Origin: Persicimonas caeni
GTDB taxonomy: Bacteria > Myxococcota_A > Bradymonadia > Bradymonadales > Bradymonadaceae
Length of the DNA: 64,000 bases
Assembly (NCBI RefSeq): GCF_006517175.1
Contig: NZ_CP041186.1
Coordinates: 4,925,074-4,989,073 of the forward strand
Direction: 5' to 3'
Shown: piece by piece, positions 1 through 64,000 of the stretch
How positions within the stretch are numbered: the stretch's first letter is position 1
Layout: each line of letters begins with the position of its first letter
Position numbers and translations under genes: made by a program
Notes under the pieces: generated by a model
The model's database searches: none
What the model was told of the DNA's origin: nothing
The model's input: only the letters and a program-made list of their open reading frames with translations

Positions 1-146
1 GGCTCGCGATTGGAGCTGTGCCGAATGACGATGAACTCGTGCTGGGGCGCCTGACGCACGAGCTCGGGGATGAGGCTCAGCGCGTAACGAGCCACGCCGG
101 CGGGCGTCTCGGTGATATTGCGTGCGTCTAGGTAGATTCTTGCCAT
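1..146 (-). CDS. GT4-family glycosyltransferase, N-terminal fragment
   Basis: The minus strand from 146 opens with MARIYLDARNIT and continues through a segment reading GVARYALSLIPEL. This is the N-terminal Rossmann start typical of GT4 glycosyltransferases; compare MLDARYISD...GIGRYTENLIEQL in the neighbouring gene at 317-1480. The gene runs off the left edge, so only about 48 residues are visible. It lies downstream of, and on the same strand as, the other glycosyltransferase, so both probably act on one cell-surface polysaccharide or glycolipid. Donor and acceptor sugars cannot be told from the sequence. Confidence 0.75.
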   Translation of the reverse strand, partial: MARIYLDARNITETPAGVARYALSLIPELVRQAPQHEFIVIRHSSNRE

Positions 147-179
147 GTCGAGGTCGGCGAAACTTGGGGCAGGGGGAGT

Positions 180-326
180 GGTTGAGTGGTTCGGTGGATC
201 AGTGGTTTCTTGGTTGAGCGGTGTCTCGGTCTTGGGGCGTTGTCGACTATGTCCGCCAAGCGGGGGCTGCGCGATGCAGCTCAGGGGCTCGAACAAGAAA
301 CCACTCAATCACTGAATCACTCAACC
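180..326. repeat. 33-bp imperfect inverted repeat between two glycosyltransferase genes
   Basis: The arms are 180-212 and 294-326. The right arm, reverse-complemented, matches the left at 28 of 33 positions; both begin GGTTGAGTG and end AGTGGTTTCTTG. The right arm overlaps the last codons of the upstream glycosyltransferase. The spacing of about 80 bp is long for a simple terminator, so this could be a small mobile palindrome (MITE or REP-like) or a folded mRNA segment. Confidence 0.6.
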
Positions 327-1480
327 CCTTCGAGCGTTTGGCGATAAATCGATAGCGTATCTTGGGCGCACTTGCGCCAGGTGAATTTGGCGGCGTGTTC
401 GAGGCCGCGTTGGCGTTGTTGTTGCCAGAACTCGTCGTCGTCGAAGAGCTTTCGCAGCGCGCCGGCCAGCTCGGAGGGCGACTCCGGGTCGGCGGTCAGC
501 GCGGCGGGGCCGGCGACCTCGCCGGGCGCGCCGTAGGTCGAGGTGACCACCGGGGTGCCGCACGACATCGCCTCGAGCGCCGGCAGGCCGAAGCCCTCGT
601 ACAGTGACGGGAACAAAAACGCGTGCGCCAAGCTATACAACGCGCGCAGCTCGTCGCCGGTGACGTAGTCGAGCTGGATGATGCGCGAGGCGACGTCGGG
701 GTCGGCCATCAACTGCTTCAGACGCGTGGCCGGCCCTCGGGTCAGTCGGCGCACGAGCACGAAGTAGACGTCCGGGTCGTGGCGAAACGCCTCGATGAAT
801 CCGGCGAGCGCGCCTGCGTGGTTTTTGTACGGCGAGCCCTGACCGACCACGAGCACGAAGCGCGAGCGTGGTGTGAGCCATTTTGAGAGCAGCGGCCAAC
901 CTTTTTCGGGGGCCATCGGACGAAAAAACGGGTCGACACCGTTGTAGGTCACGTGAACGCGGCCGGCCTTCTGTGGGAAATAGTCTTCGATCGAACGCCG
1001 CGAGTGATGCGACACGGTCAAAATGCGCGTGGCCTGCGCGGCCGAGCGCGGGATCAACTGCTGATAGAATGTGCCGGTGACCAGCTTCCGCCACCAACTG
1101 TCGGTGCAGTAGTTCTTGTCGAGCAGCCACATGATATCGTGCAACGTGAAGATACACGGCACGGGCACGTCGGCCGGCAAGATATTGAACGGCGAATGAA
1201 ACAAGTCGACGCCGCGAAAATCGATGCTCTTGGTGAGTAAAAATCGCGTGCGCAATGAATTTGGGGCGGCCGCATACGTCTGACACGATACCCGAGGCGA
1301 TTCGAACGGCCGAGGCCGGCTCGGATGGGTGATGAGCTTCAAGCGCAACGTATCGTCGAGCTCGAGCAGCTGCTCGATGAGGTTTTCGGTGTATCGCCCA
1401 ATGCCGCTCGACTGATCGCTGATATAGCGCGCGTCGAGCATCACACAGGCGTCGGTATGAGACGAATGGGCTGCAGGCAT
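317..1480 (-). CDS. GT4-family glycosyltransferase
   Basis: This 387-residue protein has the two-Rossmann GT-B layout. The N-terminal MLDARYISD strand and GIGRYTENLIEQL helix form the acceptor domain. The donor-domain signature near residues 300-320 reads EGFGLPALEAMSCGTPVV, the E-x7-E nucleotide-sugar retention motif of family GT4. No signal peptide or membrane helix is seen, as usual for cytosolic or peripheral glycosyltransferases. AGGA lies 8 bases before the ATG at 1480; a second in-frame ATG at residue 14 is a weaker alternative. It precedes another GT4 gene, which suggests a surface-glycan locus extending to the left. Specificity is unknown. Confidence 0.88.
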   Translation of the reverse strand: MPAAHSSHTDACVMLDARYISDQSSGIGRYTENLIEQLLELDDTLRLKLITHPSRPRPFESPRVSCQTYAAAPNSLRTRFLLTKSIDFRGVDLFHSPFNILPADVPVPCIFTLHDIMWLLDKNYCTDSWWRKLVTGTFYQQLIPRSAAQATRILTVSHHSRRSIEDYFPQKAGRVHVTYNGVDPFFRPMAPEKGWPLLSKWLTPRSRFVLVVGQGSPYKNHAGALAGFIEAFRHDPDVYFVLVRRLTRGPATRLKQLMADPDVASRIIQLDYVTGDELRALYSLAHAFLFPSLYEGFGLPALEAMSCGTPVVTSTYGAPGEVAGPAALTADPESPSELAGALRKLFDDDEFWQQQRQRGLEHAAKFTWRKCAQDTLSIYRQTLEGVE

Positions 1481-1613
1481 CGAGCCGGTCCTGCTCTAAA
1501 GTCTTAGAAAACTGTTCGAATCGCGTCGTCGAACGTAGTATGAAGCAGCTGTTAGCTGCCAGCCCGTGTACCCTAATCGAGTCCGGCAACTCTGCAAGTC
1601 CAGAGATTTTGCG

Positions 1614-4253
1614 ATGACAGGCCTTCTCAAACGATTCATAGCCGTCTTCTTCCGGCGCATCGTCGGCCGCCACTACCTGGTGATCAGTGCGCTGAGCCTT
1701 CTGTTGAGCGGTTTGGCCATCTGGGTCATCGCCACTCGGTGGAATATCAACAGCGACTTCAAGGCGCTGCTGCCGCAAACCTCGGCGGCCTATCAGGCCA
1801 TGGAGGAGGTCGGCGATCGCGTCGGCAGCGGCTCGGCGCTCTTTGTGGTGATCGACTCGCCCGACGGCGAGGCCAACAAGCGCTTCGCCAAGGTCTACGC
1901 CGAGAAGCTGCGCGGGCTGCCCGAGGTCGCGCTCGCCCACTACCACAACGACAAGAGCTTCTTCAAAAAGCACCAGCTGCTCTACCTCGACGAGCCCGAC
2001 CTGCAGAAGCTGCGCGACAAGCTCGCCGACAAGATCCGCGACAAAAAGCGCAAGGCCAACCCGCTCTTCGTGTCGCTGGGAAGCTCGGACGATGATGACG
2101 ACGATGAGCTCATCGACAAGAAGCAGCTCGAAGAGAAGTACCAGGACCTCGCTCACGAAGATTACAAGGAGTACTTGGTCAGCGACGACGGCTACGCGCT
2201 CACGATCGTGGTGCGCTTCGTCGAGTCGTCGACCAACCTGGAGGCGACCAACCGGCTGCTCAACAAGGTCAAAGACCTGGGCCAGAGCCTCGAGCCGAGC
2301 GAATATCACCCGGAGATGGCCCTCGAGTACGGCGGCGGGCTGATCAACCGCCAGAAGGAGTACAGCTCCATCCTCGACGACGTGCAGACCTCGGCGGTCT
2401 TCACGCTGGTCGGTCTGTTCTTGATCATCGCGCTCTATTTCCGCCGGCTGCGAGCCATCAGCTTCGTGCTCACCCCGCTGATCATGAGCGTGCTGTGGAC
2501 GCTGGCGATTGGCTTCTTGGTCTACGGAGAGCTGACGACCGTCACGGTCTTCATCTTCGCGATCCTGCTCGGCCTCGGCATCGACTTCAGTATCCACTTG
2601 CTAAGCGGCTACGACCACGCCCGCGCCGAGGGCAAGGAGCCGGTCGACGCGCTCATCGAGTGCTACAATACCACCGGCAAGGCCACCGTCGTGGGTGCGT
2701 TTACCACCTTCGTGACCTTCTTGGTGCTCAGCTTCGCGCAGTTCCGCGGGTTGAGTCAGTTCGGCCAGGTCGCCAGCGTCGGCGTTATGTGCACGCTGTT
2801 GGCGATGATGGTCGTGCTGCCGGCGCTGATCTTGACCGTGCATCGCTTCAAGCCGCACGAGCCGTCGGCCGCAGGCGCTCTATTCGGCCTGTCGATGCCC
2901 GAATGGGCCAAGGAGACGCGCGTTCGGCGGTTCGCGCCGGTGCTGCTGCTCTTGGCCGCAGGGCTGACCACGTTTGCCGCCGTCCAGTCGCCGCAGCTTC
3001 GCTTCGAGGAGAATTTCCGCCGCGTCGGCAAATTCACCCCGCCGTGGCAGGCTGCAGAAAAGAAGGAACAGAAGAAGGACCCCGCCGCCGAGGCCGAGTC
3101 GCAAGCGGCCCACCTCGCCCGCAAGGTCGCCTCGCAGGCCGTTCAGGTGCGAAGCCAGGTCGATCCCGACACCTACAAGCCGGATCGCAAGCAGAAGACC
3201 ACCGGCCAAAAGTACACCAGCGCGGTCAGCGGCAAGCAGTCGTCGACGCCGACGCTGCTGCTCTTCGACGACCCGGAAAACGCACGCCAAGTCTACGAGC
3301 ATATGTCCGCGCTCAAGCGCGAGGGCAAGCTCGAGACGGTGCGCTCGGTGGCCTCCATCTACGCGTTCATGCCGGGCACGTTGGACGCCCAGAAAGCGCG
3401 CATGGACGAGATCGCCGCGCTCGGTAAAGTCATCGACGACGATGACCGCTCCTTCCTCGACAAAAAGGAACGCAAGCGCGTCGCCGAGCTCGACGATCGC
3501 GTCGACGTCGAGCCGTTCAGCATCTACGACCTGCCGACCTGGACCAAACGCCTCTTCAAGGAGGCCGGCGCCGGCGCCAAGCCCGCTCACGAGGGCGAAG
3601 AGTACGCCTTCGAGTACACCATCTACGTCAACGAGGCGGTCGACCACATGAAGGGCGCCGAGGCGCGCCGCTTCCTGAGCGAGCTTCAGCAGGTCAAAAA
3701 AGACACCGGCATCGACTTTCGTATCGGCAGCCAGTCGTACATCTACACGGCGATGCTCGACGAGATCAAAAACGACGGCGTGGTGATGCTGAGCATCGCG
3801 CTGATCATCGTCTTCCTCATCTTGGCCTTCACCTTCCGCCATCCGCTGCGCGGCCTGGTCGCCTTCACGCCGCTGTTGCTCGGCGCGCTGTGGATGTTCG
3901 GCATCGCCGCCTTCGTGGGGCTTCGCCTCGATTTCTTCAACGTCATCATCTTGCCTGTGGTCATCGGCCTGGGCGTCGATGACGGGGTCCACTTCTACTA
4001 CCACTACCGCGAGAAGGGCCGCGGCTCGGTCGGCGAAGTGTTGCGCAAGGTCGGCTCGGCGATCACGATGACCTCGATCACCTCGATGATCGGCTTCGGC
4101 GGCCTCGCCGTCACCGACTACGCCGGGCTTCAGTCGATCGGCTACCTGGCGATCATCGGCATCGCGACCACGCTGCTGGCCACCCTGCTGGTGCTGCCGG
4201 CAATCTTATGGCTCGGCGAGAAGTATGATATTCAGTGGTTGGTAGGTGAGTGA
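1614..4253 (+). CDS. RND/MMPL-superfamily membrane transporter
   Basis: The roughly 880-residue protein has two homologous halves, each with one N-terminal membrane helix, a large periplasmic loop and a bundle of five helices. The intramembrane signatures GLGIDFSIHLLSGY in the first half and GLGVDDGVHFYYHY in the second match the MMPL/Patched-like branch of RND proteins, which moves lipids or hydrophobic molecules with the proton gradient. The first loop has a charged stretch (DDDDDDE, near residues 160-166). I start it at the ATG at 1614, which directly precedes the first amphipathic/TM segment; an in-frame GTG at 1566 would add 16 residues but has no ribosome-binding site. It appears to be monocistronic. 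The substrate is unknown. Confidence 0.88.
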   Translation: MTGLLKRFIAVFFRRIVGRHYLVISALSLLLSGLAIWVIATRWNINSDFKALLPQTSAAYQAMEEVGDRVGSGSALFVVIDSPDGEANKRFAKVYAEKLRGLPEVALAHYHNDKSFFKKHQLLYLDEPDLQKLRDKLADKIRDKKRKANPLFVSLGSSDDDDDDELIDKKQLEEKYQDLAHEDYKEYLVSDDGYALTIVVRFVESSTNLEATNRLLNKVKDLGQSLEPSEYHPEMALEYGGGLINRQKEYSSILDDVQTSAVFTLVGLFLIIALYFRRLRAISFVLTPLIMSVLWTLAIGFLVYGELTTVTVFIFAILLGLGIDFSIHLLSGYDHARAEGKEPVDALIECYNTTGKATVVGAFTTFVTFLVLSFAQFRGLSQFGQVASVGVMCTLLAMMVVLPALILTVHRFKPHEPSAAGALFGLSMPEWAKETRVRRFAPVLLLLAAGLTTFAAVQSPQLRFEENFRRVGKFTPPWQAAEKKEQKKDPAAEAESQAAHLARKVASQAVQVRSQVDPDTYKPDRKQKTTGQKYTSAVSGKQSSTPTLLLFDDPENARQVYEHMSALKREGKLETVRSVASIYAFMPGTLDAQKARMDEIAALGKVIDDDDRSFLDKKERKRVAELDDRVDVEPFSIYDLPTWTKRLFKEAGAGAKPAHEGEEYAFEYTIYVNEAVDHMKGAEARRFLSELQQVKKDTGIDFRIGSQSYIYTAMLDEIKNDGVVMLSIALIIVFLILAFTFRHPLRGLVAFTPLLLGALWMFGIAAFVGLRLDFFNVIILPVVIGLGVDDGVHFYYHYREKGRGSVGEVLRKVGSAITMTSITSMIGFGGLAVTDYAGLQSIGYLAIIGIATTLLATLLVLPAILWLGEKYDIQWLVGE

Positions 4254-4500
4254 ACTGAAGGCCTCTGCTTCTTGACGCGGCCCCTCCGCCTCATGCGTCG
4301 CCGCCTGCGGCGGCTGGCACTCGGCACCTCCCCCCGGCGAAAGCCGCGGGGAGGAGCTTCTTCGTGAATCGAAAAGTGGCAGCAGGGCGAGGGGCTCCTC
4401 CCCGGCGCGTTCAGCGCGGGGGAGGTGGCGGCGAGGCGAAGCCATAGCCGCCGGAGGGGCTGCCTCAGCAACCAGAGGCGTACCAATTTCGAGTTGTGAT
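4254..4500. repeat. GC-rich intergenic palindromic element
   Basis: The gap contains two strong hairpins of the form CCTCCCC...GGGGAGG (near 4331-4360 and 4400-4430). They are enclosed by an outer inverted repeat: GCCTCTG...GCCCCTCCG on the left pairs with CGGAGGGGCTGCCTC...CAGAGGC on the right. This layout (terminal inverted repeats plus inner stems, about 220 bp, no reading frame of its own) resembles a MITE-like intergenic repeat. A stylistically similar element lies at 26291-26480. Confidence 0.5.
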
Positions 4501-5943
4501 ATGACCAAAGTAGTTCCAATTCTCCTAGCTGTGACCCTCCTCACAGCCTGCGGCGCAGACCGCAATCAAGCCCCCACCGCCAGCCTGTCGGCCGGCGCCT
4601 CCGAAGTCGCCCTGGGCGACGAAATCACCCTCGACGGCACCGCCAGCACAGACCCCGACGGAGACCCGCTCTTGTTCCGCTGGTCGGTCGACGCGCCGCA
4701 AGGCAGCGCGGTCGACCTCTCCGGCGAGCGTGCCCAGACGGTCAGCTTCACCCCCGACATCCTGGGCACCTACACGGTGCGCCTGAGCGTCGACGACGGC
4801 GAGTTCGAAAGCCAGCCCGTCGCCGTCACGGTCGAGGCGACCGGTTCGGGCGCACCGGTGGCCGACGCCGGCGACGACCAGTCGGTCGAGGTGGGCGCCG
4901 AGGTCACCCTCGACGGCACCGGAAGCTCCGATCCCAACGGCGACGCCCTCACGTACACTTGGTCGATCAAGCAGCCCCCGCCCGGAAGCTCGGCTTCGTT
5001 GGACGATCCCAGCGCCGCCCAGCCCACCTTCACGGCCGACGTCGCCGGCGACTATATCATCGCGCTGGTCGTCTCCGACGGTGAGCTGGAGAGTCAGGAA
5101 GACACCGTCACGATCTCGGCCGGCAGCGGCAACCTGCCGCCGCAGGCGGACGCCGGCGAGGACCAGACCGCCGACGTCGGCCGCGAGGTCGTGCTCGAGG
5201 GGGGCGGCACCGACCCGGACAGCAGCGAGTTGACCTACTTCTGGTCGTTCGTCTCCCGCCCCACGGGCAGCAACGCCGCCATCAGCGGCGCGGTCACCGA
5301 CACCGCCCGGTTCACCCCGGACGTCGAGGGGACCTACGAGATCGAGCTGAAGGTGAGCGACGAAGAGAGCTCGGACACCGACACGGTGGTCGTGACCGCC
5401 GAGACCTCGGTGAGCACGACTTGCCTGCTCATCTCGGAGTACATCGAGGGCTCGAGCGACAACAAAGCCGTCGAGCTCTACAACTGCGACAACGCCCCCA
5501 TCGATCTGAGCGGGTTCGGCCTGTGCGTCGTCTCCAACGCGAACACCACCTGCACCAACTACGACATCGCGCTCGACGGCGAACTCGCCGCCGGCGACGT
5601 GCTCACCCTGTGCAACACCGGCCTCGATTCGGCGGTCTACGACCCGGCGAACTGCGACGTGGTCGACGGCTCGGTCAACTTCAACGGCAACGACCGCATC
5701 GTGGTCTACGAAGACGTCGACGACAGCGGCGACTTCGGCACGGGAGACATCCCCGCCGACACCTTCGGCGAAATCACCAACGTCCCCTCGTCGGCGACCA
5801 CCTGGTCCGACACCACGCTGCGTCGCTGCGACTTCGAGCGCCTCGACGGCGCCTCGGGCTTCGACTTCACGCAATATTTTGTCGAGGCAGCGACGGACGA
5901 TTTCAGTGATTTTGGCCAGGCGCCGACGGAAGGGTGTCCGTGA
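4501..5943 (+). CDS. lipoprotein with three PKD/REJ-like domains and a lamin-tail domain
   Basis: The 480-residue protein begins with a type II signal ending in LLTAC, so it is probably lipidated at Cys17 or so. Three Ig-like modules follow (about residues 25-300), each with the pattern A-D-A-G-D-D-Q...G-x-G-S-x-D-P-x-G-D...Y-x-W-S...V-S-D-G typical of PKD/REJ-like repeats. The C-terminal 150 residues (LISEYIEGSSDNKAVELYN onward, with paired cysteines) match the lamin-tail domain found in secreted bacterial proteins. Such proteins are surface-exposed and often take part in adhesion or in organising secreted enzymes; the role here is inferred. Its stop overlaps the start of the next gene, so the two are translationally coupled. 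Confidence 0.85.
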   Translation: MTKVVPILLAVTLLTACGADRNQAPTASLSAGASEVALGDEITLDGTASTDPDGDPLLFRWSVDAPQGSAVDLSGERAQTVSFTPDILGTYTVRLSVDDGEFESQPVAVTVEATGSGAPVADAGDDQSVEVGAEVTLDGTGSSDPNGDALTYTWSIKQPPPGSSASLDDPSAAQPTFTADVAGDYIIALVVSDGELESQEDTVTISAGSGNLPPQADAGEDQTADVGREVVLEGGGTDPDSSELTYFWSFVSRPTGSNAAISGAVTDTARFTPDVEGTYEIELKVSDEESSDTDTVVVTAETSVSTTCLLISEYIEGSSDNKAVELYNCDNAPIDLSGFGLCVVSNANTTCTNYDIALDGELAAGDVLTLCNTGLDSAVYDPANCDVVDGSVNFNGNDRIVVYEDVDDSGDFGTGDIPADTFGEITNVPSSATTWSDTTLRRCDFERLDGASGFDFTQYFVEAATDDFSDFGQAPTEGCP

Positions 5944-8153
5944 TTCGCGTTGGGGCAACCATTTGTTGCACGTGGATCATTCTCGCAACCGCCTGCAACG
6001 ACGAGCCGCCCTACGTGCCGCTCCAGAGCGGCCGGGCATGCGTCGACTCTGCGCAGATGGGCGATCCCGACGGTGATTCGGACGGCGCCCACGACGACTG
6101 CGACAACTGCCCCGATCTGGCCAACCCCGACCAAGCCGACTCGGACCACGACGGCCGGGGCGACCTGTGCGACGGAGATATCGACGGCGACGGCATCGCC
6201 AACGACGAGGACACCTGCCGGGGCGTGTTCGACCCGAGCCAGCAAGACTCCGATTCGGACGGGCTGGGCGACGTCTGCGACGCGTGCCCGCTTTTCGAGG
6301 GGAGCGGAGACGACGGTGACGGCGACACGGTCGCCAGGTGTCTCGACAACTGCCCTGCGACCGCCAACACAGACCAGGCCGACGCCGACGCCGACGGCGT
6401 GGGCGATGCGTGCGACAACTGCCCGAACACGCCCAACGCCGGCCAAGCCGACGTATGTGCCGAGCCCGGCGAGCCGGACAACTTCCGTGTCGAGGAGGCG
6501 ACGGTCGCCGATATCCACCGCGCGATTCGCACAGGCGAGGCGACCTGCTCACAAATCACCGACGCCTACCTGCAGCGCATCGCGCGCTTCGACCTCGACG
6601 TGAGCGAAGGGGCGCCCATCAACGCCTTCGTCATGCTCAATGAGAGCCTGCGCGAGCAGGCCAGCGCGCTCGACGAGGCGTTCGAGGCCAGCGGCGAGCT
6701 CACCGGGCCGCTCCACTGCGTGCCGTTTGTCATCAAGACGAACTTCGATTCGACCGACACGACCACCACCAACGGATCATTCGCGCTCGCAGACACGTGG
6801 GCCCCCGACGACGGCTTCGCGGTCGCCCAGATGCGCGAGCGGGGAGCGCTGCTGGTCGGCTCGACCGGGATGGACGAGTTCGCCCGCGGCATCCACGGCA
6901 TCGGCGGGCGCCACGGCAAGACCGGCAACGCCTACGACACCGACCTCAATTCGGGAGGCTCGAGCGCCGGCAGCGGCGCGGCGGTCGCGGCGAGCTTCGC
7001 GGTGGGCGGCACCGGCACGGACAATTGCGGATCGTTGTCGATCGCGGCGGCCTACGGGGGGCTGGTGACCATGCGCTCGACGTTCGGGTTGGTCAGCCTC
7101 GACGGCGTCTTTCCGAGCGGACGGCTCGATACGGTCGCCGGGCCCCTGGCGCGCTCGGTGCGTGACATGGCGCTCTTTTTGGACGCCATGGCCATGCGCA
7201 ATTCTGATGACCCTCTCCATACGAGTAGCTTGTGGCGGCGTCCCGCCTCATTTACCGAGCACCTCGACCCCGACGGGCTACAGGGGCGGCGCATCGGCGT
7301 GCTTCGCCAGTTGTCGGGTCGTGCGAGCAAACGGTACCGTGAACCGTTCGAGGGAGGTGACGCCAGCACCCACAAAGCCTGGACCCGCGCGCTCGGGGAT
7401 CTCGAGCGCCTGGGCGCCGAGATTGTCGAGAACGTCCATATCCCTTCATTTTCGAGCCGCCGCTACGGTGGCGGGCTTGTCGTCGACGTGAACGCCTACC
7501 TGAAGACGGTCGATTCACCGGTCGATAACTTCGAGCAACTGTGCCGCACGCGTGCACTCTCGAGGTTCGTGTACGACAGCATCGGAGAGTGTTTGGAAGA
7601 TGCCGAATGCCGTTCGGACAACCCGTGGGGCGGGCTGCACGACGGCGCCGAGGCCTACGAGCGAAACCGAAGCCGCGTCGAGCGGGCGATGGACGACCTC
7701 GAGCTCGACGCGCTGGTGCTTCCGGCCGACGCCTACGGTGCGGCCAATCGGCTCGCGACCAAGAGCAACTGCATCTTGCCGGCGACCTCCGGGCTGCCCG
7801 CGATGGTCGTGCCCGCAGGGTTGTCGAGCGACACGCCCCGGCTCCCCGTCGGGCTGATGTTCATCGGCCGCGCCTTCGACGAGCCGACGCTCATCGAGAT
7901 TGGGTACGCCTACGAGCAGGGCACCGGCTGGCGCCGGCCTCCGACGCTCGCGTCGAACACCTCGCCCGACGACGTCCCTCGCCTCGATTTGGCCCAGGCC
8001 AACGCGCTGCGCCGCCGCATCGCCCGCGCCGCCTTCGACGAAGTCCTGGCCGACGGCGGCAAATTCGACCTGAGCGCCAGTCGCTTCCGCACCATCGCTC
8101 GTCGGGTGCTCGAGGATGCCGGGGCGGATTATTTGTTGGGGGGGACGGAGTGA
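5940..8153 (+). CDS. lipoprotein amidase with N-terminal thrombospondin type 3 repeats
   Basis: The protein starts with a lipoprotein signal (ILATAC). Calcium-binding thrombospondin type 3 repeats follow (about residues 40-175; DxDxDGxxDxxDNCP units such as CDNCPDLANPDQADSDHDG). An amidase-signature hydrolase occupies the rest. Its Ser-cisSer-Lys triad is visible: Lys in FVIKTNFD (near 265), the Gly/Ser-rich GGSSAGSGAAVAA, and the nucleophile Ser in TDNCGSLS (near 365). The C-terminal 80 residues are an extra tail. The chosen start is the GTG at 5940, which overlaps the previous stop (GTGA) and has GGAAGG six bases upstream; a GTG at 5934 is possible. The enzyme would act outside the cytoplasm on an amide substrate, perhaps peptide or cell-wall material. 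Confidence 0.85.
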   Translation: MIRVGATICCTWIILATACNDEPPYVPLQSGRACVDSAQMGDPDGDSDGAHDDCDNCPDLANPDQADSDHDGRGDLCDGDIDGDGIANDEDTCRGVFDPSQQDSDSDGLGDVCDACPLFEGSGDDGDGDTVARCLDNCPATANTDQADADADGVGDACDNCPNTPNAGQADVCAEPGEPDNFRVEEATVADIHRAIRTGEATCSQITDAYLQRIARFDLDVSEGAPINAFVMLNESLREQASALDEAFEASGELTGPLHCVPFVIKTNFDSTDTTTTNGSFALADTWAPDDGFAVAQMRERGALLVGSTGMDEFARGIHGIGGRHGKTGNAYDTDLNSGGSSAGSGAAVAASFAVGGTGTDNCGSLSIAAAYGGLVTMRSTFGLVSLDGVFPSGRLDTVAGPLARSVRDMALFLDAMAMRNSDDPLHTSSLWRRPASFTEHLDPDGLQGRRIGVLRQLSGRASKRYREPFEGGDASTHKAWTRALGDLERLGAEIVENVHIPSFSSRRYGGGLVVDVNAYLKTVDSPVDNFEQLCRTRALSRFVYDSIGECLEDAECRSDNPWGGLHDGAEAYERNRSRVERAMDDLELDALVLPADAYGAANRLATKSNCILPATSGLPAMVVPAGLSSDTPRLPVGLMFIGRAFDEPTLIEIGYAYEQGTGWRRPPTLASNTSPDDVPRLDLAQANALRRRIARAAFDEVLADGGKFDLSASRFRTIARRVLEDAGADYLLGGTE

Positions 8154-8279
8154 GTGTGACCGCGAGCCCCGACAACCCGAACGCTCCGAAAAGGCAACCC
8201 TTATGTCCTTAACGCCCGCAGTTCAGTGCGCCCCAAGTAGCAGGCGCCGCAACTCTGCAAGGCCATCAACACAGCCACC

Positions 8280-9896
8280 ATGAACCCACGCCAACCCATA
8301 CATCGCTCACTGACCGTCGCGCTGCTCGCGGCCGTCATCACGACCGCGTGCAGCGACGACGACCAGCCTTTCCAGCGCTACGAGGGCCCCATCCCCGCCT
8401 GTGAGGTCGAAGTCCGCACGGGCGCGAGCGCGCCGAGCTTCGAGCCGGCGCGCGCGTCGGCTGCGCCCGAGTACTGGAAGAAGGGCCCGTACGGTGTCTG
8501 GAACACGAGCCCGGCCGAGCCGTGCGGGCAAGATCCGGTGATTCGCATGGGCGGCGACGAGCGCGATATCGCGCTCTACATCACCTACCCGGCGGTGGGC
8601 GTGCCCACGGTCTCGGGACGCGGGGAGGTCGCGCCCGGCGAGTGGCCGGTGATCGTGTTCGCCCACGCCAACAACGACCGCGAGTGCAATATCTACCGGC
8701 GCTACTACTCGCTGCACGACCACTGGGCGAGCTGGGGATTCATCGTCGTCTCGGTCGACGGCACGCACACCAACTGCCGCATCGGCACCACCGAAAACAT
8801 CGAGCGGCGCGTCGACGGCCAACTCGCCGCGGTCGCCAAGCTGCGCGCGCTGCACGTCGACCCGAGCAGCCGGTTCTTCGGGCGCGTCGACCTCGACCGG
8901 ATCGTCTTCGCCGGCCACAGCCGCGGCGGCGGGGCGAGCCTGGTTGCCGCCGAGCGCTACGGCCGGTCGGCCGGCGTCATCGACCTGCAGGGCATCGACC
9001 TGACCTCCTTTGGCTTCGGCGCGCAGACGCTGCCCGACTTTCCGGTCCTGGGCGTGACCGCCGGCGAGGACGTCGACCTGAACTATCCGTACGCCGAGCC
9101 CACCGAAGACCAACTCGGCGGCCCCTACACCTGGCTCAATATCAACGGCGGCATCCACGCCTACACCGCCGACACGGTGCCCATCGAGCCCGACGACGAG
9201 CCGCTCATCGAGCGGGCGCAGCAGCACGACATCACCGAGTACTACTCGACGGCCTTCCTGGCGCGCCGGGTCGGCGTGGGCGACGGCCGCGCGCCGACGG
9301 CCTTCGTGCCCGACGAATCCGCCGACGCGGTCCTCGCCAGCCACGAGGGCGCGCGCACGGTCGACCGCGACATCTCCGAACTCGGCGTCTACACCCGCTG
9401 GCGCACCGACGATACCGCCATTTGGCTCGACCACTTCGACGGCGCCTCGCCGGGGTCGAACCTGACCGGCGGCCAGAATATCGCCCAGGGCTTCGCGCGC
9501 TCCCAGGAGGTGGCGACCTACCGGCCGAACAGCAGCCCCGGCGGCATGTACGCCAAGGCGCGCTCGCTTCTGCTCGAGGCCGACGGCACCGCCACCTACC
9601 GCCTCGAGCTCGACGAGGTGGTCGCCCCGGCCGAGGCGAGCCTGCAGGCGCGGGTCAAAGGCCCCGACGCGGGCCCCGTGGCCGAATTCGCGGTGATCGT
9701 CGAGCTCGCCGACGGTACGCGGCAGCGCTTCGAGGGGACCGAGCACGTCGGGCCGGAGCCGCTCGCCGAACGCTTCACCCAGCTCGTCGTTCCGGGGGAA
9801 GCTTTCGCGGGCGCGAGCATCGCCGCCGTCGAGTTCGAGGTGCGCGACGGCGCGCTCTTCGTCGACGATCTGCGATTGGTGGCTTTGTCTGAGTAG
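8280..9896 (+). CDS. lipoprotein alpha/beta hydrolase
   Basis: The 538-residue protein has a lipoprotein signal ending ITTAC. The middle part is an alpha/beta hydrolase of the chlorophyllase/PET-hydrolase-like group: the oxyanion region IVFAHANNDREC, the nucleophile elbow GHSRGG (Ser near 216), an acid in the GEDVDLNYPY region and a candidate His in GGIHAYTAD (near 292). The C-terminal 140 residues look like a beta-rich carbohydrate- or lipid-binding module. It is probably an outer-membrane or secreted esterase/lipase. It follows the two lipoproteins upstream after a 126-bp gap and is likely expressed with them. Confidence 0.82.
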   Translation: MNPRQPIHRSLTVALLAAVITTACSDDDQPFQRYEGPIPACEVEVRTGASAPSFEPARASAAPEYWKKGPYGVWNTSPAEPCGQDPVIRMGGDERDIALYITYPAVGVPTVSGRGEVAPGEWPVIVFAHANNDRECNIYRRYYSLHDHWASWGFIVVSVDGTHTNCRIGTTENIERRVDGQLAAVAKLRALHVDPSSRFFGRVDLDRIVFAGHSRGGGASLVAAERYGRSAGVIDLQGIDLTSFGFGAQTLPDFPVLGVTAGEDVDLNYPYAEPTEDQLGGPYTWLNINGGIHAYTADTVPIEPDDEPLIERAQQHDITEYYSTAFLARRVGVGDGRAPTAFVPDESADAVLASHEGARTVDRDISELGVYTRWRTDDTAIWLDHFDGASPGSNLTGGQNIAQGFARSQEVATYRPNSSPGGMYAKARSLLLEADGTATYRLELDEVVAPAEASLQARVKGPDAGPVAEFAVIVELADGTRQRFEGTEHVGPEPLAERFTQLVVPGEAFAGASIAAVEFEVRDGALFVDDLRLVALSE

Positions 9897-10034
9897 GAGA
9901 AGCAGCGAAAATGCAGAAACCGACCACTTCTAATAAGCCGACCATATCCACCCCCGTAGCTCCGCCCACTCGATCCGAATCAGCGAGGAGGCGTGGGGGG
10001 CGACCGATCGGGAGGATCGTCAAGAAAACAAAAA

Positions 10035-10097
10035 GGATGTAATGATTTTGTTCGACCAAAAACAAACCGGGCACAAAGCCTGGAAATCATTACATCC
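10035..10097. repeat. perfect 14-bp inverted repeat around the transposase upstream frame
   Basis: GGATGTAATGATTT at 10035-10048 is the exact reverse complement of AAATCATTACATCC at 10084-10097, with a 35-base loop. The left arm contains an in-frame ATG (10042), and the right arm ends directly before the GGAG that serves the ATG at 10108. In mRNA the hairpin could sequester or tune translation initiation, which is common in insertion sequences. It could instead be an internal transposase-binding site. Confidence 0.65.
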
Positions 10098-10107
10098 GGA
10101 GACGATC

Positions 10108-12294
10108 ATGCCAGACACTCGCCTCAATGTCAGCCTCCAAAATCACGAGCGTTCCGAGCCGCAGCGAGCAGTGCCCGCTCACTTCAACGAGTATATCGTA
10201 GCCTGCGAGCATCTGCGCGGTGAGGGCATTTTCGACGAGATCGAGCAGCAGTTTCGGCTCGACCGAAGCGGCTACCAGTTTATCGACGCGGTGCTGGCGG
10301 GGCTGGCCTTTTTTAGCGCCCAGCCCACGTACTCGGGGCTTCGTGGGATGCTCGACGAAGTCAATGGCCGAGGGTGGTCGCAGGCCCTGGCAGCGGCAGG
10401 GGGGCGAGACAGGCTTTGCAGCCAGGCATCGATGTCGCGCGTTTTGGGCGACATTCCCGAGGAGATGGCGTGTCGATTCAAAGAGCAGTTGCTCGGAGCA
10501 TGGACCCCGGCGGCGCCTTTTTCGGCCTACGAGGCTGTGCTGTGGCGCGATTGCACCGGGCAGTCCTGGCACGGCTTCGCCATCGATGGGCGCGTGCAGC
10601 CTTTTCGACGCCGGGCGCTGTGCGAGGGCGAGGAGTACCCGCCCGCCCGCCGTCGGGTCGACAGCTTGGGCGCCAAACCGGGCTATTCGGGCCGAAAGCG
10701 CGCCGACGTCCAGATGGAGACGTCGATCTTGGAGCATCTGGGAAGCGGGCTTTATCTGGCGATGAATTATGCGGCCGGAAACGGCCAGCTCAGCGATGAC
10801 TTTGCGCAGGGCCTGGCACTGATAGAGCGATGGGCCAACGCCCGCGGGCTCGAGCCCGGCCGGTGTTTTCTGGCCATCGACGGCCACCAGGGAGGGTTTG
10901 CCCAGCTGCGCGCGGCGCTTCGCTCGCCGGTGCACTTTTTGACCCGGCTTCGTTACTACGAGCCGCTCAAAGATCCTGCGGTGCGCGCTCAGCTGGCCCA
11001 GCAGACATGGCAGAAGGTCGACGATTCCCGAAGCGGCCCCCAGCGCTGGGCGACCGAAATGGGCGACTACTGGCTTGGTGACGCTCGGGCCAGGCTGGTG
11101 GTCAGCTGCTTTGAGCCGACCGACGGCAAGAAGCGCGGCGCCGGATGCTTTGTCGACGGGCTTCAGTACGAGGTCTACGCCTGCGATCTCGACCCGACGG
11201 CCTATCCGGCCGCAGAAGTCGTCACCACCTACTACGCCCGGGCCGGCCGCCAGGAAAACGGCTTTGCCCGACTCGATCGGCACATGGATCTGGAGAAGAT
11301 GTACTCGGATTGCGCGCCCGGCCAGCAGGTCATGATGGCGCTGGGGGTTTGGCTACACAATTTCAGGGCCATTAGGGGCGCCGAGCTCTTCGGCGAGCTC
11401 GAGCCTATCGACGTCGAGGCTGCGCCGCGCAAGCTCGAATCGGCCGACACGCTGCCGCTCGCGCCGACCGGTGCCCCCGCACCCCACGCAGCCCCAGCGG
11501 CAGGCCGTCCGGAGCCGGCCTCGCTCGCCGTCGGCTTCGAGGCATCGCACGCCTGGTGGCAGGGTGTCACCCGAAAGGTCGAGCAGCGCATCGGTGGGCT
11601 CGATGGATTCAGCTATGACGCTCAAACCCGCCAGATCGGCTGTGCGAAAGGCGCCTATCTGGGCCTGTCCGGAATGCGCCAGCGCGGCGGCCGTGTGATC
11701 GTCAGATTCCGCATCGGCTCCCCACAAGCCTGCCAGGGCTGCCCCTTCCGCCGCGAATGCACCTCGTCGACGTCGCCGACCTACAGAAAAGAGATCGAGA
11801 TTCACATGCCGCCGCCAGCCACGCTGGGTGCGCACGACGAGCCAGCTGCGATCCAAGGCCAAGATAAGGCCGCTGACGCGCCGACGCATGGCAGTGATCC
11901 CGCTGATAAGGCGTCGCCCTCAACGGCCCTGCTAGGGCTTAGACTGTCGATTCCTGACGACTTGCCCGAACCCGGCGACCTCCACATGCGTCAGCCGGTA
12001 CTGGTCGCAAGCACCTTTCGCAACGCCTTTCGAAAAGCTGCTCGAAGCCTCAAGGTCGAGGTGACAAAATCTCCACCGGATTCCTCAACTCGCCACGTAG
12101 ACTATCTGGCGATGACCGCCGCACGTCGCCAGCGACGCCGGAAAACCTGGGACGAGCGGCTACAGTGGAACAGCCTGCCCCAGCAGGCCAACATAACAAT
12201 CGCCATCAGAGCCCCCTTAACTGCCGCACGTCTTTTACCGGAGGCAAATACCCCCGCATCGGATCCCCCCTTTCAAAACAAGGCGAATAGGTGA
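10108..12294 (+). CDS. IS4-like DDE transposase
   Basis: The roughly 728-residue protein has an N-terminal helical DNA-binding region, then a DDE core: an Asp in LWRDCTGQSWHGFAIDG (near residue 155), an Asp in FLAIDGHQGGF (near 255), and a Glu in TYYARAGRQENGFARLD (near 395), which resembles the YREK signature of IS4-type enzymes. A cysteine cluster CQGCPFRREC lies near residue 550, as also seen in IS1182-type proteins, so the family assignment is loose. The start is the ATG at 10108 with GGAG about six bases upstream; an in-frame ATG at 10042 lies within a hairpin. It is flanked by terminal inverted repeats and appears intact. Confidence 0.75.
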   Translation: MPDTRLNVSLQNHERSEPQRAVPAHFNEYIVACEHLRGEGIFDEIEQQFRLDRSGYQFIDAVLAGLAFFSAQPTYSGLRGMLDEVNGRGWSQALAAAGGRDRLCSQASMSRVLGDIPEEMACRFKEQLLGAWTPAAPFSAYEAVLWRDCTGQSWHGFAIDGRVQPFRRRALCEGEEYPPARRRVDSLGAKPGYSGRKRADVQMETSILEHLGSGLYLAMNYAAGNGQLSDDFAQGLALIERWANARGLEPGRCFLAIDGHQGGFAQLRAALRSPVHFLTRLRYYEPLKDPAVRAQLAQQTWQKVDDSRSGPQRWATEMGDYWLGDARARLVVSCFEPTDGKKRGAGCFVDGLQYEVYACDLDPTAYPAAEVVTTYYARAGRQENGFARLDRHMDLEKMYSDCAPGQQVMMALGVWLHNFRAIRGAELFGELEPIDVEAAPRKLESADTLPLAPTGAPAPHAAPAAGRPEPASLAVGFEASHAWWQGVTRKVEQRIGGLDGFSYDAQTRQIGCAKGAYLGLSGMRQRGGRVIVRFRIGSPQACQGCPFRRECTSSTSPTYRKEIEIHMPPPATLGAHDEPAAIQGQDKAADAPTHGSDPADKASPSTALLGLRLSIPDDLPEPGDLHMRQPVLVASTFRNAFRKAARSLKVEVTKSPPDSSTRHVDYLAMTAARRQRRRKTWDERLQWNSLPQQANITIAIRAPLTAARLLPEANTPASDPPFQNKANR

Positions 12295-12384
12295 TCCGAA
12301 TCGAGTGGGCTCCGCGTGGGGGTGGCGGCGCGGAGGCGCCGGGGGGCATCGTCGCGAATCTGCCATGCCTGCGACCTGCGATTC

Positions 12385-12990
12385 GTAGCCGCAAGCCGTC
12401 CGTGAGTTTCACAAAGGCCGTCAACTCGCCGCGGAGGGCCTTGTGAATTTCACAAAGGCCGTCAACTCGCGCAGACAGCCTCGCCCGAGCACACAAAGCC
12501 CTAAACGACGCGCGGGAGGGCTTTGTGAATTTCACGAACGCCTTATTCTCGCGCGGGAGGGCTTTGTGAGTTTCACGAAGCCTCGAAACTCGCCGCGGAG
12601 GGCCTTGTGAATTTCACGAAGCCTCGAAACTCGCGCGGGAGGGCTCTGTGAGATTCACGAAGGCCGTCGCGGCGAGAATAAGACGTCCGCAAGCGATCGA
12701 AGGGCCATGGAGGCGAGAATAGGGCGTCCGCAAGCGAATGAAAGGCCGCCGAGGCGAGAATAGCGCGTCCGTGAGTGAACGAAAGACGGTGGAGGCGAAA
12801 ATTCGGCGTCTGTGGGCGTCACGAAGCCCGTCGCGGCGAAAATTCGGCGTCTGTGAGCGTCACGAAGACGGTCGCGGCGAGAATAAGGCGTCGAGGACCG
12901 ATCGAAAGCCCGTCGCGGCGAGAATTGGGCGTCGAGGACCGATCGAAAGGCCGTCGCGGCGAGAATAGGGCGTTCGGGCGCACCGACGAG
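12385..12990. repeat. 41-bp degenerate tandem-repeat array with conserved hairpins
   Basis: About fifteen units occur with a period of 41 bp (40-42). Equivalent positions fall near 12402, 12443, 12484 (degenerate), 12525, 12566, 12607, 12648, and then at successive CGAAG/CGAAA steps up to about 12985. Early units carry GTGAATTTCAC between GGCTTT and GAAGCC; late units carry TCGAGGACCGATCGA between GGGCG and AAGCCC. The sequence drifts along the array but each unit keeps a palindromic core. The period is not a multiple of three and no gene is visible, so the array is non-coding. It fills most of the gap 12311-13005. Confidence 0.8.
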
Positions 12991-13005
12991 CCGCGCCCGG
13001 CGCCC

Positions 13006-13032
13006 TTGATAGTTTTCAAAAAGTCTTATAAC
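13006..13032 (+). promoter_or_regulatory. promoter of the repeat lipoprotein gene at 13085
   Basis: TTGATA at 13006-13011 and TATAAC at 13027-13032 are separated by 15 bases. The same hexamers with the same 15-base spacing occur before the paralogous gene (16124-16150), and both lie a little over 50 bases before the start codon. Conservation between the two copies supports a real promoter despite the short spacer. Confidence 0.55.
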
Positions 13033-13084
13033 ACTGCGCCGTTATCTGACTTGTAAATGATTAATCTGGAACGGGATATCTGCA

Positions 13085-14095
13085 ATGTATCGAACATCGA
13101 TCAAAATTCTTGTCGCGGCCCTGTGCGCCGTGAGCTTGGCCGCATCGGGTTGCTCGGATGACAACGGCGGCGGTGGCGGTAATAACGCGGCTGACACCGG
13201 CGTCGACGCGTCGGCGGACACGGGTGGAAACGAGGACACCGGAGGGACTGGGGACACCGGAGGAACGGAAGACACCGGTGGAACTGAGGACACCGGTGGC
13301 ACCGAGGACACCGGTGGAACCGAAGATACCGGCACCGAGGACACCGGTGGAACCGAAGATACCGGCACCGAGGACACCGGTGGGACCGAGGACACGGGCA
13401 CCGAAGACACCGGCACCGAAGACACCGGCACCGAAGACACCGGCACCGCGGATACCGGCACCGAAGACGCAGGCGACGCGTCGGACGCCACGGATGCGAC
13501 CGACACGGGCGACACGGCCGATGCAGGAGACACCGGCGCCGACGCCGCCGACACAGGCGACGTAGCCGACTCGGGAGACACCGGCGCCGACGCCGCTGAC
13601 ACGGGCGACGCCGGCGATGCGACGGGCACCGCGTGCGACTACAACGGATTCACCGCGGTCGACGAGTCCTCCGTCTTTGCCGACTACGCCAACGATCCCG
13701 AGATCTTCTTCTACTCGGGCAGCTCGGCGACCACCGAGCCCTACGATTTCCTCTCGGTGGAGATGTACGGCACGACCTACGGCGGCGCGACGAGCGCAGG
13801 CACCTACACCATCATCGACGAGAGCTACGCCGACTGCGGCAACTGCATCCTGATCTACCAGCAGTGCACCTCGACGAGCTGCGCCAAGTACTTCCAGGCC
13901 ACCAGCGGCACCTTCGAGATCACCGACTACCCCGCCAACGTCGGCGACAACTTCACGGCCACGTTGACCAACGTGGTCTTCGAAGAGGTCACCATCGACG
14001 GCACCACCTACGAGTCGACCAAGGTGCAGGGCGGCGAGACCTGGTGCGTCAACAACTACACGTATAGCGTGGCGACGACGTCGAATGCGCCGTAA
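13085..14095 (+). CDS. repeat-rich lipoprotein (paralogue of the gene at 16205)
   Basis: The 336-residue protein opens with a lipoprotein signal ending LAASGC. A low-complexity stalk (about residues 28-180) follows, built mainly of GTEDTG/GGTEDTG units and then ADTGD units. The C-terminal 155-residue domain contains several cysteines (ACDYNGF..., YADCGNCILIYQQC) and the pattern EITDYPA...TLTNVVFEEVTID. The signal and the C-terminal domain closely match the gene at 16205, but there the stalk is short and Asp/Ser-rich. This looks like a surface protein with a stalk and globular head. Function is unknown; similar stalks occur in secreted proteins of predatory deltaproteobacteria-like species. 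Confidence 0.8.
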   Translation: MYRTSIKILVAALCAVSLAASGCSDDNGGGGGNNAADTGVDASADTGGNEDTGGTGDTGGTEDTGGTEDTGGTEDTGGTEDTGTEDTGGTEDTGTEDTGGTEDTGTEDTGTEDTGTEDTGTADTGTEDAGDASDATDATDTGDTADAGDTGADAADTGDVADSGDTGADAADTGDAGDATGTACDYNGFTAVDESSVFADYANDPEIFFYSGSSATTEPYDFLSVEMYGTTYGGATSAGTYTIIDESYADCGNCILIYQQCTSTSCAKYFQATSGTFEITDYPANVGDNFTATLTNVVFEEVTIDGTTYESTKVQGGETWCVNNYTYSVATTSNAP

Positions 14096-14103
14096 CTAGG
14101 CGC

Positions 14104-14205
14104 CTATCGATCCCCGCTACGGGCAACGGTCGGCGGCCGATCGACCCCCGCTACGGGCAACGGTCGGCGGCCGATCGACCCCCGCTACGGGCAACGGTCG
14201 GCGGC
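14104..14205. repeat. three 34-bp tandem repeats containing half of a terminator palindrome
   Basis: The units are 14104-14137, 14138-14171 and 14172-14205; the last two are identical and the first differs at the start. Each contains CGACCCCCGCTACGGGCAAC (first unit diverged), whose reverse complement recurs at 14459-14482 and 16042-16064. A related complete hairpin follows the paralogous gene at 16947-16983. The array therefore looks like amplified left arms of the gene's own terminator. Confidence 0.75.
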
Positions 14206-14417
14206 CTACGGTCGCCTCCCTCGCCCGCAGCTATAAACTCCGTATCACCCACAGGGGGTTCGGGGTTGAGCGCAAAGCCATAAATCACGTCTCGTGCCGT
14301 TCGAAGGCAGACGCTCATCTGGCTCGAGACGTCGTCCAAGCAAGGCCCACAGCCTTGGAGCCCCTTGTGGGTGAAACAGAACTTTTAGCTGCGGGCGAGC
14401 GCGGAGCCGATAGGCGA
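14205..14417. repeat. long inverted-repeat element (about 210 bp)
   Basis: CTCGCCCGCAGCTA...TCACCCACAGGGG (14219-14257) pairs with CCCCTTGTGGGTGA...TAGCTGCGGGCGAG (14360-14399) over about 40 bases with few mismatches; weaker pairing continues outward. Inside are further stems: ACGTCTCG (14287-14294) with CGAGACGT (14325-14332), and AAGGC/GCCTT near 14343-14357. No reading frame of its own is apparent. It could be a MITE or a structured RNA. Confidence 0.65.
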
Positions 14418-14428
14418 CGTGCGCGCTG

Positions 14429-14488
14429 GGAGCGAAGCGACCGAGTACCCTTGGGGTGTTGCCCGTAGTGGGGGTCGATCGTCGACGC
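14429..14488. repeat. 60-bp direct repeat, left copy
   Basis: This segment is identical at 59 of 60 bases to 16012-16071. It includes GTTGCCCGTAGTGGGGGTCG, the reverse complement of the palindrome arm in the 34-bp repeats upstream. The two copies bracket the IS110-type element. Confidence 0.8.
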
Positions 14489-14579
14489 GCGCGCTGGGAG
14501 ATAGGATCGAAGAACGCCCCCTGAAGGGTGTACGGTGTGGTTGCGATTCCAATCCACCATTCACCCAAAAGGAGGCGTG

Positions 14580-15647
14580 ATGAGTACTATGTACGTTGGC
14601 GCAGACATTCACAAGTCGACCTCAACCGTTGTGGTCAAAGACGAGCAAGGGAGGACGGTAAGCAAGTGGGTCGGCCACACCAGCGCAGAGAATCTGTCGA
14701 CGCAGGTCATGGCCATCCCCGGTACAGTGCACATGACCTTTGAAGAGTCTCCGTACGCTGCTTGGATGTGGGATACGCTGCATCCGCTTGTCGACAAGCT
14801 GGTGGTGTGTGACCCGAGACGAAACAAGCTCATTGCCGAAGATGACAAGAGTGACGAAATCGATGCGGAGACCCTGGCTGATCTGCTCCGCGGTGGATTC
14901 CTCAAGCCAGTGTACCATGGCTCCCATAGCAGCCGTGATATTCGCCATCTGGTCAAGAGTTATCAGCAGGTCATCTCGGATCGAGTGCGCATTAAAAACC
15001 GTTTATGCGGGCTCTTCGACGGCTACGGTGTTCGGACAAACGCCAAAGAGCGCTACACATGTGATCAAAAGGCTCGCGAGACACTGCTCAAGAAGCTTCC
15101 AGGGCGCGGCATCCAACAGCGAGGGCGTCGACTCTATGTCCAGCTTGATCTGCTCGATGAACTGGTCGACGAGGCCCTTCGAGACATGATCGCTGAGGCT
15201 CGGCGCTTCGATGCCTTCGAATGGATCAAGAGCATCCCGGGATTCGGTGATAAGCGAGCTGCCGCGACCATCGGCTGGGTGCGCACCCCCCATCGGTTTC
15301 GAGGCAAGCGCCAGTTCTTCAAGTATGTCGGATTGGCTGTCGTGCATCGAAGCACGTCAGATTGGAGGCAAGGAGCAAAAGGCCTCGAGCGAAAGAACAA
15401 TGGCCAGACGATGGGGCTCAACAACAAGTACAGCCGGCCGCTCAAAGATATCATCAAAGGCGCCGCAGTGACGGCCGCAACGACGGACCCGGCATGGGGC
15501 GCACATGAGGCTGCACTGATCGATGACGGGATGGACCGGGAGATCGCCCGGCTGACCATCGCCCGGAAGCTCGCGTCGATCTTATTGTCCATCTGGAAAC
15601 GAGGAGAACACTACAACGCAGAAAAGACAGTGCTAAGAGGGTCGTGA
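14580..15647 (+). CDS. IS110-family DEDD transposase
   Basis: The 355-residue protein has the RuvC-like N-terminal half of IS110 transposases: Asp in YVGADIHKS, Glu in TFEESPYAAW and the acidic pair in DKSDEIDAETLADLL. A coiled-coil middle follows, then the C-terminal Tnp2 half with the helix-hairpin-helix IPGFGDKRAAATIGW and the RSTSDWRQG segment where the catalytic Ser is expected. The start is the ATG at 14580, with AGGAGG six bases upstream. The protein appears full length and probably active. IS110 enzymes use a bridge RNA for target choice; see the 3' region. Confidence 0.92.
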   Translation: MSTMYVGADIHKSTSTVVVKDEQGRTVSKWVGHTSAENLSTQVMAIPGTVHMTFEESPYAAWMWDTLHPLVDKLVVCDPRRNKLIAEDDKSDEIDAETLADLLRGGFLKPVYHGSHSSRDIRHLVKSYQQVISDRVRIKNRLCGLFDGYGVRTNAKERYTCDQKARETLLKKLPGRGIQQRGRRLYVQLDLLDELVDEALRDMIAEARRFDAFEWIKSIPGFGDKRAAATIGWVRTPHRFRGKRQFFKYVGLAVVHRSTSDWRQGAKGLERKNNGQTMGLNNKYSRPLKDIIKGAAVTAATTDPAWGAHEAALIDDGMDREIARLTIARKLASILLSIWKRGEHYNAEKTVLRGS

Positions 15648-16011
15648 CGTCCACCTGACTCGGAGCGCCAGCTGGCGAGTCCGTGAACAGCGTGGGACGA
15701 CCTGGTCGGGAAGAGACTCTCGTCGCTTCGTGAGCCGGCTCAAGCCAGCCGAGTTCCACTGGGAGATTAGTCCACCCGCATGACCAGAACTTATCTTGGC
15801 CCTCGAGGTCCAAATAGGAGCGTGGTCGGCACTTTTGCTACGACCCGATTTAGATAAATGCCCCCCATGAGCATTCACCCAGACTTGTCGCAGGAGATCT
15901 CCGAACATACGGGGGTTCCGGACGACACAACCGGTGTTGCCGGGGGCTAGAAGCTCAAAAGACGAGGGCCCCTTGGAACGAACCACTCTGCTCTTGACCT
16001 TCTTCTTCATA
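15648..16011 (+). ncRNA. candidate bridge-RNA region of the IS110/IS1111 element
   Basis: The 364 bases between the transposase stop and the right direct repeat have no convincing gene. In the IS1111 branch the target-choosing bridge RNA is encoded downstream of the transposase; here the upstream leader is too short to hold one. Several short stems are visible (for example GAGCGCCAGCTGGCGAGTC near 15662). This is inference from element layout, not from a matched RNA model. Confidence 0.35.
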
Positions 16012-16071
16012 GGAGCGAAGCGACCGAGTACCCTTGGGGTATTGCCCGTAGTGGGGGTCGATCGTCGACGC
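16012..16071. repeat. 60-bp direct repeat, right copy
   Basis: This is the partner of 14429-14488, with one mismatch. It is followed at once by a further degenerate palindrome arm (GTTGCCCGTCGCGGGGGTCG, 16074-16093) and then the promoter of the second lipoprotein gene. Confidence 0.8.
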
Positions 16072-16123
16072 ATGTTGCCCGTCGCGGGGGTCGATGAACA
16101 CAACGAGATCAACCGAACCCGCC

Positions 16124-16150
16124 TTGATACTTTCGCCAAACTCCTATAAC
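16124..16150 (+). promoter_or_regulatory. promoter of the lipoprotein gene at 16205
   Basis: TTGATA (16124-16129) and TATAAC (16145-16150) are spaced by 15 bases, exactly as in the promoter of the paralogue at 13006-13032. The surrounding bases (CCTTGATA, and CTATAAC against CTTATAAC) also match, which indicates that promoter and gene were duplicated together. Confidence 0.55.
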
Positions 16151-16204
16151 CATCCGCGGCTACTGAAATCCGTAACGATTTAATGTGAAACGAGGATGGT
16201 TAGG

Positions 16205-16918
16205 ATGTACCGAAACACGATCAAGATTCTTATCGCAACGTTGTGCGCCGTGAGCTTGGCCGCGACGGGCTGCTCGGACGACGACAACGGCGGAGGAGGC
16301 GGCGATAATAACGCGGCCGACACCGGCGTCGACACCTCGGCTGATGCCGGCGGCACCGAGGACTCCGGCTCGGACGACGACGCGGGCTCGGATGACGACG
16401 CGGGCTCGGATGACGACGCCGGTTCGACCGAGGATACCGGCTCGGACGACGACGCGTCCTCGTCGGCGTGCGACTACACCGGGTTCACGGCCGTCTTCGA
16501 GGTCGCCAGCCAAGACCAGCAGGACATCGTCTACTCGGCTGATTCGAGCGAAGGAACGCCCGTCGACTACCTGTCGGCCGAGATCTACGGCACGAGCTTC
16601 GGCGGCGCGACGAGCGCGGGCACCATCACCGTCGTCGACGAGAGCTACGCCGACTGCGGCAACTGCTTCATGATCTACCAGGGCTGCGACGATACCGGCG
16701 AGTGCGCCAAGACCTTCATGGCCACCAGCGGAACCGTCGACATCACCGACTACCCGGCCAGCGCCGGCGAGACCCTGTCGGCGACCATGACCGACTTGGT
16801 CTTCGAAGAGGTCACCATCGACCCCGAGACCTTCGCCTCGACGAAGGTCCAGGACGGCGAGACCTGGTGCATCAACGACTACTCGCTGAGCTTGGCCACC
16901 GAGGCCGTCGCTCAGTAA
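16205..16918 (+). CDS. lipoprotein, paralogue of the gene at 13085
   Basis: The 237-residue protein has a lipoprotein signal ending LAATGC, a short Asp/Ser/Gly stalk (repeats of GSDDDA) and a C-terminal domain of about 145 residues. That domain aligns with the protein at 13085: ACDYTGFTAVFE, YGTSFGGATSAGT, YADCGNCFMIYQGC and DLVFEEVTIDPETF. The conserved cysteines suggest two disulfides in an exported head domain. I start at 16205 because that Met aligns with the start of the paralogue; an in-frame ATG at 16196 adds three residues. Function is unknown. A perfect hairpin follows the stop. Confidence 0.82.
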   Translation: MYRNTIKILIATLCAVSLAATGCSDDDNGGGGGDNNAADTGVDTSADAGGTEDSGSDDDAGSDDDAGSDDDAGSTEDTGSDDDASSSACDYTGFTAVFEVASQDQQDIVYSADSSEGTPVDYLSAEIYGTSFGGATSAGTITVVDESYADCGNCFMIYQGCDDTGECAKTFMATSGTVDITDYPASAGETLSATMTDLVFEEVTIDPETFASTKVQDGETWCINDYSLSLATEAVAQ

Positions 16919-16946
16919 GTCGTCGCCCCATCGACCCCGACCACAT

Positions 16947-16983
16947 CGACCCCCGCTACGGACATCATTCGTAGCGGGGGTCG
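16947..16983 (+). terminator. 14-bp stem hairpin after the lipoprotein gene
   Basis: CGACCCCCGCTACG pairs perfectly with CGTAGCGGGGGTCG around a 9-base loop, about 30 bases after the stop. There is no long T-run (GTATTTG follows). The stem sequence is the same palindrome that is fragmented and repeated around the IS110 element upstream. Confidence 0.65.
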
Positions 16984-17117
16984 GTATTTGAGCGCACCGA
17001 CGCCGCTCGTCACCCACCGCAACACACATTGACTCGACGAACGCGCAGTTAATTTTTATAAAGGGGCCGCTTCACCTACCAATGACCACACACCCGACTG
17101 ACTGACGGAGCTCGCCG

Positions 17118-17714
17118 ATGCCCTCGATTCCCTCGCAGATCTTCGACCGCGTGTGGGTGCCCGACTGGGAGATCAACCCGGAGACGTTCGAGCAGGTGCT
17201 CGAGCTGGCCGTCGAGATCGCTCGGGAGGGGCGCGAGGGGCGCAAGGTGGGCACGATCTTTTCGATCGGCGACAGCGAGGCGGTCCTCGAGGCGTCGCGC
17301 TGCCTCATCCTCGACCCCTTGGCCGGCCACTCCGACGAGGTCCGGCACGTCTCCGACCACAATCTTCGCGAGACCATCAAAGAGCTCGCCCAGCTCGACG
17401 GGGCGTTCGTCGTCTCCGATGACGGGGTGGTGATCTCGGCGGCGCGCTACTTCAGCACCGACGCCGAGGGCATCGACGTGCCCCTGGGCCTGGGCGCGCG
17501 CCACATCGCCGGGGCGTCGGTCTCCTGCAAGACGCGCGCGGTCGCCGTCGTCGTCTCGCAGAGCTCGATCGTGCGCATCTTCGACGACGGCCACCTAGTC
17601 ACCGAAATCCTGCCCGAGCTTTGGATGCTCCAGATCCACGGCATGATCGTGCACGAAGATTCGGTCGAGAAGATCTCCGAAGGCGAGTTCACCGTGGTGC
17701 GCCGCACCGATTGA
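17118..17714 (+). CDS. stand-alone diadenylate cyclase (DAC/DisA_N) domain protein
   Basis: The 198-residue soluble protein is a DAC domain, the fold that joins two ATP molecules into the second messenger c-di-AMP. The DGA motif is present in QLDGAFVVSDDG (near residue 95), and the second motif is GLGARHIAGASVS (near 127), followed by AVAVVVSQSSIVRIF. The usual third residue of the RHR motif is Ile, and the usual SEE of the following strand is SQS, so activity is plausible but not certain. There is no membrane helix or DNA-binding domain, unlike CdaA or full DisA. The ATG at 17118 has CGGAG upstream. It is probably transcribed alone and ends at a strong terminator. Confidence 0.8.
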   Translation: MPSIPSQIFDRVWVPDWEINPETFEQVLELAVEIAREGREGRKVGTIFSIGDSEAVLEASRCLILDPLAGHSDEVRHVSDHNLRETIKELAQLDGAFVVSDDGVVISAARYFSTDAEGIDVPLGLGARHIAGASVSCKTRAVAVVVSQSSIVRIFDDGHLVTEILPELWMLQIHGMIVHEDSVEKISEGEFTVVRRTD

Positions 17715-17749
17715 GGCTGCACCGATTGAGGCTGCACCGATTGAGGCCG
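17705..17749. repeat. three 15-bp repeats at the stop codon of the DAC gene
   Basis: CACCGATTGAGGCTG occurs at 17705-17719 and 17720-17734, and with one change at 17735-17749. The first copy contains the last codons and the TGA stop; the others repeat them in the untranslated region. This is a recent slippage-type expansion without effect on the protein. Confidence 0.85.
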
Positions 17750-17793
17750 CACCGCGCGGATATCCTTATTCGCGCAACCGACACACGCACAAA

Positions 17794-17825
17794 AAAGGCG
17801 GCCCGGCATTCACCGGGCCGCCTTT
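17794..17825. terminator. bidirectional rho-independent terminator
   Basis: AAAGGCGGCCCGG pairs with CCGGGCCGCCTTT around a 6-base loop, with A-rich and T-rich flanks. It lies between the convergent DAC gene (plus) and collagen-repeat lipoprotein (minus) and can end both transcripts. Confidence 0.9.
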
Positions 17826-17852
17826 ATTGCGTCCTACAGCTCAGGGCTGTGA

Positions 17853-19544
17853 TCAGGGCGCGGGGGTGAATCGAATGTTGTCGATCCAGCCTTTGTCGTC
17901 ACCGCTGGAGGTGCTCACGTCCTTGTCGTACGCCCAGCGAATGGTGTGGCTGCCGGCGGTGACAGGCACGTCGACCTGAGTCCAGTCGATCTCGCCTTCG
18001 ATATAGTCGTCTTCGGTGCCGTCTTCGCACACACCGCTGGGATCGAGGCAGTAGACCAACTCGTCGCAGCAGCTTTCCGAGGAGACTTTCCAGTCGAACG
18101 ACACGGTGCCGTCACTCGGCGCGTCGAAGGTGATTTCGGCCCAAGTGAGCGAGCTGTCACCGATGTCGCCGCTAGCAAACGAGGTCGACCCATCGCTGGC
18201 CACGGTCGAATCGAGCGTCCAGTCGGCGTCGCCACCGGTGCTGAACAGAGCCGGGATGCTGCCCATCTCGAACGAGATGGGGATGAGCGGGAAGAGCGAG
18301 GCGCCATCGGCGGGAACGAGTTCGGTTTCTCCGTCGACGAACTGCACGAGCAGGATGGTCTCGCCGGCCGCGGGCGCGAAGTGCAGATAGGCGATATCAC
18401 CGTCTTCGAACAGGTCGTCCGGGGTGTCGAAGGTGATGTCGGCGGTGCCGTCGGCGTCGGTGTCGAGGGCCAGTCCGTACACCGGCGGCGTCACCGTGCC
18501 GGTCGTCGAGGCTTGGCCCAGGGCCACGCCGCTGAACAGCGCGCTGGTCGAGTCGTCATCGGCCACGCGGAGCACGTCGATGGTGGCGTTGGCCGGAAGG
18601 GCGTTGAATGCGCTCAGGCGCGCATCGGGGCTGGGCGAAGTCAGGTCTTCGGTCAGCTGGGCCACCGCGAGGTTTCCGCTGGCGTCCTCGTAGGCCACGA
18701 CCGTGTAGTCTTGGCCGGGATCGAAGGTCAGCGAGGGCGTGGTCGCCAAAACCGTGCCGTTTTCGATGACGTCGAATTCGTAGCTGCCCGAGTCGATGGT
18801 CAAATCAGCGCTTGCGGAGCCGTAGCCAAGCGTGGTCACCGCGTCGGTCGTGCCCGTCGGGGCGATGTCGACCGGGCCGGCTTGCGGAAACAGGTGGACG
18901 ATTTGCACGTCGGCCACCGCCGGATCGACCGCGTCGACGTCGAAGGTCGCCACGTCCACCGAGCAGTCGTTGGTCGCGATGATCGCGACCTCGAAGGGCC
19001 CGCCGATATCTTGGGGCGTCACGGTAAATTCGCCGTCATTGGCGCCCATGGTGTAATCGAACGCGGCGCCCAAGAAATCGAATTCAACCGCGGAGGTCGA
19101 GGTGTAATCGATCGTGATCGTCTCACTTTCGATCCCTTCGAAGTACTCTTGGTCGGTGCCGGTGATATCGTTGATGGCGACTTGATCGGTGCACGCACCG
19201 CCGCCACTCTGGCTGCACACGAGCGTGCTCGAGCCGGCATCGATTTCCGACTGGGACAGCTCGCCGTTGCCGTCGGTGTCTACGCCGGTGTTGATGCGCA
19301 CGCCGCCGTTCTCGCACTCGTCGCCGGGATCGACGGTCTCGGTTTCGACCAAGCTGGCCGGGCCGGCAGGGCCCTCGGGACCTTCCGGACCTTCCGGACC
19401 TTCCGGACCTTCGGGGCCCTCAGGGCCCTGTTCACCTGCAGGACCCTGCTCGCCCTGCGGGCCTTCGCTTCCGCCGCACGCTGCAGTGCCGACTGCAAGC
19501 GCAGCTGCGATCAAAAAAACACTCAAACGATTCGTCTGGAGCAT
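17853..19544 (-). CDS. collagen-repeat lipoprotein with DUF4397-like domain
   Basis: The 563-residue protein has a lipoprotein signal ending GTAAC, then about ten Gly-x-y triplets ([20 protein letters not shown] region, residues 27-63) forming a collagen-like stalk. A Cys-containing segment with [15 protein letters not shown] follows. Next comes a DUF4397-like region starting [15 protein letters not shown] (about 205-400). The C-terminal beta-sandwich (about 430-560) has [18 protein letters not shown] and ends in WIDNIRFTP, as in jelly-roll secretion or binding modules. It is likely an outer-surface adhesin or stalked binding protein. It is divergently transcribed from the vWA gene. Confidence 0.85.
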
Positions 19545-19678
19545 CAGTGTTCCTCCCTAAAAAGTGTCAATGGGAACATACAAAAGGGGGCACGCGGATA
19601 TCACACAGCCGTTTTACGGGCAACTGCCATAGGGGCTGCGTGTTGCATGGTGCGCGACGGAAGGCCGGCACGAGAAAT

Positions 19679-19708
19679 TTGACACCCTCCGGGATGGGGG
19701 CGTACCCT
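19679..19708 (+). promoter_or_regulatory. candidate promoter for the vWA/tubulin-like operon
   Basis: TTGACA at 19679-19684 is followed 18 bases later by TACCCT. The -35 box is perfect, the -10 box is poor. It lies about 35 bases before the GGAGGG that precedes the proposed start of the vWA gene, so a transcript from here would include that start but exclude the longer upstream reading frame. Confidence 0.35.
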
Positions 19709-19741
19709 TCGGGTGCCGAAACGTACAAATTCGCGGAGGGT

Positions 19742-22543
19742 GTGTTGCACCGATCGTCGCAGAGTCTAGCAGTAAACAAGGGAGCCATCCGAAGCGTGGT
19801 CGCTTGTTTGTGGCTATGGGTCATCTGTGCGCTCGCTCCCGGCGTCGCCAGCGCCCAGTCGACGAACGAACTCTCCTCGGCGCAGGCGCGCACCGCGCAA
19901 TATGTCTTCGTCATCGACGACTCGGGCAGCATGAGCCGGCGCGTGCGCGGCAAGGCGCCCGCCGACCCCGACCGCCTGGCCGTATTCGCGGCGCGCTCGA
20001 CCTTGAGTATGCTCGACGACGTCGACGAGGCGACCGTCGTGCGGCTCAACGGGCCGCTGGAGGGCGAGGCGGTCGTGCCGGTCGCCCCGCTGGCCGACAA
20101 TCGCGCCAAACTCGAAAAGATGCTCGCCCTCGATGGCAGCGTCGCGCAGTATGCCGGCGACCAGACGCCGTGCAAGAGCGCGCTCGACGCGGTCAAAAAG
20201 GCGCTCAACGACGCCTACCGGCCCAACGTCGCCCAGGTGGTCATGTTCCTGACCGACGGCGAATGCACCGGCGGGCAACCGACCGTGCGCGGGTTTTTGA
20301 ACGGGCTCGAGTCGGCCGACGACGAACTCTTCAAGTTCTACCTGCTTCGCTTCGAGGGCCGCGACTATACCCGCGCGCTGCAGAAGCTCGCCGACCGCAC
20401 CGGCGGCATGGCCATCGAGGCGTCGGCGACCGACCCGAGCGCTATCCTCAAGCCGTTTGCGCGGGCGTTGTCACGCTCGCAGGGCTACGAGTCGTACCTG
20501 CTCACCCCGTCTGACCGCATGCTCGACGCCCACCGCGGCGCAAGGCGCGTGCGTCTTCTGGCGGTCGCGCCCGACAAGGGCAAAGACCTCGACTTCAAGA
20601 TCAATCCGGCTCGAAAGGGCGAGACGCCGCAAGTTTTGGGCGACGCCAAGAAAGGACTGCACCAATTCGAAGACGGCCGGCGCTACCGCTACGCGGCGAT
20701 CGACTACCGCCCGGGCACGGTGCCGGTGAGCGTGAACGTCGAGGGCGCCGGGCGCGACTGGAAGGTCGTCGCGGTGCCCGAATATCGCCTCTTCGTCGAG
20801 ATGGACGTGCGCGCAGGCGCCTGTTCCCAGAAGGGCGAGCCCATCCACTACGCCGAGGTCGGCAGCAACATCTGTGCAGAGGTGCGGCTGGTGAACGAGA
20901 AGGGCGAGGTCGTCACCGCCGACGTCGCCGGCCGCGGCACCGAGGCGCTGGTGCGCTACACGGCCGCAGGTGGTGAGGGCGAGGGCGAAGGCGACCGGAA
21001 GCCGCGCGAGCTGCCCGCCAACCGGCAGGGCGACGAGGCTCGGTTCGTCATCGAGCGCGCCAATCTCGAGAAGGGCGACCATATCTTCCGGCCGATGGTG
21101 CGCCTGTCGGTGCCCGGCCAGCAGGGCGCGAGCGTGACCATCAAGGGCGCCGCCGAGACCCTGCAAGTCAGCTCGATGACCATCGAGGCGACGCCGGCGC
21201 GCGTCGACTTCGACACGCTCGTCCCCGGAGCCGAGAAATTCAAGGACATAAAGGTCGGCGGGAACTTCCCGGCCGCGCGCGCTCGCCTCGTCGTCCAGAA
21301 CCGCGAGGACGTGCCCGACTGCGTGAAGTTCGCGCTCGGGGGCAAAGGGGAGGGCGAAGAACAGAAGATCACGCCGGGGCAGTCGTACCAGCTCGGCGTC
21401 GACGTCGACCCTTATTGCGGTGCGTCGTCGTTCACGCGCGATATCCAGACGGCGGTGCGCATCGAGTTCGACCAGTCGGGACAACTGTTGAGCGTGCCAA
21501 CGCTGGTGATTCCGGTCCACTTCGCCTCGGTCAGCGAGATTTCGGTGCCCAAGGCGCTGTCGACGACCCTCGACGCCGGCGACTCCGCCACGCTCGATCT
21601 CGAGCTCGACGGCAACTTCAAAAAGGACGCCACCTTCAACGCGCTGGTGCCCCCGCCCGACGAGCGCGAGCGTTGGCCGTCGAACGCCGACCACCTCGAG
21701 CTGCGATTCCTCGACGGCGACGGCGAGCCGATCCTGAACGAAGACGACGAGCCGGCCCAAAAACACGGGGTGAGCTTTGCGCCCGGCTCCAAAAAGGACC
21801 CGCTTCGTATCGAAGTCGCCTCGGACTCGTGCTGCAGCGGCGGGACCTACCGCACCGAGATCGCACTCGTGCCCACGTCGGGCACCAAAGATCCGATCCG
21901 CGTGCCGGTCGAGATCACCGTCAACGAAGCGAGCGTGTGGAGCTGTTGGGGCCCGGCGATCCTGTGGGCGCTGTTGGCGTTGCTGCTCCTGTTGTTGGTC
22001 CTGTACGTCTACAACATGTTCAACAACAGCAGCTTTCTGAAGAAGAAGCAGCTCATCAACCGGCTCAAGCTGCTCGAATGGGGGCCTACGGGGATGCCGT
22101 CGGCCTCCACCGACGGGCCGCGTCAGATCAAAGAGTTCGTGAACAAGAAATTTACCTTCGCCAACCGCGCGAAGGCCTGGTTTGCCGCCAACCCGCTCAA
22201 GCTCGGGTTGCCCAACGGCTATAAATACGACGAGACTGTGCGTCTCGTGCTCAACACCGACCAGCCGCGGCTGTCGTCGCTCAAGGTCCTCGACAAGCCG
22301 GGCCACTACGACCGGCTCGTCGAAGACCCACGCGTCAACGGGCACGTGTACATCTCGAAGAATCAAGGATTTTACGGCGTGCCGGACCTCGACGGGTACT
22401 TCGGCTCGCTCCGCCACCAGAGCTACATCAGCCCGCCCACCGGCGAGCTCGAAGTGGTCAATCTGAGCGGAGCGAAGCTGGTGCTCGAAGACGACCGCGA
22501 CCGCATGCAAGGTAACGTAGCCGGCTGGGAAATCGGCTACTGA
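19742..22543 (+). CDS. membrane-anchored vWA-domain protein, first gene of the tubulin-like operon
   Basis: The roughly 933-residue protein has an export signal (SVVACLWLWVICALAPGVASA) and then a von Willebrand A domain whose metal site DDSGSMS is near residue 57. A long extracytoplasmic part of beta-sandwich type follows. One membrane helix (ILWALLALLLLLLVLYVYNMF, about 738-760) and a cytosolic tail of about 175 residues end the protein. The frame is open upstream, but the signal peptide places the start at the GTG (19742) or TTG (19745) right after GGAGGG. The domain order lets the protein bind a ligand outside and contact a cytosolic partner inside, presumably the tubulin-like protein encoded 23 bases downstream. 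Confidence 0.8.
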   Translation: MLHRSSQSLAVNKGAIRSVVACLWLWVICALAPGVASAQSTNELSSAQARTAQYVFVIDDSGSMSRRVRGKAPADPDRLAVFAARSTLSMLDDVDEATVVRLNGPLEGEAVVPVAPLADNRAKLEKMLALDGSVAQYAGDQTPCKSALDAVKKALNDAYRPNVAQVVMFLTDGECTGGQPTVRGFLNGLESADDELFKFYLLRFEGRDYTRALQKLADRTGGMAIEASATDPSAILKPFARALSRSQGYESYLLTPSDRMLDAHRGARRVRLLAVAPDKGKDLDFKINPARKGETPQVLGDAKKGLHQFEDGRRYRYAAIDYRPGTVPVSVNVEGAGRDWKVVAVPEYRLFVEMDVRAGACSQKGEPIHYAEVGSNICAEVRLVNEKGEVVTADVAGRGTEALVRYTAAGGEGEGEGDRKPRELPANRQGDEARFVIERANLEKGDHIFRPMVRLSVPGQQGASVTIKGAAETLQVSSMTIEATPARVDFDTLVPGAEKFKDIKVGGNFPAARARLVVQNREDVPDCVKFALGGKGEGEEQKITPGQSYQLGVDVDPYCGASSFTRDIQTAVRIEFDQSGQLLSVPTLVIPVHFASVSEISVPKALSTTLDAGDSATLDLELDGNFKKDATFNALVPPPDERERWPSNADHLELRFLDGDGEPILNEDDEPAQKHGVSFAPGSKKDPLRIEVASDSCCSGGTYRTEIALVPTSGTKDPIRVPVEITVNEASVWSCWGPAILWALLALLLLLLVLYVYNMFNNSSFLKKKQLINRLKLLEWGPTGMPSASTDGPRQIKEFVNKKFTFANRAKAWFAANPLKLGLPNGYKYDETVRLVLNTDQPRLSSLKVLDKPGHYDRLVEDPRVNGHVYISKNQGFYGVPDLDGYFGSLRHQSYISPPTGELEVVNLSGAKLVLEDDRDRMQGNVAGWEIGY

Positions 22544-22566
22544 TCACCCCATCTGAGGAATCACTC

Positions 22567-25500
22567 ATGGCGAACGAAAGAGCCGTTGTCGAAGAAATGC
22601 TGACCAAGCCGAGCATGGTCGCCCCCACGTTGTTTGTGGGCATCGGCGGCTGTGGTTGCCGCATCGCCGTGCGCGTCGCCGAGCACCTCAAGCGCCGCCC
22701 GGATTACAAGGAGCGCTACAGCGATCTCATCAAGGTCGCCCTGGTCGATACCAATATCAACGACCTGGAGACGTATCGCGAGCACGCCGACGAGAGCTTC
22801 CTGATCAGCAACTTCGAGAAGGAAGAGTACGCCAACCTCGCCGCCGGCAAGCTCTTCTTGGAGGCCGACGACTACTTCACCCAGTGGGTGCCGCAGGACT
22901 ACCGGTTCCGCGCGGGCGACACCGCCGGCGCCGGCCAGATCCGCATCGAGTCGCGCCTTGGCTCGTACTACCAGCAGAAGCACAAGGATATGGTGCCCAG
23001 GTTTCGGCGCCTGCTCGAGGAGATGAAGTCCCACGAGCACGGCCACCGACGCCTCGATACCACCGAGATTCGCATCGTGATGTGTTTCTCGAACGCCGGT
23101 GGCACCGGCTCGGGCAGCCACCTTCCGCTGGCCTACACGCTGCGCGACCAGGCGCGTGAGCTCGGCAAGCCGACCATGATCGGGGTGTGCGTGCTCCCGG
23201 CGGTCTTCGAGGACAAGACCGGCGCCAACAAAGACGGCACCTTCGCCAACGGCTACGCTGCGCTCAAGGAGGTCGAGCACCTCATGAAGCTCGGCTCGCC
23301 CGAGTCGCGCTTCTACCCCGAGAACGGCATCGAGTTTCACTACGACCCGTCGGACACCTCCAAGCGGCGGGTCCACCAGCAGCCGTTCAACTTTATGTAC
23401 CTGATCGACAAGCCGGAGTCGTACAGCCTCGAAAGCCCGGTGGACGCGGCCGCAGACGGCCTGTACCTGCAGTTCTTCTCGCCGATTTTCGCCGAGCAGG
23501 CCGGCGACTACGACAACTACACCCAGCACCAGCGCTTCCTGGTGCCTCACGACTTCGAGGCCAAGGGAATCGTCGGCTACACCCAGTATTACGGCTCGTA
23601 CGGCTCGGCCGTGCTGCTGGTGCCGGTGCCGGGGCTGGTCGACTACTGCGCGCGCTCGGCGGCGCTGGGGCTGATGCGTCAGAGCTTTTTGGGGAGCATC
23701 CCGGGCGACGCGACCTACAACGCGCTTCGCCAGAACTCGCGCACCTTCTATGAGGTCACCGAGACCGACGGCGCGGACACCGCGCCCATCCACGTGGCCG
23801 ACTTCCGAAAGAAGGACAGCGAGACCCGAAAACGCCTGCGCGACCGCCTCTTCCAGAAGCGCGTGCGCCTGCTCGCCGCCTGCGAGAACGACACCGGCGA
23901 GTCGGGCCAGTTCATGGAGATCTTCCGCCACGGCCACGGCCCGGGCGCGGTGCCCACGACCGAGGGGGCGATCGACACCGACGACGATCGTCTCGACCGC
24001 GACCGCCAGAACCTGGGCCAGGGCGGCATGAAGTACTCCATCGGCGCGATCCTGCTCGAGGCCGTCTCCGGGGAGCGCTCCGCGGGGCTGACCCAGCGCG
24101 CCTACGCGTCGATCGACGACCAGAAGAACAAGCTCATCCAGAAGGAGACCTACCAGAAGGAGGACTTCGCCTACTGGAAGTCGATCGTGAGCAGCCAGAC
24201 GCGCAAGCTCAAGCAGGTGGGCATGTCGGTGCTCGAAAACGGCTACCGCGACCACCGCACCGACGCGCTGATCCCGGGCATGGACGCGCTCGTCGACCTC
24301 GACTTCATGAAGGACGACGCCGGCGAGGTGAACCTGGCCGCCCAGCGCTACGCGGCGCTGAGCGTGCTCGACGCCCTCAAAGAGGACGACACGCGGCTGC
24401 ACGAGCCCAAGCCCCCGCAGTTCGACTACGCCGATGACGACCGCGTCAAAGACGACGACTTCAAGCGCGTCATCTCGCAGTTGTACGAGTACGAGGCCAA
24501 AAAGGCGTTCTACGAGGTCCAAAAGGCCTTCTTCGACAAGCGCGCGGTCTTCCGCGGCAAGCTCGCCCGCATGGCCGACCAGCTTCGCGGCCTCGAGCAG
24601 GGCTTCGAGGAGTTCGCCCGCAAGCAGGAGAAGAAGATCAGCCGCAAGCGCGTCGACGGCGACGAGTCGGCCAATCAGTACGTCATCGACTCCGAGGCGC
24701 TGCAGATCGAGAACGGCCGGCGCATGTGGGACTTCTATTTCGAGGACAAGATCGCCCCGCTGGGCGAGTTGAGTCTGCAGAGCAAGGAAGTCCAGAAGCG
24801 CCTGAGCGGGGTCATCCGAACGATGAGCCTGCAGAAGAGCATGGGCAACACCGCCAAGCTCCAGAAGATCTTCGAGTCGCTCCTCGAGTACGCCCAGGGC
24901 TTCTTGGACACACATATCGGCGGCGACCCCAAGGCGCAGGATCCCACTCGCCGTGACGGGCTGCGCCTGGCCGACGCGCTCAAGCTCGAAGCCGAGTACC
25001 GCGCGCTCTTCCGCACCAACCAGGAAGAGATCGACAAAGAGGGCCGCAAGGCGATCCGCAACGCCGTGGCCGAATACCGCGCCAAGCCCGACGAAGAGCA
25101 GATCGACCTGGGCCAAGACGTCTACCAGGAGTATTTCCGCGACAAGATCAAGCGCATCGAGACCGAGAAAGCCTCGCTTCTGTGCAGCTACGACGAGTCG
25201 CGCGACCAGCACGGCGGCGTGCGCCCCAACCGCGTCTTCTTGGGCGTGATGGGCGAGGACTTTGGCGACGCCGACATCGAGGGCGCCATCAAGAGCGTCG
25301 AGACCGCCGGCATCAAGTGGGTCACCGAGGGATGGCACGACCCGCACAAGATCGTCTTCTACCGCGCGGTCTTGAACGTGCCCCTGTACGTGTTCGGGCG
25401 CATGAACGAGATGAAGGAGTACTACTACCGCTTCAAGAACCTGGCGAAGCGCTCGAAGGTGCTCCACATCGACAAGAACTGGGAGAACTCGCTGCCCGAC

Positions 25501-26319
25501 CTCGACCCGGACGGCGCCCAGGAGAAGCACCGCCAGGAGATGGTGCGCGAGCATATCATCAACTTCGGCGTGCTGCTGACGGTCAACGACCCGTTCGGCA
25601 ACAACAAGGGCTTTGTGGTCCACCGAAACGGCAACTACTACCTGCGCCCGCCCAACAGCGTGCCCACCGACGGCGACGATCAGTTGGCCTTGCTGGGCCG
25701 CAGCCTCACCGAGGCGATCGAAGCGCTGCCCACGGTACTCCAGGGCGAGAAGGTCAAGTACCTCGCCTTCCAGCAGATGCTCCAGGCGGTCCACGACGGG
25801 CTGGCCCCGCTGGTGCTCGAGCGGGTGGTGCGCCTGCCGTTCAAGTGGCGTCGAAACCGCGACCAGCTTCGCACCCAGTACGGCACCGAACCGTCGGCCG
25901 AGCAGAAGCTCAAGCTCCAAGACTACACCGACTCGTACGAGCGCATGAAAGAGGCGCTCGAGTCGCTGCTCGAGCGGCTTCGCAACATCGAGGCCGAGCA
26001 GATGACCATCGGCGGGGGCTTGGACGGCAATGCCGCAGGCCTGAACGACCATCAAGCCAAGTCGAACCTGCGCCAGTCGATCGAGCTCTTGCGCGGCTTC
26101 GTCGAGGGCTGGCGCGGCATGGAGAACCCCGAGGAGTCGAAGACGGTGCCCCGTGACTTCCAGAGCCTCTTCCAGCCGATGCAGGAGGAGAAGCTCAAAG
26201 ACACCCTCGAGATCTTGCGCTCCGGTGAGATCGATCGGGCGAGCTTCGAGAAGGCGACGAAGAAGCAAGGCGCGCAATCGCCTACATTCTCCTCCCCTGC
26301 GAAGCGAGGGGAGGACTAA
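22567..26319 (+). CDS. large tubulin/FtsZ-like protein (Tubulin_2 type)
   Basis: The 1250-residue protein starts with a tubulin-type nucleotide fold: first glycine loop TLFVGIGGCGCRIAVRVAEHL (about residues 21-41), LVDTNINDLE, and the tubulin signature loop NAGGTGSGSHLPLAYTL with GGTGSG at about 178-183. This matches the Tubulin_2-type (FtsZ-like) family that others have linked to vWA proteins and membrane remodelling. The rest is long and mainly helical, with coiled-coil stretches (about 610-700), so it is much larger than FtsZ. No membrane helix is seen. GAGG precedes the ATG. The last nine residues (SSPAKRGED) are encoded by an intergenic-type hairpin repeat. GTP binding and polymer formation are predicted, not shown. 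Confidence 0.85.
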   Translation: MANERAVVEEMLTKPSMVAPTLFVGIGGCGCRIAVRVAEHLKRRPDYKERYSDLIKVALVDTNINDLETYREHADESFLISNFEKEEYANLAAGKLFLEADDYFTQWVPQDYRFRAGDTAGAGQIRIESRLGSYYQQKHKDMVPRFRRLLEEMKSHEHGHRRLDTTEIRIVMCFSNAGGTGSGSHLPLAYTLRDQARELGKPTMIGVCVLPAVFEDKTGANKDGTFANGYAALKEVEHLMKLGSPESRFYPENGIEFHYDPSDTSKRRVHQQPFNFMYLIDKPESYSLESPVDAAADGLYLQFFSPIFAEQAGDYDNYTQHQRFLVPHDFEAKGIVGYTQYYGSYGSAVLLVPVPGLVDYCARSAALGLMRQSFLGSIPGDATYNALRQNSRTFYEVTETDGADTAPIHVADFRKKDSETRKRLRDRLFQKRVRLLAACENDTGESGQFMEIFRHGHGPGAVPTTEGAIDTDDDRLDRDRQNLGQGGMKYSIGAILLEAVSGERSAGLTQRAYASIDDQKNKLIQKETYQKEDFAYWKSIVSSQTRKLKQVGMSVLENGYRDHRTDALIPGMDALVDLDFMKDDAGEVNLAAQRYAALSVLDALKEDDTRLHEPKPPQFDYADDDRVKDDDFKRVISQLYEYEAKKAFYEVQKAFFDKRAVFRGKLARMADQLRGLEQGFEEFARKQEKKISRKRVDGDESANQYVIDSEALQIENGRRMWDFYFEDKIAPLGELSLQSKEVQKRLSGVIRTMSLQKSMGNTAKLQKIFESLLEYAQGFLDTHIGGDPKAQDPTRRDGLRLADALKLEAEYRALFRTNQEEIDKEGRKAIRNAVAEYRAKPDEEQIDLGQDVYQEYFRDKIKRIETEKASLLCSYDESRDQHGGVRPNRVFLGVMGEDFGDADIEGAIKSVETAGIKWVTEGWHDPHKIVFYRAVLNVPLYVFGRMNEMKEYYYRFKNLAKRSKVLHIDKNWENSLPDLDPDGAQEKHRQEMVREHIINFGVLLTVNDPFGNNKGFVVHRNGNYYLRPPNSVPTDGDDQLALLGRSLTEAIEALPTVLQGEKVKYLAFQQMLQAVHDGLAPLVLERVVRLPFKWRRNRDQLRTQYGTEPSAEQKLKLQDYTDSYERMKEALESLLERLRNIEAEQMTIGGGLDGNAAGLNDHQAKSNLRQSIELLRGFVEGWRGMENPEESKTVPRDFQSLFQPMQEEKLKDTLEILRSGEIDRASFEKATKKQGAQSPTFSSPAKRGED

Positions 26320-26480
26320 GGAGGGGACTCCCTTTCCGCGAGACGTAGTCGAGTGGAGAGGGACCGAGGGAGAGGCCTCCTCCTGAATCCTCCTCCATTT
26401 CGCTTCGCTACATGGAAGAGGACGCCTCTCCTCGGTCCTCTCCTCCTCTTCGCTTTGCTACGAGCGGAGAGGAAGATGTC
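26291..26480. repeat. palindromic intergenic element that supplies the tubulin-like gene's stop codon
   Basis: The element begins with the hairpin CCTCCCCT-GCGAAGCG-AGGGGAGG at 26291-26314, inside the 3' end of the gene. It continues with further CT-rich and GA-rich complementary segments (CTCCCTTTCC.../GTGGAGAGGGA; CTTCGCTAC motifs) up to about 26480. It fills the only sizeable gap (26320-26498) in the five-gene run and may fold into a stem structure that sets the ratio of the genes before and after it. Confidence 0.6.
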
Positions 26481-26498
26481 GAATGATGTAAGGTATTC

Positions 26499-29400
26499 AT
26501 GAGTCGTAGTTCCAAAAACCGAACCGAATACCCCTCGCCGGCCATTGTGGTGGGCGTGGGGCGCTTCGGCTTGGCGGTCCTCGAGCGCCTGGGCGAGGAC
26601 TGGGAGGCGCTCGAGCAGGCGACCGACGACGCGTCGCTCAAGAACCTGCGCCTCGTGCATGTGCGTGCCAAGAGCGACGTGCGCCAGAGCGAGTGGCGAA
26701 AGGGCGAGCGTCAGTTCGTCGAGATCGCCCGCTATACCGGGGACGGCGACCTGCCGTCGCTGGCGCTCGACTTCGTGATCCTGCGCTCGCTCGGGCTGAT
26801 TCGCTACCGAAACGGCACCTACCAGGTCGCCGTGCCCCGCGACGAGGGCGTTGTCGAGGTGCCCTCGGACCGCACCCGCGAAGTCGTGCCCGATGCGGAG
26901 GTCGACGACGACACGCCCGACACCGACTTCGCGCGCCAGCGCTACTTCGACTGGAAGAACCTGAGCCCCGACCCGATCACCTCAGTCGAGCGGCTTCGGG
27001 TGCTCAAGGCGCGTCAGGCCGACCTCGATCTGTTCATCACCCCGCTGGTCAACCGCATACGCCAGGGCCACAGCCCGCGCGCGGTCCTCGCCTGCATCAG
27101 CCGCTGCCGCGCGCTCGCCGAGGGGCGAGACCCGTGGCCGTGGTCGTGGCTGTTTCGGCCGCTCGTGGAGGGCGGGGCTGCGGAGACGGAGGCGGGTTTT
27201 CGCCACGTGCCCGTCGAGCGTGATTGGCTCGAGCCGAACGACGTGCGCGGCTTCCTCGAAGGCTTTGCGAGCGAGCCGCTGGACGGCTGGGCGAAGTGGC
27301 TTCGCGAGCTGAGGCTGCAGATCGACGAGCCGACCCTTGGTGACATCGACCTGGGACAAGGGCGCTTTCGGGTTAGCCTTCCCACGCCGTTTCTGCCCAA
27401 GGCGAGCGATCTGGCCTCGCCGATCATGCCCACCCAGCTTTTGACGGTCGACTGGGAGACGACTGGTTGGGCGACCAAGGAGCTCAACAACGGCGGCTCG
27501 GTGGCCTTCGAGCCGGTCGCGGTGAGCCCGTTTCGCCTCGGGCTCTTCGATCACGACGACGGCTCGCGCATCCACAAGACCAACAGCGGGGAGTTTCGCG
27601 CCCGGCTGCGCGAACTCGCCATTCACGTGCACCGCGGGCTGGTGCGCATGTGGGTCGACCTGCAGCGCGAGCGGGTCGAGTCGCCCGAAGAAGAGCTCGA
27701 GCCGACCCGGCGCCGCGAGAGCGTCGACGACTCGCTCGACCAGTCGCTCGAGGTGCTCGGCGAGCTGTTGGTCCGGCCGCTCATCTCCGAGCGCGCGCTC
27801 GATGTCGACGCCTGCGAGGGCGACGACGAGCTCGACGAAGATCACGACCGCTACGAGGAGCTCGCCCTCCACGACACGGCGAGCACGTTTTTGCGAAAGC
27901 TCGTCGTCGAGGAGGCCGACGCCGAGAATGCCGCGCGTGACGCGCTCGACAGCCGGCTGACCGCCCTCGGTTTCGCGCCGCCGCGCGCCGAAAACCTCGA
28001 GCACAAGCTCTTTTGCGACGTCACGCTCGAGCCCAAAGACATCAACTTCGAGCCCGACGAGAGCAGCATCGTCGACCCGGACGTGCTCAACCGACGCAGC
28101 GAGGGGCTGCTCGAGCTTCGGAGCCTGCTCAACGAGCGCACCCGCCAGCTCTTCGATTTCTCGTTTCTCAAGCAGTACCGAAATGAGCCGGTGCGCCGCG
28201 CGCCCCGATTGTCGATCTACGTGGTGTGCGACGCGACCGAGGCGTTCGCCCGAAGCTCGATGCGCACAGTCTTGCGCGAGATCCACGCCGAGTTGTTGCG
28301 CGCCTACGGCCCCATCTTCGAGACCTACCGCGAGGGCTTCGACCGTGCGCTGTCGGTCGTGCCGATCATCTGGATGCCCCATCCGGCCGACAGCTTCGGC
28401 GGCAAGCACCCGTTGGCGAACCGCTGCGAAGAGGCGGCGATCATCGAGTCGATCCAGGGGATTCGCCGCTGGGTCGAGAGCGTGCCGCGCGGCAAGCGCT
28501 GCATCCCGCAGGTGATGATCAACAGTCGGGTGACCGACAACGCGGTGTTGAGCGTGTGGGACTCGGTGCGTCAGACGCGCGACTTCCTGAATTTCCAGAT
28601 GCGAAACGATCTGTCGGGCGACCCGTGGCTGCGTCGCACGGCCACTGGCACCAAGGGCGACGACTTTTTCGCCTCGTTTTCGTGCCACGAGATCGAGTTT
28701 CCCGCCGAGCGCGCCCGCGAGTACCTGGCGAACCGCTACGCGCGCCACAGCATGAAGCGCATCCGGGACGGCGAGCACGGCCCGCTGCCCGACGTCTCCA
28801 ACGAGCCCATCGAGCCGCCGCGCATCGACGAGTTGGTCGCCGAGCCCGCCGAGCGCTTGGGCGAAGAGACCGGCCGCGCCGCCGAGCAGATGGAGCGCCA
28901 GGTCTTGGGGCGCCTGGAGGCGTCTTCCAAGACGACCGTCGACGAGGTCGAGTCGCTCTTCGACGAAGCCTTCGAAGAACGGCTCCTCGAGCGCATCCAC
29001 GGGCAGTGGCAGAACTTCACGCGCCGCCGCGGCGAGATGGACGACATGGTCGACGCGCTCCGGCGAGATACCTCGCAGAACCTGAGCGAGACCCTCGGCG
29101 TGGTCAAAAAGGCGGGCGACAAGCTCATCGAGGACTACGCGAGCAAAGGGGGGCTCAAGCGCGCCTACGCGGGCTTTGGCGAGCTGCATCACGTCGCGCG
29201 CGACCACCTTCGCGGCCGCGAGGGCGAGCGGCGCTCCAAAGAGAGCTTGTGCCTCGACCACAATATCCCCAAGACCAAGAGCGTCGGCAGCACGCGCTCG
29301 AGCGTGGTCGCCGAGGGGCAGAAGAAGCCCGACTACTCGGCGATGGTCACCGGCCTGGTGATCTGGGGGCTGATGGCGCCTGCGATGGGCGCGCCGATCG

Positions 29401-30641
29401 CTTGGGCGATCGCCAAGGCGCTCGACTTGCACCTCGACCCGAACGCGTTCGAGGTCATCTTGGGCCCGCTCGGGCCGTACGTAGGCGGGCTGGTGCTCTT
29501 CTTGCCCGTCTTCTTTTTGCTGCGCTGGTATATGCGAAAGCATGTCGAGCAACTCCAGGCAGCCATCGACAGCATGGCCGACGCGGTGCGTCGGGTGGTC
29601 GACGGCGGCCAGGCCGCCCTGCAGAGCACCCCGTCGATTCGCTCGTTCATGGAGGCGCGTCTGGTCCACACCGCCGCGCTCGCTACGCGCAGCTACGCAC
29701 GGCAGGTCTACGAGCGGGTGTTGCAGGACCTGGAGCTCGCCAGTCGCCTCGGCCGCAGCATCGACCTGCAACAAGATGTCTTGATGCGCCACGCCGAGGA
29801 CCTCGGCGTACAGCTCAAGATGACCGACCTCGACTCCGAAGAGGGCGACGACGACTTGAGCCGGCTCTTCGACTCGCGCTCGCGGGCTCCCATCGACAAG
29901 CTCATCGAGCCGGATCGTCTCGTCGATTACTACGAGCGGCGCATCGGCGGTGACCACGAGGTCGACGAGATGCTCGAGCGGTTCATCGAAGAGGTCGGCG
30001 GGTTTGCCAACTGGCGGCGCGTCGCGTCGATGTCGGACACGCCCTTGATCTTACGTTACGCGCGCACCCAATTCGACGCGTTGGTCAACCAGCCGGTCAG
30101 CGATCAATTCGTCTTCGAGGACGAGGTGCGCGAGCGGCTCATGGACTTCGTGATGGCCAACTTCTCGAATATCGGCTTCGGCGCGAAGTTTGCGGGTTAC
30201 GAAGGGCTCGACCCCGACGGCATCGACGTGCTGGCGCGCACCGCGCTGGTGATTCATCCCGGGCTCGAGACGGTCTTCAACGAGGCGCGCAACGCGCCGG
30301 ACGCGCCGGCGCGGCTGCGCACCCTCGATGTGAGGACCGCCTCCATCGAGCCGAACTCGGCGTATATGCTGTCGCTCGTGCAGGGCATTCGCCCGCACAG
30401 CGTGCGCAACCTGCGCCGGTTCGAGTCGTTCCACCATCGCGCGCAGATGCCCGACGACCGCACTTTCCCGCTCTCCGGCGAGAGTCACCACGGCGTGTCG
30501 AGCGCGCCGATCAACCACCTGACCGGCTACGATTCGCTGCGCCAGAGCATCAACCGCGGCGTCTTCCACATCGCACGCCAGGTCGAGGCCCAGGCCGACG
30601 AGGCGGCTGCAGCAGCCGGCGAAGGAGGTAGCGATGAATGA
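26499..30641 (+). CDS. giant membrane protein with tubulin-like N-terminal glycine loop
   Basis: The 1380-residue protein opens with AIVVGVGRFGLAVLERLGEDW (residues 15-35), which parallels the first glycine loop of the tubulin-like protein upstream, but I find no GGTGSG loop. I therefore read it as a diverged, possibly non-catalytic partner. A second alpha/beta region starts RLSIYVVCDATEAFARSS near residue 570. Long charged helices (about 770-930) precede two membrane helices (about 948-970 and 990-1010); a further 370-residue helical part follows. AAGG lies six bases before the ATG. Its stop overlaps the next start by 8 bases. No exact family is recognised. Confidence 0.7.
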   Translation: MSRSSKNRTEYPSPAIVVGVGRFGLAVLERLGEDWEALEQATDDASLKNLRLVHVRAKSDVRQSEWRKGERQFVEIARYTGDGDLPSLALDFVILRSLGLIRYRNGTYQVAVPRDEGVVEVPSDRTREVVPDAEVDDDTPDTDFARQRYFDWKNLSPDPITSVERLRVLKARQADLDLFITPLVNRIRQGHSPRAVLACISRCRALAEGRDPWPWSWLFRPLVEGGAAETEAGFRHVPVERDWLEPNDVRGFLEGFASEPLDGWAKWLRELRLQIDEPTLGDIDLGQGRFRVSLPTPFLPKASDLASPIMPTQLLTVDWETTGWATKELNNGGSVAFEPVAVSPFRLGLFDHDDGSRIHKTNSGEFRARLRELAIHVHRGLVRMWVDLQRERVESPEEELEPTRRRESVDDSLDQSLEVLGELLVRPLISERALDVDACEGDDELDEDHDRYEELALHDTASTFLRKLVVEEADAENAARDALDSRLTALGFAPPRAENLEHKLFCDVTLEPKDINFEPDESSIVDPDVLNRRSEGLLELRSLLNERTRQLFDFSFLKQYRNEPVRRAPRLSIYVVCDATEAFARSSMRTVLREIHAELLRAYGPIFETYREGFDRALSVVPIIWMPHPADSFGGKHPLANRCEEAAIIESIQGIRRWVESVPRGKRCIPQVMINSRVTDNAVLSVWDSVRQTRDFLNFQMRNDLSGDPWLRRTATGTKGDDFFASFSCHEIEFPAERAREYLANRYARHSMKRIRDGEHGPLPDVSNEPIEPPRIDELVAEPAERLGEETGRAAEQMERQVLGRLEASSKTTVDEVESLFDEAFEERLLERIHGQWQNFTRRRGEMDDMVDALRRDTSQNLSETLGVVKKAGDKLIEDYASKGGLKRAYAGFGELHHVARDHLRGREGERRSKESLCLDHNIPKTKSVGSTRSSVVAEGQKKPDYSAMVTGLVIWGLMAPAMGAPIAWAIAKALDLHLDPNAFEVILGPLGPYVGGLVLFLPVFFLLRWYMRKHVEQLQAAIDSMADAVRRVVDGGQAALQSTPSIRSFMEARLVHTAALATRSYARQVYERVLQDLELASRLGRSIDLQQDVLMRHAEDLGVQLKMTDLDSEEGDDDLSRLFDSRSRAPIDKLIEPDRLVDYYERRIGGDHEVDEMLERFIEEVGGFANWRRVASMSDTPLILRYARTQFDALVNQPVSDQFVFEDEVRERLMDFVMANFSNIGFGAKFAGYEGLDPDGIDVLARTALVIHPGLETVFNEARNAPDAPARLRTLDVRTASIEPNSAYMLSLVQGIRPHSVRNLRRFESFHHRAQMPDDRTFPLSGESHHGVSSAPINHLTGYDSLRQSINRGVFHIARQVEAQADEAAAAAGEGGSDE

Positions 30642-33600
30642 TATCGGCTACTTCGAGATGATCGTTCGGCTCATCGAAATGCTCATCGACCAGATGTGGC
30701 AGTTCACCGCCGGCGTCTTCGACCTCGCTCGCCATATCGGGCCGCTCGGAAGCGGCATGATCGTCGTGGGCGTCTGCTCGGTGGCGATGGGCGTGGCCTG
30801 GGCGATGCAGCGTCGGCTGAACAAGAAGCTCGAGAAGGACCCCAAGGAATCGGTGTCGATGCTCGGCCAGGAGGTGGCGTTTTCGCTGCCTGCGGTGGCT
30901 CTGTTCATCGTCATGCTGCCGTTTTTGATCATCCGCTGGGTGGTCGGCGCGGCCGGCAAGTTCATCATGTCGTTGGTCTCGTCGAGCGACGACAAGGCCA
31001 AGGGCGAAGAAGAGGAAGAAGAGATTTCGGTCGTCGTCGCCACGATCGGCCCGTCGTTTATGTGGGCGGGGCTGATCGTCGCCGGGCTCTACGTGTTCGG
31101 GCGGGTGAGCGAGCCGCTGCTCCGCTACCAATTCGATCTGAGCGACGGCTACCCGGCCTGGCAGTACCTGATCATGGGCGATCGCCCCGAGCTCGAGTGG
31201 TACCTGCCGCTGGAGCGTTTCCCGTATTTGGGCGCGCTGGTGGCGACCGGATTGTGGATGACGATCTGGTGGTGGGCCGGGCGAATCGTGCGCATCGTGC
31301 TGGGAAGCGAGCTCGGCTCGAACCTGGCGGAGAAGATCGAGAACCGACAGGTCTTGAAGAGCTGGCGCACCTGGTTTGGCAGCCGCATGCTCTTCGAGCC
31401 CGACACGTCGTATCGCGCCTGGGCGAAGTGGCTGCCGGTGGCGGCGGTGCCGTTTTTGATTTGGTCGTGGGGGACGCTGTCGACCGAGCCGTACCGCATG
31501 GGAAGCTCGATGTTTGCGGTGAGCCTTGTGCTGTGGCTGTCGTGGGTCATCCACGTCAACCTGATCGGCCACTGGCATATGGTCGAGGACGAAGCCGAGC
31601 CCGAGCCGGAGCCGGAGGCCCCCGAGGGGCGCGACTGGTCGAACGTGCTCGAGGATTTGCAGGTGCGCCTGCAGGTCGAGGAGCCGTTTGCCTTCGACGC
31701 GCCGCGCGTGGTCGAGCCGCTCGAGCCGGCGTCGCGTGCGCCCAAGCACGGGCTGATTTCGCCGCTGCTAGGCGAGGTTTTGCCCGACGAAGCCGGCCTG
31801 ACGCACATGCAACAGGCGGTGCTCGAGACGCTCTCGCACCAGGCGTACGTGCACGTCGACCCGCCGACGGTCGCAGGTGAGCTCGAGCTCGGGCGCACCG
31901 GCGGCGCGGGCATCGAGGACGAGTCGGGCTTGAGGCACCGCAACCAGGTGGTCCTGGCGCCCGACGGCAGCGGTAAGACGACGCTGGCGATGCTGGCGGC
32001 GTGCAACCATGTGCTCGTGCACACCCGGGCGACGCTGGTAGTCACCCGCGACGAGGCGTCAGCCGAGCGGTTCTGCTCGATGCTTCGGAGCACGCTCGAG
32101 CCGTCGACGCTTCGCTGGACGGTGCGCGTGCGCCAGGCGGGCTCGACGTTGGTCAACGACTTGAGCCAGGGCATCATCCCCGACGTCATCGTCACGAGCC
32201 TTCGCCAACTCGTGGTCGGTATTTTGAACGAGCCGCGCACCTACGCCCCGTTTCTGAAGAATCTGGGGCTGATCGTCGTCGACGACGTCGAGTCGTTCTG
32301 CGGGCCGGTCGAGATCCACATGCAGCTCGCGTTTCGTCGGCTCACGCTCAGGGTGCGCGAGCTTCTGGGCACGCGCCAGCTCGGCGAAGAGAGCGCGCCG
32401 GTGACGCTGCTGTTGGGCGTCGACTCGATGCACGACACGCCCACGTGGGCCAAGACGCTGTGCGGGATCGACGCGGTCACGCGGGTCTTCGAGTACGGCC
32501 GCGCTCGTCGCTCCGTTCCCAGGGCTGGAAGCCCTGCCTCCAAAGCCGACGAAACCGCAAAATCGGAGGCAGGCCATCTTGGCCTGGATAGCGGCGGCCT
32601 CGCCGCCCTGACTGACGCCGAGCCGGGCCGCTACCACCTGTTCTACCAACTGTCGGACTTTGTGTCGGAGTCGGGCGAGTCGCTGTCGGTGCACGATCTC
32701 ATCGAGTCGTGCGAGCGCCTCGGGATTCCGTGGCACTATCGCACGTGTGGCGACGCGCACCGGCGAAAGGGGCGGCAAAACCTGAAGCTCGAGCAGGAGC
32801 CGCAGCACGACGTGAGTTCGCCGCTGGACGCCGGTGTGGTCTTCTTGGCAGGGCACGTGAGCACGGTGCGCCGCGAGATCGACCATCTGTTGCACGCCGG
32901 GGTGCGGTTCCAGCCCGATGGGCAGACGAGTGGGCAGCAGGACGCCGCGAACGACCGGCCGGTGCCGATTGCGTTCGTGAGCGTGGTCGACCCGGATGAG
33001 CGCATGGCGCTGACCGAGCTCAACCCGAACTCGTCGCTGGCCGACGTGGTCGAGACCTTGCCGCGACCGGTGGTCCGCGCGCCGTTCGGACGAGCGGTCG
33101 AGGCGCACCTGTCGGCCGATTTGGTGGACACGTGGATGGAGGTCGCCGATATCCTCGACGTCTTCGGCAACACCACGGTCCACACGCTGGGTCGACTGGC
33201 CGACAGCGGCCTGTTGGTTCACGAGTCGCGCACGGACTTGGACGCCGAGGAGAACGATTACGAGAAGAACATGTACGTGAGGGTGCCGGCCAAGGCGGTG
33301 GCCTCGGAAGAGGGCGAGGAGGACCGGGGCAGAACGGACCGGGGCAGATCAGACCGGAGCGAGGGTGTGCTGCTGCCGCCGAAGGTCTCACAGGTCGAGC
33401 GCCCGTCGGGCGCCACGGTGGCCATCCGCGACCGCACGAACCTGACGATCGTGGAGGTCACCGACCGCATCAGCGCGCGGCATGTGTACTACCCGGGGCG
33501 CATCTTCGAGACCGCGCAGGGACGTTACGTGGTGGTCGGCGCGGCCGCCGACGCGGCCAAGCAGGCCGACGGAGGCGCGGTCAGCGAAAACGACATCTTG

Positions 33601-35499
33601 GTCGAGCCCTTCCTGAACGACGACGTGTCGAGTCCGCGGCGGCGAAGCTGGTTCCGCCCGCTGCGCGCCTCCGAAGCACTCCCCGGCGAGCGCCAAGAGG
33701 GCCGCGACGGCTCGGTCGAAGGCGCCGCCTCGGAGGGCCACGACGCCGAGCCGGTCTTCATCGGCGACTACCCGGTGTCGGTCTCCCTGGGACCGGTCGA
33801 GTGTCGCACGCGCCACCTGGCCACATTCCGCCTCGACCCGCACAACTTTGCGGTGCGCCAAAAGCTGCTCTACACCGCCTCCCAAGCGGCCCACACGGTG
33901 TCTGACACCATGTCCATGTCGGGCAAAAACACGGTGTCTGATACCATGTCTGCAGGGGCAAAAAACGCGGTGTCAGACACCGTGCGCACGGTCGCGCTGG
34001 GCATCATCGCCAACCCCCATCTCGACATCGTCGCCGACGCGGCATGCCCGAAACTCGAGTTGCGCGACGCGCGTCTCATCGCCGCGGCGATGCGCGCGGT
34101 GCTTCCCTCGATGTACCGCGGCTCCGACGTCGACATTCAGGTCGCGCTCCACATCGCCGCCGACAACCCGGACACGGAGTACGTGCTCGGCTCCGACGAC
34201 GGTTTCTACCTGTACGACCCGCATCTTGGCGGCAACGGGGCGGCGCAGGCCATCCATCGCGACGGCGTCGAGCTTTTGCTCCGGCTGTGTCGCGTCTACC
34301 TCGAGCGCGTCCTGTACCACGACCGGCTGCGCGCTCGGTACGATTACTGGGCCAACGAAGACGAGCTCGTTGGGCGACGTCGACGCACGGATAAGGGGCC
34401 TCAGGATTCGGAGCGTGAGCGCGACCAGCAAGCGCGCAAGCGTGCGCTGACTTGGCTCGACAGCAGGCTTCGCCCTGAAGGCAGCGTCACCGGCGGGAAG
34501 CGTCGCGGCAGCTTCGGTGTGGGCTCGGAGGAGGGCGAGGGCGACGTCTTCGACATCGGTCGGTGTTGGTACAGCGAGGACGGCACGGTCACTGACCTCA
34601 TCTGGACGAAGCATCGCTGGATGCTCGACGACGGCACCGAGGCGATGTGCGACGTGGGCATCGGTCGCAAGACGGCAGCTAAAGCGCGAACGTACACGGC
34701 CGAGCCCGACGCTGGCGAAGAGGCATTCGCCGAGCACCTCGCTTGGGTCTCCAAGCAGCTCGATAATCCGGCCTTCGAGCTCGACGACCAGACGATCTGG
34801 GGGCGCCCGGCTATGGTTTGGTCGCTCGAAGCGGGTGACGAGATCCCGAGCGGCTCGGACGCCAATCTCCTGCGCGACGAGGCGGTCATCGCCTACCAGA
34901 AACTCGCGCTGGCCGTCGCTTGCGATAATTACGCGGCCCTGGGCCCCTTGGCTGACCTCTTGGCACAAGAGAGCGACGCGGACCTGACGACCCCCGAAGG
35001 GCGCCTGACGCTCACGCGTTTTGTCACTGATTTCGTGCAGGGCATTCCGTTTGCGTCGAAGCGCCAGCCGCACGCCTTTGAGGGCCCGATTCGCACATTG
35101 CTCTATCGCCTGGGTAACCAAGAGTCACAGACTCTGTTACTCGCGCTGCTGTTGAAGCACGCCGGCGTCGACTCGGGACTCTTTTGGCACCCGGAGACCG
35201 GCCGGATGATGACGGCGGCCGCGCTCCCCAAAGCCAGCACGGTCGAGACCGGCGAGCAGATGCTCACCTGGCGCGAGCGCTTCGGCCGCGACGACCGTCG
35301 GTTGATCTGGGGCGAACTCGAGCCGCAACCGGGCTCGGGAGGCCAATATCCCCGCGTCTACTTGCCGATTGCGACCGACAAGCACGAAGAGATCGCAGGA
35401 GCGCTGGTCGAAAAGCCCGAGCAGTGGGTCTTCTTGCCGCTCGCCGCAGCTTGGCTGCGTCTGGGGATCGAGCAGACGGAAATCCCGGGGGGCGAGTGA
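30634..35499 (+). CDS. membrane helicase-like protein with MZB/DUF1998-like module and degenerate transglutaminase-like domain
   Basis: The 1621-residue protein has about six membrane helices (residues 35-320), then an SF2-type core. The core has Walker A VLAPDGSGKTTLA (near 440), a TRDEASAERFC strand, VIVTSLRQL, and a Walker B-like LIVVDDVESF (near 545) with DDVE instead of DEAH/DEAD. The segment around 930-990 (ATVAIRDRTNLTIVEVTD...YYPGRIF...GRYVVVG) and YLYDPHLGGNGAAQAI (near 1191) resemble the C-terminal half of YprA/MrfA-type helicases. The C-terminal RLGNQESQTLLLALLLKHAG (near 1490) has the shape of a transglutaminase catalytic helix but lacks the Cys. Three REP palindromes are inserted near 1088-1116. 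AGGAGG precedes the overlapping start. A membrane-bound helicase is very unusual. Confidence 0.7.
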   Translation: MNDIGYFEMIVRLIEMLIDQMWQFTAGVFDLARHIGPLGSGMIVVGVCSVAMGVAWAMQRRLNKKLEKDPKESVSMLGQEVAFSLPAVALFIVMLPFLIIRWVVGAAGKFIMSLVSSSDDKAKGEEEEEEISVVVATIGPSFMWAGLIVAGLYVFGRVSEPLLRYQFDLSDGYPAWQYLIMGDRPELEWYLPLERFPYLGALVATGLWMTIWWWAGRIVRIVLGSELGSNLAEKIENRQVLKSWRTWFGSRMLFEPDTSYRAWAKWLPVAAVPFLIWSWGTLSTEPYRMGSSMFAVSLVLWLSWVIHVNLIGHWHMVEDEAEPEPEPEAPEGRDWSNVLEDLQVRLQVEEPFAFDAPRVVEPLEPASRAPKHGLISPLLGEVLPDEAGLTHMQQAVLETLSHQAYVHVDPPTVAGELELGRTGGAGIEDESGLRHRNQVVLAPDGSGKTTLAMLAACNHVLVHTRATLVVTRDEASAERFCSMLRSTLEPSTLRWTVRVRQAGSTLVNDLSQGIIPDVIVTSLRQLVVGILNEPRTYAPFLKNLGLIVVDDVESFCGPVEIHMQLAFRRLTLRVRELLGTRQLGEESAPVTLLLGVDSMHDTPTWAKTLCGIDAVTRVFEYGRARRSVPRAGSPASKADETAKSEAGHLGLDSGGLAALTDAEPGRYHLFYQLSDFVSESGESLSVHDLIESCERLGIPWHYRTCGDAHRRKGRQNLKLEQEPQHDVSSPLDAGVVFLAGHVSTVRREIDHLLHAGVRFQPDGQTSGQQDAANDRPVPIAFVSVVDPDERMALTELNPNSSLADVVETLPRPVVRAPFGRAVEAHLSADLVDTWMEVADILDVFGNTTVHTLGRLADSGLLVHESRTDLDAEENDYEKNMYVRVPAKAVASEEGEEDRGRTDRGRSDRSEGVLLPPKVSQVERPSGATVAIRDRTNLTIVEVTDRISARHVYYPGRIFETAQGRYVVVGAAADAAKQADGGAVSENDILVEPFLNDDVSSPRRRSWFRPLRASEALPGERQEGRDGSVEGAASEGHDAEPVFIGDYPVSVSLGPVECRTRHLATFRLDPHNFAVRQKLLYTASQAAHTVSDTMSMSGKNTVSDTMSAGAKNAVSDTVRTVALGIIANPHLDIVADAACPKLELRDARLIAAAMRAVLPSMYRGSDVDIQVALHIAADNPDTEYVLGSDDGFYLYDPHLGGNGAAQAIHRDGVELLLRLCRVYLERVLYHDRLRARYDYWANEDELVGRRRRTDKGPQDSERERDQQARKRALTWLDSRLRPEGSVTGGKRRGSFGVGSEEGEGDVFDIGRCWYSEDGTVTDLIWTKHRWMLDDGTEAMCDVGIGRKTAAKARTYTAEPDAGEEAFAEHLAWVSKQLDNPAFELDDQTIWGRPAMVWSLEAGDEIPSGSDANLLRDEAVIAYQKLALAVACDNYAALGPLADLLAQESDADLTTPEGRLTLTRFVTDFVQGIPFASKRQPHAFEGPIRTLLYRLGNQESQTLLLALLLKHAGVDSGLFWHPETGRMMTAAALPKASTVETGEQMLTWRERFGRDDRRLIWGELEPQPGSGGQYPRVYLPIATDKHEEIAGALVEKPEQWVFLPLAAAWLRLGIEQTEIPGGE
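33897..33981. repeat. three in-frame REP palindromes inside the helicase-like gene
   Basis: GGTGTCTGACACC (33897-33909), GGTGTCTGATACC (33933-33945) and GGTGTCAGACACC (33969-33981) are spaced exactly 36 bases apart, so the reading frame is kept. They encode the repeated peptide TVSDTM/TVSDTV. The same palindrome occurs at 36671, 36716 and 38454 around the RAYT gene. Confidence 0.9.
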
Positions 35500-36641
35500 T
35501 GAAAGTCGGACTTCTTCACTACTTAGTTGCAACGAGTGTACTGCTCGCGTCGGCATGCGCCCCCGACGGCCCTCGCCAGTTGCCCTTTCCGACATTCGAC
35601 GCCAGGGCTCCGTTTCCGGAACTCTCGGGGCCCACGGGGAATGAGAAGGGCGAATCCGAGGGAACTCCCGGTAACAGCAACTACGAAAAAGCGATCGCCG
35701 AGTCGATGGAGGCGGGTGAGGAAGAGGACGAGGCTGGTGGTGGTGAGGCGCAAACGGTCAAGCGCCAGGATGTGCCTTTGGCCGGCACGCTCGTCTCGTC
35801 GGTGCCGCTCGAATTCGACGAGTGGCAGTGGTCGTCGCAGGGCAACGTCACCATCATCACCCACCGCGAGCCCGGCGCGAGCCAGCCCGACGCGCTCGTG
35901 TACGTCGAGGGTTTCTCGCCGCTGATCCGCATGTTTCCGTCGGTCGAAATCCGGCGATTTCAGCAGACGGTCGACCCAAACCTGGTTCCGTCCTTGGCCT
36001 TGCCAGGTCTCACCGACGGGCTCATGGGCGAGCTGTCGGAGCAAACCGGCGTCGACGTGGGCCGACTGAGCGAGGTGCTCACCCGCGCGGCCAGCCACAC
36101 CATGGGCATGGGGCTGAACTACCGGTCGGGTGAAGATACGTTCACTGGTTGGCAGTGGGTCGGCCACAACGAGGCTCGCGTCGAGCTACGCCTGGGGCGC
36201 ACCGAAGGCGCGTGGAGTTCACGCCCCATCTATGACCGCGACATCTCCAGCGCGCTGTCTCAGGTCACCGAGCAAGTGTCCGGGCTGTCGGGCATGCAGA
36301 CGCGCTACAACGAAGTGCTCGGCGAGCAGGCGTCGCGCAAAGCGTCCGGTTGGCCCGCGTGGATGCTTCTGGGAAGCGCCGTCGTCGAGCGCGACCGCGG
36401 CCTGCATATCGCCATGGTCTGCAAGACGACCCCCACCTGCCCGGTCGCGGGCGAACTCTCGGAGTTGCTCGCCAACATCCGACCGGCTGACGCCGCCACG
36501 GTCGACGTGCTGCGAGATCACGGCTCGAAGACGAGTCTTCCCGACTTTGCCAAGGAGCAAGGCTTACCATTCGTCGAAGGCGACCAGCTGTTGCAACCCG
36601 CCGAGATTGGCGAGCAGCTTCGCAAGGCGCTGGGCGAATGA
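35499..36641 (+). CDS. lipoprotein, last gene of the tubulin-like operon
   Basis: The 380-residue protein has a lipoprotein signal ending LLASAC. A disordered acidic part (to about residue 85) and a globular domain follow. The globular part begins AGTLVSSVPLEFDEWQWSSQGNVTIITHREP and contains TTPTCPVAGELSELLANIRPAD, with one Cys. No known family is recognised. The open frame extends upstream, but the start must be the ATG at 35499, which overlaps the previous stop (TGATG) behind a purine-rich GGGGGGCGAG. The overlap ties it to the helicase-like gene. As an outer- or inner-membrane lipoprotein it could be the periplasmic contact point of the machine. Confidence 0.75.
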   Translation: MKVGLLHYLVATSVLLASACAPDGPRQLPFPTFDARAPFPELSGPTGNEKGESEGTPGNSNYEKAIAESMEAGEEEDEAGGGEAQTVKRQDVPLAGTLVSSVPLEFDEWQWSSQGNVTIITHREPGASQPDALVYVEGFSPLIRMFPSVEIRRFQQTVDPNLVPSLALPGLTDGLMGELSEQTGVDVGRLSEVLTRAASHTMGMGLNYRSGEDTFTGWQWVGHNEARVELRLGRTEGAWSSRPIYDRDISSALSQVTEQVSGLSGMQTRYNEVLGEQASRKASGWPAWMLLGSAVVERDRGLHIAMVCKTTPTCPVAGELSELLANIRPADAATVDVLRDHGSKTSLPDFAKEQGLPFVEGDQLLQPAEIGEQLRKALGE

Positions 36642-36670
36642 TCCATGTGAAACACGCCCCCACCCAATAC

Positions 36671-36728
36671 GGTGTCAGACACCATGTTTTTTGTGGTCTT
36701 TTCGTGATTTAGGACGGTGTCAGACACC
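36671..36728. repeat. pair of REP palindromes
   Basis: GGTGTCAGACACC occurs at 36671-36683 and 36716-36728, separated by 32 bases that include a T-run after the first copy. The pair fills the gap between the operon's last gene and the macro-domain gene, and may end or attenuate the operon transcript. The sequence is the same as in 33897-33981 and 38454-38466. Confidence 0.88.
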
Positions 36729-36744
36729 GTGTTGAGGGAGGAGC

Positions 36745-37287
36745 ATGTCGCAAAAATTTACTGTTCGACGTGGTGATATTGCTCAATGCGACGCCGACGC
36801 AGTGGTCAATGCGTGGAATCGCAACTTCATCCCTCACTGGTTGCTGATTCCTCAGGGAGTTTCCAAGGCGCTGCGAAAGGCTGCGGGGCGCGAGCCGTTC
36901 CGCCAGGTCGGGCGAATGGGGTTGCTGCCGTTGGGTGGGGTGGCGGTGACTGGTGCCGGCGAACTTCCGGCCAAGTACATGCTGCATGCAGCCGCGCTGC
37001 ACGCCTACTGGTCAGCGTCGGAGAAATCGGTGCGGCTTGCTGCCGAGAGCGTCTTCCTCCGTGCAGATGAACTCGACGTCGCTCGTGTCGCAATTCCGCT
37101 GCTGGGGGCGGGAACTGGCGGTGTAGATGCAGCAACGTCCTTTCGGCTCATCTTCGAAGCATGGGCCAAACACCCCCGCAAATATGCCTGCGAGTTGTAC
37201 GTCTTCGACCAGCCCAGCTGGGACGCAGTGCACGGGCGGATCGACGCCGAATATGGGGGGCGCGTAGATCTCGAAATCCAGATTTAG
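36745..37287 (+). CDS. macro-domain protein
   Basis: The 180-residue protein consists of one macro domain, the fold that binds or hydrolyses ADP-ribose and its derivatives. Visible marks are VRRGDIAQCDADAVVNAWNRNF (residues 7-28), the glycine-rich GGVAVTGAGELPAKYMLHAAALHAYW, and IPLLGAGTGGVDAATSF, the phosphate-binding loop. It has no signal or membrane segment. It is encoded just after the tubulin-like operon and two REP palindromes, so co-function is possible but unproven. It is convergent with the RAYT gene. GGGAGGAGC precedes the ATG. Confidence 0.85.
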   Translation: MSQKFTVRRGDIAQCDADAVVNAWNRNFIPHWLLIPQGVSKALRKAAGREPFRQVGRMGLLPLGGVAVTGAGELPAKYMLHAAALHAYWSASEKSVRLAAESVFLRADELDVARVAIPLLGAGTGGVDAATSFRLIFEAWAKHPRKYACELYVFDQPSWDAVHGRIDAEYGGRVDLEIQI

Positions 37288-37328
37288 ATACCAGCTGCCC
37301 GCGCTGCTTCCATCCCCCGTTGGAGGAA

Positions 37329-38291
37329 TCAGGAGGTCTTAGCTGGCGGCTCGCGCCGTATCTTCGTGCTCCCACCCACGCAGAACTGGTGGCCCGGCGG
37401 AATTGTGCCGTCGGGAAACTCGACTGTCGACTTTCCCTTTCGCCACTTGGCGATGGCCTCTCGGTAGCCGTTGACGAGCAGGCGTCTGCTTTCTCGATAG
37501 GCCTGGCGCTGCTTGCAGTCGCCGCCGTGACACAGCGGGCGGGGCGCTTTCTTGGGGTTCTTTGGGCGCTCGTTCCATTTTACATCGAGTACCTTCTGGG
37601 GGCTGGGAAGCGGTCTTTTTCGCTTTTTGGCCAGCTCACCGGCGTGCTCGTGGCACGTCTCGACGATCTTTTGGTGATAGGCCTCATCGTCGAGGTTTTT
37701 CCATTGCGGGAGCTTCGCCATCTCGAGCGGGTAGCGCTCGGTGGCCATCTCGATGAGCTCGGCTTCGGTCTTGTACTCGTTCTTGCGTTTGCGCTTTTCC
37801 GCCCAATAGGTCTTGCGGTTGACGACTTCTCCCACCATGGGCTCACCAGACTTGTGGATATCCCACGAGCACAGCCCCGGCCACTGCTCCGGGTGGCGCA
37901 TAAGGCCTGACTCACATGGATTGCACACGATATAGCGCAGTCGGTCGACCATCGCCTCGTCGTCCATCACTTTGGTCGCGGTGTAGCGGCGCTCCCAGAA
38001 GGTGCCAGTGCGGTTGCGCAAAGCGTTGATTTTCTTGGCCAGCTGGCTCTGAAAGTCGCGCATGAACAGGTGCAGCTGCAGCTTCTTAGAGCGCGCCAGC
38101 ATGTGGAAGTGGTTGGACATGAAGCAAAACGCGAAGATTTCGACGCTGTAGCGCCAGGCGTACTTTGCTAGCAACCCCAAGATGATGGCGTTGACCTGCT
38201 CCTCGGGCAAAAGCGCGTACATCTGGTGCAGGGTGCGATTGCTCAGCTCGTAGATGACGTCCTTTTCCTGATTTCGAAGCGGGTGTCCCAT
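37329..38291 (-). CDS. REP-associated tyrosine transposase (RAYT, Y1_Tnp)
   Basis: The 320-residue protein is a single-strand DNA HUH transposase of the IS200-like Y1 family. The HUH motif is SNHFHMLAR (near residue 57), and the catalytic Tyr is expected in FWERRYTATKV (near 105), followed by LRYIVCNPCESGLM, typical of RAYTs. The frame is open far upstream, but GGAG nine bases before the ATG at 38291 marks the start. The C-terminal 150 residues are rich in Lys/Arg. RAYTs bind and move REP palindromes; six copies of a matching palindrome lie within 5 kb, so enzyme and substrate are both present. Confidence 0.9.
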   Translation of the reverse strand: MGHPLRNQEKDVIYELSNRTLHQMYALLPEEQVNAIILGLLAKYAWRYSVEIFAFCFMSNHFHMLARSKKLQLHLFMRDFQSQLAKKINALRNRTGTFWERRYTATKVMDDEAMVDRLRYIVCNPCESGLMRHPEQWPGLCSWDIHKSGEPMVGEVVNRKTYWAEKRKRKNEYKTEAELIEMATERYPLEMAKLPQWKNLDDEAYHQKIVETCHEHAGELAKKRKRPLPSPQKVLDVKWNERPKNPKKAPRPLCHGGDCKQRQAYRESRRLLVNGYREAIAKWRKGKSTVEFPDGTIPPGHQFCVGGSTKIRREPPAKTS

Positions 38292-38748
38292 GTGCCGTTC
38301 TCCGTAACGTGGTGAAGGTTCATCAACAGCCCTCACTATGGTTTTCGGCAAAAAGGGGCGATTCGTTGCGTGATCGGGCGAAAAATTTTGGGAGGCGTGG
38401 TGATCGAGCGCGCACAAGATCGTGCTCAGACGCGCATAAATACTGGTCCACACGGTGTCTGACACCGTGTAGGGGGTGGGCGAGATCGGGGGGCATTCTC
38501 TGTTTGCGAGTGTGCTAAGCTGACCGGCATATTTCGCCATCCGAGCAGCTGCGCCCCCACCCGCCCAATGCGTCGGCGGTACCTGCAAGATTGCCTCGAG
38601 CGGCGACGTCTTTTCGCCGTTTTCAGCCCCATCCGCCGGCTGGCTTGTCAAGAAACCCCTTGAGTTTGCCCAGATCTCCCGATTACCATTCCTACAAGCC
38701 CTGCTCAGGGAGGAGCGGGCTGCTTTGTAGTTTGTAGCACCACCAGGG
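38292..38748. other. intergenic region with REP palindrome and a hairpin
   Basis: The 457-base gap holds one perfect REP palindrome (38451-38469) and a hairpin AGCCCTGCTC...GAGCGGGCT (38697-38721) just before the next gene. It must also contain the promoters of the two divergent genes, but I see no clear -35/-10 pair. I find no convincing gene. Confidence 0.5.
38451..38469. repeat. perfect 19-bp REP palindrome upstream of RAYT
   Basis: CACGGTGTC-T-GACACCGTG is a perfect 9+1+9 palindrome, 160 bases upstream of the RAYT start. RAYT genes are normally flanked by the palindrome they recognise, which fits this copy and the pair at 36671-36728 on the other side. Confidence 0.9.
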
Positions 38749-40698
38749 ATGGCCATGACACGCGACGAGCGAGATCGCTTCGCCGATCTTTTCTGCAGGC
38801 TGATGCACGCCGACACGGCGGACTCGGACACCACGACGTCCGACCGCACCTCGGCGTTGCGCCTTCTGAGCCACTCTCTACTCAACTATTTGGGGACCAC
38901 GGGCACCCACGCGACCGGCGACTTGGCCGAGGCGTTGGGATGGCTCGGTGCGTTTCTCGACTGGACCCGCGGCGATGCCGATGCCGCCCAGGTCGCCGAA
39001 CGTCTGGCGCGTTCCCGCTCGGTCGACGCCCTCAGCCCGGCCATGATCGAGCGTCGCCTCGCTGCACAGCCGGTCGCCACCGAGCGTCCTGCCCCGCGCG
39101 AGCCCCAGCCACCTGTCTCCGACGACCCCGTCGTGGCTGCCATCGCCGAGGTGGTCGATATCGAGCATGCGCTGGCATCGCTCTTGGAGTTGGCCGAAGA
39201 CAAGCTGCGAAGCCGCCTCATCGACGACTCCGTGGCCTTGGCGGCTTCCCTCGAGCTCTGCGAGGATGCCATTCCAACTCCCCTCGCCGAGCGCTTGTTG
39301 GTCACGTTTCCCTCCTGGAATTTCGAAGCACCGGTGCCGGTCGACTCGCGTCGCAGCAATGCCCTGTGGATGCTCGCGGCACTCGAGTCCACCGACGCTC
39401 CCAACCCGCTCGGGGAGGGCAGCTTTCGACTTTCGCAGCGCGATCGCGGCTTCGAGCGCGGCTTGGCCCAGAATATGGCTCGCCTCGAGCTCATTCCCGT
39501 GGTGCGTGCCGCACTTGCTTTTGGCGGCGACGAAACGCTGGCTACCTTCGAGGCGCGCGAGGCTTTCCTGCGCCAGTTCACCATCTTTCGCTCCCAACCC
39601 GCGCTCTTGCAGCTCGCTTCGGCGCTCATCGAGATTCGCGGCCGTTGCATCGACTATGTGTGCGGCGGCATGCCCTTTGCCAGCATGAGCCCTTGGATCG
39701 AGTACCTGCGCGGGCCCTGCGTCGAGCTGGCCGAGGTGCGCGAATGCACCCTCCGCGAGGCGATGAGCTACGCCCACTATTGCCTTCACCTGGTCAATGT
39801 GTGCGACTTTGCCTCCATGGGGCCCGAGGCTTTCAACCAGAAGACCCGCGACACGTTGACCAGCCTCGAAGAAGAGCTCAAAGAGTTCGCCCTCGCCGGG
39901 CAGCGCGAAGGGTTGTCGGACGGAGAGGCCGACCTGGGTCGTTTCGAGCGCGCCCGCTGGCGCCGCGCCGGCGACGCTTCTTACCTCGCCGATCGGCTCA
40001 GCCGACTCCGCGGCGCCTGGCGCAGGGGCACCACGCCGGGTCCGATGGGCGCGCCTCCCAGCCTCGAACCCGAGATCACTGCGCACAGTATGGCGCTCGT
40101 CGAAAGCTTGGTCGGTCAGTCTTGCGAGGCTGACATCGCCGCGCTCGCCCGGCTGGTCGAGAATGCCTGTCTGAAGAATTTTCACTGGCTCGAGTACCTC
40201 GAGCCGGCCCACATCCTCGAACTGCTCGCCATCACCGTCACCGCCGCGCGGGATCTCCCGGGCATCGACGTTAGCCGACGCTTCCAGATCGACCTGTCGC
40301 CGCTTGCTCGGTGGGCGACCGACGCCGATCGTGGCCAGCTCAACCGGCGCATTCTTTCCGCCTTGCTCGACCGGCGGCGCATGAGCGAGATCCTCAACGG
40401 CACTCGCGAGCCCAGCGCTCTGCGTCGTGGCATTGTCGGCCAAGTCGTGAGTGGCGAAACTCATCAGCCTCGGTTGATCATGCACTTTGTCGCCGATCCC
40501 GAGTTGCAGGCATTGCTCGAACTCTTGGGGACGACCACCAGCGACGACGACGGCTTTCACGCGGTGCTCGAGCGCCGACTCGAAGATATGCTGCAACGCC
40601 ACCAAGCTCCGGCAGCGGAGACGCTCGACCACGCCGACCTCGACGCCGCCGAACTCTCCACCGGTGCGCGTGCTTCGGTGGGAGACGCCGGCGTCTGA
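38749..40698 (+). CDS. uncharacterised helical protein
   Basis: The 649-residue protein has no signal peptide, membrane helix or motif that I recognise. It is predicted to be largely helical: many Leu/Ala/Glu heptad-like stretches, for example LASLLELAEDKLRSRLID (near 145) and TRDTLTSLEEELKEFALAG (near 370). The start could be the ATG at 38749 or the second at 38755. The Arg/Asp/Glu codon use matches its neighbours, so it is probably native. It stands alone between RAYT and a HEAT-like gene. Function is unknown. Confidence 0.7.
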   Translation: MAMTRDERDRFADLFCRLMHADTADSDTTTSDRTSALRLLSHSLLNYLGTTGTHATGDLAEALGWLGAFLDWTRGDADAAQVAERLARSRSVDALSPAMIERRLAAQPVATERPAPREPQPPVSDDPVVAAIAEVVDIEHALASLLELAEDKLRSRLIDDSVALAASLELCEDAIPTPLAERLLVTFPSWNFEAPVPVDSRRSNALWMLAALESTDAPNPLGEGSFRLSQRDRGFERGLAQNMARLELIPVVRAALAFGGDETLATFEAREAFLRQFTIFRSQPALLQLASALIEIRGRCIDYVCGGMPFASMSPWIEYLRGPCVELAEVRECTLREAMSYAHYCLHLVNVCDFASMGPEAFNQKTRDTLTSLEEELKEFALAGQREGLSDGEADLGRFERARWRRAGDASYLADRLSRLRGAWRRGTTPGPMGAPPSLEPEITAHSMALVESLVGQSCEADIAALARLVENACLKNFHWLEYLEPAHILELLAITVTAARDLPGIDVSRRFQIDLSPLARWATDADRGQLNRRILSALLDRRRMSEILNGTREPSALRRGIVGQVVSGETHQPRLIMHFVADPELQALLELLGTTTSDDDGFHAVLERRLEDMLQRHQAPAAETLDHADLDAAELSTGARASVGDAGV

Positions 40699-40777
40699 GC
40701 CGTACCTTCCGTTCGCCCTTCATCATCGATGTCCGCGTAAGATCCGGGGTCGCGACTCTCCAACTTGAAGGCTAGGT

Positions 40778-40792
40778 GTGACAATCTGTCAC
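40778..40792. promoter_or_regulatory. candidate operator palindrome
   Basis: GTGACA-ATC-TGTCAC is a perfect 6+3+6 palindrome about 200 bases before the HEAT-like gene, in the otherwise gene-free gap 40699-40988. The length and spacing fit a dimeric regulator site; no regulator gene is adjacent. Confidence 0.35.
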
Positions 40793-40988
40793 GCGTGTCT
40801 GGTGGTGTCTTCCTTTGTGGGTGTCTCTCCTACATCCCCTCACAGAGTGTGCATATGTGCCTATAGCGGTTACCCTGTAGGTGGACATGCTCTTTCGTGG
40901 GATTTATTCGGAGGCTTTTCGCCCGTTGGCATGGCAGTTGCTCTTTATCCCCAGTGTCCGACGCAACCTGCACTCACGGGAGTTAGCC

Positions 40989-41552
40989 ATGCGGAAAGTC
41001 GTCACCATTTTGATCGCTCTTGTCGCCTTCGTCGCTTCGACGCCGGCCTTCGCCGAGTACCTTCCCAACGGAGAGACCCAGCGAGATGTCGTCCCCAGCA
41101 GCGACATGTTGACCAAATACCTGGCCGGCAACGGCTTTGTCCTGAGCCGCCTCGAGCTCCGCGAGTACTCGGCCGACCCGGTCGAAGACCTCGTCGAAAT
41201 CGCGACGACGAGTTCGGAGGTCCAGGTCGTGCGCTCCCGCGCCATTCAGTGCCTCGCGCTGTACCGAAGCGACGACCGCGCTCGGCAGGCGATCAGCGAC
41301 TTGATGGGCCAGACCCGCACGAAGGACCCGCTCTTCTCGGTCGTGCTCGTCAGCTACGCCCAGGTCGAAGGAGAGCAGGGCGCCGAAAAAGTTGCCGAGT
41401 ACCTCGATGTAAAGGATGCCGACATCCGCATGGCGGCGGTCGTCTCGTTGGGTCGCTTTGGCGGCTACGCTGGCTACGAGGCCTTGCTCGAGCGTCAAAA
41501 AGAGGAGGAAAACGCCCGCGTCCTCGAACGCATCTCGTCGTACGTGCAGTGA
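40989..41552 (+). CDS. exported HEAT-repeat-like protein
   Basis: The 187-residue protein has a classic signal peptide (MRKVVTILIALVAFVASTPAFA). The rest is built of short helix pairs like HEAT/PBS-lyase repeats: EDLVEIATTSSEVQVVRSRAIQCLALY, then AAVVSLGRFGGYAGYEALLERQ. Such repeats form protein-binding scaffolds. I start at the ATG at 40989 because GGGAG lies just upstream and the signal peptide begins here; the frame stays open upstream. The likely place is the periplasm. The partner is unknown. Confidence 0.78.
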   Translation: MRKVVTILIALVAFVASTPAFAEYLPNGETQRDVVPSSDMLTKYLAGNGFVLSRLELREYSADPVEDLVEIATTSSEVQVVRSRAIQCLALYRSDDRARQAISDLMGQTRTKDPLFSVVLVSYAQVEGEQGAEKVAEYLDVKDADIRMAAVVSLGRFGGYAGYEALLERQKEEENARVLERISSYVQ

Positions 41553-41590
41553 GAGGGCGAGAGCGCATAAACATAACGAGCAAGAAAGAG

Positions 41591-41627
41591 AAAAGCCCCG
41601 GCCGCTACTCCCACGGCCGGGGCTTTT
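41591..41627. terminator. bidirectional rho-independent terminator
   Basis: AAAAGCCCCGGCCG pairs with CGGCCGGGGCTTTT around a 9-base loop. It separates the convergent HEAT-like gene and HMG-CoA reductase gene and carries A and T runs on both sides. Confidence 0.92.
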
Positions 41628-41655
41628 GCTATTCCTCAATCGCTCGATTGCTCGA

Positions 41656-43011
41656 TCATTCCGAGCGAAGCTCGACCAAGAGCTCCTTTGCGCGGCTCAC
41701 CTTGATGTCGCCGCCTTCGATGAGGCGCTCGACGAGCTGGCTCATCTCGTCGCTCGTAGCGCCGGCGGTTGCCGCGACGCTGCGCGCGTGCAGTGACATG
41801 TGGCCACGCTGGATGCCCTCGGTCGCCAGCGCCTTGAGCGCACCCAAGTTCTGAGCCAATCCGACCGCGCCCATGACCTCGGCCAGTTCGCTGGCCGTCT
41901 CGACGCGAAGCACGCGATGAGCGAGCTGGACCGTCGGGTGCAGCCGAATCGGGCCGCCGACGGTGCCGACCTGCATGGGCACTTCGAGTTCGCCGACGAG
42001 GCACTCGTCTTCGATGTACCATACCGCCATGGGGCGATACTGACCGTCACGGCAACAATAGGCGTGGCAGCCGGCTTCGACCGCGCGCCAGTCGTTTCCG
42101 GTGGCGATGCACACCGAGCTGATGCCGTTCATGATCCCTTTGTTGTGGGTCGTCGCCCGGTACGGGTCGGTCTCGGCGAACTGGCTGGCGTAGGCGATGC
42201 CCTCGGCGACTTCGCGGCCGCTGTAGCCTTTCCAGGCCAACTCGCCGAATGGGATCTTGCAGCGCGATCGCACCAGGCGCTTGTCGGCCAAGTTCGAAAG
42301 AATCCGAAGGAAGACCTTGCCGCCCGTCAACTCCTCGACGCGCGGGGCGATGCCCTCGGCCATCGTGTTGATCAGGTTGGCGCCCATGGCGTCGACGGCG
42401 TCGATGAGTAGGTGGACCACCAGCATCTTGCGGTAGTCGCCGCCGTCGAGGATGCGCACCTCGATATCTTTGGCGCCGCCGCCGCGCGCCACCATGTTCG
42501 GCTCGAAGGAGTTGGCCAGCTCGACCAACTCGCTGCGATGGGCGAGGATCGCCTCCTGGGCCGCCTCGAAGTCGGTGCAGCCGACCACCTGGACCTGGCC
42601 GATCATCACGTTCGATTTGCACTCGGACTCGAACCCACCGCTTTGCCGCACAATCTTGGCGCAGTGGCTCACCGCCGCGATCACGCTGGGCTCCTCGACG
42701 GCCATCGGTACCACGTAGTCGTTGCCGTTGATCGTAAAGTTCAGTCCCAGGCCCAACGGCAACTCGAAGACGCCCACGCAGTTTTCGACCATCTTGTTGG
42801 CCGTCTCGCGGTCGAGGCCCCCGTCGCGCTCACGGAGAATGCTCGCGTCCTCTTCGTCGATGATCCCATGGTCGAGCAGACACTCGAGACGCTCGTCCAT
42901 CGACATTCGGTAAAAGCCCGAGATGCGGCTAGACGGCCGCGACTCTTCGGTCGTCGAATCGATGTCGGGATCGACTTTGCTCATCGGTGAATCTGATCGC
43001 AACTGCAACAT
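41656..43011 (-). CDS. mvaA: hydroxymethylglutaryl-CoA reductase, class II type
   Basis: The 451-residue enzyme interconverts HMG-CoA and mevalonate. The motifs seen are ENCVGVFELPLGL and VPMAVEEPSVIAA (catalytic Glu), DAMGANLINTMAEG (dinucleotide site), THNKGIMNG (catalytic Lys), TGNDWRAVEAG (Asp) and GHMSLHARSVA (His). The length and the ENCVG form fit class II bacterial enzymes. A role in the mevalonate route to isoprenoids is likely in this type of organism; the degradative direction is the other known use. The first 30 residues are poorly conserved; a second ATG at 42984 is a possible start. No other mevalonate gene is in the window. Confidence 0.93.
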   Translation of the reverse strand: MLQLRSDSPMSKVDPDIDSTTEESRPSSRISGFYRMSMDERLECLLDHGIIDEEDASILRERDGGLDRETANKMVENCVGVFELPLGLGLNFTINGNDYVVPMAVEEPSVIAAVSHCAKIVRQSGGFESECKSNVMIGQVQVVGCTDFEAAQEAILAHRSELVELANSFEPNMVARGGGAKDIEVRILDGGDYRKMLVVHLLIDAVDAMGANLINTMAEGIAPRVEELTGGKVFLRILSNLADKRLVRSRCKIPFGELAWKGYSGREVAEGIAYASQFAETDPYRATTHNKGIMNGISSVCIATGNDWRAVEAGCHAYCCRDGQYRPMAVWYIEDECLVGELEVPMQVGTVGGPIRLHPTVQLAHRVLRVETASELAEVMGAVGLAQNLGALKALATEGIQRGHMSLHARSVAATAGATSDEMSQLVERLIEGGDIKVSRAKELLVELRSE

Positions 43012-43265
43012 GTTAGTTGTCCTATTTTCAACGCTCGGGTAACCCGCCGGGCCGCTTGGGCCGTCGTTTTCAGAAGCTAAGATGCAGCCGGGTCACCGTC
43101 CGTGACACATTTGTTCCACGGTAGGAACTAGTGCACTGTCGCGCACTGTCTCAACGACTTTCCGACGAGTGGTCGATATCGGCCGATGAGTCGTCAATGC
43201 GCGTCACGAGTCGTCGAGACTCTGCAGGACAACGCAGTTCAAAAAAGGTTCGTTCCCGAACCAAA

Positions 43266-43526
43266 TCAGCGTTTGAACCGCCGGATATACAATTGCGGAT
43301 CAATCCCCTTCGACCAGCGTACCAGCACCTGAACCGCGCCTTGGTAGGGTTGTTTTTGGTCGAGGTTGACGTGGGTCCAGACGTCCTCGATCTCGCACAC
43401 CTTGGTCTGGCCGCGCCATTTGACGAGGATATGCTCGCCGATTTGGGGCACGCGAAACTGGTGGTCCGAGCGGGCGCCGGGAACCGGGACTTCGGCGTTT
43501 TCGTCGACAATCACAATCTGATACAT
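43266..43526 (-). CDS. small uncharacterised protein
   Basis: The 86-residue protein MYQIVIVDENAEVPVPG...YIRRFKR is compact, with alternating hydrophobic strands and no export signal. It could form a small beta-barrel (SH3-like) domain; this is a guess from the strand pattern. The frame is open further upstream with ATGs at 43565 and 43634, but the well-structured part starts at 43526. No ribosome-binding site decides the start. It stands between divergent neighbours with no evident operon. Confidence 0.55.
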   Translation of the reverse strand: MYQIVIVDENAEVPVPGARSDHQFRVPQIGEHILVKWRGQTKVCEIEDVWTHVNLDQKQPYQGAVQVLVRWSKGIDPQLYIRRFKR

Positions 43527-43701
43527 ATTGACACCGAGAGATCGGCAAGATGGTAGCTTGAGCATGACTTGCGTGTCGCGTCGAGTATACGGCGTTTCAC
43601 GCGCGCGCGGAAGTTTCCCGCAGATGACTGGCATTTGTAGGGATATTTGCGGCGCAGCATGCCTGATGGATGCCTGATAAGTGAGCGATACGGAGTCCTC
43701 G

Positions 43702-44853
43702 ATGCGATGTCCGACATGTGTAGGAGGCTGTCTACTGGCGCTGTTCGCAGCGCTCGGTGTTCCGGCCTCGGGATTTGCTCAATCTGACGGGGCCGCTCCT
43801 GCGCCCGAGACACCCGAGTCTGTGGAGGCCGAACAGACCACCGACAAAGCTCGAAGTGACAAGCCAAAAGCAGACAGTGTTCCCGCTGGTGTCCGGCCCA
43901 ATGTGTTTGTGTCGGGAAAACTCGCGACGACTCCCCGCGATCCCGACTTCGGGCGCCGAGGAGCCGCGAGCGCCGATCAGTTCTACACCGAGAATCTAGG
44001 TCTTGCTCCGGTCGACCAGCGCCGAAAGATCAGCGCGGTGGCTGACCGTAACGTGCTCGTGCCGATGGCACAGACCGTCTCCGAAGGGACGCTCTCGTAC
44101 TCCAACTACAATTTTCTGGGCAACTTGATCACCTACGGGGCGAGCGACAGACTCGCCGTGACCGCGGGCGTGGTGCTGCCGGCCGGCGATGGCGATCTCA
44201 TTACGTCGGTGTCGGGCAAATACAAACTGCACGAATCGAGAAACTGGATCGTTTCGGTGCTCCCCTTTGGCGTCGCGGCCAACGGTTCGATGAACCTCGA
44301 CACCTACCAGTACGGATTGGGGAGCGGCGTGCTCGCCGACTTCCACGCCAGCGATACGGTGGTCTTGAGCGGCGGGCTGCTCGGATTTGCCACCCTGTTC
44401 GCCGGCTACGACCGCTACGGCGACGATTGCACGCGCTCGGAGTTCCAGGCAGAGAGCTGCCCGGTCGAAACGGTCGACCTCACCTTGCCGGCCGGTGGCC
44501 ACTGGATCGCCGCCACGCTCGGCGCCAATTGGTTCGTGAGCGACCGCTTTTCGGTCAATCTCGAGTATATCCTCGGCGGTAGCTGGGGGACGTTTTTCGG
44601 CGTCGAAGACAACAGCGAGTGGAATGATCTGGAGTCGCGGCGCGCTCGCTTCGAGGATCCCGAGTTCGACTCGAGCTTTCCCCATGGGCAAGGCCCGACG
44701 ATCTCGTTGGGAGGCACCTGGTCGAACGGGAGCAGCGCGCTGCAGTTCGCCTTGGTCTTCATTCGTCGCCAAGACGACCAAAATACCTTGGTGATCGACG
44801 AGAGCCGTGAGTTTACCCCGGTGCCGATGCTATCGGGGGCGTTCAACTTCTAA
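43702..44853 (+). CDS. outer-membrane beta-barrel-like protein
   Basis: The roughly 383-residue protein has a signal peptide (CLLALFAALGVPASGFA) and a Pro/Glu-rich linker. Alternating amphipathic strands follow, of the type YGASDRLAVTAGVVLPAGDG and LSATLG..WFVSDRFSVNLEYILGG. It ends in a short aromatic C-terminus (LSGAFNF), the usual signal for insertion by the BAM complex. The start is the ATG at 43702, with GGAG six bases upstream; a GTG at 43681 is possible. Transported compound or binding partner is unknown. It may be cotranscribed with the aminotransferase 44 bases downstream. Confidence 0.8.
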   Translation: MRCPTCVGGCLLALFAALGVPASGFAQSDGAAPAPETPESVEAEQTTDKARSDKPKADSVPAGVRPNVFVSGKLATTPRDPDFGRRGAASADQFYTENLGLAPVDQRRKISAVADRNVLVPMAQTVSEGTLSYSNYNFLGNLITYGASDRLAVTAGVVLPAGDGDLITSVSGKYKLHESRNWIVSVLPFGVAANGSMNLDTYQYGLGSGVLADFHASDTVVLSGGLLGFATLFAGYDRYGDDCTRSEFQAESCPVETVDLTLPAGGHWIAATLGANWFVSDRFSVNLEYILGGSWGTFFGVEDNSEWNDLESRRARFEDPEFDSSFPHGQGPTISLGGTWSNGSSALQFALVFIRRQDDQNTLVIDESREFTPVPMLSGAFNF

Positions 44854-44897
44854 GCTTGTGCCCCACAGGCCTTCCTGTACCACGACTGGCCCCTCCT

Positions 44898-46325
44898 ATG
44901 TCTGAGACAAGTTCCGCGTTCGGTGCACTGTTGCCGTCGCTGCAAACCGAGATCCCCGGCCCCAAATCGATCGAACTGGTCAGTGACCTCGCCCAGAGTG
45001 AGTGCCCGGCAATCACCGCCCGGCGAGCTCGCCGCGAGCGCGAGACCGGTGTTCCTCAGGACCCGATTGTCTGGGAGCGATCGCTGGGCGCCAATATCGA
45101 AGACGTCGACGGCAACGTCTATGTCGACCTGACCGCGGCCTTCGCGGTATGCGGGTTGGGCCACAATCCGCCCCAGGTCGTCGAAGCGGCCCGCGAGCAG
45201 GTCGGACGGCTCACCCACGCCATGGGCGATGTCTACCCGAGTCGCGTCAAAGTCGAACTGGGCAACTTGCTGGCCGAGATCGCCCCGGGCGATTTGCGCC
45301 AGTCGATCTTTGGCCTCTCGGGCGCCGATGCCGTGCAGGCAGCGCTCAAGACGGCGGTGATGCACACCGGAAAGCCGGGCGTGATCGCGTTTTGGGGCGG
45401 CTATCACGGCCTCTCGTACGGCGCGCTGAGCGCGACGGCCTATCGCAAAGAATTTCGTGAGCCGTTCCTCGATCAGTTGAGCCCGCACGTCCAGCACGTG
45501 CCCTTTCCCGATCCGTATCGGCCGCCCTTTGGGCTCGATCCCGAAACGCCGGCCGAGGAAGTCTCGTCGGCAGTTCTTACGCACCTGCGACAGATCCTCG
45601 CCCACCCGGCAAGTGGCGGCGAGGGGATTGGCGCCATCATCGTCGAGCCTTTGCAAGGCCGCGGCGGCGAGGTCGTTCCTCCGCCCGGGTTTCTGGCGGG
45701 GCTTCGCGAGCTGTGCGACGAGTTTGGTCTCGTGTTGATCTTCGACGAGATCTACACCGGCCTGGGACGCACGGGTGATCTGTTCGCCTGCGAGCACGTC
45801 GACGTGATTCCCGATATCATGTGCATTGGCAAGGCCATGGGCGGCGGCTTTCCTATCTCGGCGGCGATCGGCCGCCCGGAGGTCATGGGCTCGTGGGGCC
45901 TGAGTTCCGGAGAGGCGATTCACACATCGACCTTCCTGGGGAACCCACTCGGTTGCGCGATGGCGAAGGCGGCGATCGCCACGATCGTCGAAGAAGAGTG
46001 GCCGCGCAAAGTGCGCGAGCGTGGCGAAGCCTTGCTCGATCGATTGAATGGGTTGGCTAGGCGTTTTCCGACAGTCATCGGCGACGTGCGCGGGCGCGGA
46101 TTGATGCTCGGTATCGATTTGGTCGAGGATGCGGCGACACGCGAGCCTAACGGAGCGCTGGCGTTGGCGCTGACCGACTATTGTCGCAAACACGGCTACC
46201 TCGTACTCCCCTCGGGGGTGTACGGCAACGTGCTCGCGCTGAGTCCGCCCTTCGTCATATCTGACGCGCAGTTGGACGGGTTCTTCGAGGTCTTCGAGCA
46301 GGGCCTATCGACGTTGGCACAATGA
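44898..46325 (+). CDS. class III PLP-dependent aminotransferase
   Basis: The 475-residue enzyme has the fold-type I class III pattern. FWGGYHGLSYGALSAT is the cofactor phosphate region; IIVEPLQGRGG and LIFDEIYTGLGRTG contain the Asp that contacts the pyridine nitrogen; CIGKAMGGGFP carries the Schiff-base Lys. STFLGNPLGCAMA completes the set. It is closest in style to 4-aminobutyrate/ornithine-type omega-aminotransferases, but the substrate cannot be fixed from sequence. No strong Shine-Dalgarno is seen before the ATG at 44898; the ATG is chosen from where homology-like sequence begins. Confidence 0.88.
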   Translation: MSETSSAFGALLPSLQTEIPGPKSIELVSDLAQSECPAITARRARRERETGVPQDPIVWERSLGANIEDVDGNVYVDLTAAFAVCGLGHNPPQVVEAAREQVGRLTHAMGDVYPSRVKVELGNLLAEIAPGDLRQSIFGLSGADAVQAALKTAVMHTGKPGVIAFWGGYHGLSYGALSATAYRKEFREPFLDQLSPHVQHVPFPDPYRPPFGLDPETPAEEVSSAVLTHLRQILAHPASGGEGIGAIIVEPLQGRGGEVVPPPGFLAGLRELCDEFGLVLIFDEIYTGLGRTGDLFACEHVDVIPDIMCIGKAMGGGFPISAAIGRPEVMGSWGLSSGEAIHTSTFLGNPLGCAMAKAAIATIVEEEWPRKVRERGEALLDRLNGLARRFPTVIGDVRGRGLMLGIDLVEDAATREPNGALALALTDYCRKHGYLVLPSGVYGNVLALSPPFVISDAQLDGFFEVFEQGLSTLAQ

Positions 46326-46415
46326 GACAAAACTTGACGTGTCGCTGACTTCGCCTTAATCAGAAGGGGTTGAAATAAGCTTCCACTCACCTGCATCCAT
46401 CTTCCGAAGCAGCGC

Positions 46416-46931
46416 ATGGCGACCAAGTCCTCATCCCAAAGCAACGAACAAGAACACTCCTCTGGGGGCGTCCTCGTTCGCCAAGTCGAAGGCGAAAACC
46501 TCGTGTGCCTGGTTCAGATCCCCACGCGCGGTGGAAATCCGAGCTGGCGGCTGCCGAAGGGATGCATTGAGGAAGGGGAGACGCCCGAAGAAGCTGCGAT
46601 CCGTGAGACGCGTGAGGAGACCGGATGCAACGGCGACGTGCTCTCAGAGTTGAGCGACGTCGAGTACTGGTACACCCGCCGTGACGATGAGAGCGGCAAC
46701 CGCATTCGCGTGCGCAAGACGGTCGATTTCTTCTTGATGAAGTACACCAGCGGCGATGTGGCCGACCACGACCACGAGGTCGACGAGGCGGTGTGGTATC
46801 CGTTCTCGGAGGCACTTCGCACCATCAGCTACGACGCCGAGCGTCGGGTGCTTCAAGAGGCCATCCACGCTTGGGATGCTTACCTGTACCGCAAAAGCTT
46901 CGAGGAAGAGGGTGTCGGCTCTAGTCTGTGA
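46416..46931 (+). CDS. Nudix hydrolase
   Basis: The 171-residue protein contains the complete Nudix box GCIEEGETPEEAAIRETREETG (residues 49-70), the Mg-binding site that cleaves nucleoside diphosphates linked to another group. Flanking strands SSGGVLVRQVEG and DFFLMKYTSG fit the fold. It is similar in form to diadenosine polyphosphate or (d)NTP hydrolases, but the substrate is open. It overlaps the 3' end of the convergent membrane protein gene by 11 bases. Confidence 0.9.
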   Translation: MATKSSSQSNEQEHSSGGVLVRQVEGENLVCLVQIPTRGGNPSWRLPKGCIEEGETPEEAAIRETREETGCNGDVLSELSDVEYWYTRRDDESGNRIRVRKTVDFFLMKYTSGDVADHDHEVDEAVWYPFSEALRTISYDAERRVLQEAIHAWDAYLYRKSFEEEGVGSSL

Positions 46932-47526
46932 CTCGGCCTGCGCAGCTCAACAGAGATGACGCCAATCCGGTCGGAAGCGCCTCATCGGTCGCCTCGAGGA
47001 CCTCGTCATCCACCTTCGGGTACTCACTCGCCTCCCCGGCGGTGATCTTCGATTCCAAGACAAACCGGCCGTCGCGGCCGCTCACCACCAGCCAGACGGG
47101 CCAGGGCTGATCGCGCTTTCGCTCGTCGAGCTTCTCGTCGGGGACGGGCGTCGAGAAGAGCTCGAAGCGCGGCTCTTCGATCTTCACCAGTTCTTCATCG
47201 TCTTGTAACCACCGGAACCCCTCGTCGGTCACCTCGATGTCTCGGCGCACCTCGACGGTGCGGAGCGCCTGACGAGTGAAGAATCCTCGTAAAAAGTAGA
47301 ACAGCACCATCCACACGATCACCACGATCGCCGAGATGATCAGCGCGTCGAACGGTGCGGATCGCACCCCCTCGAATGCACGCGCCACCGCAAACAGCAC
47401 GGCGGCCAGTCCACCGACAAGTCCCGCTAGAATCGGGTGTTTTCCCATCCACCGCAAAGCCTCGCCCAACCACCCTGTGCGCGGCTCTTCGAGGACCGTC
47501 GTATATGCGATTCGAACTTCTGTCAT
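46921..47526 (-). CDS. small membrane protein of unknown function
   Basis: The 201-residue protein has two membrane helices (GKHPILAGLVGGLAAVLFAVA and ALIISAIVVIVWMVLFYFL, about 29-80) and a cytosolic, mostly beta C-terminal part ending SSLLSCAGRVTD. The layout resembles small PH-like or DUF-type membrane proteins, but no family is recognised. It is convergent with the Nudix gene (11-base overlap) and divergent from the Dps gene. Confidence 0.7.
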   Translation of the reverse strand: MTEVRIAYTTVLEEPRTGWLGEALRWMGKHPILAGLVGGLAAVLFAVARAFEGVRSAPFDALIISAIVVIVWMVLFYFLRGFFTRQALRTVEVRRDIEVTDEGFRWLQDDEELVKIEEPRFELFSTPVPDEKLDERKRDQPWPVWLVVSGRDGRFVLESKITAGEASEYPKVDDEVLEATDEALPTGLASSLLSCAGRVTD

Positions 47527-47676
47527 ACGTCTCCAAGGCGCGGTGCCCGAAGGGTATTTAGAATCTCTCTAACTCGTGCTTGACGCTAGTCGACTCGAGC
47601 ATAGCTTGATGCCGCAACGATCTTTAACAAAGGTTTGACCACCAACGAAGCACACACTTGCAGTACGGAGGAAAAG

Positions 47677-48120
47677 ATGGCGACCGAAAAGACGATTGAG
47701 CATCTGAACACGCTTCTGGCTGACTATATGGTGTACTATCAGAAGCTGCGCAACTACCACTGGAACGTAAAGGGCCACGAGTTCTTCAAGCTGCACGAGA
47801 AGTTCGAAGAGGGCTACCTGATGACGGCCGAATGGGCCGACGACATCGCCGAGCGCATTCTGGCGCTGGGCGGAAAGCCGCATTCGACGATGGGCGAGTT
47901 CGTCGAGAACGCGCGCCTCAACGAAGAGACCGGCACGCCTAACTGGCGTGAGATGGTCCAGAACCTTGTCGACGACATCCAAGCGCTCAACGAGAACAGC
48001 ATCGACCTGATCGAGAGCGCCGAGGAAGATCGCGATCGCACCACTGCAAACGTGATCGACGGGATCGTCGATGCCCAGGAGGAGAACCTGTGGATGTATC
48101 GCACCTTCCTGAAAGACTAA
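47677..48120 (+). CDS. dps: Dps-family ferritin-like protein
   Basis: The 147-residue protein has the four-helix Dps fold. LLADYMVYYQKLRNYHWNVKG carries the His of the ferroxidase site between subunits, and FFKLHEKFEEGYLMTAEWADDIAERILALGG carries the Asp/Glu ligands. Such proteins form 12-mers that oxidise and store iron and protect DNA under starvation or peroxide stress. The start is the ATG at 47677 after GGAGGAAAAG; the frame is open upstream. A strong terminator follows. Confidence 0.93.
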   Translation: MATEKTIEHLNTLLADYMVYYQKLRNYHWNVKGHEFFKLHEKFEEGYLMTAEWADDIAERILALGGKPHSTMGEFVENARLNEETGTPNWREMVQNLVDDIQALNENSIDLIESAEEDRDRTTANVIDGIVDAQEENLWMYRTFLKD

Positions 48121-48151
48121 ACCCGAAGGGTTGAATCAGCCTCAGGTCGTA

Positions 48152-48183
48152 CACGCCCGCCGTCGGTTTTGACGGCGGGCGTG
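48152..48183. terminator. hairpin terminator between dps and the FabH-like gene
   Basis: CACGCCCGCCGTC pairs with GACGGCGGGCGTG around a GGTTTT loop. It lies between two convergent genes and can serve both; there is no long T-run. Confidence 0.8.
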
Positions 48184-48218
48184 CTGCGTTCTTGGTGATG
48201 TATCTGGGCGGCGCAGTT

Positions 48219-49229
48219 CTACAGGCGTAGAAGCGCCGTGCCCCACGTATAGCCGCTGCCGAAGGCGGCCATCGCCACCATTTGGCCCGAGCGGGCGCGT
48301 CCATCTCGCCGAGCGATATCGAGCGCCATCGGCAAGCTTGCGGCGGTGGTGTTGCCGAATTGATCGATCGTATGCACGACTTGATCGTCGCGCAGCCCCA
48401 GATTCTTGGCGACCATCTCGTTGATGCGCCGATTGGCTTGGTGGGGGACGAGCAAAATGTCATCGAGCGCGGTTGCAGCGTCATGCTCGCCGACCCCGTG
48501 CCGGTCGAAGAGTGCCGTGATCTCACGCTCGAGCGTGCGAACGGCGTCTCGGAAGACCGTGCGTCCCTTCATGTGGGGAAAGTGGCGACCGTCCTCGAGA
48601 TCGTCCGACGAGATATGCGGCCGGCTCGTCGAGCCTGGCGCCTCGCACCACAACGCCTCGGCGCCCTTGCCGTCGGCGCCCAGCGACACCTCGATGACCC
48701 CGGCATCGCCGTCGTCTCGCCACTCGAGTACGGCGGCGCCTGCGCCGTCCCCGAACAGAAGCGAGACGGAACGTCCTTCCGGGCTCAAGTCGAGCCCCGG
48801 CGAGTGTGCCTCGCTGCCGACGACGAGCACCCGTTCGTAGGTGTGGGTCGCCAGCCAGGCGTTCGCCACCGAAAGGGCGTACAGAAAGCCCGAGCATTGG
48901 TTGCGCACATCGAGCGCAGGGATCGGTGCGAGTCCCAATTTTCGTTGTAAGAAGACGCCGCTGCCAGGGAAGGTGACATCGGGAGAGAGCGTAGCGAAGA
49001 TGATCGCGTCGATGCTCTGCGAAGAGCACCCCGCGTTCTCGAGCGCCGCACGAGCAGCGTGCTCGCCCATTGTCGAGGCCGATTCGCGAGCGCCCAGATA
49101 GCGGCGCTCGCGAATGCCGGTGCGTTCTTCGATCCAGTCGGCTGTCGTACCCAACAGCGGGGCGAGCTCTTCATTGGTCACCACACGCTCGGGCACGTAG
49201 TGTCCGGTACCGGCGATCACAGTGGGCAT
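48219..49229 (-). CDS. 3-oxoacyl-ACP synthase III (FabH-like)
   Basis: The 336-residue thiolase-fold enzyme condenses an acyl-CoA with malonyl-ACP. The catalytic triad is visible: Cys in VRNQCSGFLYAL (near 112), His in VPHQANRRI (near 264) and Asn in QFGNTTAAS (near 294). TADWIEERTGIRERR and LFGDGAGAAVLE are also typical. It may start housekeeping fatty-acid synthesis or serve a secondary lipid pathway; the isolated location, away from other fab genes, leaves this open. Confidence 0.9.
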   Translation of the reverse strand: MPTVIAGTGHYVPERVVTNEELAPLLGTTADWIEERTGIRERRYLGARESASTMGEHAARAALENAGCSSQSIDAIIFATLSPDVTFPGSGVFLQRKLGLAPIPALDVRNQCSGFLYALSVANAWLATHTYERVLVVGSEAHSPGLDLSPEGRSVSLLFGDGAGAAVLEWRDDGDAGVIEVSLGADGKGAEALWCEAPGSTSRPHISSDDLEDGRHFPHMKGRTVFRDAVRTLEREITALFDRHGVGEHDAATALDDILLVPHQANRRINEMVAKNLGLRDDQVVHTIDQFGNTTAASLPMALDIARRDGRARSGQMVAMAAFGSGYTWGTALLRL

Positions 49230-49302
49230 GACGCTCCGTGGGCAAAGGCGTGACTGCAGGTTTCCAGTCTAACCACCTCCGCCCACCCTCGGCAACCAGA
49301 GC

Positions 49303-50910
49303 TCAATCGCTCGGCCACGGGTTGGGCGGCTGCCCGACCTCTTCCTCGCCGCCAATCTCCTCGATGTTTTCGATGAGCTGGTACATCAACGCGAGATCGG
49401 CCTCGATGTCGGCATCGGCCTCTTCCTGGGCGGCAAGCCACGCTTCGACGTTGGCGGCCAGTGGCACCAACACGTTGAGCGCCGCATTCGGCGCACCGTG
49501 GGAGGCGCGATCGGTCGCCATCTTGAAGCCGGCGTAGATGTTGAGCGTCACAAAGGCCTTTTCGACGGTGAAATTCTCGAACTCACCTTCGGCCGGCGTC
49601 TCGCCCGGAGCCAGCGGGTTCGACAACGAGATCGTCTGCTCGACGAAGTCTTCGGTGCCCGGCTTGCGGTAAGTCAGGGTGAGATCTCCCACCGGCGCGC
49701 CAGCCGGTGTCTGGGCGAGCATGTCCGGATCGTTGGTCGGCACGAGTTCGAGCAAGATCACACCACCACCGCCGCGTCGTCCGCCGCCCGGGCCGATGTC
49801 GTCGATGCTCTGGCGACTCGCCATGAACATGGCCGGGATATAGATGCTGGCGTCATGATCGTCGCCCATCCAGTCGCGGGTGCCGTAGGCGGCGCGGAAA
49901 CGATAGGCCTCGGCGCCATCGAAGGTGACGCTGACATCCTCAGCCAGCGGGACCATAAAGGAGCTGATCTCCTCGACGAACACCTCCTCGACGGTGGTGA
50001 GGTCTTCGATGAAGTAGAAGTTACCCGCGCCCGCCTCGCTGAGCTTGCGCATCAGCTCGAGGTCGAACTCGCGGCCCACACCGATGGTGGTCAGCCCAAC
50101 GCCATTTTGAGCGTAAGAGGCGCCCAGGTTGATGATGCGATCGGTGTGGGTGATCCCGGCGGTGGCCAAACCGTCGGACAGCAGGATGACCCGGTTTTGG
50201 CGGTCGCCGGCAGCGTGAGTGGTGACCTGCTCGGCGGCCTTCTTGAGCCCGTCGTAGATGTTGGTAGAGCCACCCACCGACAAGTTGGCGATCTGTGTCT
50301 TGAGCTCGGCGCGATCAGGATCGTTTTCGGGCGTCGACCGGAAAACGAGCTGCGCGTTGTTCGAGTAGGTGACCAGCGCCACTTCGTCCTTGGGCGCGAG
50401 CTCGTCAGCCATCAGCTGCAAGCCCTGGCGCACCGAATCGATGGAAGCGCCGTGCATCGAGCCGCTGGTGTCGATGGCGATCGCCATGTTGAGCGGCGGG
50501 CGCTGGAAGTCATCGGGCTGGTGCGGGGTGTTGAACCCGATCGCAACGGTGGTGCAGTTCGACCCGTTGATCATGTTGCCCTGCACGCCGAACATGCCGT
50601 GCAGGCAGATGTCATCGCCGCAGTCAGCCGGCGGCAACTCGAATTTGTGCTCGTTGAAAAAGCCCACGGCGTCGAGCGTGCTCGGCGCAGGAATCTCGCC
50701 CTGCTCGACGAGCGTGCGGAAGCGGCCGAAATCCTGTGCGCCCGACTGGCCCACGCCGGTCGAGCCGCCGGAGTTATTGGCCGGTGCCATCGCACGGCTG
50801 TCGAATCCGGCGCTGGAGTCATCGGCGCAGCCGGCGGCGCAGAGCAGGGCGATGGCGACCAAGATCGCCGACAGGCGGCCAACGGGGAGCTTGGGTATGG
50901 GTGCACGCAT
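49303..50910 (-). CDS. vWA-domain lipoprotein (YfbK-like)
   Basis: The roughly 535-residue protein has a lipoprotein signal ending LLCAAGC and a short N-terminal region FFNEHKFELPPADC like the vWF-N part of YfbK proteins. A complete vWA domain follows with metal site DTSGSMHG (near 150). The C-terminal region has a beta part (LELVPTNDPD...LTLTYRKPG) like DUF3520. Such proteins sit on the surface and bind other proteins in a metal-dependent way. The start is the ATG at 50910, after GGAGAAG; an upstream ATG pair at 50943 has no ribosome-binding site. It follows the lipoprotein at 50948-52309 and is likely cotranscribed. Confidence 0.85.
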   Translation of the reverse strand: MRAPIPKLPVGRLSAILVAIALLCAAGCADDSSAGFDSRAMAPANNSGGSTGVGQSGAQDFGRFRTLVEQGEIPAPSTLDAVGFFNEHKFELPPADCGDDICLHGMFGVQGNMINGSNCTTVAIGFNTPHQPDDFQRPPLNMAIAIDTSGSMHGASIDSVRQGLQLMADELAPKDEVALVTYSNNAQLVFRSTPENDPDRAELKTQIANLSVGGSTNIYDGLKKAAEQVTTHAAGDRQNRVILLSDGLATAGITHTDRIINLGASYAQNGVGLTTIGVGREFDLELMRKLSEAGAGNFYFIEDLTTVEEVFVEEISSFMVPLAEDVSVTFDGAEAYRFRAAYGTRDWMGDDHDASIYIPAMFMASRQSIDDIGPGGGRRGGGGVILLELVPTNDPDMLAQTPAGAPVGDLTLTYRKPGTEDFVEQTISLSNPLAPGETPAEGEFENFTVEKAFVTLNIYAGFKMATDRASHGAPNAALNVLVPLAANVEAWLAAQEEADADIEADLALMYQLIENIEEIGGEEEVGQPPNPWPSD

Positions 50911-50947
50911 GGTTCTTCTCCAACTTCGGTGAGCGTTCATCATCCAA

Positions 50948-52309
50948 TCAGTAACGGATCACTGAGACTGCTTCGATATAGCCATAGCCGCGGACGCCGA
51001 GGCGCTGCGAGACTTCGTCTGTGGTGCATTGCGGGTCGAGCACGGGGCGCTCGAGCGCGCGTACCAGGTGCAGGGTGCGTCTTCCGTCGTCGAACGCGAG
51101 GGACTCGCCGGGAGCGAGCACCTCGGTACCCTGTCCGGTCTCGGCGAGGCGCAAATCGGCGGGCAGATCGATCTGGCCGCACTGTGTTTCGATCGGCTCG
51201 CACCCAGTTCGAAGAGCGGTGCGCGCATCGACGCCCATGTCCGACGGGATAGCGGTGCCACGGGTCAGAAACAGATGGGCGCTGCCGTCGACGAACCCTT
51301 CGGGGCTGACGTAGTCGGCGCGGATCGACAAGCCATCGAAGCCGCCCTGGCGCGACAAGGCGCGCAACTCGAGGACGACGTCGTGTTGCTGGCGTAGTTC
51401 GATGGCCGACAGCGCCTCCAGCGGCGCGCAGAGCAGATAGCTCTGGCGCGCTTCGGCGTCATAGCGTCGCTCGAGTTCGAGGGTATGGCATCCATCGATG
51501 CCGGCGTCGATGTGCCGCAGGGCCCACTCTCCATTGGGAGGCTCCTCCCAGACCATCGACTTGCCTGCGCCGGGCATCTTGCACTCGTCGGGAATCTGTT
51601 GGGGCTCGTCCGGCCGCCAGGCGCGCTCGAAGTGCAGCTTCTGTGCGCCCACCGACTCCCAGGAGTACGTAGCGCCCGGCGGAATCTCGGCCGCTTCGGC
51701 TTCACCTTCGGCACCGCACACCTGCGATTCGCCGCAGGGTCGAAACCGGTACGATTTGATCTGGTCGGGATCCACGTCCTCGTAGTCACCGCGCAGTACC
51801 ACGGTCTGAGGATCGGGCTTGATGTACTCGGGGATATTCGGGTCGAACGCGAAAGTCTTGGGCTGCAGGCTATCGTCCCAAAAGACGATGATATCGTCGA
51901 CGGTGTCGCTCTCAATCAGACTCGCCGCACATGGCCGGCCGCCCAGATCATCGACGCCGCGCCAAGGATCGGTGTTGTCGATCCCCATGCCGAGTTCCTG
52001 GTCGGAGTAAAGCGGCCAGCGCACCGGCGCCCCGAACGCATCGTCAGGAAGAAAGCGATCGGGCGACTCGGCGACGCGCTCGCAGTCGAGTTGGACCTCG
52101 GGGCGCAGGTTTCGCACCCGAAGCACATGCATCTCACGCGACTTGTTGAGCACGGAGACCCGCGACTGCAGTTCGGCCGAGATCAACGGCGGCGTGGGGT
52201 TGGGCCCGCAGGAGCCCACCGCCATCGCCAGCGCGACGACGGAGGTGAGACGAGTGCCGGTTGAAAGATGTCGATTTGTACGATGCATACGCGCTTTCTT
52301 GGCTCTCAT
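50948..52309 (-). CDS. lipoprotein of unknown function
   Basis: The roughly 453-residue protein has a basic N-terminus (MRAKKARMHRTNR) and a lipoprotein signal ending AVGSC. The mature part has repeated beta-strand and Cys patterns (RFRPCGESQVCGAE, DECKMPG, GCEPIETQCGQ) but no family that I recognise. The start at 52309 is chosen because GAGAG lies upstream; an ATG at 52288 is possible. It is encoded 37 bases before the vWA lipoprotein and the two may act together on the cell surface. Confidence 0.7.
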   Translation of the reverse strand: MRAKKARMHRTNRHLSTGTRLTSVVALAMAVGSCGPNPTPPLISAELQSRVSVLNKSREMHVLRVRNLRPEVQLDCERVAESPDRFLPDDAFGAPVRWPLYSDQELGMGIDNTDPWRGVDDLGGRPCAASLIESDTVDDIIVFWDDSLQPKTFAFDPNIPEYIKPDPQTVVLRGDYEDVDPDQIKSYRFRPCGESQVCGAEGEAEAAEIPPGATYSWESVGAQKLHFERAWRPDEPQQIPDECKMPGAGKSMVWEEPPNGEWALRHIDAGIDGCHTLELERRYDAEARQSYLLCAPLEALSAIELRQQHDVVLELRALSRQGGFDGLSIRADYVSPEGFVDGSAHLFLTRGTAIPSDMGVDARTALRTGCEPIETQCGQIDLPADLRLAETGQGTEVLAPGESLAFDDGRRTLHLVRALERPVLDPQCTTDEVSQRLGVRGYGYIEAVSVIRY

Positions 52310-52485
52310 CGTGCTCACTCTCTCGGGCGGCCCCGAGGCGGACGGTGGTTGGGTGTGCAAGCTTTGGGCCACAGTGTAATCGACACGCGAGCGTGCGCAA
52401 ACGGGCGTGTGAGACGGGCCGGGTCGGACATTCAGATCACGAGGCTGACGTCGATGTCATAGGTGCCACGCGATGGGCACAAAAA

Positions 52486-52510
52486 AGCCCGGGGCCGAAA
52501 GCCCCGGGCT
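52486..52510 (-). terminator. rho-independent terminator of the FG-GAP gene
   Basis: AGCCCGGGGC pairs with GCCCCGGGCT around CGAAA. Read on the minus strand, the stem is followed by TTTTT, as expected for the gene ending at 52536. Confidence 0.92.
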
Positions 52511-52535
52511 CGTTACTCACGACAAGCAGCTACCG

Positions 52536-55500
52536 TCAGCCGATCCACCGGCGACGGCGCCACAGCGCCGCACCACCGAGCAACGCGGCTCCAAGGAGCC
52601 ACACAGGCGCCGTCGGCTCTTCATGCTGCACGTTGGTGCACGCACAGCTCGAGCCGGACAGGTCGCCCGCGTTGTTGTCGATGGGCTGGCCGACGTCTTC
52701 GAAGCCGATATCATCGCCGGCGTCGGGGCCGGCGTCGGGGCCAGCATCAGGGCCAGCATCAGGGCCGACATCGTCGCCACTACCCGGCTGTACGGTTACG
52801 TCATGTAGCACGGGAGCGCTGTTCGCGCTGCCGTCGTTGACCACGAGTCGGAAGGTGTAGGTGGTCTCCTCAGTGATCCCGTTGCGGAAGCGGACTTCGA
52901 ATTCCTCGCCCGTCGTATCACCGAGGTCCGGTGTCGGCTGGCCAGAAGCAACACTCCAACTGTAGGTCAGCGAATCGCCGTCGGGATCGGAGCTTCCCGT
53001 TCCACTTAACGTGATCGTCTCACCGGCGACCGCCTCGGTCGGTCCGTCGATGGCTGCCGTGGGTGCCTCGTTGGGCTGATTTTGCACGAGCACGGTGACC
53101 GTGTCCGGTGCGCTGCTCGACTCACCGTCATTGACCACCAGTTGGAAGGTAATCAGGTTGTTGCCGGGTGCGGGCTCGGGAGCCGTAAATGACGGCGTGG
53201 CCGTGTCGCCGTCGGTAAGGGTGACCGGTTCGCCACCTTCATGCGACCAGACGTACGTAAGGTCGTCACCATCCGGATCGCTGCTTGCCGTACCATCCAG
53301 AATCACGGTGTCGCCGGCGGTCGTGACTTGGTCACTGCCAGCGTCGGCTTCAGGCGCGCGGTTATCCGTGCTGCACTGGTTAGACATCGGGTCACACCAT
53401 GCACCGTCGGCGCAATGGCCATCATTGGTGCATGAGGTGCGACAAGCGCCTTGGCCGCTGTGGCACTTAAACGGCGCACAGTCCTCGACGGTCGGCACCA
53501 GGCACATGCCTGCGCCGTCTTCGTCGGGATCGCCGTCACAGTAACCCGCAGCCACGGCCTCGGTGTCCGACACGCAAGTCGCTGCCGCACATTCGGTCGT
53601 GGCGGCGAGTCCTCGCGTCTTGCACAGGCCATCAGCGGGGTCGCAGAAGCCCTCGGTGCACGCTTCGGGGGTCGTGAGCGAACAATCCTTGGTCGTACCG
53701 GTACAGACACCGCCGACGCAGACATCGCTTTCGGTGCAGAGGTCTTCGTCGTTGCACGACTTCATCAATGAGTCGGCCACGTTTGTCCAGCCGGTGGTGC
53801 TGCCTTGCGAGGCATCGCAGACTTGGCAGGGGTTGTTCGGGTTCTCGGCGCCGTCGCTCCAGAATTGACCGTCGGCATAGCAGGTGGGGGCGCCGGAGTA
53901 GACGAAGGCCTTGCCGGCTTGTGTGATCGTGCCGCCTTGGCCGTCTGGAATTGCAGCACGGTTCGCGCCGACAAAGAAATCGTCATAGCCGTCGTTGTTC
54001 GTATCACCCATGCCATTGACGGCCAGTCCGTACTCGTTAAAGCTATTCAGTCCTTCACTACCACCAGTCTGCTTCCACGTGTAGTTGCTGGGCGTGATGC
54101 CCGAGGCCGAGCCCAAAAACAAATATGCGGCCCCCTCGCGGGTGACTGTGTCCGTGTGTCGGTAGGCACCGACCAAGAGGTCGTCATAGCCGTCTGCGTT
54201 AACATCGCCCACATTTGCCGTCGATACGCCGAATCGTTCGGCAGCGGAGAACGCCGAAATGATCGCGGAGGGGGTACTGGCCAGCGAACTTCCGGTGGAC
54301 GAGACTCCGTCAAAAATCAGCACCCGCCCTTCGTCGAGTGACAGGTTTCCATCGTAGAGGCTGGCGCCAATGATGACTTCGTCGGATCCGTCTCCATTGA
54401 GGTCAGCAGCGGCGAGAGCGGTGCCGTTACGGCTTCCGGCTTGGGCTCCATTGTACTCCCAATCAGGTTGTGAAAAGGTGCGCGTCGAATTGCCCAAAAA
54501 TAAGAGCACTCGTCCCAAATCATCATTTGGAGAACTGTCAAATTGTGGCGCACCAACCAAGATGTCGTCACACGAGCCGGAGGCTTCGGAGTCTCCGTTG
54601 AAGTTGCCGGCAGCCAATGTCGTTCCGAGTCGCTCTCCCGAGCCAGTCGGGCTCGAATAGACGGTCGGAGTTGCATCAAAGCCATTCGCGTTTCCGAAAT
54701 AAATTGCCACTTCACCCGAGAAGTTGTCCGCGGCGATGCCTGATGTTGCAAGGTCGGTGTGTCCATCACAATCGAAGTCGCCTGAGGCAAGACTCCAGCC
54801 GTAGGCCACGACTCCAGTGCCGTCGAACTCTGCATACGGCGTGGGAATAACCGCCTGAGGCGAAGATGAAGTAGTGGCGGAGCCGAGAAAGATTTGAGCT
54901 TTGCCGGCATATGAATTGGCGTATGGCGAGCCGACTGCAAAGTCGGCCATGCCATCGCCGTTGATGTCGCCGACAGGCTCGATGCTCCAGCCCATGCGTC
55001 CAGGGTTCTGGTCGCTCTCAATGGCCATGTTCGCCGTGGCCTGCACGCCATTGGCGCTTCCCAGAAAGATGAGAATCCTTCCTTCCTCGGTTTCGGGGTT
55101 CGTATAGTACGGCTCGCTGACGACGAGATCGTCAAATCCGTCATTGTTCAAGTCGCCGACGATCGCACCGTTGTAGCCGAAGTTGGCCTCCGCGTTTGCG
55201 TCGGCGCCAGCGTCAAGTTGAACGGATGATCCGACCAGCAGGGGATCGACGTACAAAGGATATTCGGCACCACTGGCGTCGATTTGGATCCCGTACGAGT
55301 CTTCGTCTAAATAGAAACTCGAATCGATCGGGTCATCGTTTGCGTCGAAGACGTGTAACTCGTCCCACGAAAAGCCGTGGCCATTCTCATCAATGAATGT
55401 GACGCTCTTACCGTCGCTGCCAAGCTCAGCGTGAAAAGGATTCGGGTTGCGAAATTGCAGTCGAATCGTGTCCGGTGAACTCGATGGCTTGTCAATGTAG

Positions 55501-56009
55501 AAGCCCTGTTTGAGGCCGCGTGGGGTCCTCTCGTAGAATGCGCTTACTCCCTGGGTATACTCGTGCTCAACACGCACCCCGCGGAAATCCACGTGCTGCA
55601 GTTCCAACGGGATCGTGCGAGCGCCGACCTGGAGAGCCGGCACAGGAATTTCGAAGCGTACGTCCTCGCGCTTGGCTACTCCGTCGGTCGAGTAGGTCGG
55701 AGTCGCGTTAAGATGGACCAGTCCAGTTGAGGAAAAATGCGCGTCGAAGCTAGTTCCGAGCAGCGTTGCCGACGCACGGCCCGCTTCGAAGTCGAAGCCC
55801 TCGAATATTCCGTGACCAAATTTTGGCGTTGCCGGTCGAGTGTCCCCGATGACTGGCTTCGTCACTTCGGATGGTGGATCCACCTCGATCTTCGACTTGC
55901 GTGTGGTCGTCTCCGGTGTGTCTTGGTTTCCGCAACTTGCGGCCAAGAGGAGCGCCAGAGCGCCCACTGAGAGCGATGCAATCTCCCACCGATGGTTTGT
56001 GAGTTTCAT
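52536..56009 (-). CDS. large FG-GAP/PKD surface protein with MYXO-CTERM-like tail
   Basis: The 1157-residue protein has a signal ending LLLAASC (possible lipobox) and a 250-residue beta-rich part. About seven FG-GAP repeats follow (VGDLNNDGFDDLVVSEP, VGDINGDGMADFAVGSP and so on, about 280-700), which form an integrin-like calcium-binding beta-propeller. A cysteine-rich segment (about 720-890) and two PKD/REJ-like domains (about 900-1070) come next. A PDAG-repeat linker leads to the tail: SSCACTNVQ, one membrane helix WLLGAALLGGAALW and RRRR. That tail is like the MYXO-CTERM sorting signal. It is probably cell-surface anchored and adhesive. Confidence 0.85.
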   Translation of the reverse strand: MKLTNHRWEIASLSVGALALLLAASCGNQDTPETTTRKSKIEVDPPSEVTKPVIGDTRPATPKFGHGIFEGFDFEAGRASATLLGTSFDAHFSSTGLVHLNATPTYSTDGVAKREDVRFEIPVPALQVGARTIPLELQHVDFRGVRVEHEYTQGVSAFYERTPRGLKQGFYIDKPSSSPDTIRLQFRNPNPFHAELGSDGKSVTFIDENGHGFSWDELHVFDANDDPIDSSFYLDEDSYGIQIDASGAEYPLYVDPLLVGSSVQLDAGADANAEANFGYNGAIVGDLNNDGFDDLVVSEPYYTNPETEEGRILIFLGSANGVQATANMAIESDQNPGRMGWSIEPVGDINGDGMADFAVGSPYANSYAGKAQIFLGSATTSSSPQAVIPTPYAEFDGTGVVAYGWSLASGDFDCDGHTDLATSGIAADNFSGEVAIYFGNANGFDATPTVYSSPTGSGERLGTTLAAGNFNGDSEASGSCDDILVGAPQFDSSPNDDLGRVLLFLGNSTRTFSQPDWEYNGAQAGSRNGTALAAADLNGDGSDEVIIGASLYDGNLSLDEGRVLIFDGVSSTGSSLASTPSAIISAFSAAERFGVSTANVGDVNADGYDDLLVGAYRHTDTVTREGAAYLFLGSASGITPSNYTWKQTGGSEGLNSFNEYGLAVNGMGDTNNDGYDDFFVGANRAAIPDGQGGTITQAGKAFVYSGAPTCYADGQFWSDGAENPNNPCQVCDASQGSTTGWTNVADSLMKSCNDEDLCTESDVCVGGVCTGTTKDCSLTTPEACTEGFCDPADGLCKTRGLAATTECAAATCVSDTEAVAAGYCDGDPDEDGAGMCLVPTVEDCAPFKCHSGQGACRTSCTNDGHCADGAWCDPMSNQCSTDNRAPEADAGSDQVTTAGDTVILDGTASSDPDGDDLTYVWSHEGGEPVTLTDGDTATPSFTAPEPAPGNNLITFQLVVNDGESSSAPDTVTVLVQNQPNEAPTAAIDGPTEAVAGETITLSGTGSSDPDGDSLTYSWSVASGQPTPDLGDTTGEEFEVRFRNGITEETTYTFRLVVNDGSANSAPVLHDVTVQPGSGDDVGPDAGPDAGPDAGPDAGDDIGFEDVGQPIDNNAGDLSGSSCACTNVQHEEPTAPVWLLGAALLGGAALWRRRRWIG

Positions 56010-56426
56010 TCAGGTACTCTCCACTGGTATCGCCAGATCTACGACTCAGCACGCATCGTACAACCGACATGTTGTCACGTTTTGTCACGTTGCGTACGTG
56101 ATTAGCTGTGTTTTCAAAAAAAGGGACCGTCGCTCAGGCAGCTTGACGAGACGCTCATCTCGGCGTCGTGTTTCGTCGTGAAGCAATGTGAATGATTGTG
56201 CCTCGCCGCGCTCTCATCGGGACTGGTCGACTCTTCAATCATTTTATGAAAAGCTAGCATAGGTGGGCGTGCCGTTACAAGAATTCGTCACGAGCGGCCC
56301 ATTCGAGGCCCGTGCTATTTTCAACATCACTCTTTCGTTGGCTGCAGAGCTGCCCGCACGGTGAGTCGACTCACGGAAGTTTTCACAGATGCTTGGTGTT
56401 GATTTGCATGCAGGCACCGAAGAGAT
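56010..56426. other. intergenic region between divergent genes
   Basis: The gap is 417 bases with a visibly lower GC content than its surroundings. It contains TTGTCACGTTTTGTCACGTT, a direct repeat of TTGTCACGTT (near 56071-56090), a possible regulator site for the divergent FG-GAP and lasso-cyclase genes. I see no clear promoter pair, gene or RNA. Confidence 0.45.
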
Positions 56427-58274
56427 GTGAGCTACAACAGAATGACGCAGCTAGACGTTTACATTGAGCCGATTGGGGCGACTGAGAGAGCTTCGGGGGC
56501 GTGGCTCTACGGGGCGTCACGAGGGAAATCGGAGGGAAGAGGCGCGCATTGCATCATCGGTGGCTTTGCCGTGGAACTACGCGCTGGCGGCAGTTCAAGC
56601 AGCAGTGTTGGAGCGTGGAGTGGCGGAGCATTTGGGTGGGTCGGTTCGGCTCACAATATCGACGAACTCGCCGGCGCCTGCGGACTCGATGGTGAGGCAT
56701 GCCTGGGCCAGGTGCTGAAGGCGGGGATTGAGCAGTTTGGAGGCCGCTTTCTTGAGCGTTTGGAGGGGCCGATTGCTGCGGTTGTGGCCGACCAGCGTCT
56801 GCGTCTTGTGCGGTGGCGGCGCGATCGCTTTGGCCACGTGCCGACGCAGTATCGTCTAACCGAAAGGCAAGGGCTTTGGATTGGCACAGAACTGCTGGAT
56901 TTGTACGACTCTCGACAGAGGCAACTGGAGCAAAATCCATCGAGGCTAGCATCGCATTTGGCGTTTGCTTGGGATGATGCCGGCGAAGAAGATTTCCTGG
57001 TGGGGGTCAGTCGCCTCAAGCCAGCACATGAACTAAGGGTCCATGTGGGCCGTAGACTCGAGACGACCGCCTCTCGTTACTGGAATCCGACACACGAGGA
57101 CACGGCTAAGAGTGGCAAGACATGGCTCGAAGAAATGCGCCAAGCGCTCCGGATCAACTTACAGAGCACAGCAGGACGCGGGGGGAGGGTGGCAATCGCC
57201 TTGAGTTCGGGCCTGGATTCGGGGTTGCTCGCTGCGATCATGGCTCGCATGCCCAACTTGAATCCAGTTGCTGCAACCAAGTCATTTCCTTCCTATCCGG
57301 AGTTCGATGAGTCGGTCGCAGCCGCCAGACTTGCGTCTGAGCTGGGCTTGGAGCATCACCAAATCGAACTCGAATCAGATGAGCCGACAGATGCTTTGCT
57401 GGAGGCGCCTCAGTCGTTCTGGGGGTTGGGGCCCTATTTCCATCCGGGAGAGACATACGAAACAATCTTCTTGGAGCGGGCGCGGGATATTACCGGTGCT
57501 ACCGCGATCGTCGGTGGCCATGGTGGAGAGTTCGCCGTTCAAGCGCGAGGGATTCGGCGCCGTGATCCTCTACTAAACATGGTCGATGCGCTGCCACTTT
57601 CTTCGGGGGAGGTGCTTCGGCAATTCATCGAGAAGGGCTTTGATTCGTATTGGGAATTACGTAGCCGCCAGCAGATTCTACATCGTCTGAACTACGGCTT
57701 TATGCCCTTCGACCTGCTGCTTGGATTCCTTTATCCGTCTGTGTTGGTAAGCGTACTTCGTAAGTACACGTCTCCTACGGGACCGTTGGAGGGCTGGAGC
57801 TACGAGATGTCGCGCCGCATGGCTTGGCGAAAGTACGTGCGCACGGGGCTGGTGCGTCATTCCCCGTATCTGAGCAAGAGGGTATTTGAGCTTGGGATAA
57901 ACGTTCCTCCCGAACTCTGCACTAGCTTTCAAGAATCTGACTACCGGCCTGTGATGAGGAGGCTTTGCAATGGCCTCCTTCCGGAGGATCTGTGCTCGAA
58001 ACCAAAGCATGGGTTGTTTTGTCCCTTCGTTCGCGCCAAAATGGAAGCGCAGGAGCGGAAGCTTCTCGACCTCGCGTGGGATGCCTACTCGACCTCGCCC
58101 GTTGTCGAACGTTTGTTAGATTATCGGTCGCTGTCGGACTTTATTAGTCGGTATTTGAAAGCTTCGCGTCAGTCGAGGACTCGACAGCTGCCAGGAAGCC
58201 TTATTCTATGGTTGCCCCTTGCCGCAATGGCTTGGAGTCGAGGTTCAAACCACACGCCTCAGTGTATGAGTTGA
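56427..58274 (+). CDS. lasso-peptide cyclase (asparagine-synthetase-like)
   Basis: The 615-residue protein has the fold of asparagine synthetase B. The PP-loop ALSSGLDSGLLAA (near 257) activates a carboxylate with ATP, and IVGGHGGEFAVQARG (near 365) lies in the synthetase half. The N-terminal glutamine-amidotransferase half lacks a catalytic Cys at position 2, as in lasso cyclases, which use the precursor's own N-terminal amine. The start is a GTG at 56427; an ATG at 56442 is an alternative. It is followed by the precursor, exporter, RRE, kinase and leader peptidase genes, which fixes its role as forming the Gly1-Asp macrolactam ring. Confidence 0.88.
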   Translation: MSYNRMTQLDVYIEPIGATERASGAWLYGASRGKSEGRGAHCIIGGFAVELRAGGSSSSSVGAWSGGAFGWVGSAHNIDELAGACGLDGEACLGQVLKAGIEQFGGRFLERLEGPIAAVVADQRLRLVRWRRDRFGHVPTQYRLTERQGLWIGTELLDLYDSRQRQLEQNPSRLASHLAFAWDDAGEEDFLVGVSRLKPAHELRVHVGRRLETTASRYWNPTHEDTAKSGKTWLEEMRQALRINLQSTAGRGGRVAIALSSGLDSGLLAAIMARMPNLNPVAATKSFPSYPEFDESVAAARLASELGLEHHQIELESDEPTDALLEAPQSFWGLGPYFHPGETYETIFLERARDITGATAIVGGHGGEFAVQARGIRRRDPLLNMVDALPLSSGEVLRQFIEKGFDSYWELRSRQQILHRLNYGFMPFDLLLGFLYPSVLVSVLRKYTSPTGPLEGWSYEMSRRMAWRKYVRTGLVRHSPYLSKRVFELGINVPPELCTSFQESDYRPVMRRLCNGLLPEDLCSKPKHGLFCPFVRAKMEAQERKLLDLAWDAYSTSPVVERLLDYRSLSDFISRYLKASRQSRTRQLPGSLILWLPLAAMAWSRGSNHTPQCMS

Positions 58275-58373
58275 GGCTCACTTTACTTGTGATGTGCGGG
58301 AGTTGCGCTGCGAAGGTTGCGTAGCCGGCATATATGAGCGATTGTCCTGCTGTCCCACGTATCGGAGACGAAT

Positions 58374-58547
58374 ATGAAGAAGAGTGAAGAAGAAAAGAAG
58401 AGCGAAGCTAAGACTGCCAAGCGTCCGGCCTCCAAATCTTATACACCACCGGAATTGACCGCTTTTGGACAGTTGCGTCATCTCATCCTTGGAAGCTCGG
58501 GGTTTCCCAGTGACGGCGGGGACCCGGCAGGGGATCGTCCGCTTTAG
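58374..58547 (+). CDS. lasso-peptide precursor
   Basis: This 57-residue gene has GGAG six bases before its ATG. The Lys/Glu-rich leader contains SYTPPELTAFG (residues 22-32), matching the Y-x-x-P-x-L-x3-G motif read by lasso RRE proteins. It continues QLRHLIL and the proposed core GSSGFPSDGGDPAGDRPL (40-57). With cleavage before Gly40, Asp47 is position 8 and can close an 8-residue ring. With cleavage before Gly43, Asp50 would again be position 8. The leader residue at -2 is Ile (usually Thr). A GTCCGC/GCGGAC hairpin overlaps the stop codon and may hold back read-through into the exporter gene. Confidence 0.88.
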   Translation: MKKSEEEKKSEAKTAKRPASKSYTPPELTAFGQLRHLILGSSGFPSDGGDPAGDRPL

Positions 58548-58554
58548 CGCGGAC
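58537..58554 (+). promoter_or_regulatory. hairpin overlapping the precursor stop codon
   Basis: GTCCGC (58537-58542) pairs with GCGGAC (58549-58554) around a loop containing the TAG stop. There is no T-run, so it is not a full terminator. It could stabilise the precursor mRNA or attenuate transcription of the downstream genes, giving more precursor than enzymes. Confidence 0.35.
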
Positions 58555-58642
58555 CCGCTGCTTATCAGCGCTCTGGTCACTATAATGCTCACAAGGACGC
58601 TGCGTTGTGCGCAAGTAACTTGACCAAAGGGTAAGGAGTTTC

Positions 58643-60388
58643 TTGACTTGGCTTGAGTTCTTTAGTCGGCTGTTGTCGGTGGTGAGCAGGACGCCGCGGT
58701 GGAAAACTTTCGCGGCCGGGGGGGCACTGGTGCTCGCGGCAGCGACTCCACTGTTTACACCTTACCTACTCAAACTCTTTGTCGATATCGCAATTCCTCG
58801 GCGAGACCTCAATCTTCTTTGGAGCTTGGGTGTCGCTGCTGTCGTTGTGTATGCCGTCGCTTCCTTGACCCGTCACTATGGGCGCATGGAGGTCGCGCGG
58901 TTGGCCGAGGATTTTCGGCGGCGACTCACGTGTCAAGCGTTCTCTCACCTTCAAGGTCTCTCCCTTTCTTACCACCGCTCACGTGGCATTGGAGATCTTT
59001 CAGCTCGTATACTGTACGATACGTACTCGCTCAAAAGTTTCATCGCATCAACCCTCCCCGCAGCGGTCGAATTGGCGGTCACCATCGGTGGAACCGCTAT
59101 CATTTTGGTCATTCTCGCTCCGTCCCTCACCTTGCTCGCTTTCGCCGCACTTCCGGCAGCCTTGATCATCGCTTATCTGTTTCGGGACAAGATCCGCCCA
59201 CTATCACGTGAGCTCAGCGAACACCATGGAAAGGTATACGCCACCGTTCATGAAGCGCTGACTAGCATCGAAGAAAGTAAGGTCTATGGCGGGGCCGCCG
59301 AATTTGATCAACGACTTGCTGAGCAGAGTCGGCGTCTGGCGGATACAGAGGTGGAGATTGCAAGGCACCGCAACAAGTTGCTTCCCTTGCTAAACTTTGG
59401 AATCTCCTTGGTGTTGGTGGGAGTACTCGTCGGGGGCGGCTACATGATCATCGCCGGCACCGTCAGTGTGGGAACAGTGGTTGCCTACTATTTCTACATT
59501 TCCAAAAGCCTTGGACCTATTCGGTCAGCGTCAACGTTGATGCTAAGTTGGCATCGAGCGGTAACGGCGATGGAGCGCTTACAGGAACTATTCGACTCCG
59601 AAGAACGTCTCGAGCAGACGGGAAATCCTCGAGAGTTGTCGGAGATCCAGTGGGATATCGCTTTCGAAAATGTCTCGTTCCGGTATTCGGATTCGCAGAC
59701 TAATCGTTCCTTTGTGGCGTTAGAGAATCTGACGTTCAACATTTCTCACGGACAACGCATAGCGCTGCTCGGGCCTTCAGGCGCCGGAAAGAGCACTACT
59801 GGAAAGATGGTCCCTCGCCTCTTCGACCCAGATCATGGTCAGATCACCGTTGGCGGGGTATCTCTAAAAGATCTCGCGCTGGATGAGTGGCGGCAGCGGG
59901 TTGGATACGTGGGCCAGAATGTCTTCTTGTTCAGTGGTTCAATTGAGCAGAACATTCGCTTTGGCTTAAAGACAACAAGCGCTGAGGATGCCTTCAAGTT
60001 AGCGATTCGCGCGGCTCGCGTTGACGAGGTCATTGCACAGAAACCGGATGGACTTGCGACTCAGGTTGGTGAGCGGGGCACATGTCTGTCCGGCGGACAA
60101 AAAAAACGCATCGCGCTTGCTCGGGCTCTACTGAGGTCTCCGGCTGTCTTGGTCATTGATCAACTCGCAGCGGATCTTCAAGAGGATCTTTGTCGTGAGA
60201 TTTTCGAAATGATACGACGCGAATATCACGTTTCCATATTGTACCTTGGCCACCGAGTACCCGCTGGTTTCAACCCTGACGCGGTCTACTGGATGGAAGA
60301 AGGGCGAATTAAAAGGCAGTTGCAATCCCACGAAGGTTCTTCCGCTCGATGTGAGGTGGATTCTTCCATTGGGGAGACTGGTTCATGA
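58643..60388 (+). CDS. lasso-cluster ABC exporter
   Basis: The 581-residue half-transporter has six membrane helices (to about 300) and a nucleotide-binding domain: Walker A LLGPSGAGKSTTG (near 377), signature CLSGGQKKRIALARALL (near 480), H-loop LYLGHRVP. The Walker B segment reads VLVIDQLAADLQ, so the usual catalytic Glu is Gln. It starts with TTG at 58643, six bases after AAGGAG. It ends in a 4-base overlap (ATGA) with the RRE gene. It would export the mature lasso peptide and give self-immunity, as LarD/McjD proteins do. Confidence 0.88.
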   Translation: MTWLEFFSRLLSVVSRTPRWKTFAAGGALVLAAATPLFTPYLLKLFVDIAIPRRDLNLLWSLGVAAVVVYAVASLTRHYGRMEVARLAEDFRRRLTCQAFSHLQGLSLSYHRSRGIGDLSARILYDTYSLKSFIASTLPAAVELAVTIGGTAIILVILAPSLTLLAFAALPAALIIAYLFRDKIRPLSRELSEHHGKVYATVHEALTSIEESKVYGGAAEFDQRLAEQSRRLADTEVEIARHRNKLLPLLNFGISLVLVGVLVGGGYMIIAGTVSVGTVVAYYFYISKSLGPIRSASTLMLSWHRAVTAMERLQELFDSEERLEQTGNPRELSEIQWDIAFENVSFRYSDSQTNRSFVALENLTFNISHGQRIALLGPSGAGKSTTGKMVPRLFDPDHGQITVGGVSLKDLALDEWRQRVGYVGQNVFLFSGSIEQNIRFGLKTTSAEDAFKLAIRAARVDEVIAQKPDGLATQVGERGTCLSGGQKKRIALARALLRSPAVLVIDQLAADLQEDLCREIFEMIRREYHVSILYLGHRVPAGFNPDAVYWMEEGRIKRQLQSHEGSSARCEVDSSIGETGS

Positions 60389-60678
60389 GCAAAAGTATCG
60401 GTACAACAGAACGTTTCGAGCCTCGAGATGGACTAGTATTGGAGGAGATCGACGATGAGGTTGTGGTCTTGGATCTCCAACAGAACTCCTACTTTGGCCT
60501 GAACGAGGTCGCAAAGCAGGTGTGGAAGGGACTTGAAGACGGCCTGTCCATTGGCGAGATAGTCGACCAACTCGATGAGCAGTTTGCAGTGGAACGTGAC
60601 GAACTCTTCGCCGACGTCTGCGCCTTCGTTTCCGACGCACTCTGCCACGGTCTGATCACTCGAACGGACGAAAGTTAG
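60385..60678 (+). CDS. PqqD-like RRE protein (lasso B1)
   Basis: The 97-residue protein is a PqqD-fold RiPP recognition element: LVLEEIDDEVVVLDLQQNSYFGLNEVAKQVWKGLEDG with the N-terminal beta strands, then DQLDEQFAVERDELFADVCAFVSDALCHGLI as helices. It binds the YxxPxL part of the leader and presents it to the B2 peptidase. Overlap with the exporter gene and its place before kinase and B2 support this. Confidence 0.9.
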   Translation: MSKSIGTTERFEPRDGLVLEEIDDEVVVLDLQQNSYFGLNEVAKQVWKGLEDGLSIGEIVDQLDEQFAVERDELFADVCAFVSDALCHGLITRTDES

Positions 60679-60702
60679 AGACTACTTGCTCGAGGGGTTG
60701 GC

Positions 60703-61719
60703 TTGCGAGAAGACGGCGGTCTACAAATTTACGGGCTCTTCGGGTGTCGACTCATATCCGATCGTGTGCTTCCGTTTGAAAGGGACGCCGATCGCGAAGA
60801 CGTTGCCTCCCTGACTTTGATTGAAGCAGCAGGTCTCCAAGACGCCATCAAGGACAAAGCGCTTTCTTGCTTTCACGATGTCGAAGATTATCCTGGCGGA
60901 CCACGACTCAGGGTTTCTCGCGCCGATGACAGCTTTCTTGTCGAGCATGGCGATTTTGCGCTCCAGCTTAAGCCTGCACAGCATCTCATCGAGTATTCGA
61001 TCGATGACTGTGGCAGAGACAATTTAAAGCTTGGTGCTGTGGTGGAGCGTGTCGCTCTACCGCTGTACCTGCTATTGGCGCATCGCACCATGTTAGGAAT
61101 TCATGCCAGCACGGTTCAGATCGACGAGCAGGCGTGGAGTTTCGTTGGCTCCTCTGGGGCGGGAAAATCGACAACCGCCGGAGAGTTGCTGAAGCATGGT
61201 GGAAGGCTCGTTGCAGACGATTTGACCCTTTACGACACTTCGACCGGTTCTCTCCTCCCTGGCGCCCCGGCCCTTCGATTGTGGAGCGCGCCAAACGAGG
61301 TGCCGGAAGCGATTCATGCCGTTCAATTGCATGAGGAGAGCGAAAAGCGCTGGTTTCGACTTGCCGCTCAGTATGCTCAGTCCAGACCAACACGCTTGTC
61401 GGGACTCATTGTCCTTGAGCCCCTTCCTGCTGAGCGACACAGAACAGGAAATTTAAAACTCGGGTTCGACGCATTAAGCGGTCAAACCGCGTTTGCTGCC
61501 ATCATGCCTCATGTCTTTAGTTTTTCGGCCGCTTCGTCCGAGTATCAGACTCGACTGTTTCGGAACGTACTCGATCTTGCTGGAATGGTGAGAGTGATCC
61601 GCTACAGATATCTGCGCTCCCCTTCCGGCGACCCTACACATGTACCGTCGCTCCGAGAGTGTCTAAGAGACTTAGAGTGTCTAAGCGAGAGTGCCGAAGA
61701 CAGAAAAGATTCCGCCTGA
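60703..61719 (+). CDS. HprK-like kinase of the lasso cluster
   Basis: The 338-residue protein resembles HPr kinase/phosphorylase-type P-loop proteins: Walker A FVGSSGAGKSTTAGELLKHG (near 147) and GRLVADDLTLYD as the acidic motif. Related kinases in some lasso clusters (for example that of paeninodin) phosphorylate the C-terminal Ser of the precursor; the core here ends in Leu, so another Ser or another substrate is implied. It starts with TTG at 60703 after GAGGGG; no other start fits as well. Confidence 0.8.
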   Translation: MREDGGLQIYGLFGCRLISDRVLPFERDADREDVASLTLIEAAGLQDAIKDKALSCFHDVEDYPGGPRLRVSRADDSFLVEHGDFALQLKPAQHLIEYSIDDCGRDNLKLGAVVERVALPLYLLLAHRTMLGIHASTVQIDEQAWSFVGSSGAGKSTTAGELLKHGGRLVADDLTLYDTSTGSLLPGAPALRLWSAPNEVPEAIHAVQLHEESEKRWFRLAAQYAQSRPTRLSGLIVLEPLPAERHRTGNLKLGFDALSGQTAFAAIMPHVFSFSAASSEYQTRLFRNVLDLAGMVRVIRYRYLRSPSGDPTHVPSLRECLRDLECLSESAEDRKDSA

Positions 61720-61744
61720 CACCACCAAATCCACTATAGGGTCA

Positions 61745-62167
61745 ATGAAACCTCTCCATCCGATCGCCCAAACCGAAATGCTGATCGCAATTGCCATCGC
61801 GCGCTTGGCGACCGAAGTCTTCAGCATCGAGCAACTCCTGAAGCTTGCCGGCGAAGCGGCGCAGTGGGCCGAACGCTTCCCGTCGTTCGACAGGCGGAGT
61901 CCTGACGAGTGGGCCGAGATCGCCGATCTGCTCGCCAACCGTGCATCGCGCCTGGTGCCGGGCGCTCAGTGCTTGCAGCGAGCGCTCGCCAGCAGGGTAT
62001 GGCTCGCTCGTCGGGGGATCGACGCCCAGATCGTTGTCGGTTTTCGAAAGCGCGGGACCCTCGAGGGGCACGCCTGGCTCGAGTTGCAACTGTCCGGAGG
62101 CCCGAGCACCCTCTTCAAAGGCTTCGAAGACGGCTACCGCGAGTCGTTTCGCGAGGCCGCGGCGTGA
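61745..62167 (+). CDS. lasso B2 leader peptidase (transglutaminase-like)
   Basis: The 140-residue protein is the B2 cysteine protease: ASRLVPGAQCLQRALASRVWLARRG has the catalytic Cys (about 76), and LEGHAWLEL the His (about 109). It removes the leader at the core's first Gly so that the cyclase can act. The start is uncertain: ATG at 61745 with AGGG near, or a GTG at 61691 that would overlap the kinase gene. Its stop overlaps the next gene by the GTGA of the nucleotidyltransferase start. Confidence 0.87.
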   Translation: MKPLHPIAQTEMLIAIAIARLATEVFSIEQLLKLAGEAAQWAERFPSFDRRSPDEWAEIADLLANRASRLVPGAQCLQRALASRVWLARRGIDAQIVVGFRKRGTLEGHAWLELQLSGGPSTLFKGFEDGYRESFREAAA

Positions 62168-63315
62168 CACGAGGACGCACCAACGAAGCGTTTCCGATCA
62201 ACGCTCCGATCACCTCGCTGGTCTCCCGTAGGATAGTGGAGGGAGGCTCTCGCCAACCCCGGGCCCCCGAACTCCTCATCCACCGGGCTGCCGAGCGCGG
62301 CGTCTTTCCCTTGATCTATCGTGTTCTCCTCGGGCGCGAAGGCGAGCTTCCACACGCGGCTCGTCGCTACTGGATCGAGCATGGGGCGCGTCTGGGACTC
62401 TATCGCACGGAGCTGGCGCGTGTGCACGAGGCGCTCGAGCACATCACACCCGTGGTCGTGCTCAAGGGAGAGCCGCTGTCGGTCCTGCTGTACGGAGATC
62501 CTCGGCTGCGGAATACCACCGATTTGGATTTGCTGAGCGCTCCCGAAAGCCTCCCCCAGGCAATCACAGCCCTCGCCGAGCTCGGCTATCGTCCAACGGA
62601 CGGCCCGAAGGCTAAGACCTGGGCCAGCAATCAATGCGCCCTGCTGCACGAGACCTACGGCACCCTTATTGAATTGCACTGGCGGATCGCCTTTCCCTAT
62701 CTGCCCAGCCCAGAGATCAGCCAATTGCTGCGCGAGACGATCGCGGTCGAGATCGGCGATCGCACCTACCGCTCGCTTCGCCCCGAGTTGCTCTTTTTCC
62801 AGCTCTGTTACCATTTCCACCAGCATCGCGGGTTTCTGAAGGGGCTATTGGACATCACCGGCTGGATCGATCGCTTCGAGAGTTCTGCAGATCTAGACGA
62901 GATCCGTGCGATGGCCGATCGGCTGGGCCTGAACGGGCTGATCCAGTGGCCGCTACACGTCCTGAACCTCTTCACGGGCCATAAGAGCCGGCTTTACGAG
63001 CCAACAGCGGACCCTTTTGTTCGGGCCTGGGCTGCATGGACGGCTGCCAAGCTGGAGCGCGACTTCATCGAGTTGCGGCCACGGACGCGGGTCGAGAGGT
63101 GGCTGGATGAACAGAGTTTTGGCGCCAAATTGGTCACTTCCATGCTCCAGGGGGCGAGTATGACGGTAGCTGATGGGATCTTCCCGAAGATCTCCACCGC
63201 CGTTCGCCCGGTGATCTTCGGCCCGCACCGGCTCGGAAGGGGCCTGTTTGGGGCCTTGGAGCGCCTGGGGGCGGTCGATCGCGACCGGCTTTACGAGTCG
63301 CGGATACTTGGCTGA
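62164..63315 (+). CDS. nucleotidyltransferase-like protein of the lasso cluster
   Basis: The 383-residue protein has the nucleotidyltransferase pattern VVVLKGEPLSVLLYGDPRLRNTTDLDLL (near 98-126), with the metal-binding DLD. YHFHQHRGFLKGLLDITGWIDRF is a helical continuation. Such proteins occur in many lasso clusters with an HprK-like kinase and may add a nucleotide or phosphate group to the peptide; their exact role is not settled. The start is the GTG overlapping the previous TGA. The open frame extends upstream without signals. Confidence 0.82.
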   Translation: MTRGRTNEAFPINAPITSLVSRRIVEGGSRQPRAPELLIHRAAERGVFPLIYRVLLGREGELPHAARRYWIEHGARLGLYRTELARVHEALEHITPVVVLKGEPLSVLLYGDPRLRNTTDLDLLSAPESLPQAITALAELGYRPTDGPKAKTWASNQCALLHETYGTLIELHWRIAFPYLPSPEISQLLRETIAVEIGDRTYRSLRPELLFFQLCYHFHQHRGFLKGLLDITGWIDRFESSADLDEIRAMADRLGLNGLIQWPLHVLNLFTGHKSRLYEPTADPFVRAWAAWTAAKLERDFIELRPRTRVERWLDEQSFGAKLVTSMLQGASMTVADGIFPKISTAVRPVIFGPHRLGRGLFGALERLGAVDRDRLYESRILG

Positions 63316-63324
63316 AGCCTACAC

Positions 63325-63352
63325 TTGACAAGCCTTCGGAAAGCTCTATTAT
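63325..63352 (+). promoter_or_regulatory. sigma-70-type promoter of rpsL
   Basis: TTGACA (63325-63330) and TATTAT (63347-63352) are spaced by 16 bases, the best match to the housekeeping consensus in the window. It lies about 150 bases before rpsL, leaving room for a leader RNA. Confidence 0.8.
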
Positions 63353-63505
63353 CCCGCCTCCTAAAGTCCGCTCGTCCCGCGTGTGCGAAATTCGAACTCG
63401 TGCAGGTGTGTTTTGGCGTGCGGAGAAGAGTTTGACGCACAGACAGTGGCCCTGAGCTGCAGTGGCGACAGGCCCGCGCAATGTGAATCTTACAGGTAGA
63501 AGCAG

Positions 63506-63877
<372 letters not shown>

Positions 63878-63928
63878 GCAGCCCCTTTGCGGCTGTGGAG
63901 CGGCGGTCAAAACAGAACAGGTTAGAAG

Positions 63929-64000
63929 ATGCCCAGAAAAGGACCAGTCCCAAAGCGTGATACTCTGCCGGATCCGAAGTTCGGCGAGAAGAATATCACT
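63929..64000 (+). CDS. rpsG: 30S ribosomal protein S7, N-terminal fragment
   Basis: The start MPRKGPVPKRDTLPDPKFG is typical of S7, which organises the head of the 30S subunit. It is truncated by the right edge of the window. It is cotranscribed with rpsL. Confidence 0.95.
   Translation, partial: MPRKGPVPKRDTLPDPKFGEKNIT

Follow-up and report, generated by a model that had tools for sequence, protein, structure and literature searches.

Gene content and conservation of the locus

The window analyzed here is a stretch of 64,000 nucleotides from Persicimonas caeni (positions 4925074-4989073 on a single 8.05-Mb contig), a member of the Bradymonadia, a group containing predators (PMC7188933, PMC11509652). 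At 19742-36641 it carries five large plus-strand ORFs, all co-directional, whose products we call P1 to P5 (Table 1). A sequence-only reading of this DNA had described a single operon with overlaps or a 23-nt gap between the genes and one spacer occupied by a repeat, and the coordinates confirmed that arrangement: P1 and P2 are separated by 23 nt, P3 and P4 overlap by 8 nt, P4 and P5 overlap by 1 nt (P5 starting with ATG at 35499), and the P2-P3 spacer is 179 nt long and made up of a dispersed repeat. An operon also agrees with the close spacing of the genes and with an order that is kept in relatives.

Table 1. Features of the five-gene locus, in window coordinates
Feature	Coordinates	Strand	Description and basis
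P1	19742..22543	+	vWA protein; Pfam VWA, E 1.2e-5
P2	22567..26319	+	Tubulin_2/FtsZl1-type, 1250 aa, no TM segment; PF13809, E 3.7e-40
Dispersed repeat (P2/P3 spacer)	26320..26498		at least 100 partial copies genome-wide
P3	26499..30641	+	apparent membrane-anchored pseudo-tubulin, 1380 aa; AF2 model and VIA-align
P4	30634..35499	+	TM segments and MrfA/YprA-fold core (modeled), 1621 aa; AF2, Foldseek, VIA
P5	35499..36641	+	putative lipoprotein, 380 aa; LASAC lipobox

Pfam recognized a vWA domain in P1, Tubulin_2 in P2, and DEAD with a weak MZB in P4, and gave no family for P3 or P5. None of the five proteins matched a PADLOC model at E 0.1, no GTPase family, TRAFAC or other, was recognized among them, and querying PDB sequences with P2 or P4 as single sequences returned nothing useful. 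The full P1 ORF runs from 19547 to 22543, and GTG 19742 is very probably the start codon, because it is preceded by GGAGG and directly followed by a signal peptide. Beyond the signal peptide come a predicted periplasmic vWA domain with a DxSxS motif (DDSGS), one TM segment near ORF residue 804, and a predicted cytoplasmic C-terminal tail of about 170 residues, so that the description of P1 as a vWA membrane protein stands, as does that of P5 as a putative lipoprotein.

Within the family of the window genome, the order P2, P3, P4, P5 is kept wherever contigs permit, and the P3-P4 and P4-P5 stop/start overlaps recur. Lujinxingia vulgaris and a Lujinxingiaceae MAG are among its family-mates. A P5 homologue lies directly 3' of P4 in same-family relatives and at the locus L099; P1 homologues sit upstream of P2 at many loci, including those of genomes G006 and G008, and in G020 P1 adjoins P5 in the opposite direction. 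The order recurs in relatives at 40-73% protein identity and far beyond, and the five-gene arrangement is therefore more than chance.

When public genomes were scanned using an alignment of P2, 80 loci came up, 44 with a strong P2 and 36 with a weaker one. P3 came next at 32 of the 38 strong loci with downstream room, and P4 came next at 24 of the 26 with room past P3 (22 of these overlapping or within 100 nt); these counts are partly circular, the P3 and P4 profiles having been built in part from the same loci. We therefore made clade-to-clade tests, which are less circular, and found that the profiles recovered members from other clades with E values down to 1e-45 for P3 and 1e-90 for P4, the non-members matched being additional copies of these genes and, in the case of P4, also canonical MrfA helicases. 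The genes of the set are thus regular neighbors elsewhere. Neither P3 nor P4 was found by profile at the 36 weaker loci, mostly from cyanobacteria and betaproteobacteria, and in the betaproteobacterial loci (Janthinobacterium, Massilia) different genes lie behind Tubulin_2. Loci L093-L096, from one family of the same class, have third and fourth genes whose place and TM pattern fit P3 and P4 but which the profiles do not match, and we did not accept them.

Among 237 sampled Myxococcota genomes of at least 85% completeness, Tubulin_2 occurs in 68, P3 in 32, and full-length P4 in 26. Counting a fragment in G009, Tubulin_2 is present in 31 of the 32 P3 genomes and in all 26 P4 genomes; the single P3 genome lacking it, G173, has a marginal P3 match (E 3.7e-4). 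The contrast with the remaining genomes (31/32 versus 38/205) gives a Fisher p of 1.6e-18, a value that ignores kinship and, since the sampled genomes are related, overstates the association. The P2-P3-P4 order is conserved across Myxococcota.

P2 and its downstream partner P3

P2 scores 138.7 bits against PF13809, well past the curated cut-off of 27, and the T4 GTP-binding signature GGTGSG is present in the window protein and in all 26 members of the P2 family. At the level of sequence, P2 is therefore a tubulin with an intact GTP-binding signature, as had been proposed. To our knowledge, filament formation by an FtsZl1 protein has never been demonstrated. Makarova and Koonin (2010; PMC2875224) did not find the T6-H7 elements.

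P3 had been described as a membrane protein with a first glycine loop similar to that of P2. This held, and a tubulin fold can now be added to it. An AF2 model of residues 1-1040, built from a 20-row alignment and of moderate confidence (pLDDT 70.3, pTM 0.52), has the tubulin strand-helix order, broken by one long insertion, and places a tubulin fold at about residues 12-755 and a TM hairpin at about 953-1009. VIA-align superimposed the model on tubulin with Z 14.8 and 3.3 A over 217 residues, and its best 50 rows were all tubulins or FtsZ; the best FtsZ match in Foldseek, at E 0.95, was below significance. Against the tubulin domain of P2, two P3 profiles gave alignments in a common register and over the same columns, if weak ones (14-16%). 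P3 is one family across lineages, as judged by profile-profile comparison (99.8%) and cross-clade HMM tests; a genome scan from P3 alone gave no relatives, its back-translated patterns being too specific. Most members retain the first glycine loop GxGxxG, and GGTGSG is found in none of 31, for which reason we class P3 as a pseudo-tubulin rather than a GTPase. As modeled, P3 thus looks like a protein of tubulin fold that lacks the GTP signature, and this explains the similar first glycine loop.

Counterparts of this pair occur outside the Myxococcota. Nostoc-type cyanobacteria encode, behind Tubulin_2, a protein of 1000 aa that has a TM hairpin, and its profile matches the same columns of the P2 tubulin domain (90% probability, E 1.5e-6); GGTGSG is absent from all seven of these proteins. 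In Chromatiaceae a P3 relative occupies the corresponding position (97.8%).

The membrane-bound protein P4

The N-terminal 310 residues of P4 contain 5-7 predicted TM segments of uncertain exact topology, and are followed by a core at about residues 335-1235 and a lineage-specific end at about 1300-1621. When residues 335-1261 were modeled with AF2 (pLDDT 75.7, pTM 0.80), the best four Foldseek matches were all MrfA (6znp, E 2.9e-22), and VIA aligned model positions 1-895 with MrfA chain positions 6-723 at Z 25.8 over 624 residues. The modeled core has the whole RecA1-RecA2-helical-OB-CON-DUF1998 fold of MrfA/YprA. The second and fourth proteins, read from the letters as a tubulin and a helicase, do not then have unrelated folds, P2 being Tubulin_2 by Pfam and P4 having the MrfA fold by AF2 and Foldseek. 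Pfam gave DEAD at E 1.6e-7 and MZB at a weak E 0.11 for the window protein, with MZB significant in relatives (E 1.7e-11 and 1e-9).

The motor motifs erode stepwise across lineages. Walker A (motif I) is GSGKT in Bradymonadia, the window protein included, and GSGRT in Polyangia, and is lost in Myxococcia, where P4 as a whole is strongly diverged. Motif II is altered in most members, reading DDVE (Glu to Asp) in the window protein and DELH only in that of L070, and motif VI (QxxGRxxR) is found in none of 25 members. At its aligned end, the domain of the window protein lacks the four-cysteine zinc cluster; the cysteines are kept in L088 and, by full-length Pfam MZB, also in L129 and L130. Because motif VI is absent, motif II is changed, and the zinc cysteines are lost in the window protein, P4 is, from its sequence, probably a pseudo-helicase and not a motor. 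Most genomes, that of the window included (G000:C1:3465389), have a separate soluble MrfA-like gene, whose domain make-up was established for L082/L083.

The sequence-only reading had P4 as a membrane-bound MZB/DUF1998-type helicase with a dead transglutaminase-like domain. The core and the TM segments were borne out and the helicase motifs proved eroded; the transglutaminase-like domain is weakly supported, as a lineage-specific addition. The last 300 residues of P4 occur in closest relatives only and are missing in Lujinxingia-type relatives, and Transglut_core matched this end in two relatives, short of the cut-off (E 0.0025 and 0.011), and did not match the window protein.

A proposed role, its rivals and related systems

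Taken together, the conserved set suggests a cell-envelope machine, centered on a tubulin-type protein, of a kind not described before, and we infer a membrane-anchored tubulin assembly for envelope organization or remodeling. We regard it as about an even bet that the operon is an FtsZl1-type tubulin module at the inner membrane, with a likely job in envelope positioning or remodeling or in linking the state of the envelope to a cytoplasmic partner. Judged from its signature, P2 would bind GTP and self-associate, and P3 would pair with subunits of P2 or with the ends of its filaments, tying them to the membrane as an anchor, nucleator, or cap; binding between the two is suggested by a fold in common and by genes that are always adjacent. 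The cytoplasmic tail of P1 may couple the assembly to a periplasmic vWA sensor or adhesion domain, by analogy with the action of McaA on MamK. P4 would serve as a membrane scaffold with a domain for sensing or tethering nucleic acid or nucleotide, rather than as a processive helicase (that it can still bind nucleic acid is conjecture), and P5 would connect to the outer membrane or periplasm. A reviewer of Makarova and Koonin (2010; PMC2875224) asked by what means a tubulin in the cytoplasm might cooperate with partners in the periplasm; since membrane-anchored P3 could hold P2 at the membrane and P1 could provide the link to the periplasm, this arrangement offers a possible answer.

FtsZl1 proteins, first described in 2010, have lacked a function, and a constant downstream partner with an apparent tubulin fold, a membrane anchor, and no GTP signature provides a testable model of their membrane recruitment and assembly. 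A broader proposal, which we offer tentatively and with more doubt than belief, is that FtsZl1 systems in general consist of an obligate pair of GTP-binding tubulin and membrane-anchored pseudo-tubulin, and that in Myxococcota a MrfA-type helicase, no longer active, was added to the pair to sense or tether nucleic acid at the membrane. If this were true, the obligate pair would be an ancient bacterial counterpart, in logic, of unequal tubulin dimers. The locus also shows that a helicase family known from DNA repair and phage defense has given rise to a membrane protein encoded in a tubulin operon.

Of the other explanations, an anti-phage conflict system, in which membrane-bound YprA-type P4 senses incoming nucleic acid and triggers membrane damage by the tubulin and vWA proteins, is unlikely. 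We keep it because Kaur et al. (2020; PMC7159879) class tubulin-vWA-GTPase operons as conflict systems and because the YprA family is rich in defense, most YprA helicases with conserved operons belonging to defense systems according to a survey (PMC12458937); the patchy occurrence in Myxococcota (the P3 count above) is also in its favor. However, the PADLOC search and the flanks lend no support to the defense role that had been suggested from sequence: the 79 flanking proteins form no defense islands, with isolated true-looking matches such as AbiLi/RloB and other defense-model matches that resemble kinases, and the operon has no nuclease, toxin, or GTPase by Pfam. The sequence-only interpretation is thus partly supported: its main parts and their co-occurrence stand, its transglutaminase element is weakly supported, and its defense element finds no support in the neighborhood.

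Decidedly unlikely is a membrane-DNA tether, in which the helicase canopy of P4 holds DNA and P2 and P3 move or place it in segregation, uptake, or transfer. TubZ-type tubulins do move plasmids, and the MrfA fold that is complete in P4 binds ssDNA in MrfA, but the listed neighbor domains include no relaxase, no competence family, and nothing like a ParB adaptor, and the strong divergence of P4 in Myxococcia also argues against it. It is very improbable that P4 still works as an ATP-driven helicase or translocase at the membrane: the intact Walker A of the window protein and the motif II of L070 would suit this, but not the lack of motif VI in all 25 members, the DDVE of the window protein, or the substituted or lost Walker A elsewhere. 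The least probable explanation is that the set serves secretion or the contact between predator and prey. In its favor, predatory groups are among the carriers (Bradymonadia, Enhygromyxa, Polyangium, Archangium; for predation in Bradymonadales, see PMC7188933); against it, tubulin and pseudo-tubulin pairs occur also in Nostoc-type cyanobacteria and the gene set is missing from many relatives.

The proposed tubulin module at the inner membrane resembles, in its parts, the FtsZl1-vWA operons for which Makarova and Koonin (2010; PMC2875224) proposed membrane remodeling, a link and proposal correctly cited by the sequence-only reading. As described there, these operons too combine FtsZl1, a vWA partner, and membrane proteins, and have a periplasmic vWA with MIDAS; unlike them, the present operon is without an OmpA protein, a GTPase, or a kinase. 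The main text assigns no recognizable domains to the A and B families, and it describes no pseudo-tubulin partner and no membrane protein with an MZB/DUF1998 helicase fold. P4 is like the MrfA/YprA helicases (6ZNP; PMC12458937) in its complete fold, from the N-terminal region through DUF1998/MZB, and differs in its N-terminal TM segments, missing motif VI, changed motif II, and tubulin operon; the main text of the YprA survey mentions no vWA, tubulin, or transmembrane protein, and FtsZ in one reference title only. Searches of open-access papers brought up no account of the pseudo-tubulin or helicase partner, and dead-tubulin and dead-helicase partners of FtsZl1 appear to be undescribed before.

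Two further systems offer partial parallels. The GAP1-N2 GTPase-centered systems (PMC7159879) also have tubulin and vWA genes, and their Firmicutes versions have two tubulin genes, as does the present operon; here, however, no GTPase, YtkA, or FNIII is recognized, and the second tubulin, P3, is membrane anchored and without the GTP signature. In magnetosomes the vWA protein McaA acts on actin-like MamK in the McaA-McaB-MamK system (PMC13170167). P1 would be like McaA in working only, with its signal peptide, vWA domain, TM segment, and cytoplasmic tail acting on a cytoskeletal filament; the filament, actin-like there, would here be a tubulin.

Dispersed repeats and neighboring genes

Two kinds of dispersed repeat lie within or beside the operon. 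The one that fills the gap between P2, the FtsZl1-type tubulin, and P3, the pseudo-tubulin with a TM hairpin, has genomic copies that are frequently arranged as inverted pairs. The other gave 177 strand hits genome-wide in a pattern count allowing ≤2 mismatches, and its reversed control gave 0 matches in the genome at the same tolerance. Its copy in P4, which joins TM segments to an MrfA/YprA-fold core, is an in-frame insertion that relatives lack.

Repeats and flanking genes of the operon (window coordinates)
Feature	Position	Strand	Remarks
Small stand-alone protein	17118-17714		DAC (diadenylate cyclase) domain of the DisA type, E 2e-16
Protein with collagen-repeat, DUF7151 and DUF4397	17853-19544	minus	immediately upstream of P1 (vWA protein)
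Dispersed repeat	26320-26498		fills P2-P3 gap; at least 100 partial copies in genome
Near-palindromic dispersed repeat ACACGGTGTCWGACACCATG	33893-33964		in frame within P4 gene
Same repeat, second site	36667-36702		shortly 3' of P5 (putative lipoprotein)
Macro-domain protein	36745-37287		next gene downstream of P5

Related loci in other genomes

All five genes are present on a contig binned to an Acidobacteriota MAG (L099, JAJKHS010000077.1), whose P2 is 55% identical to that of the window; either the whole set was transferred or the contig was mis-binned. In another family of the same class, loci L093-L096 follow the gene order of the window operon: vWA and Tubulin_2 come first, then a protein with two TM segments and one whose N-terminal part carries five. 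The latter two showed no detectable sequence relationship to P3 and P4. In the cyanobacterial FtsZl1 loci L142, L147, and L174, a TM-hairpin protein lies downstream of Tubulin_2, and by sequence comparison it, too, looks like a pseudo-tubulin (E 1.5e-6). Because these loci also have a pseudo-tubulin-like partner, the pairing of an FtsZl1 tubulin with a pseudo-tubulin may be general.
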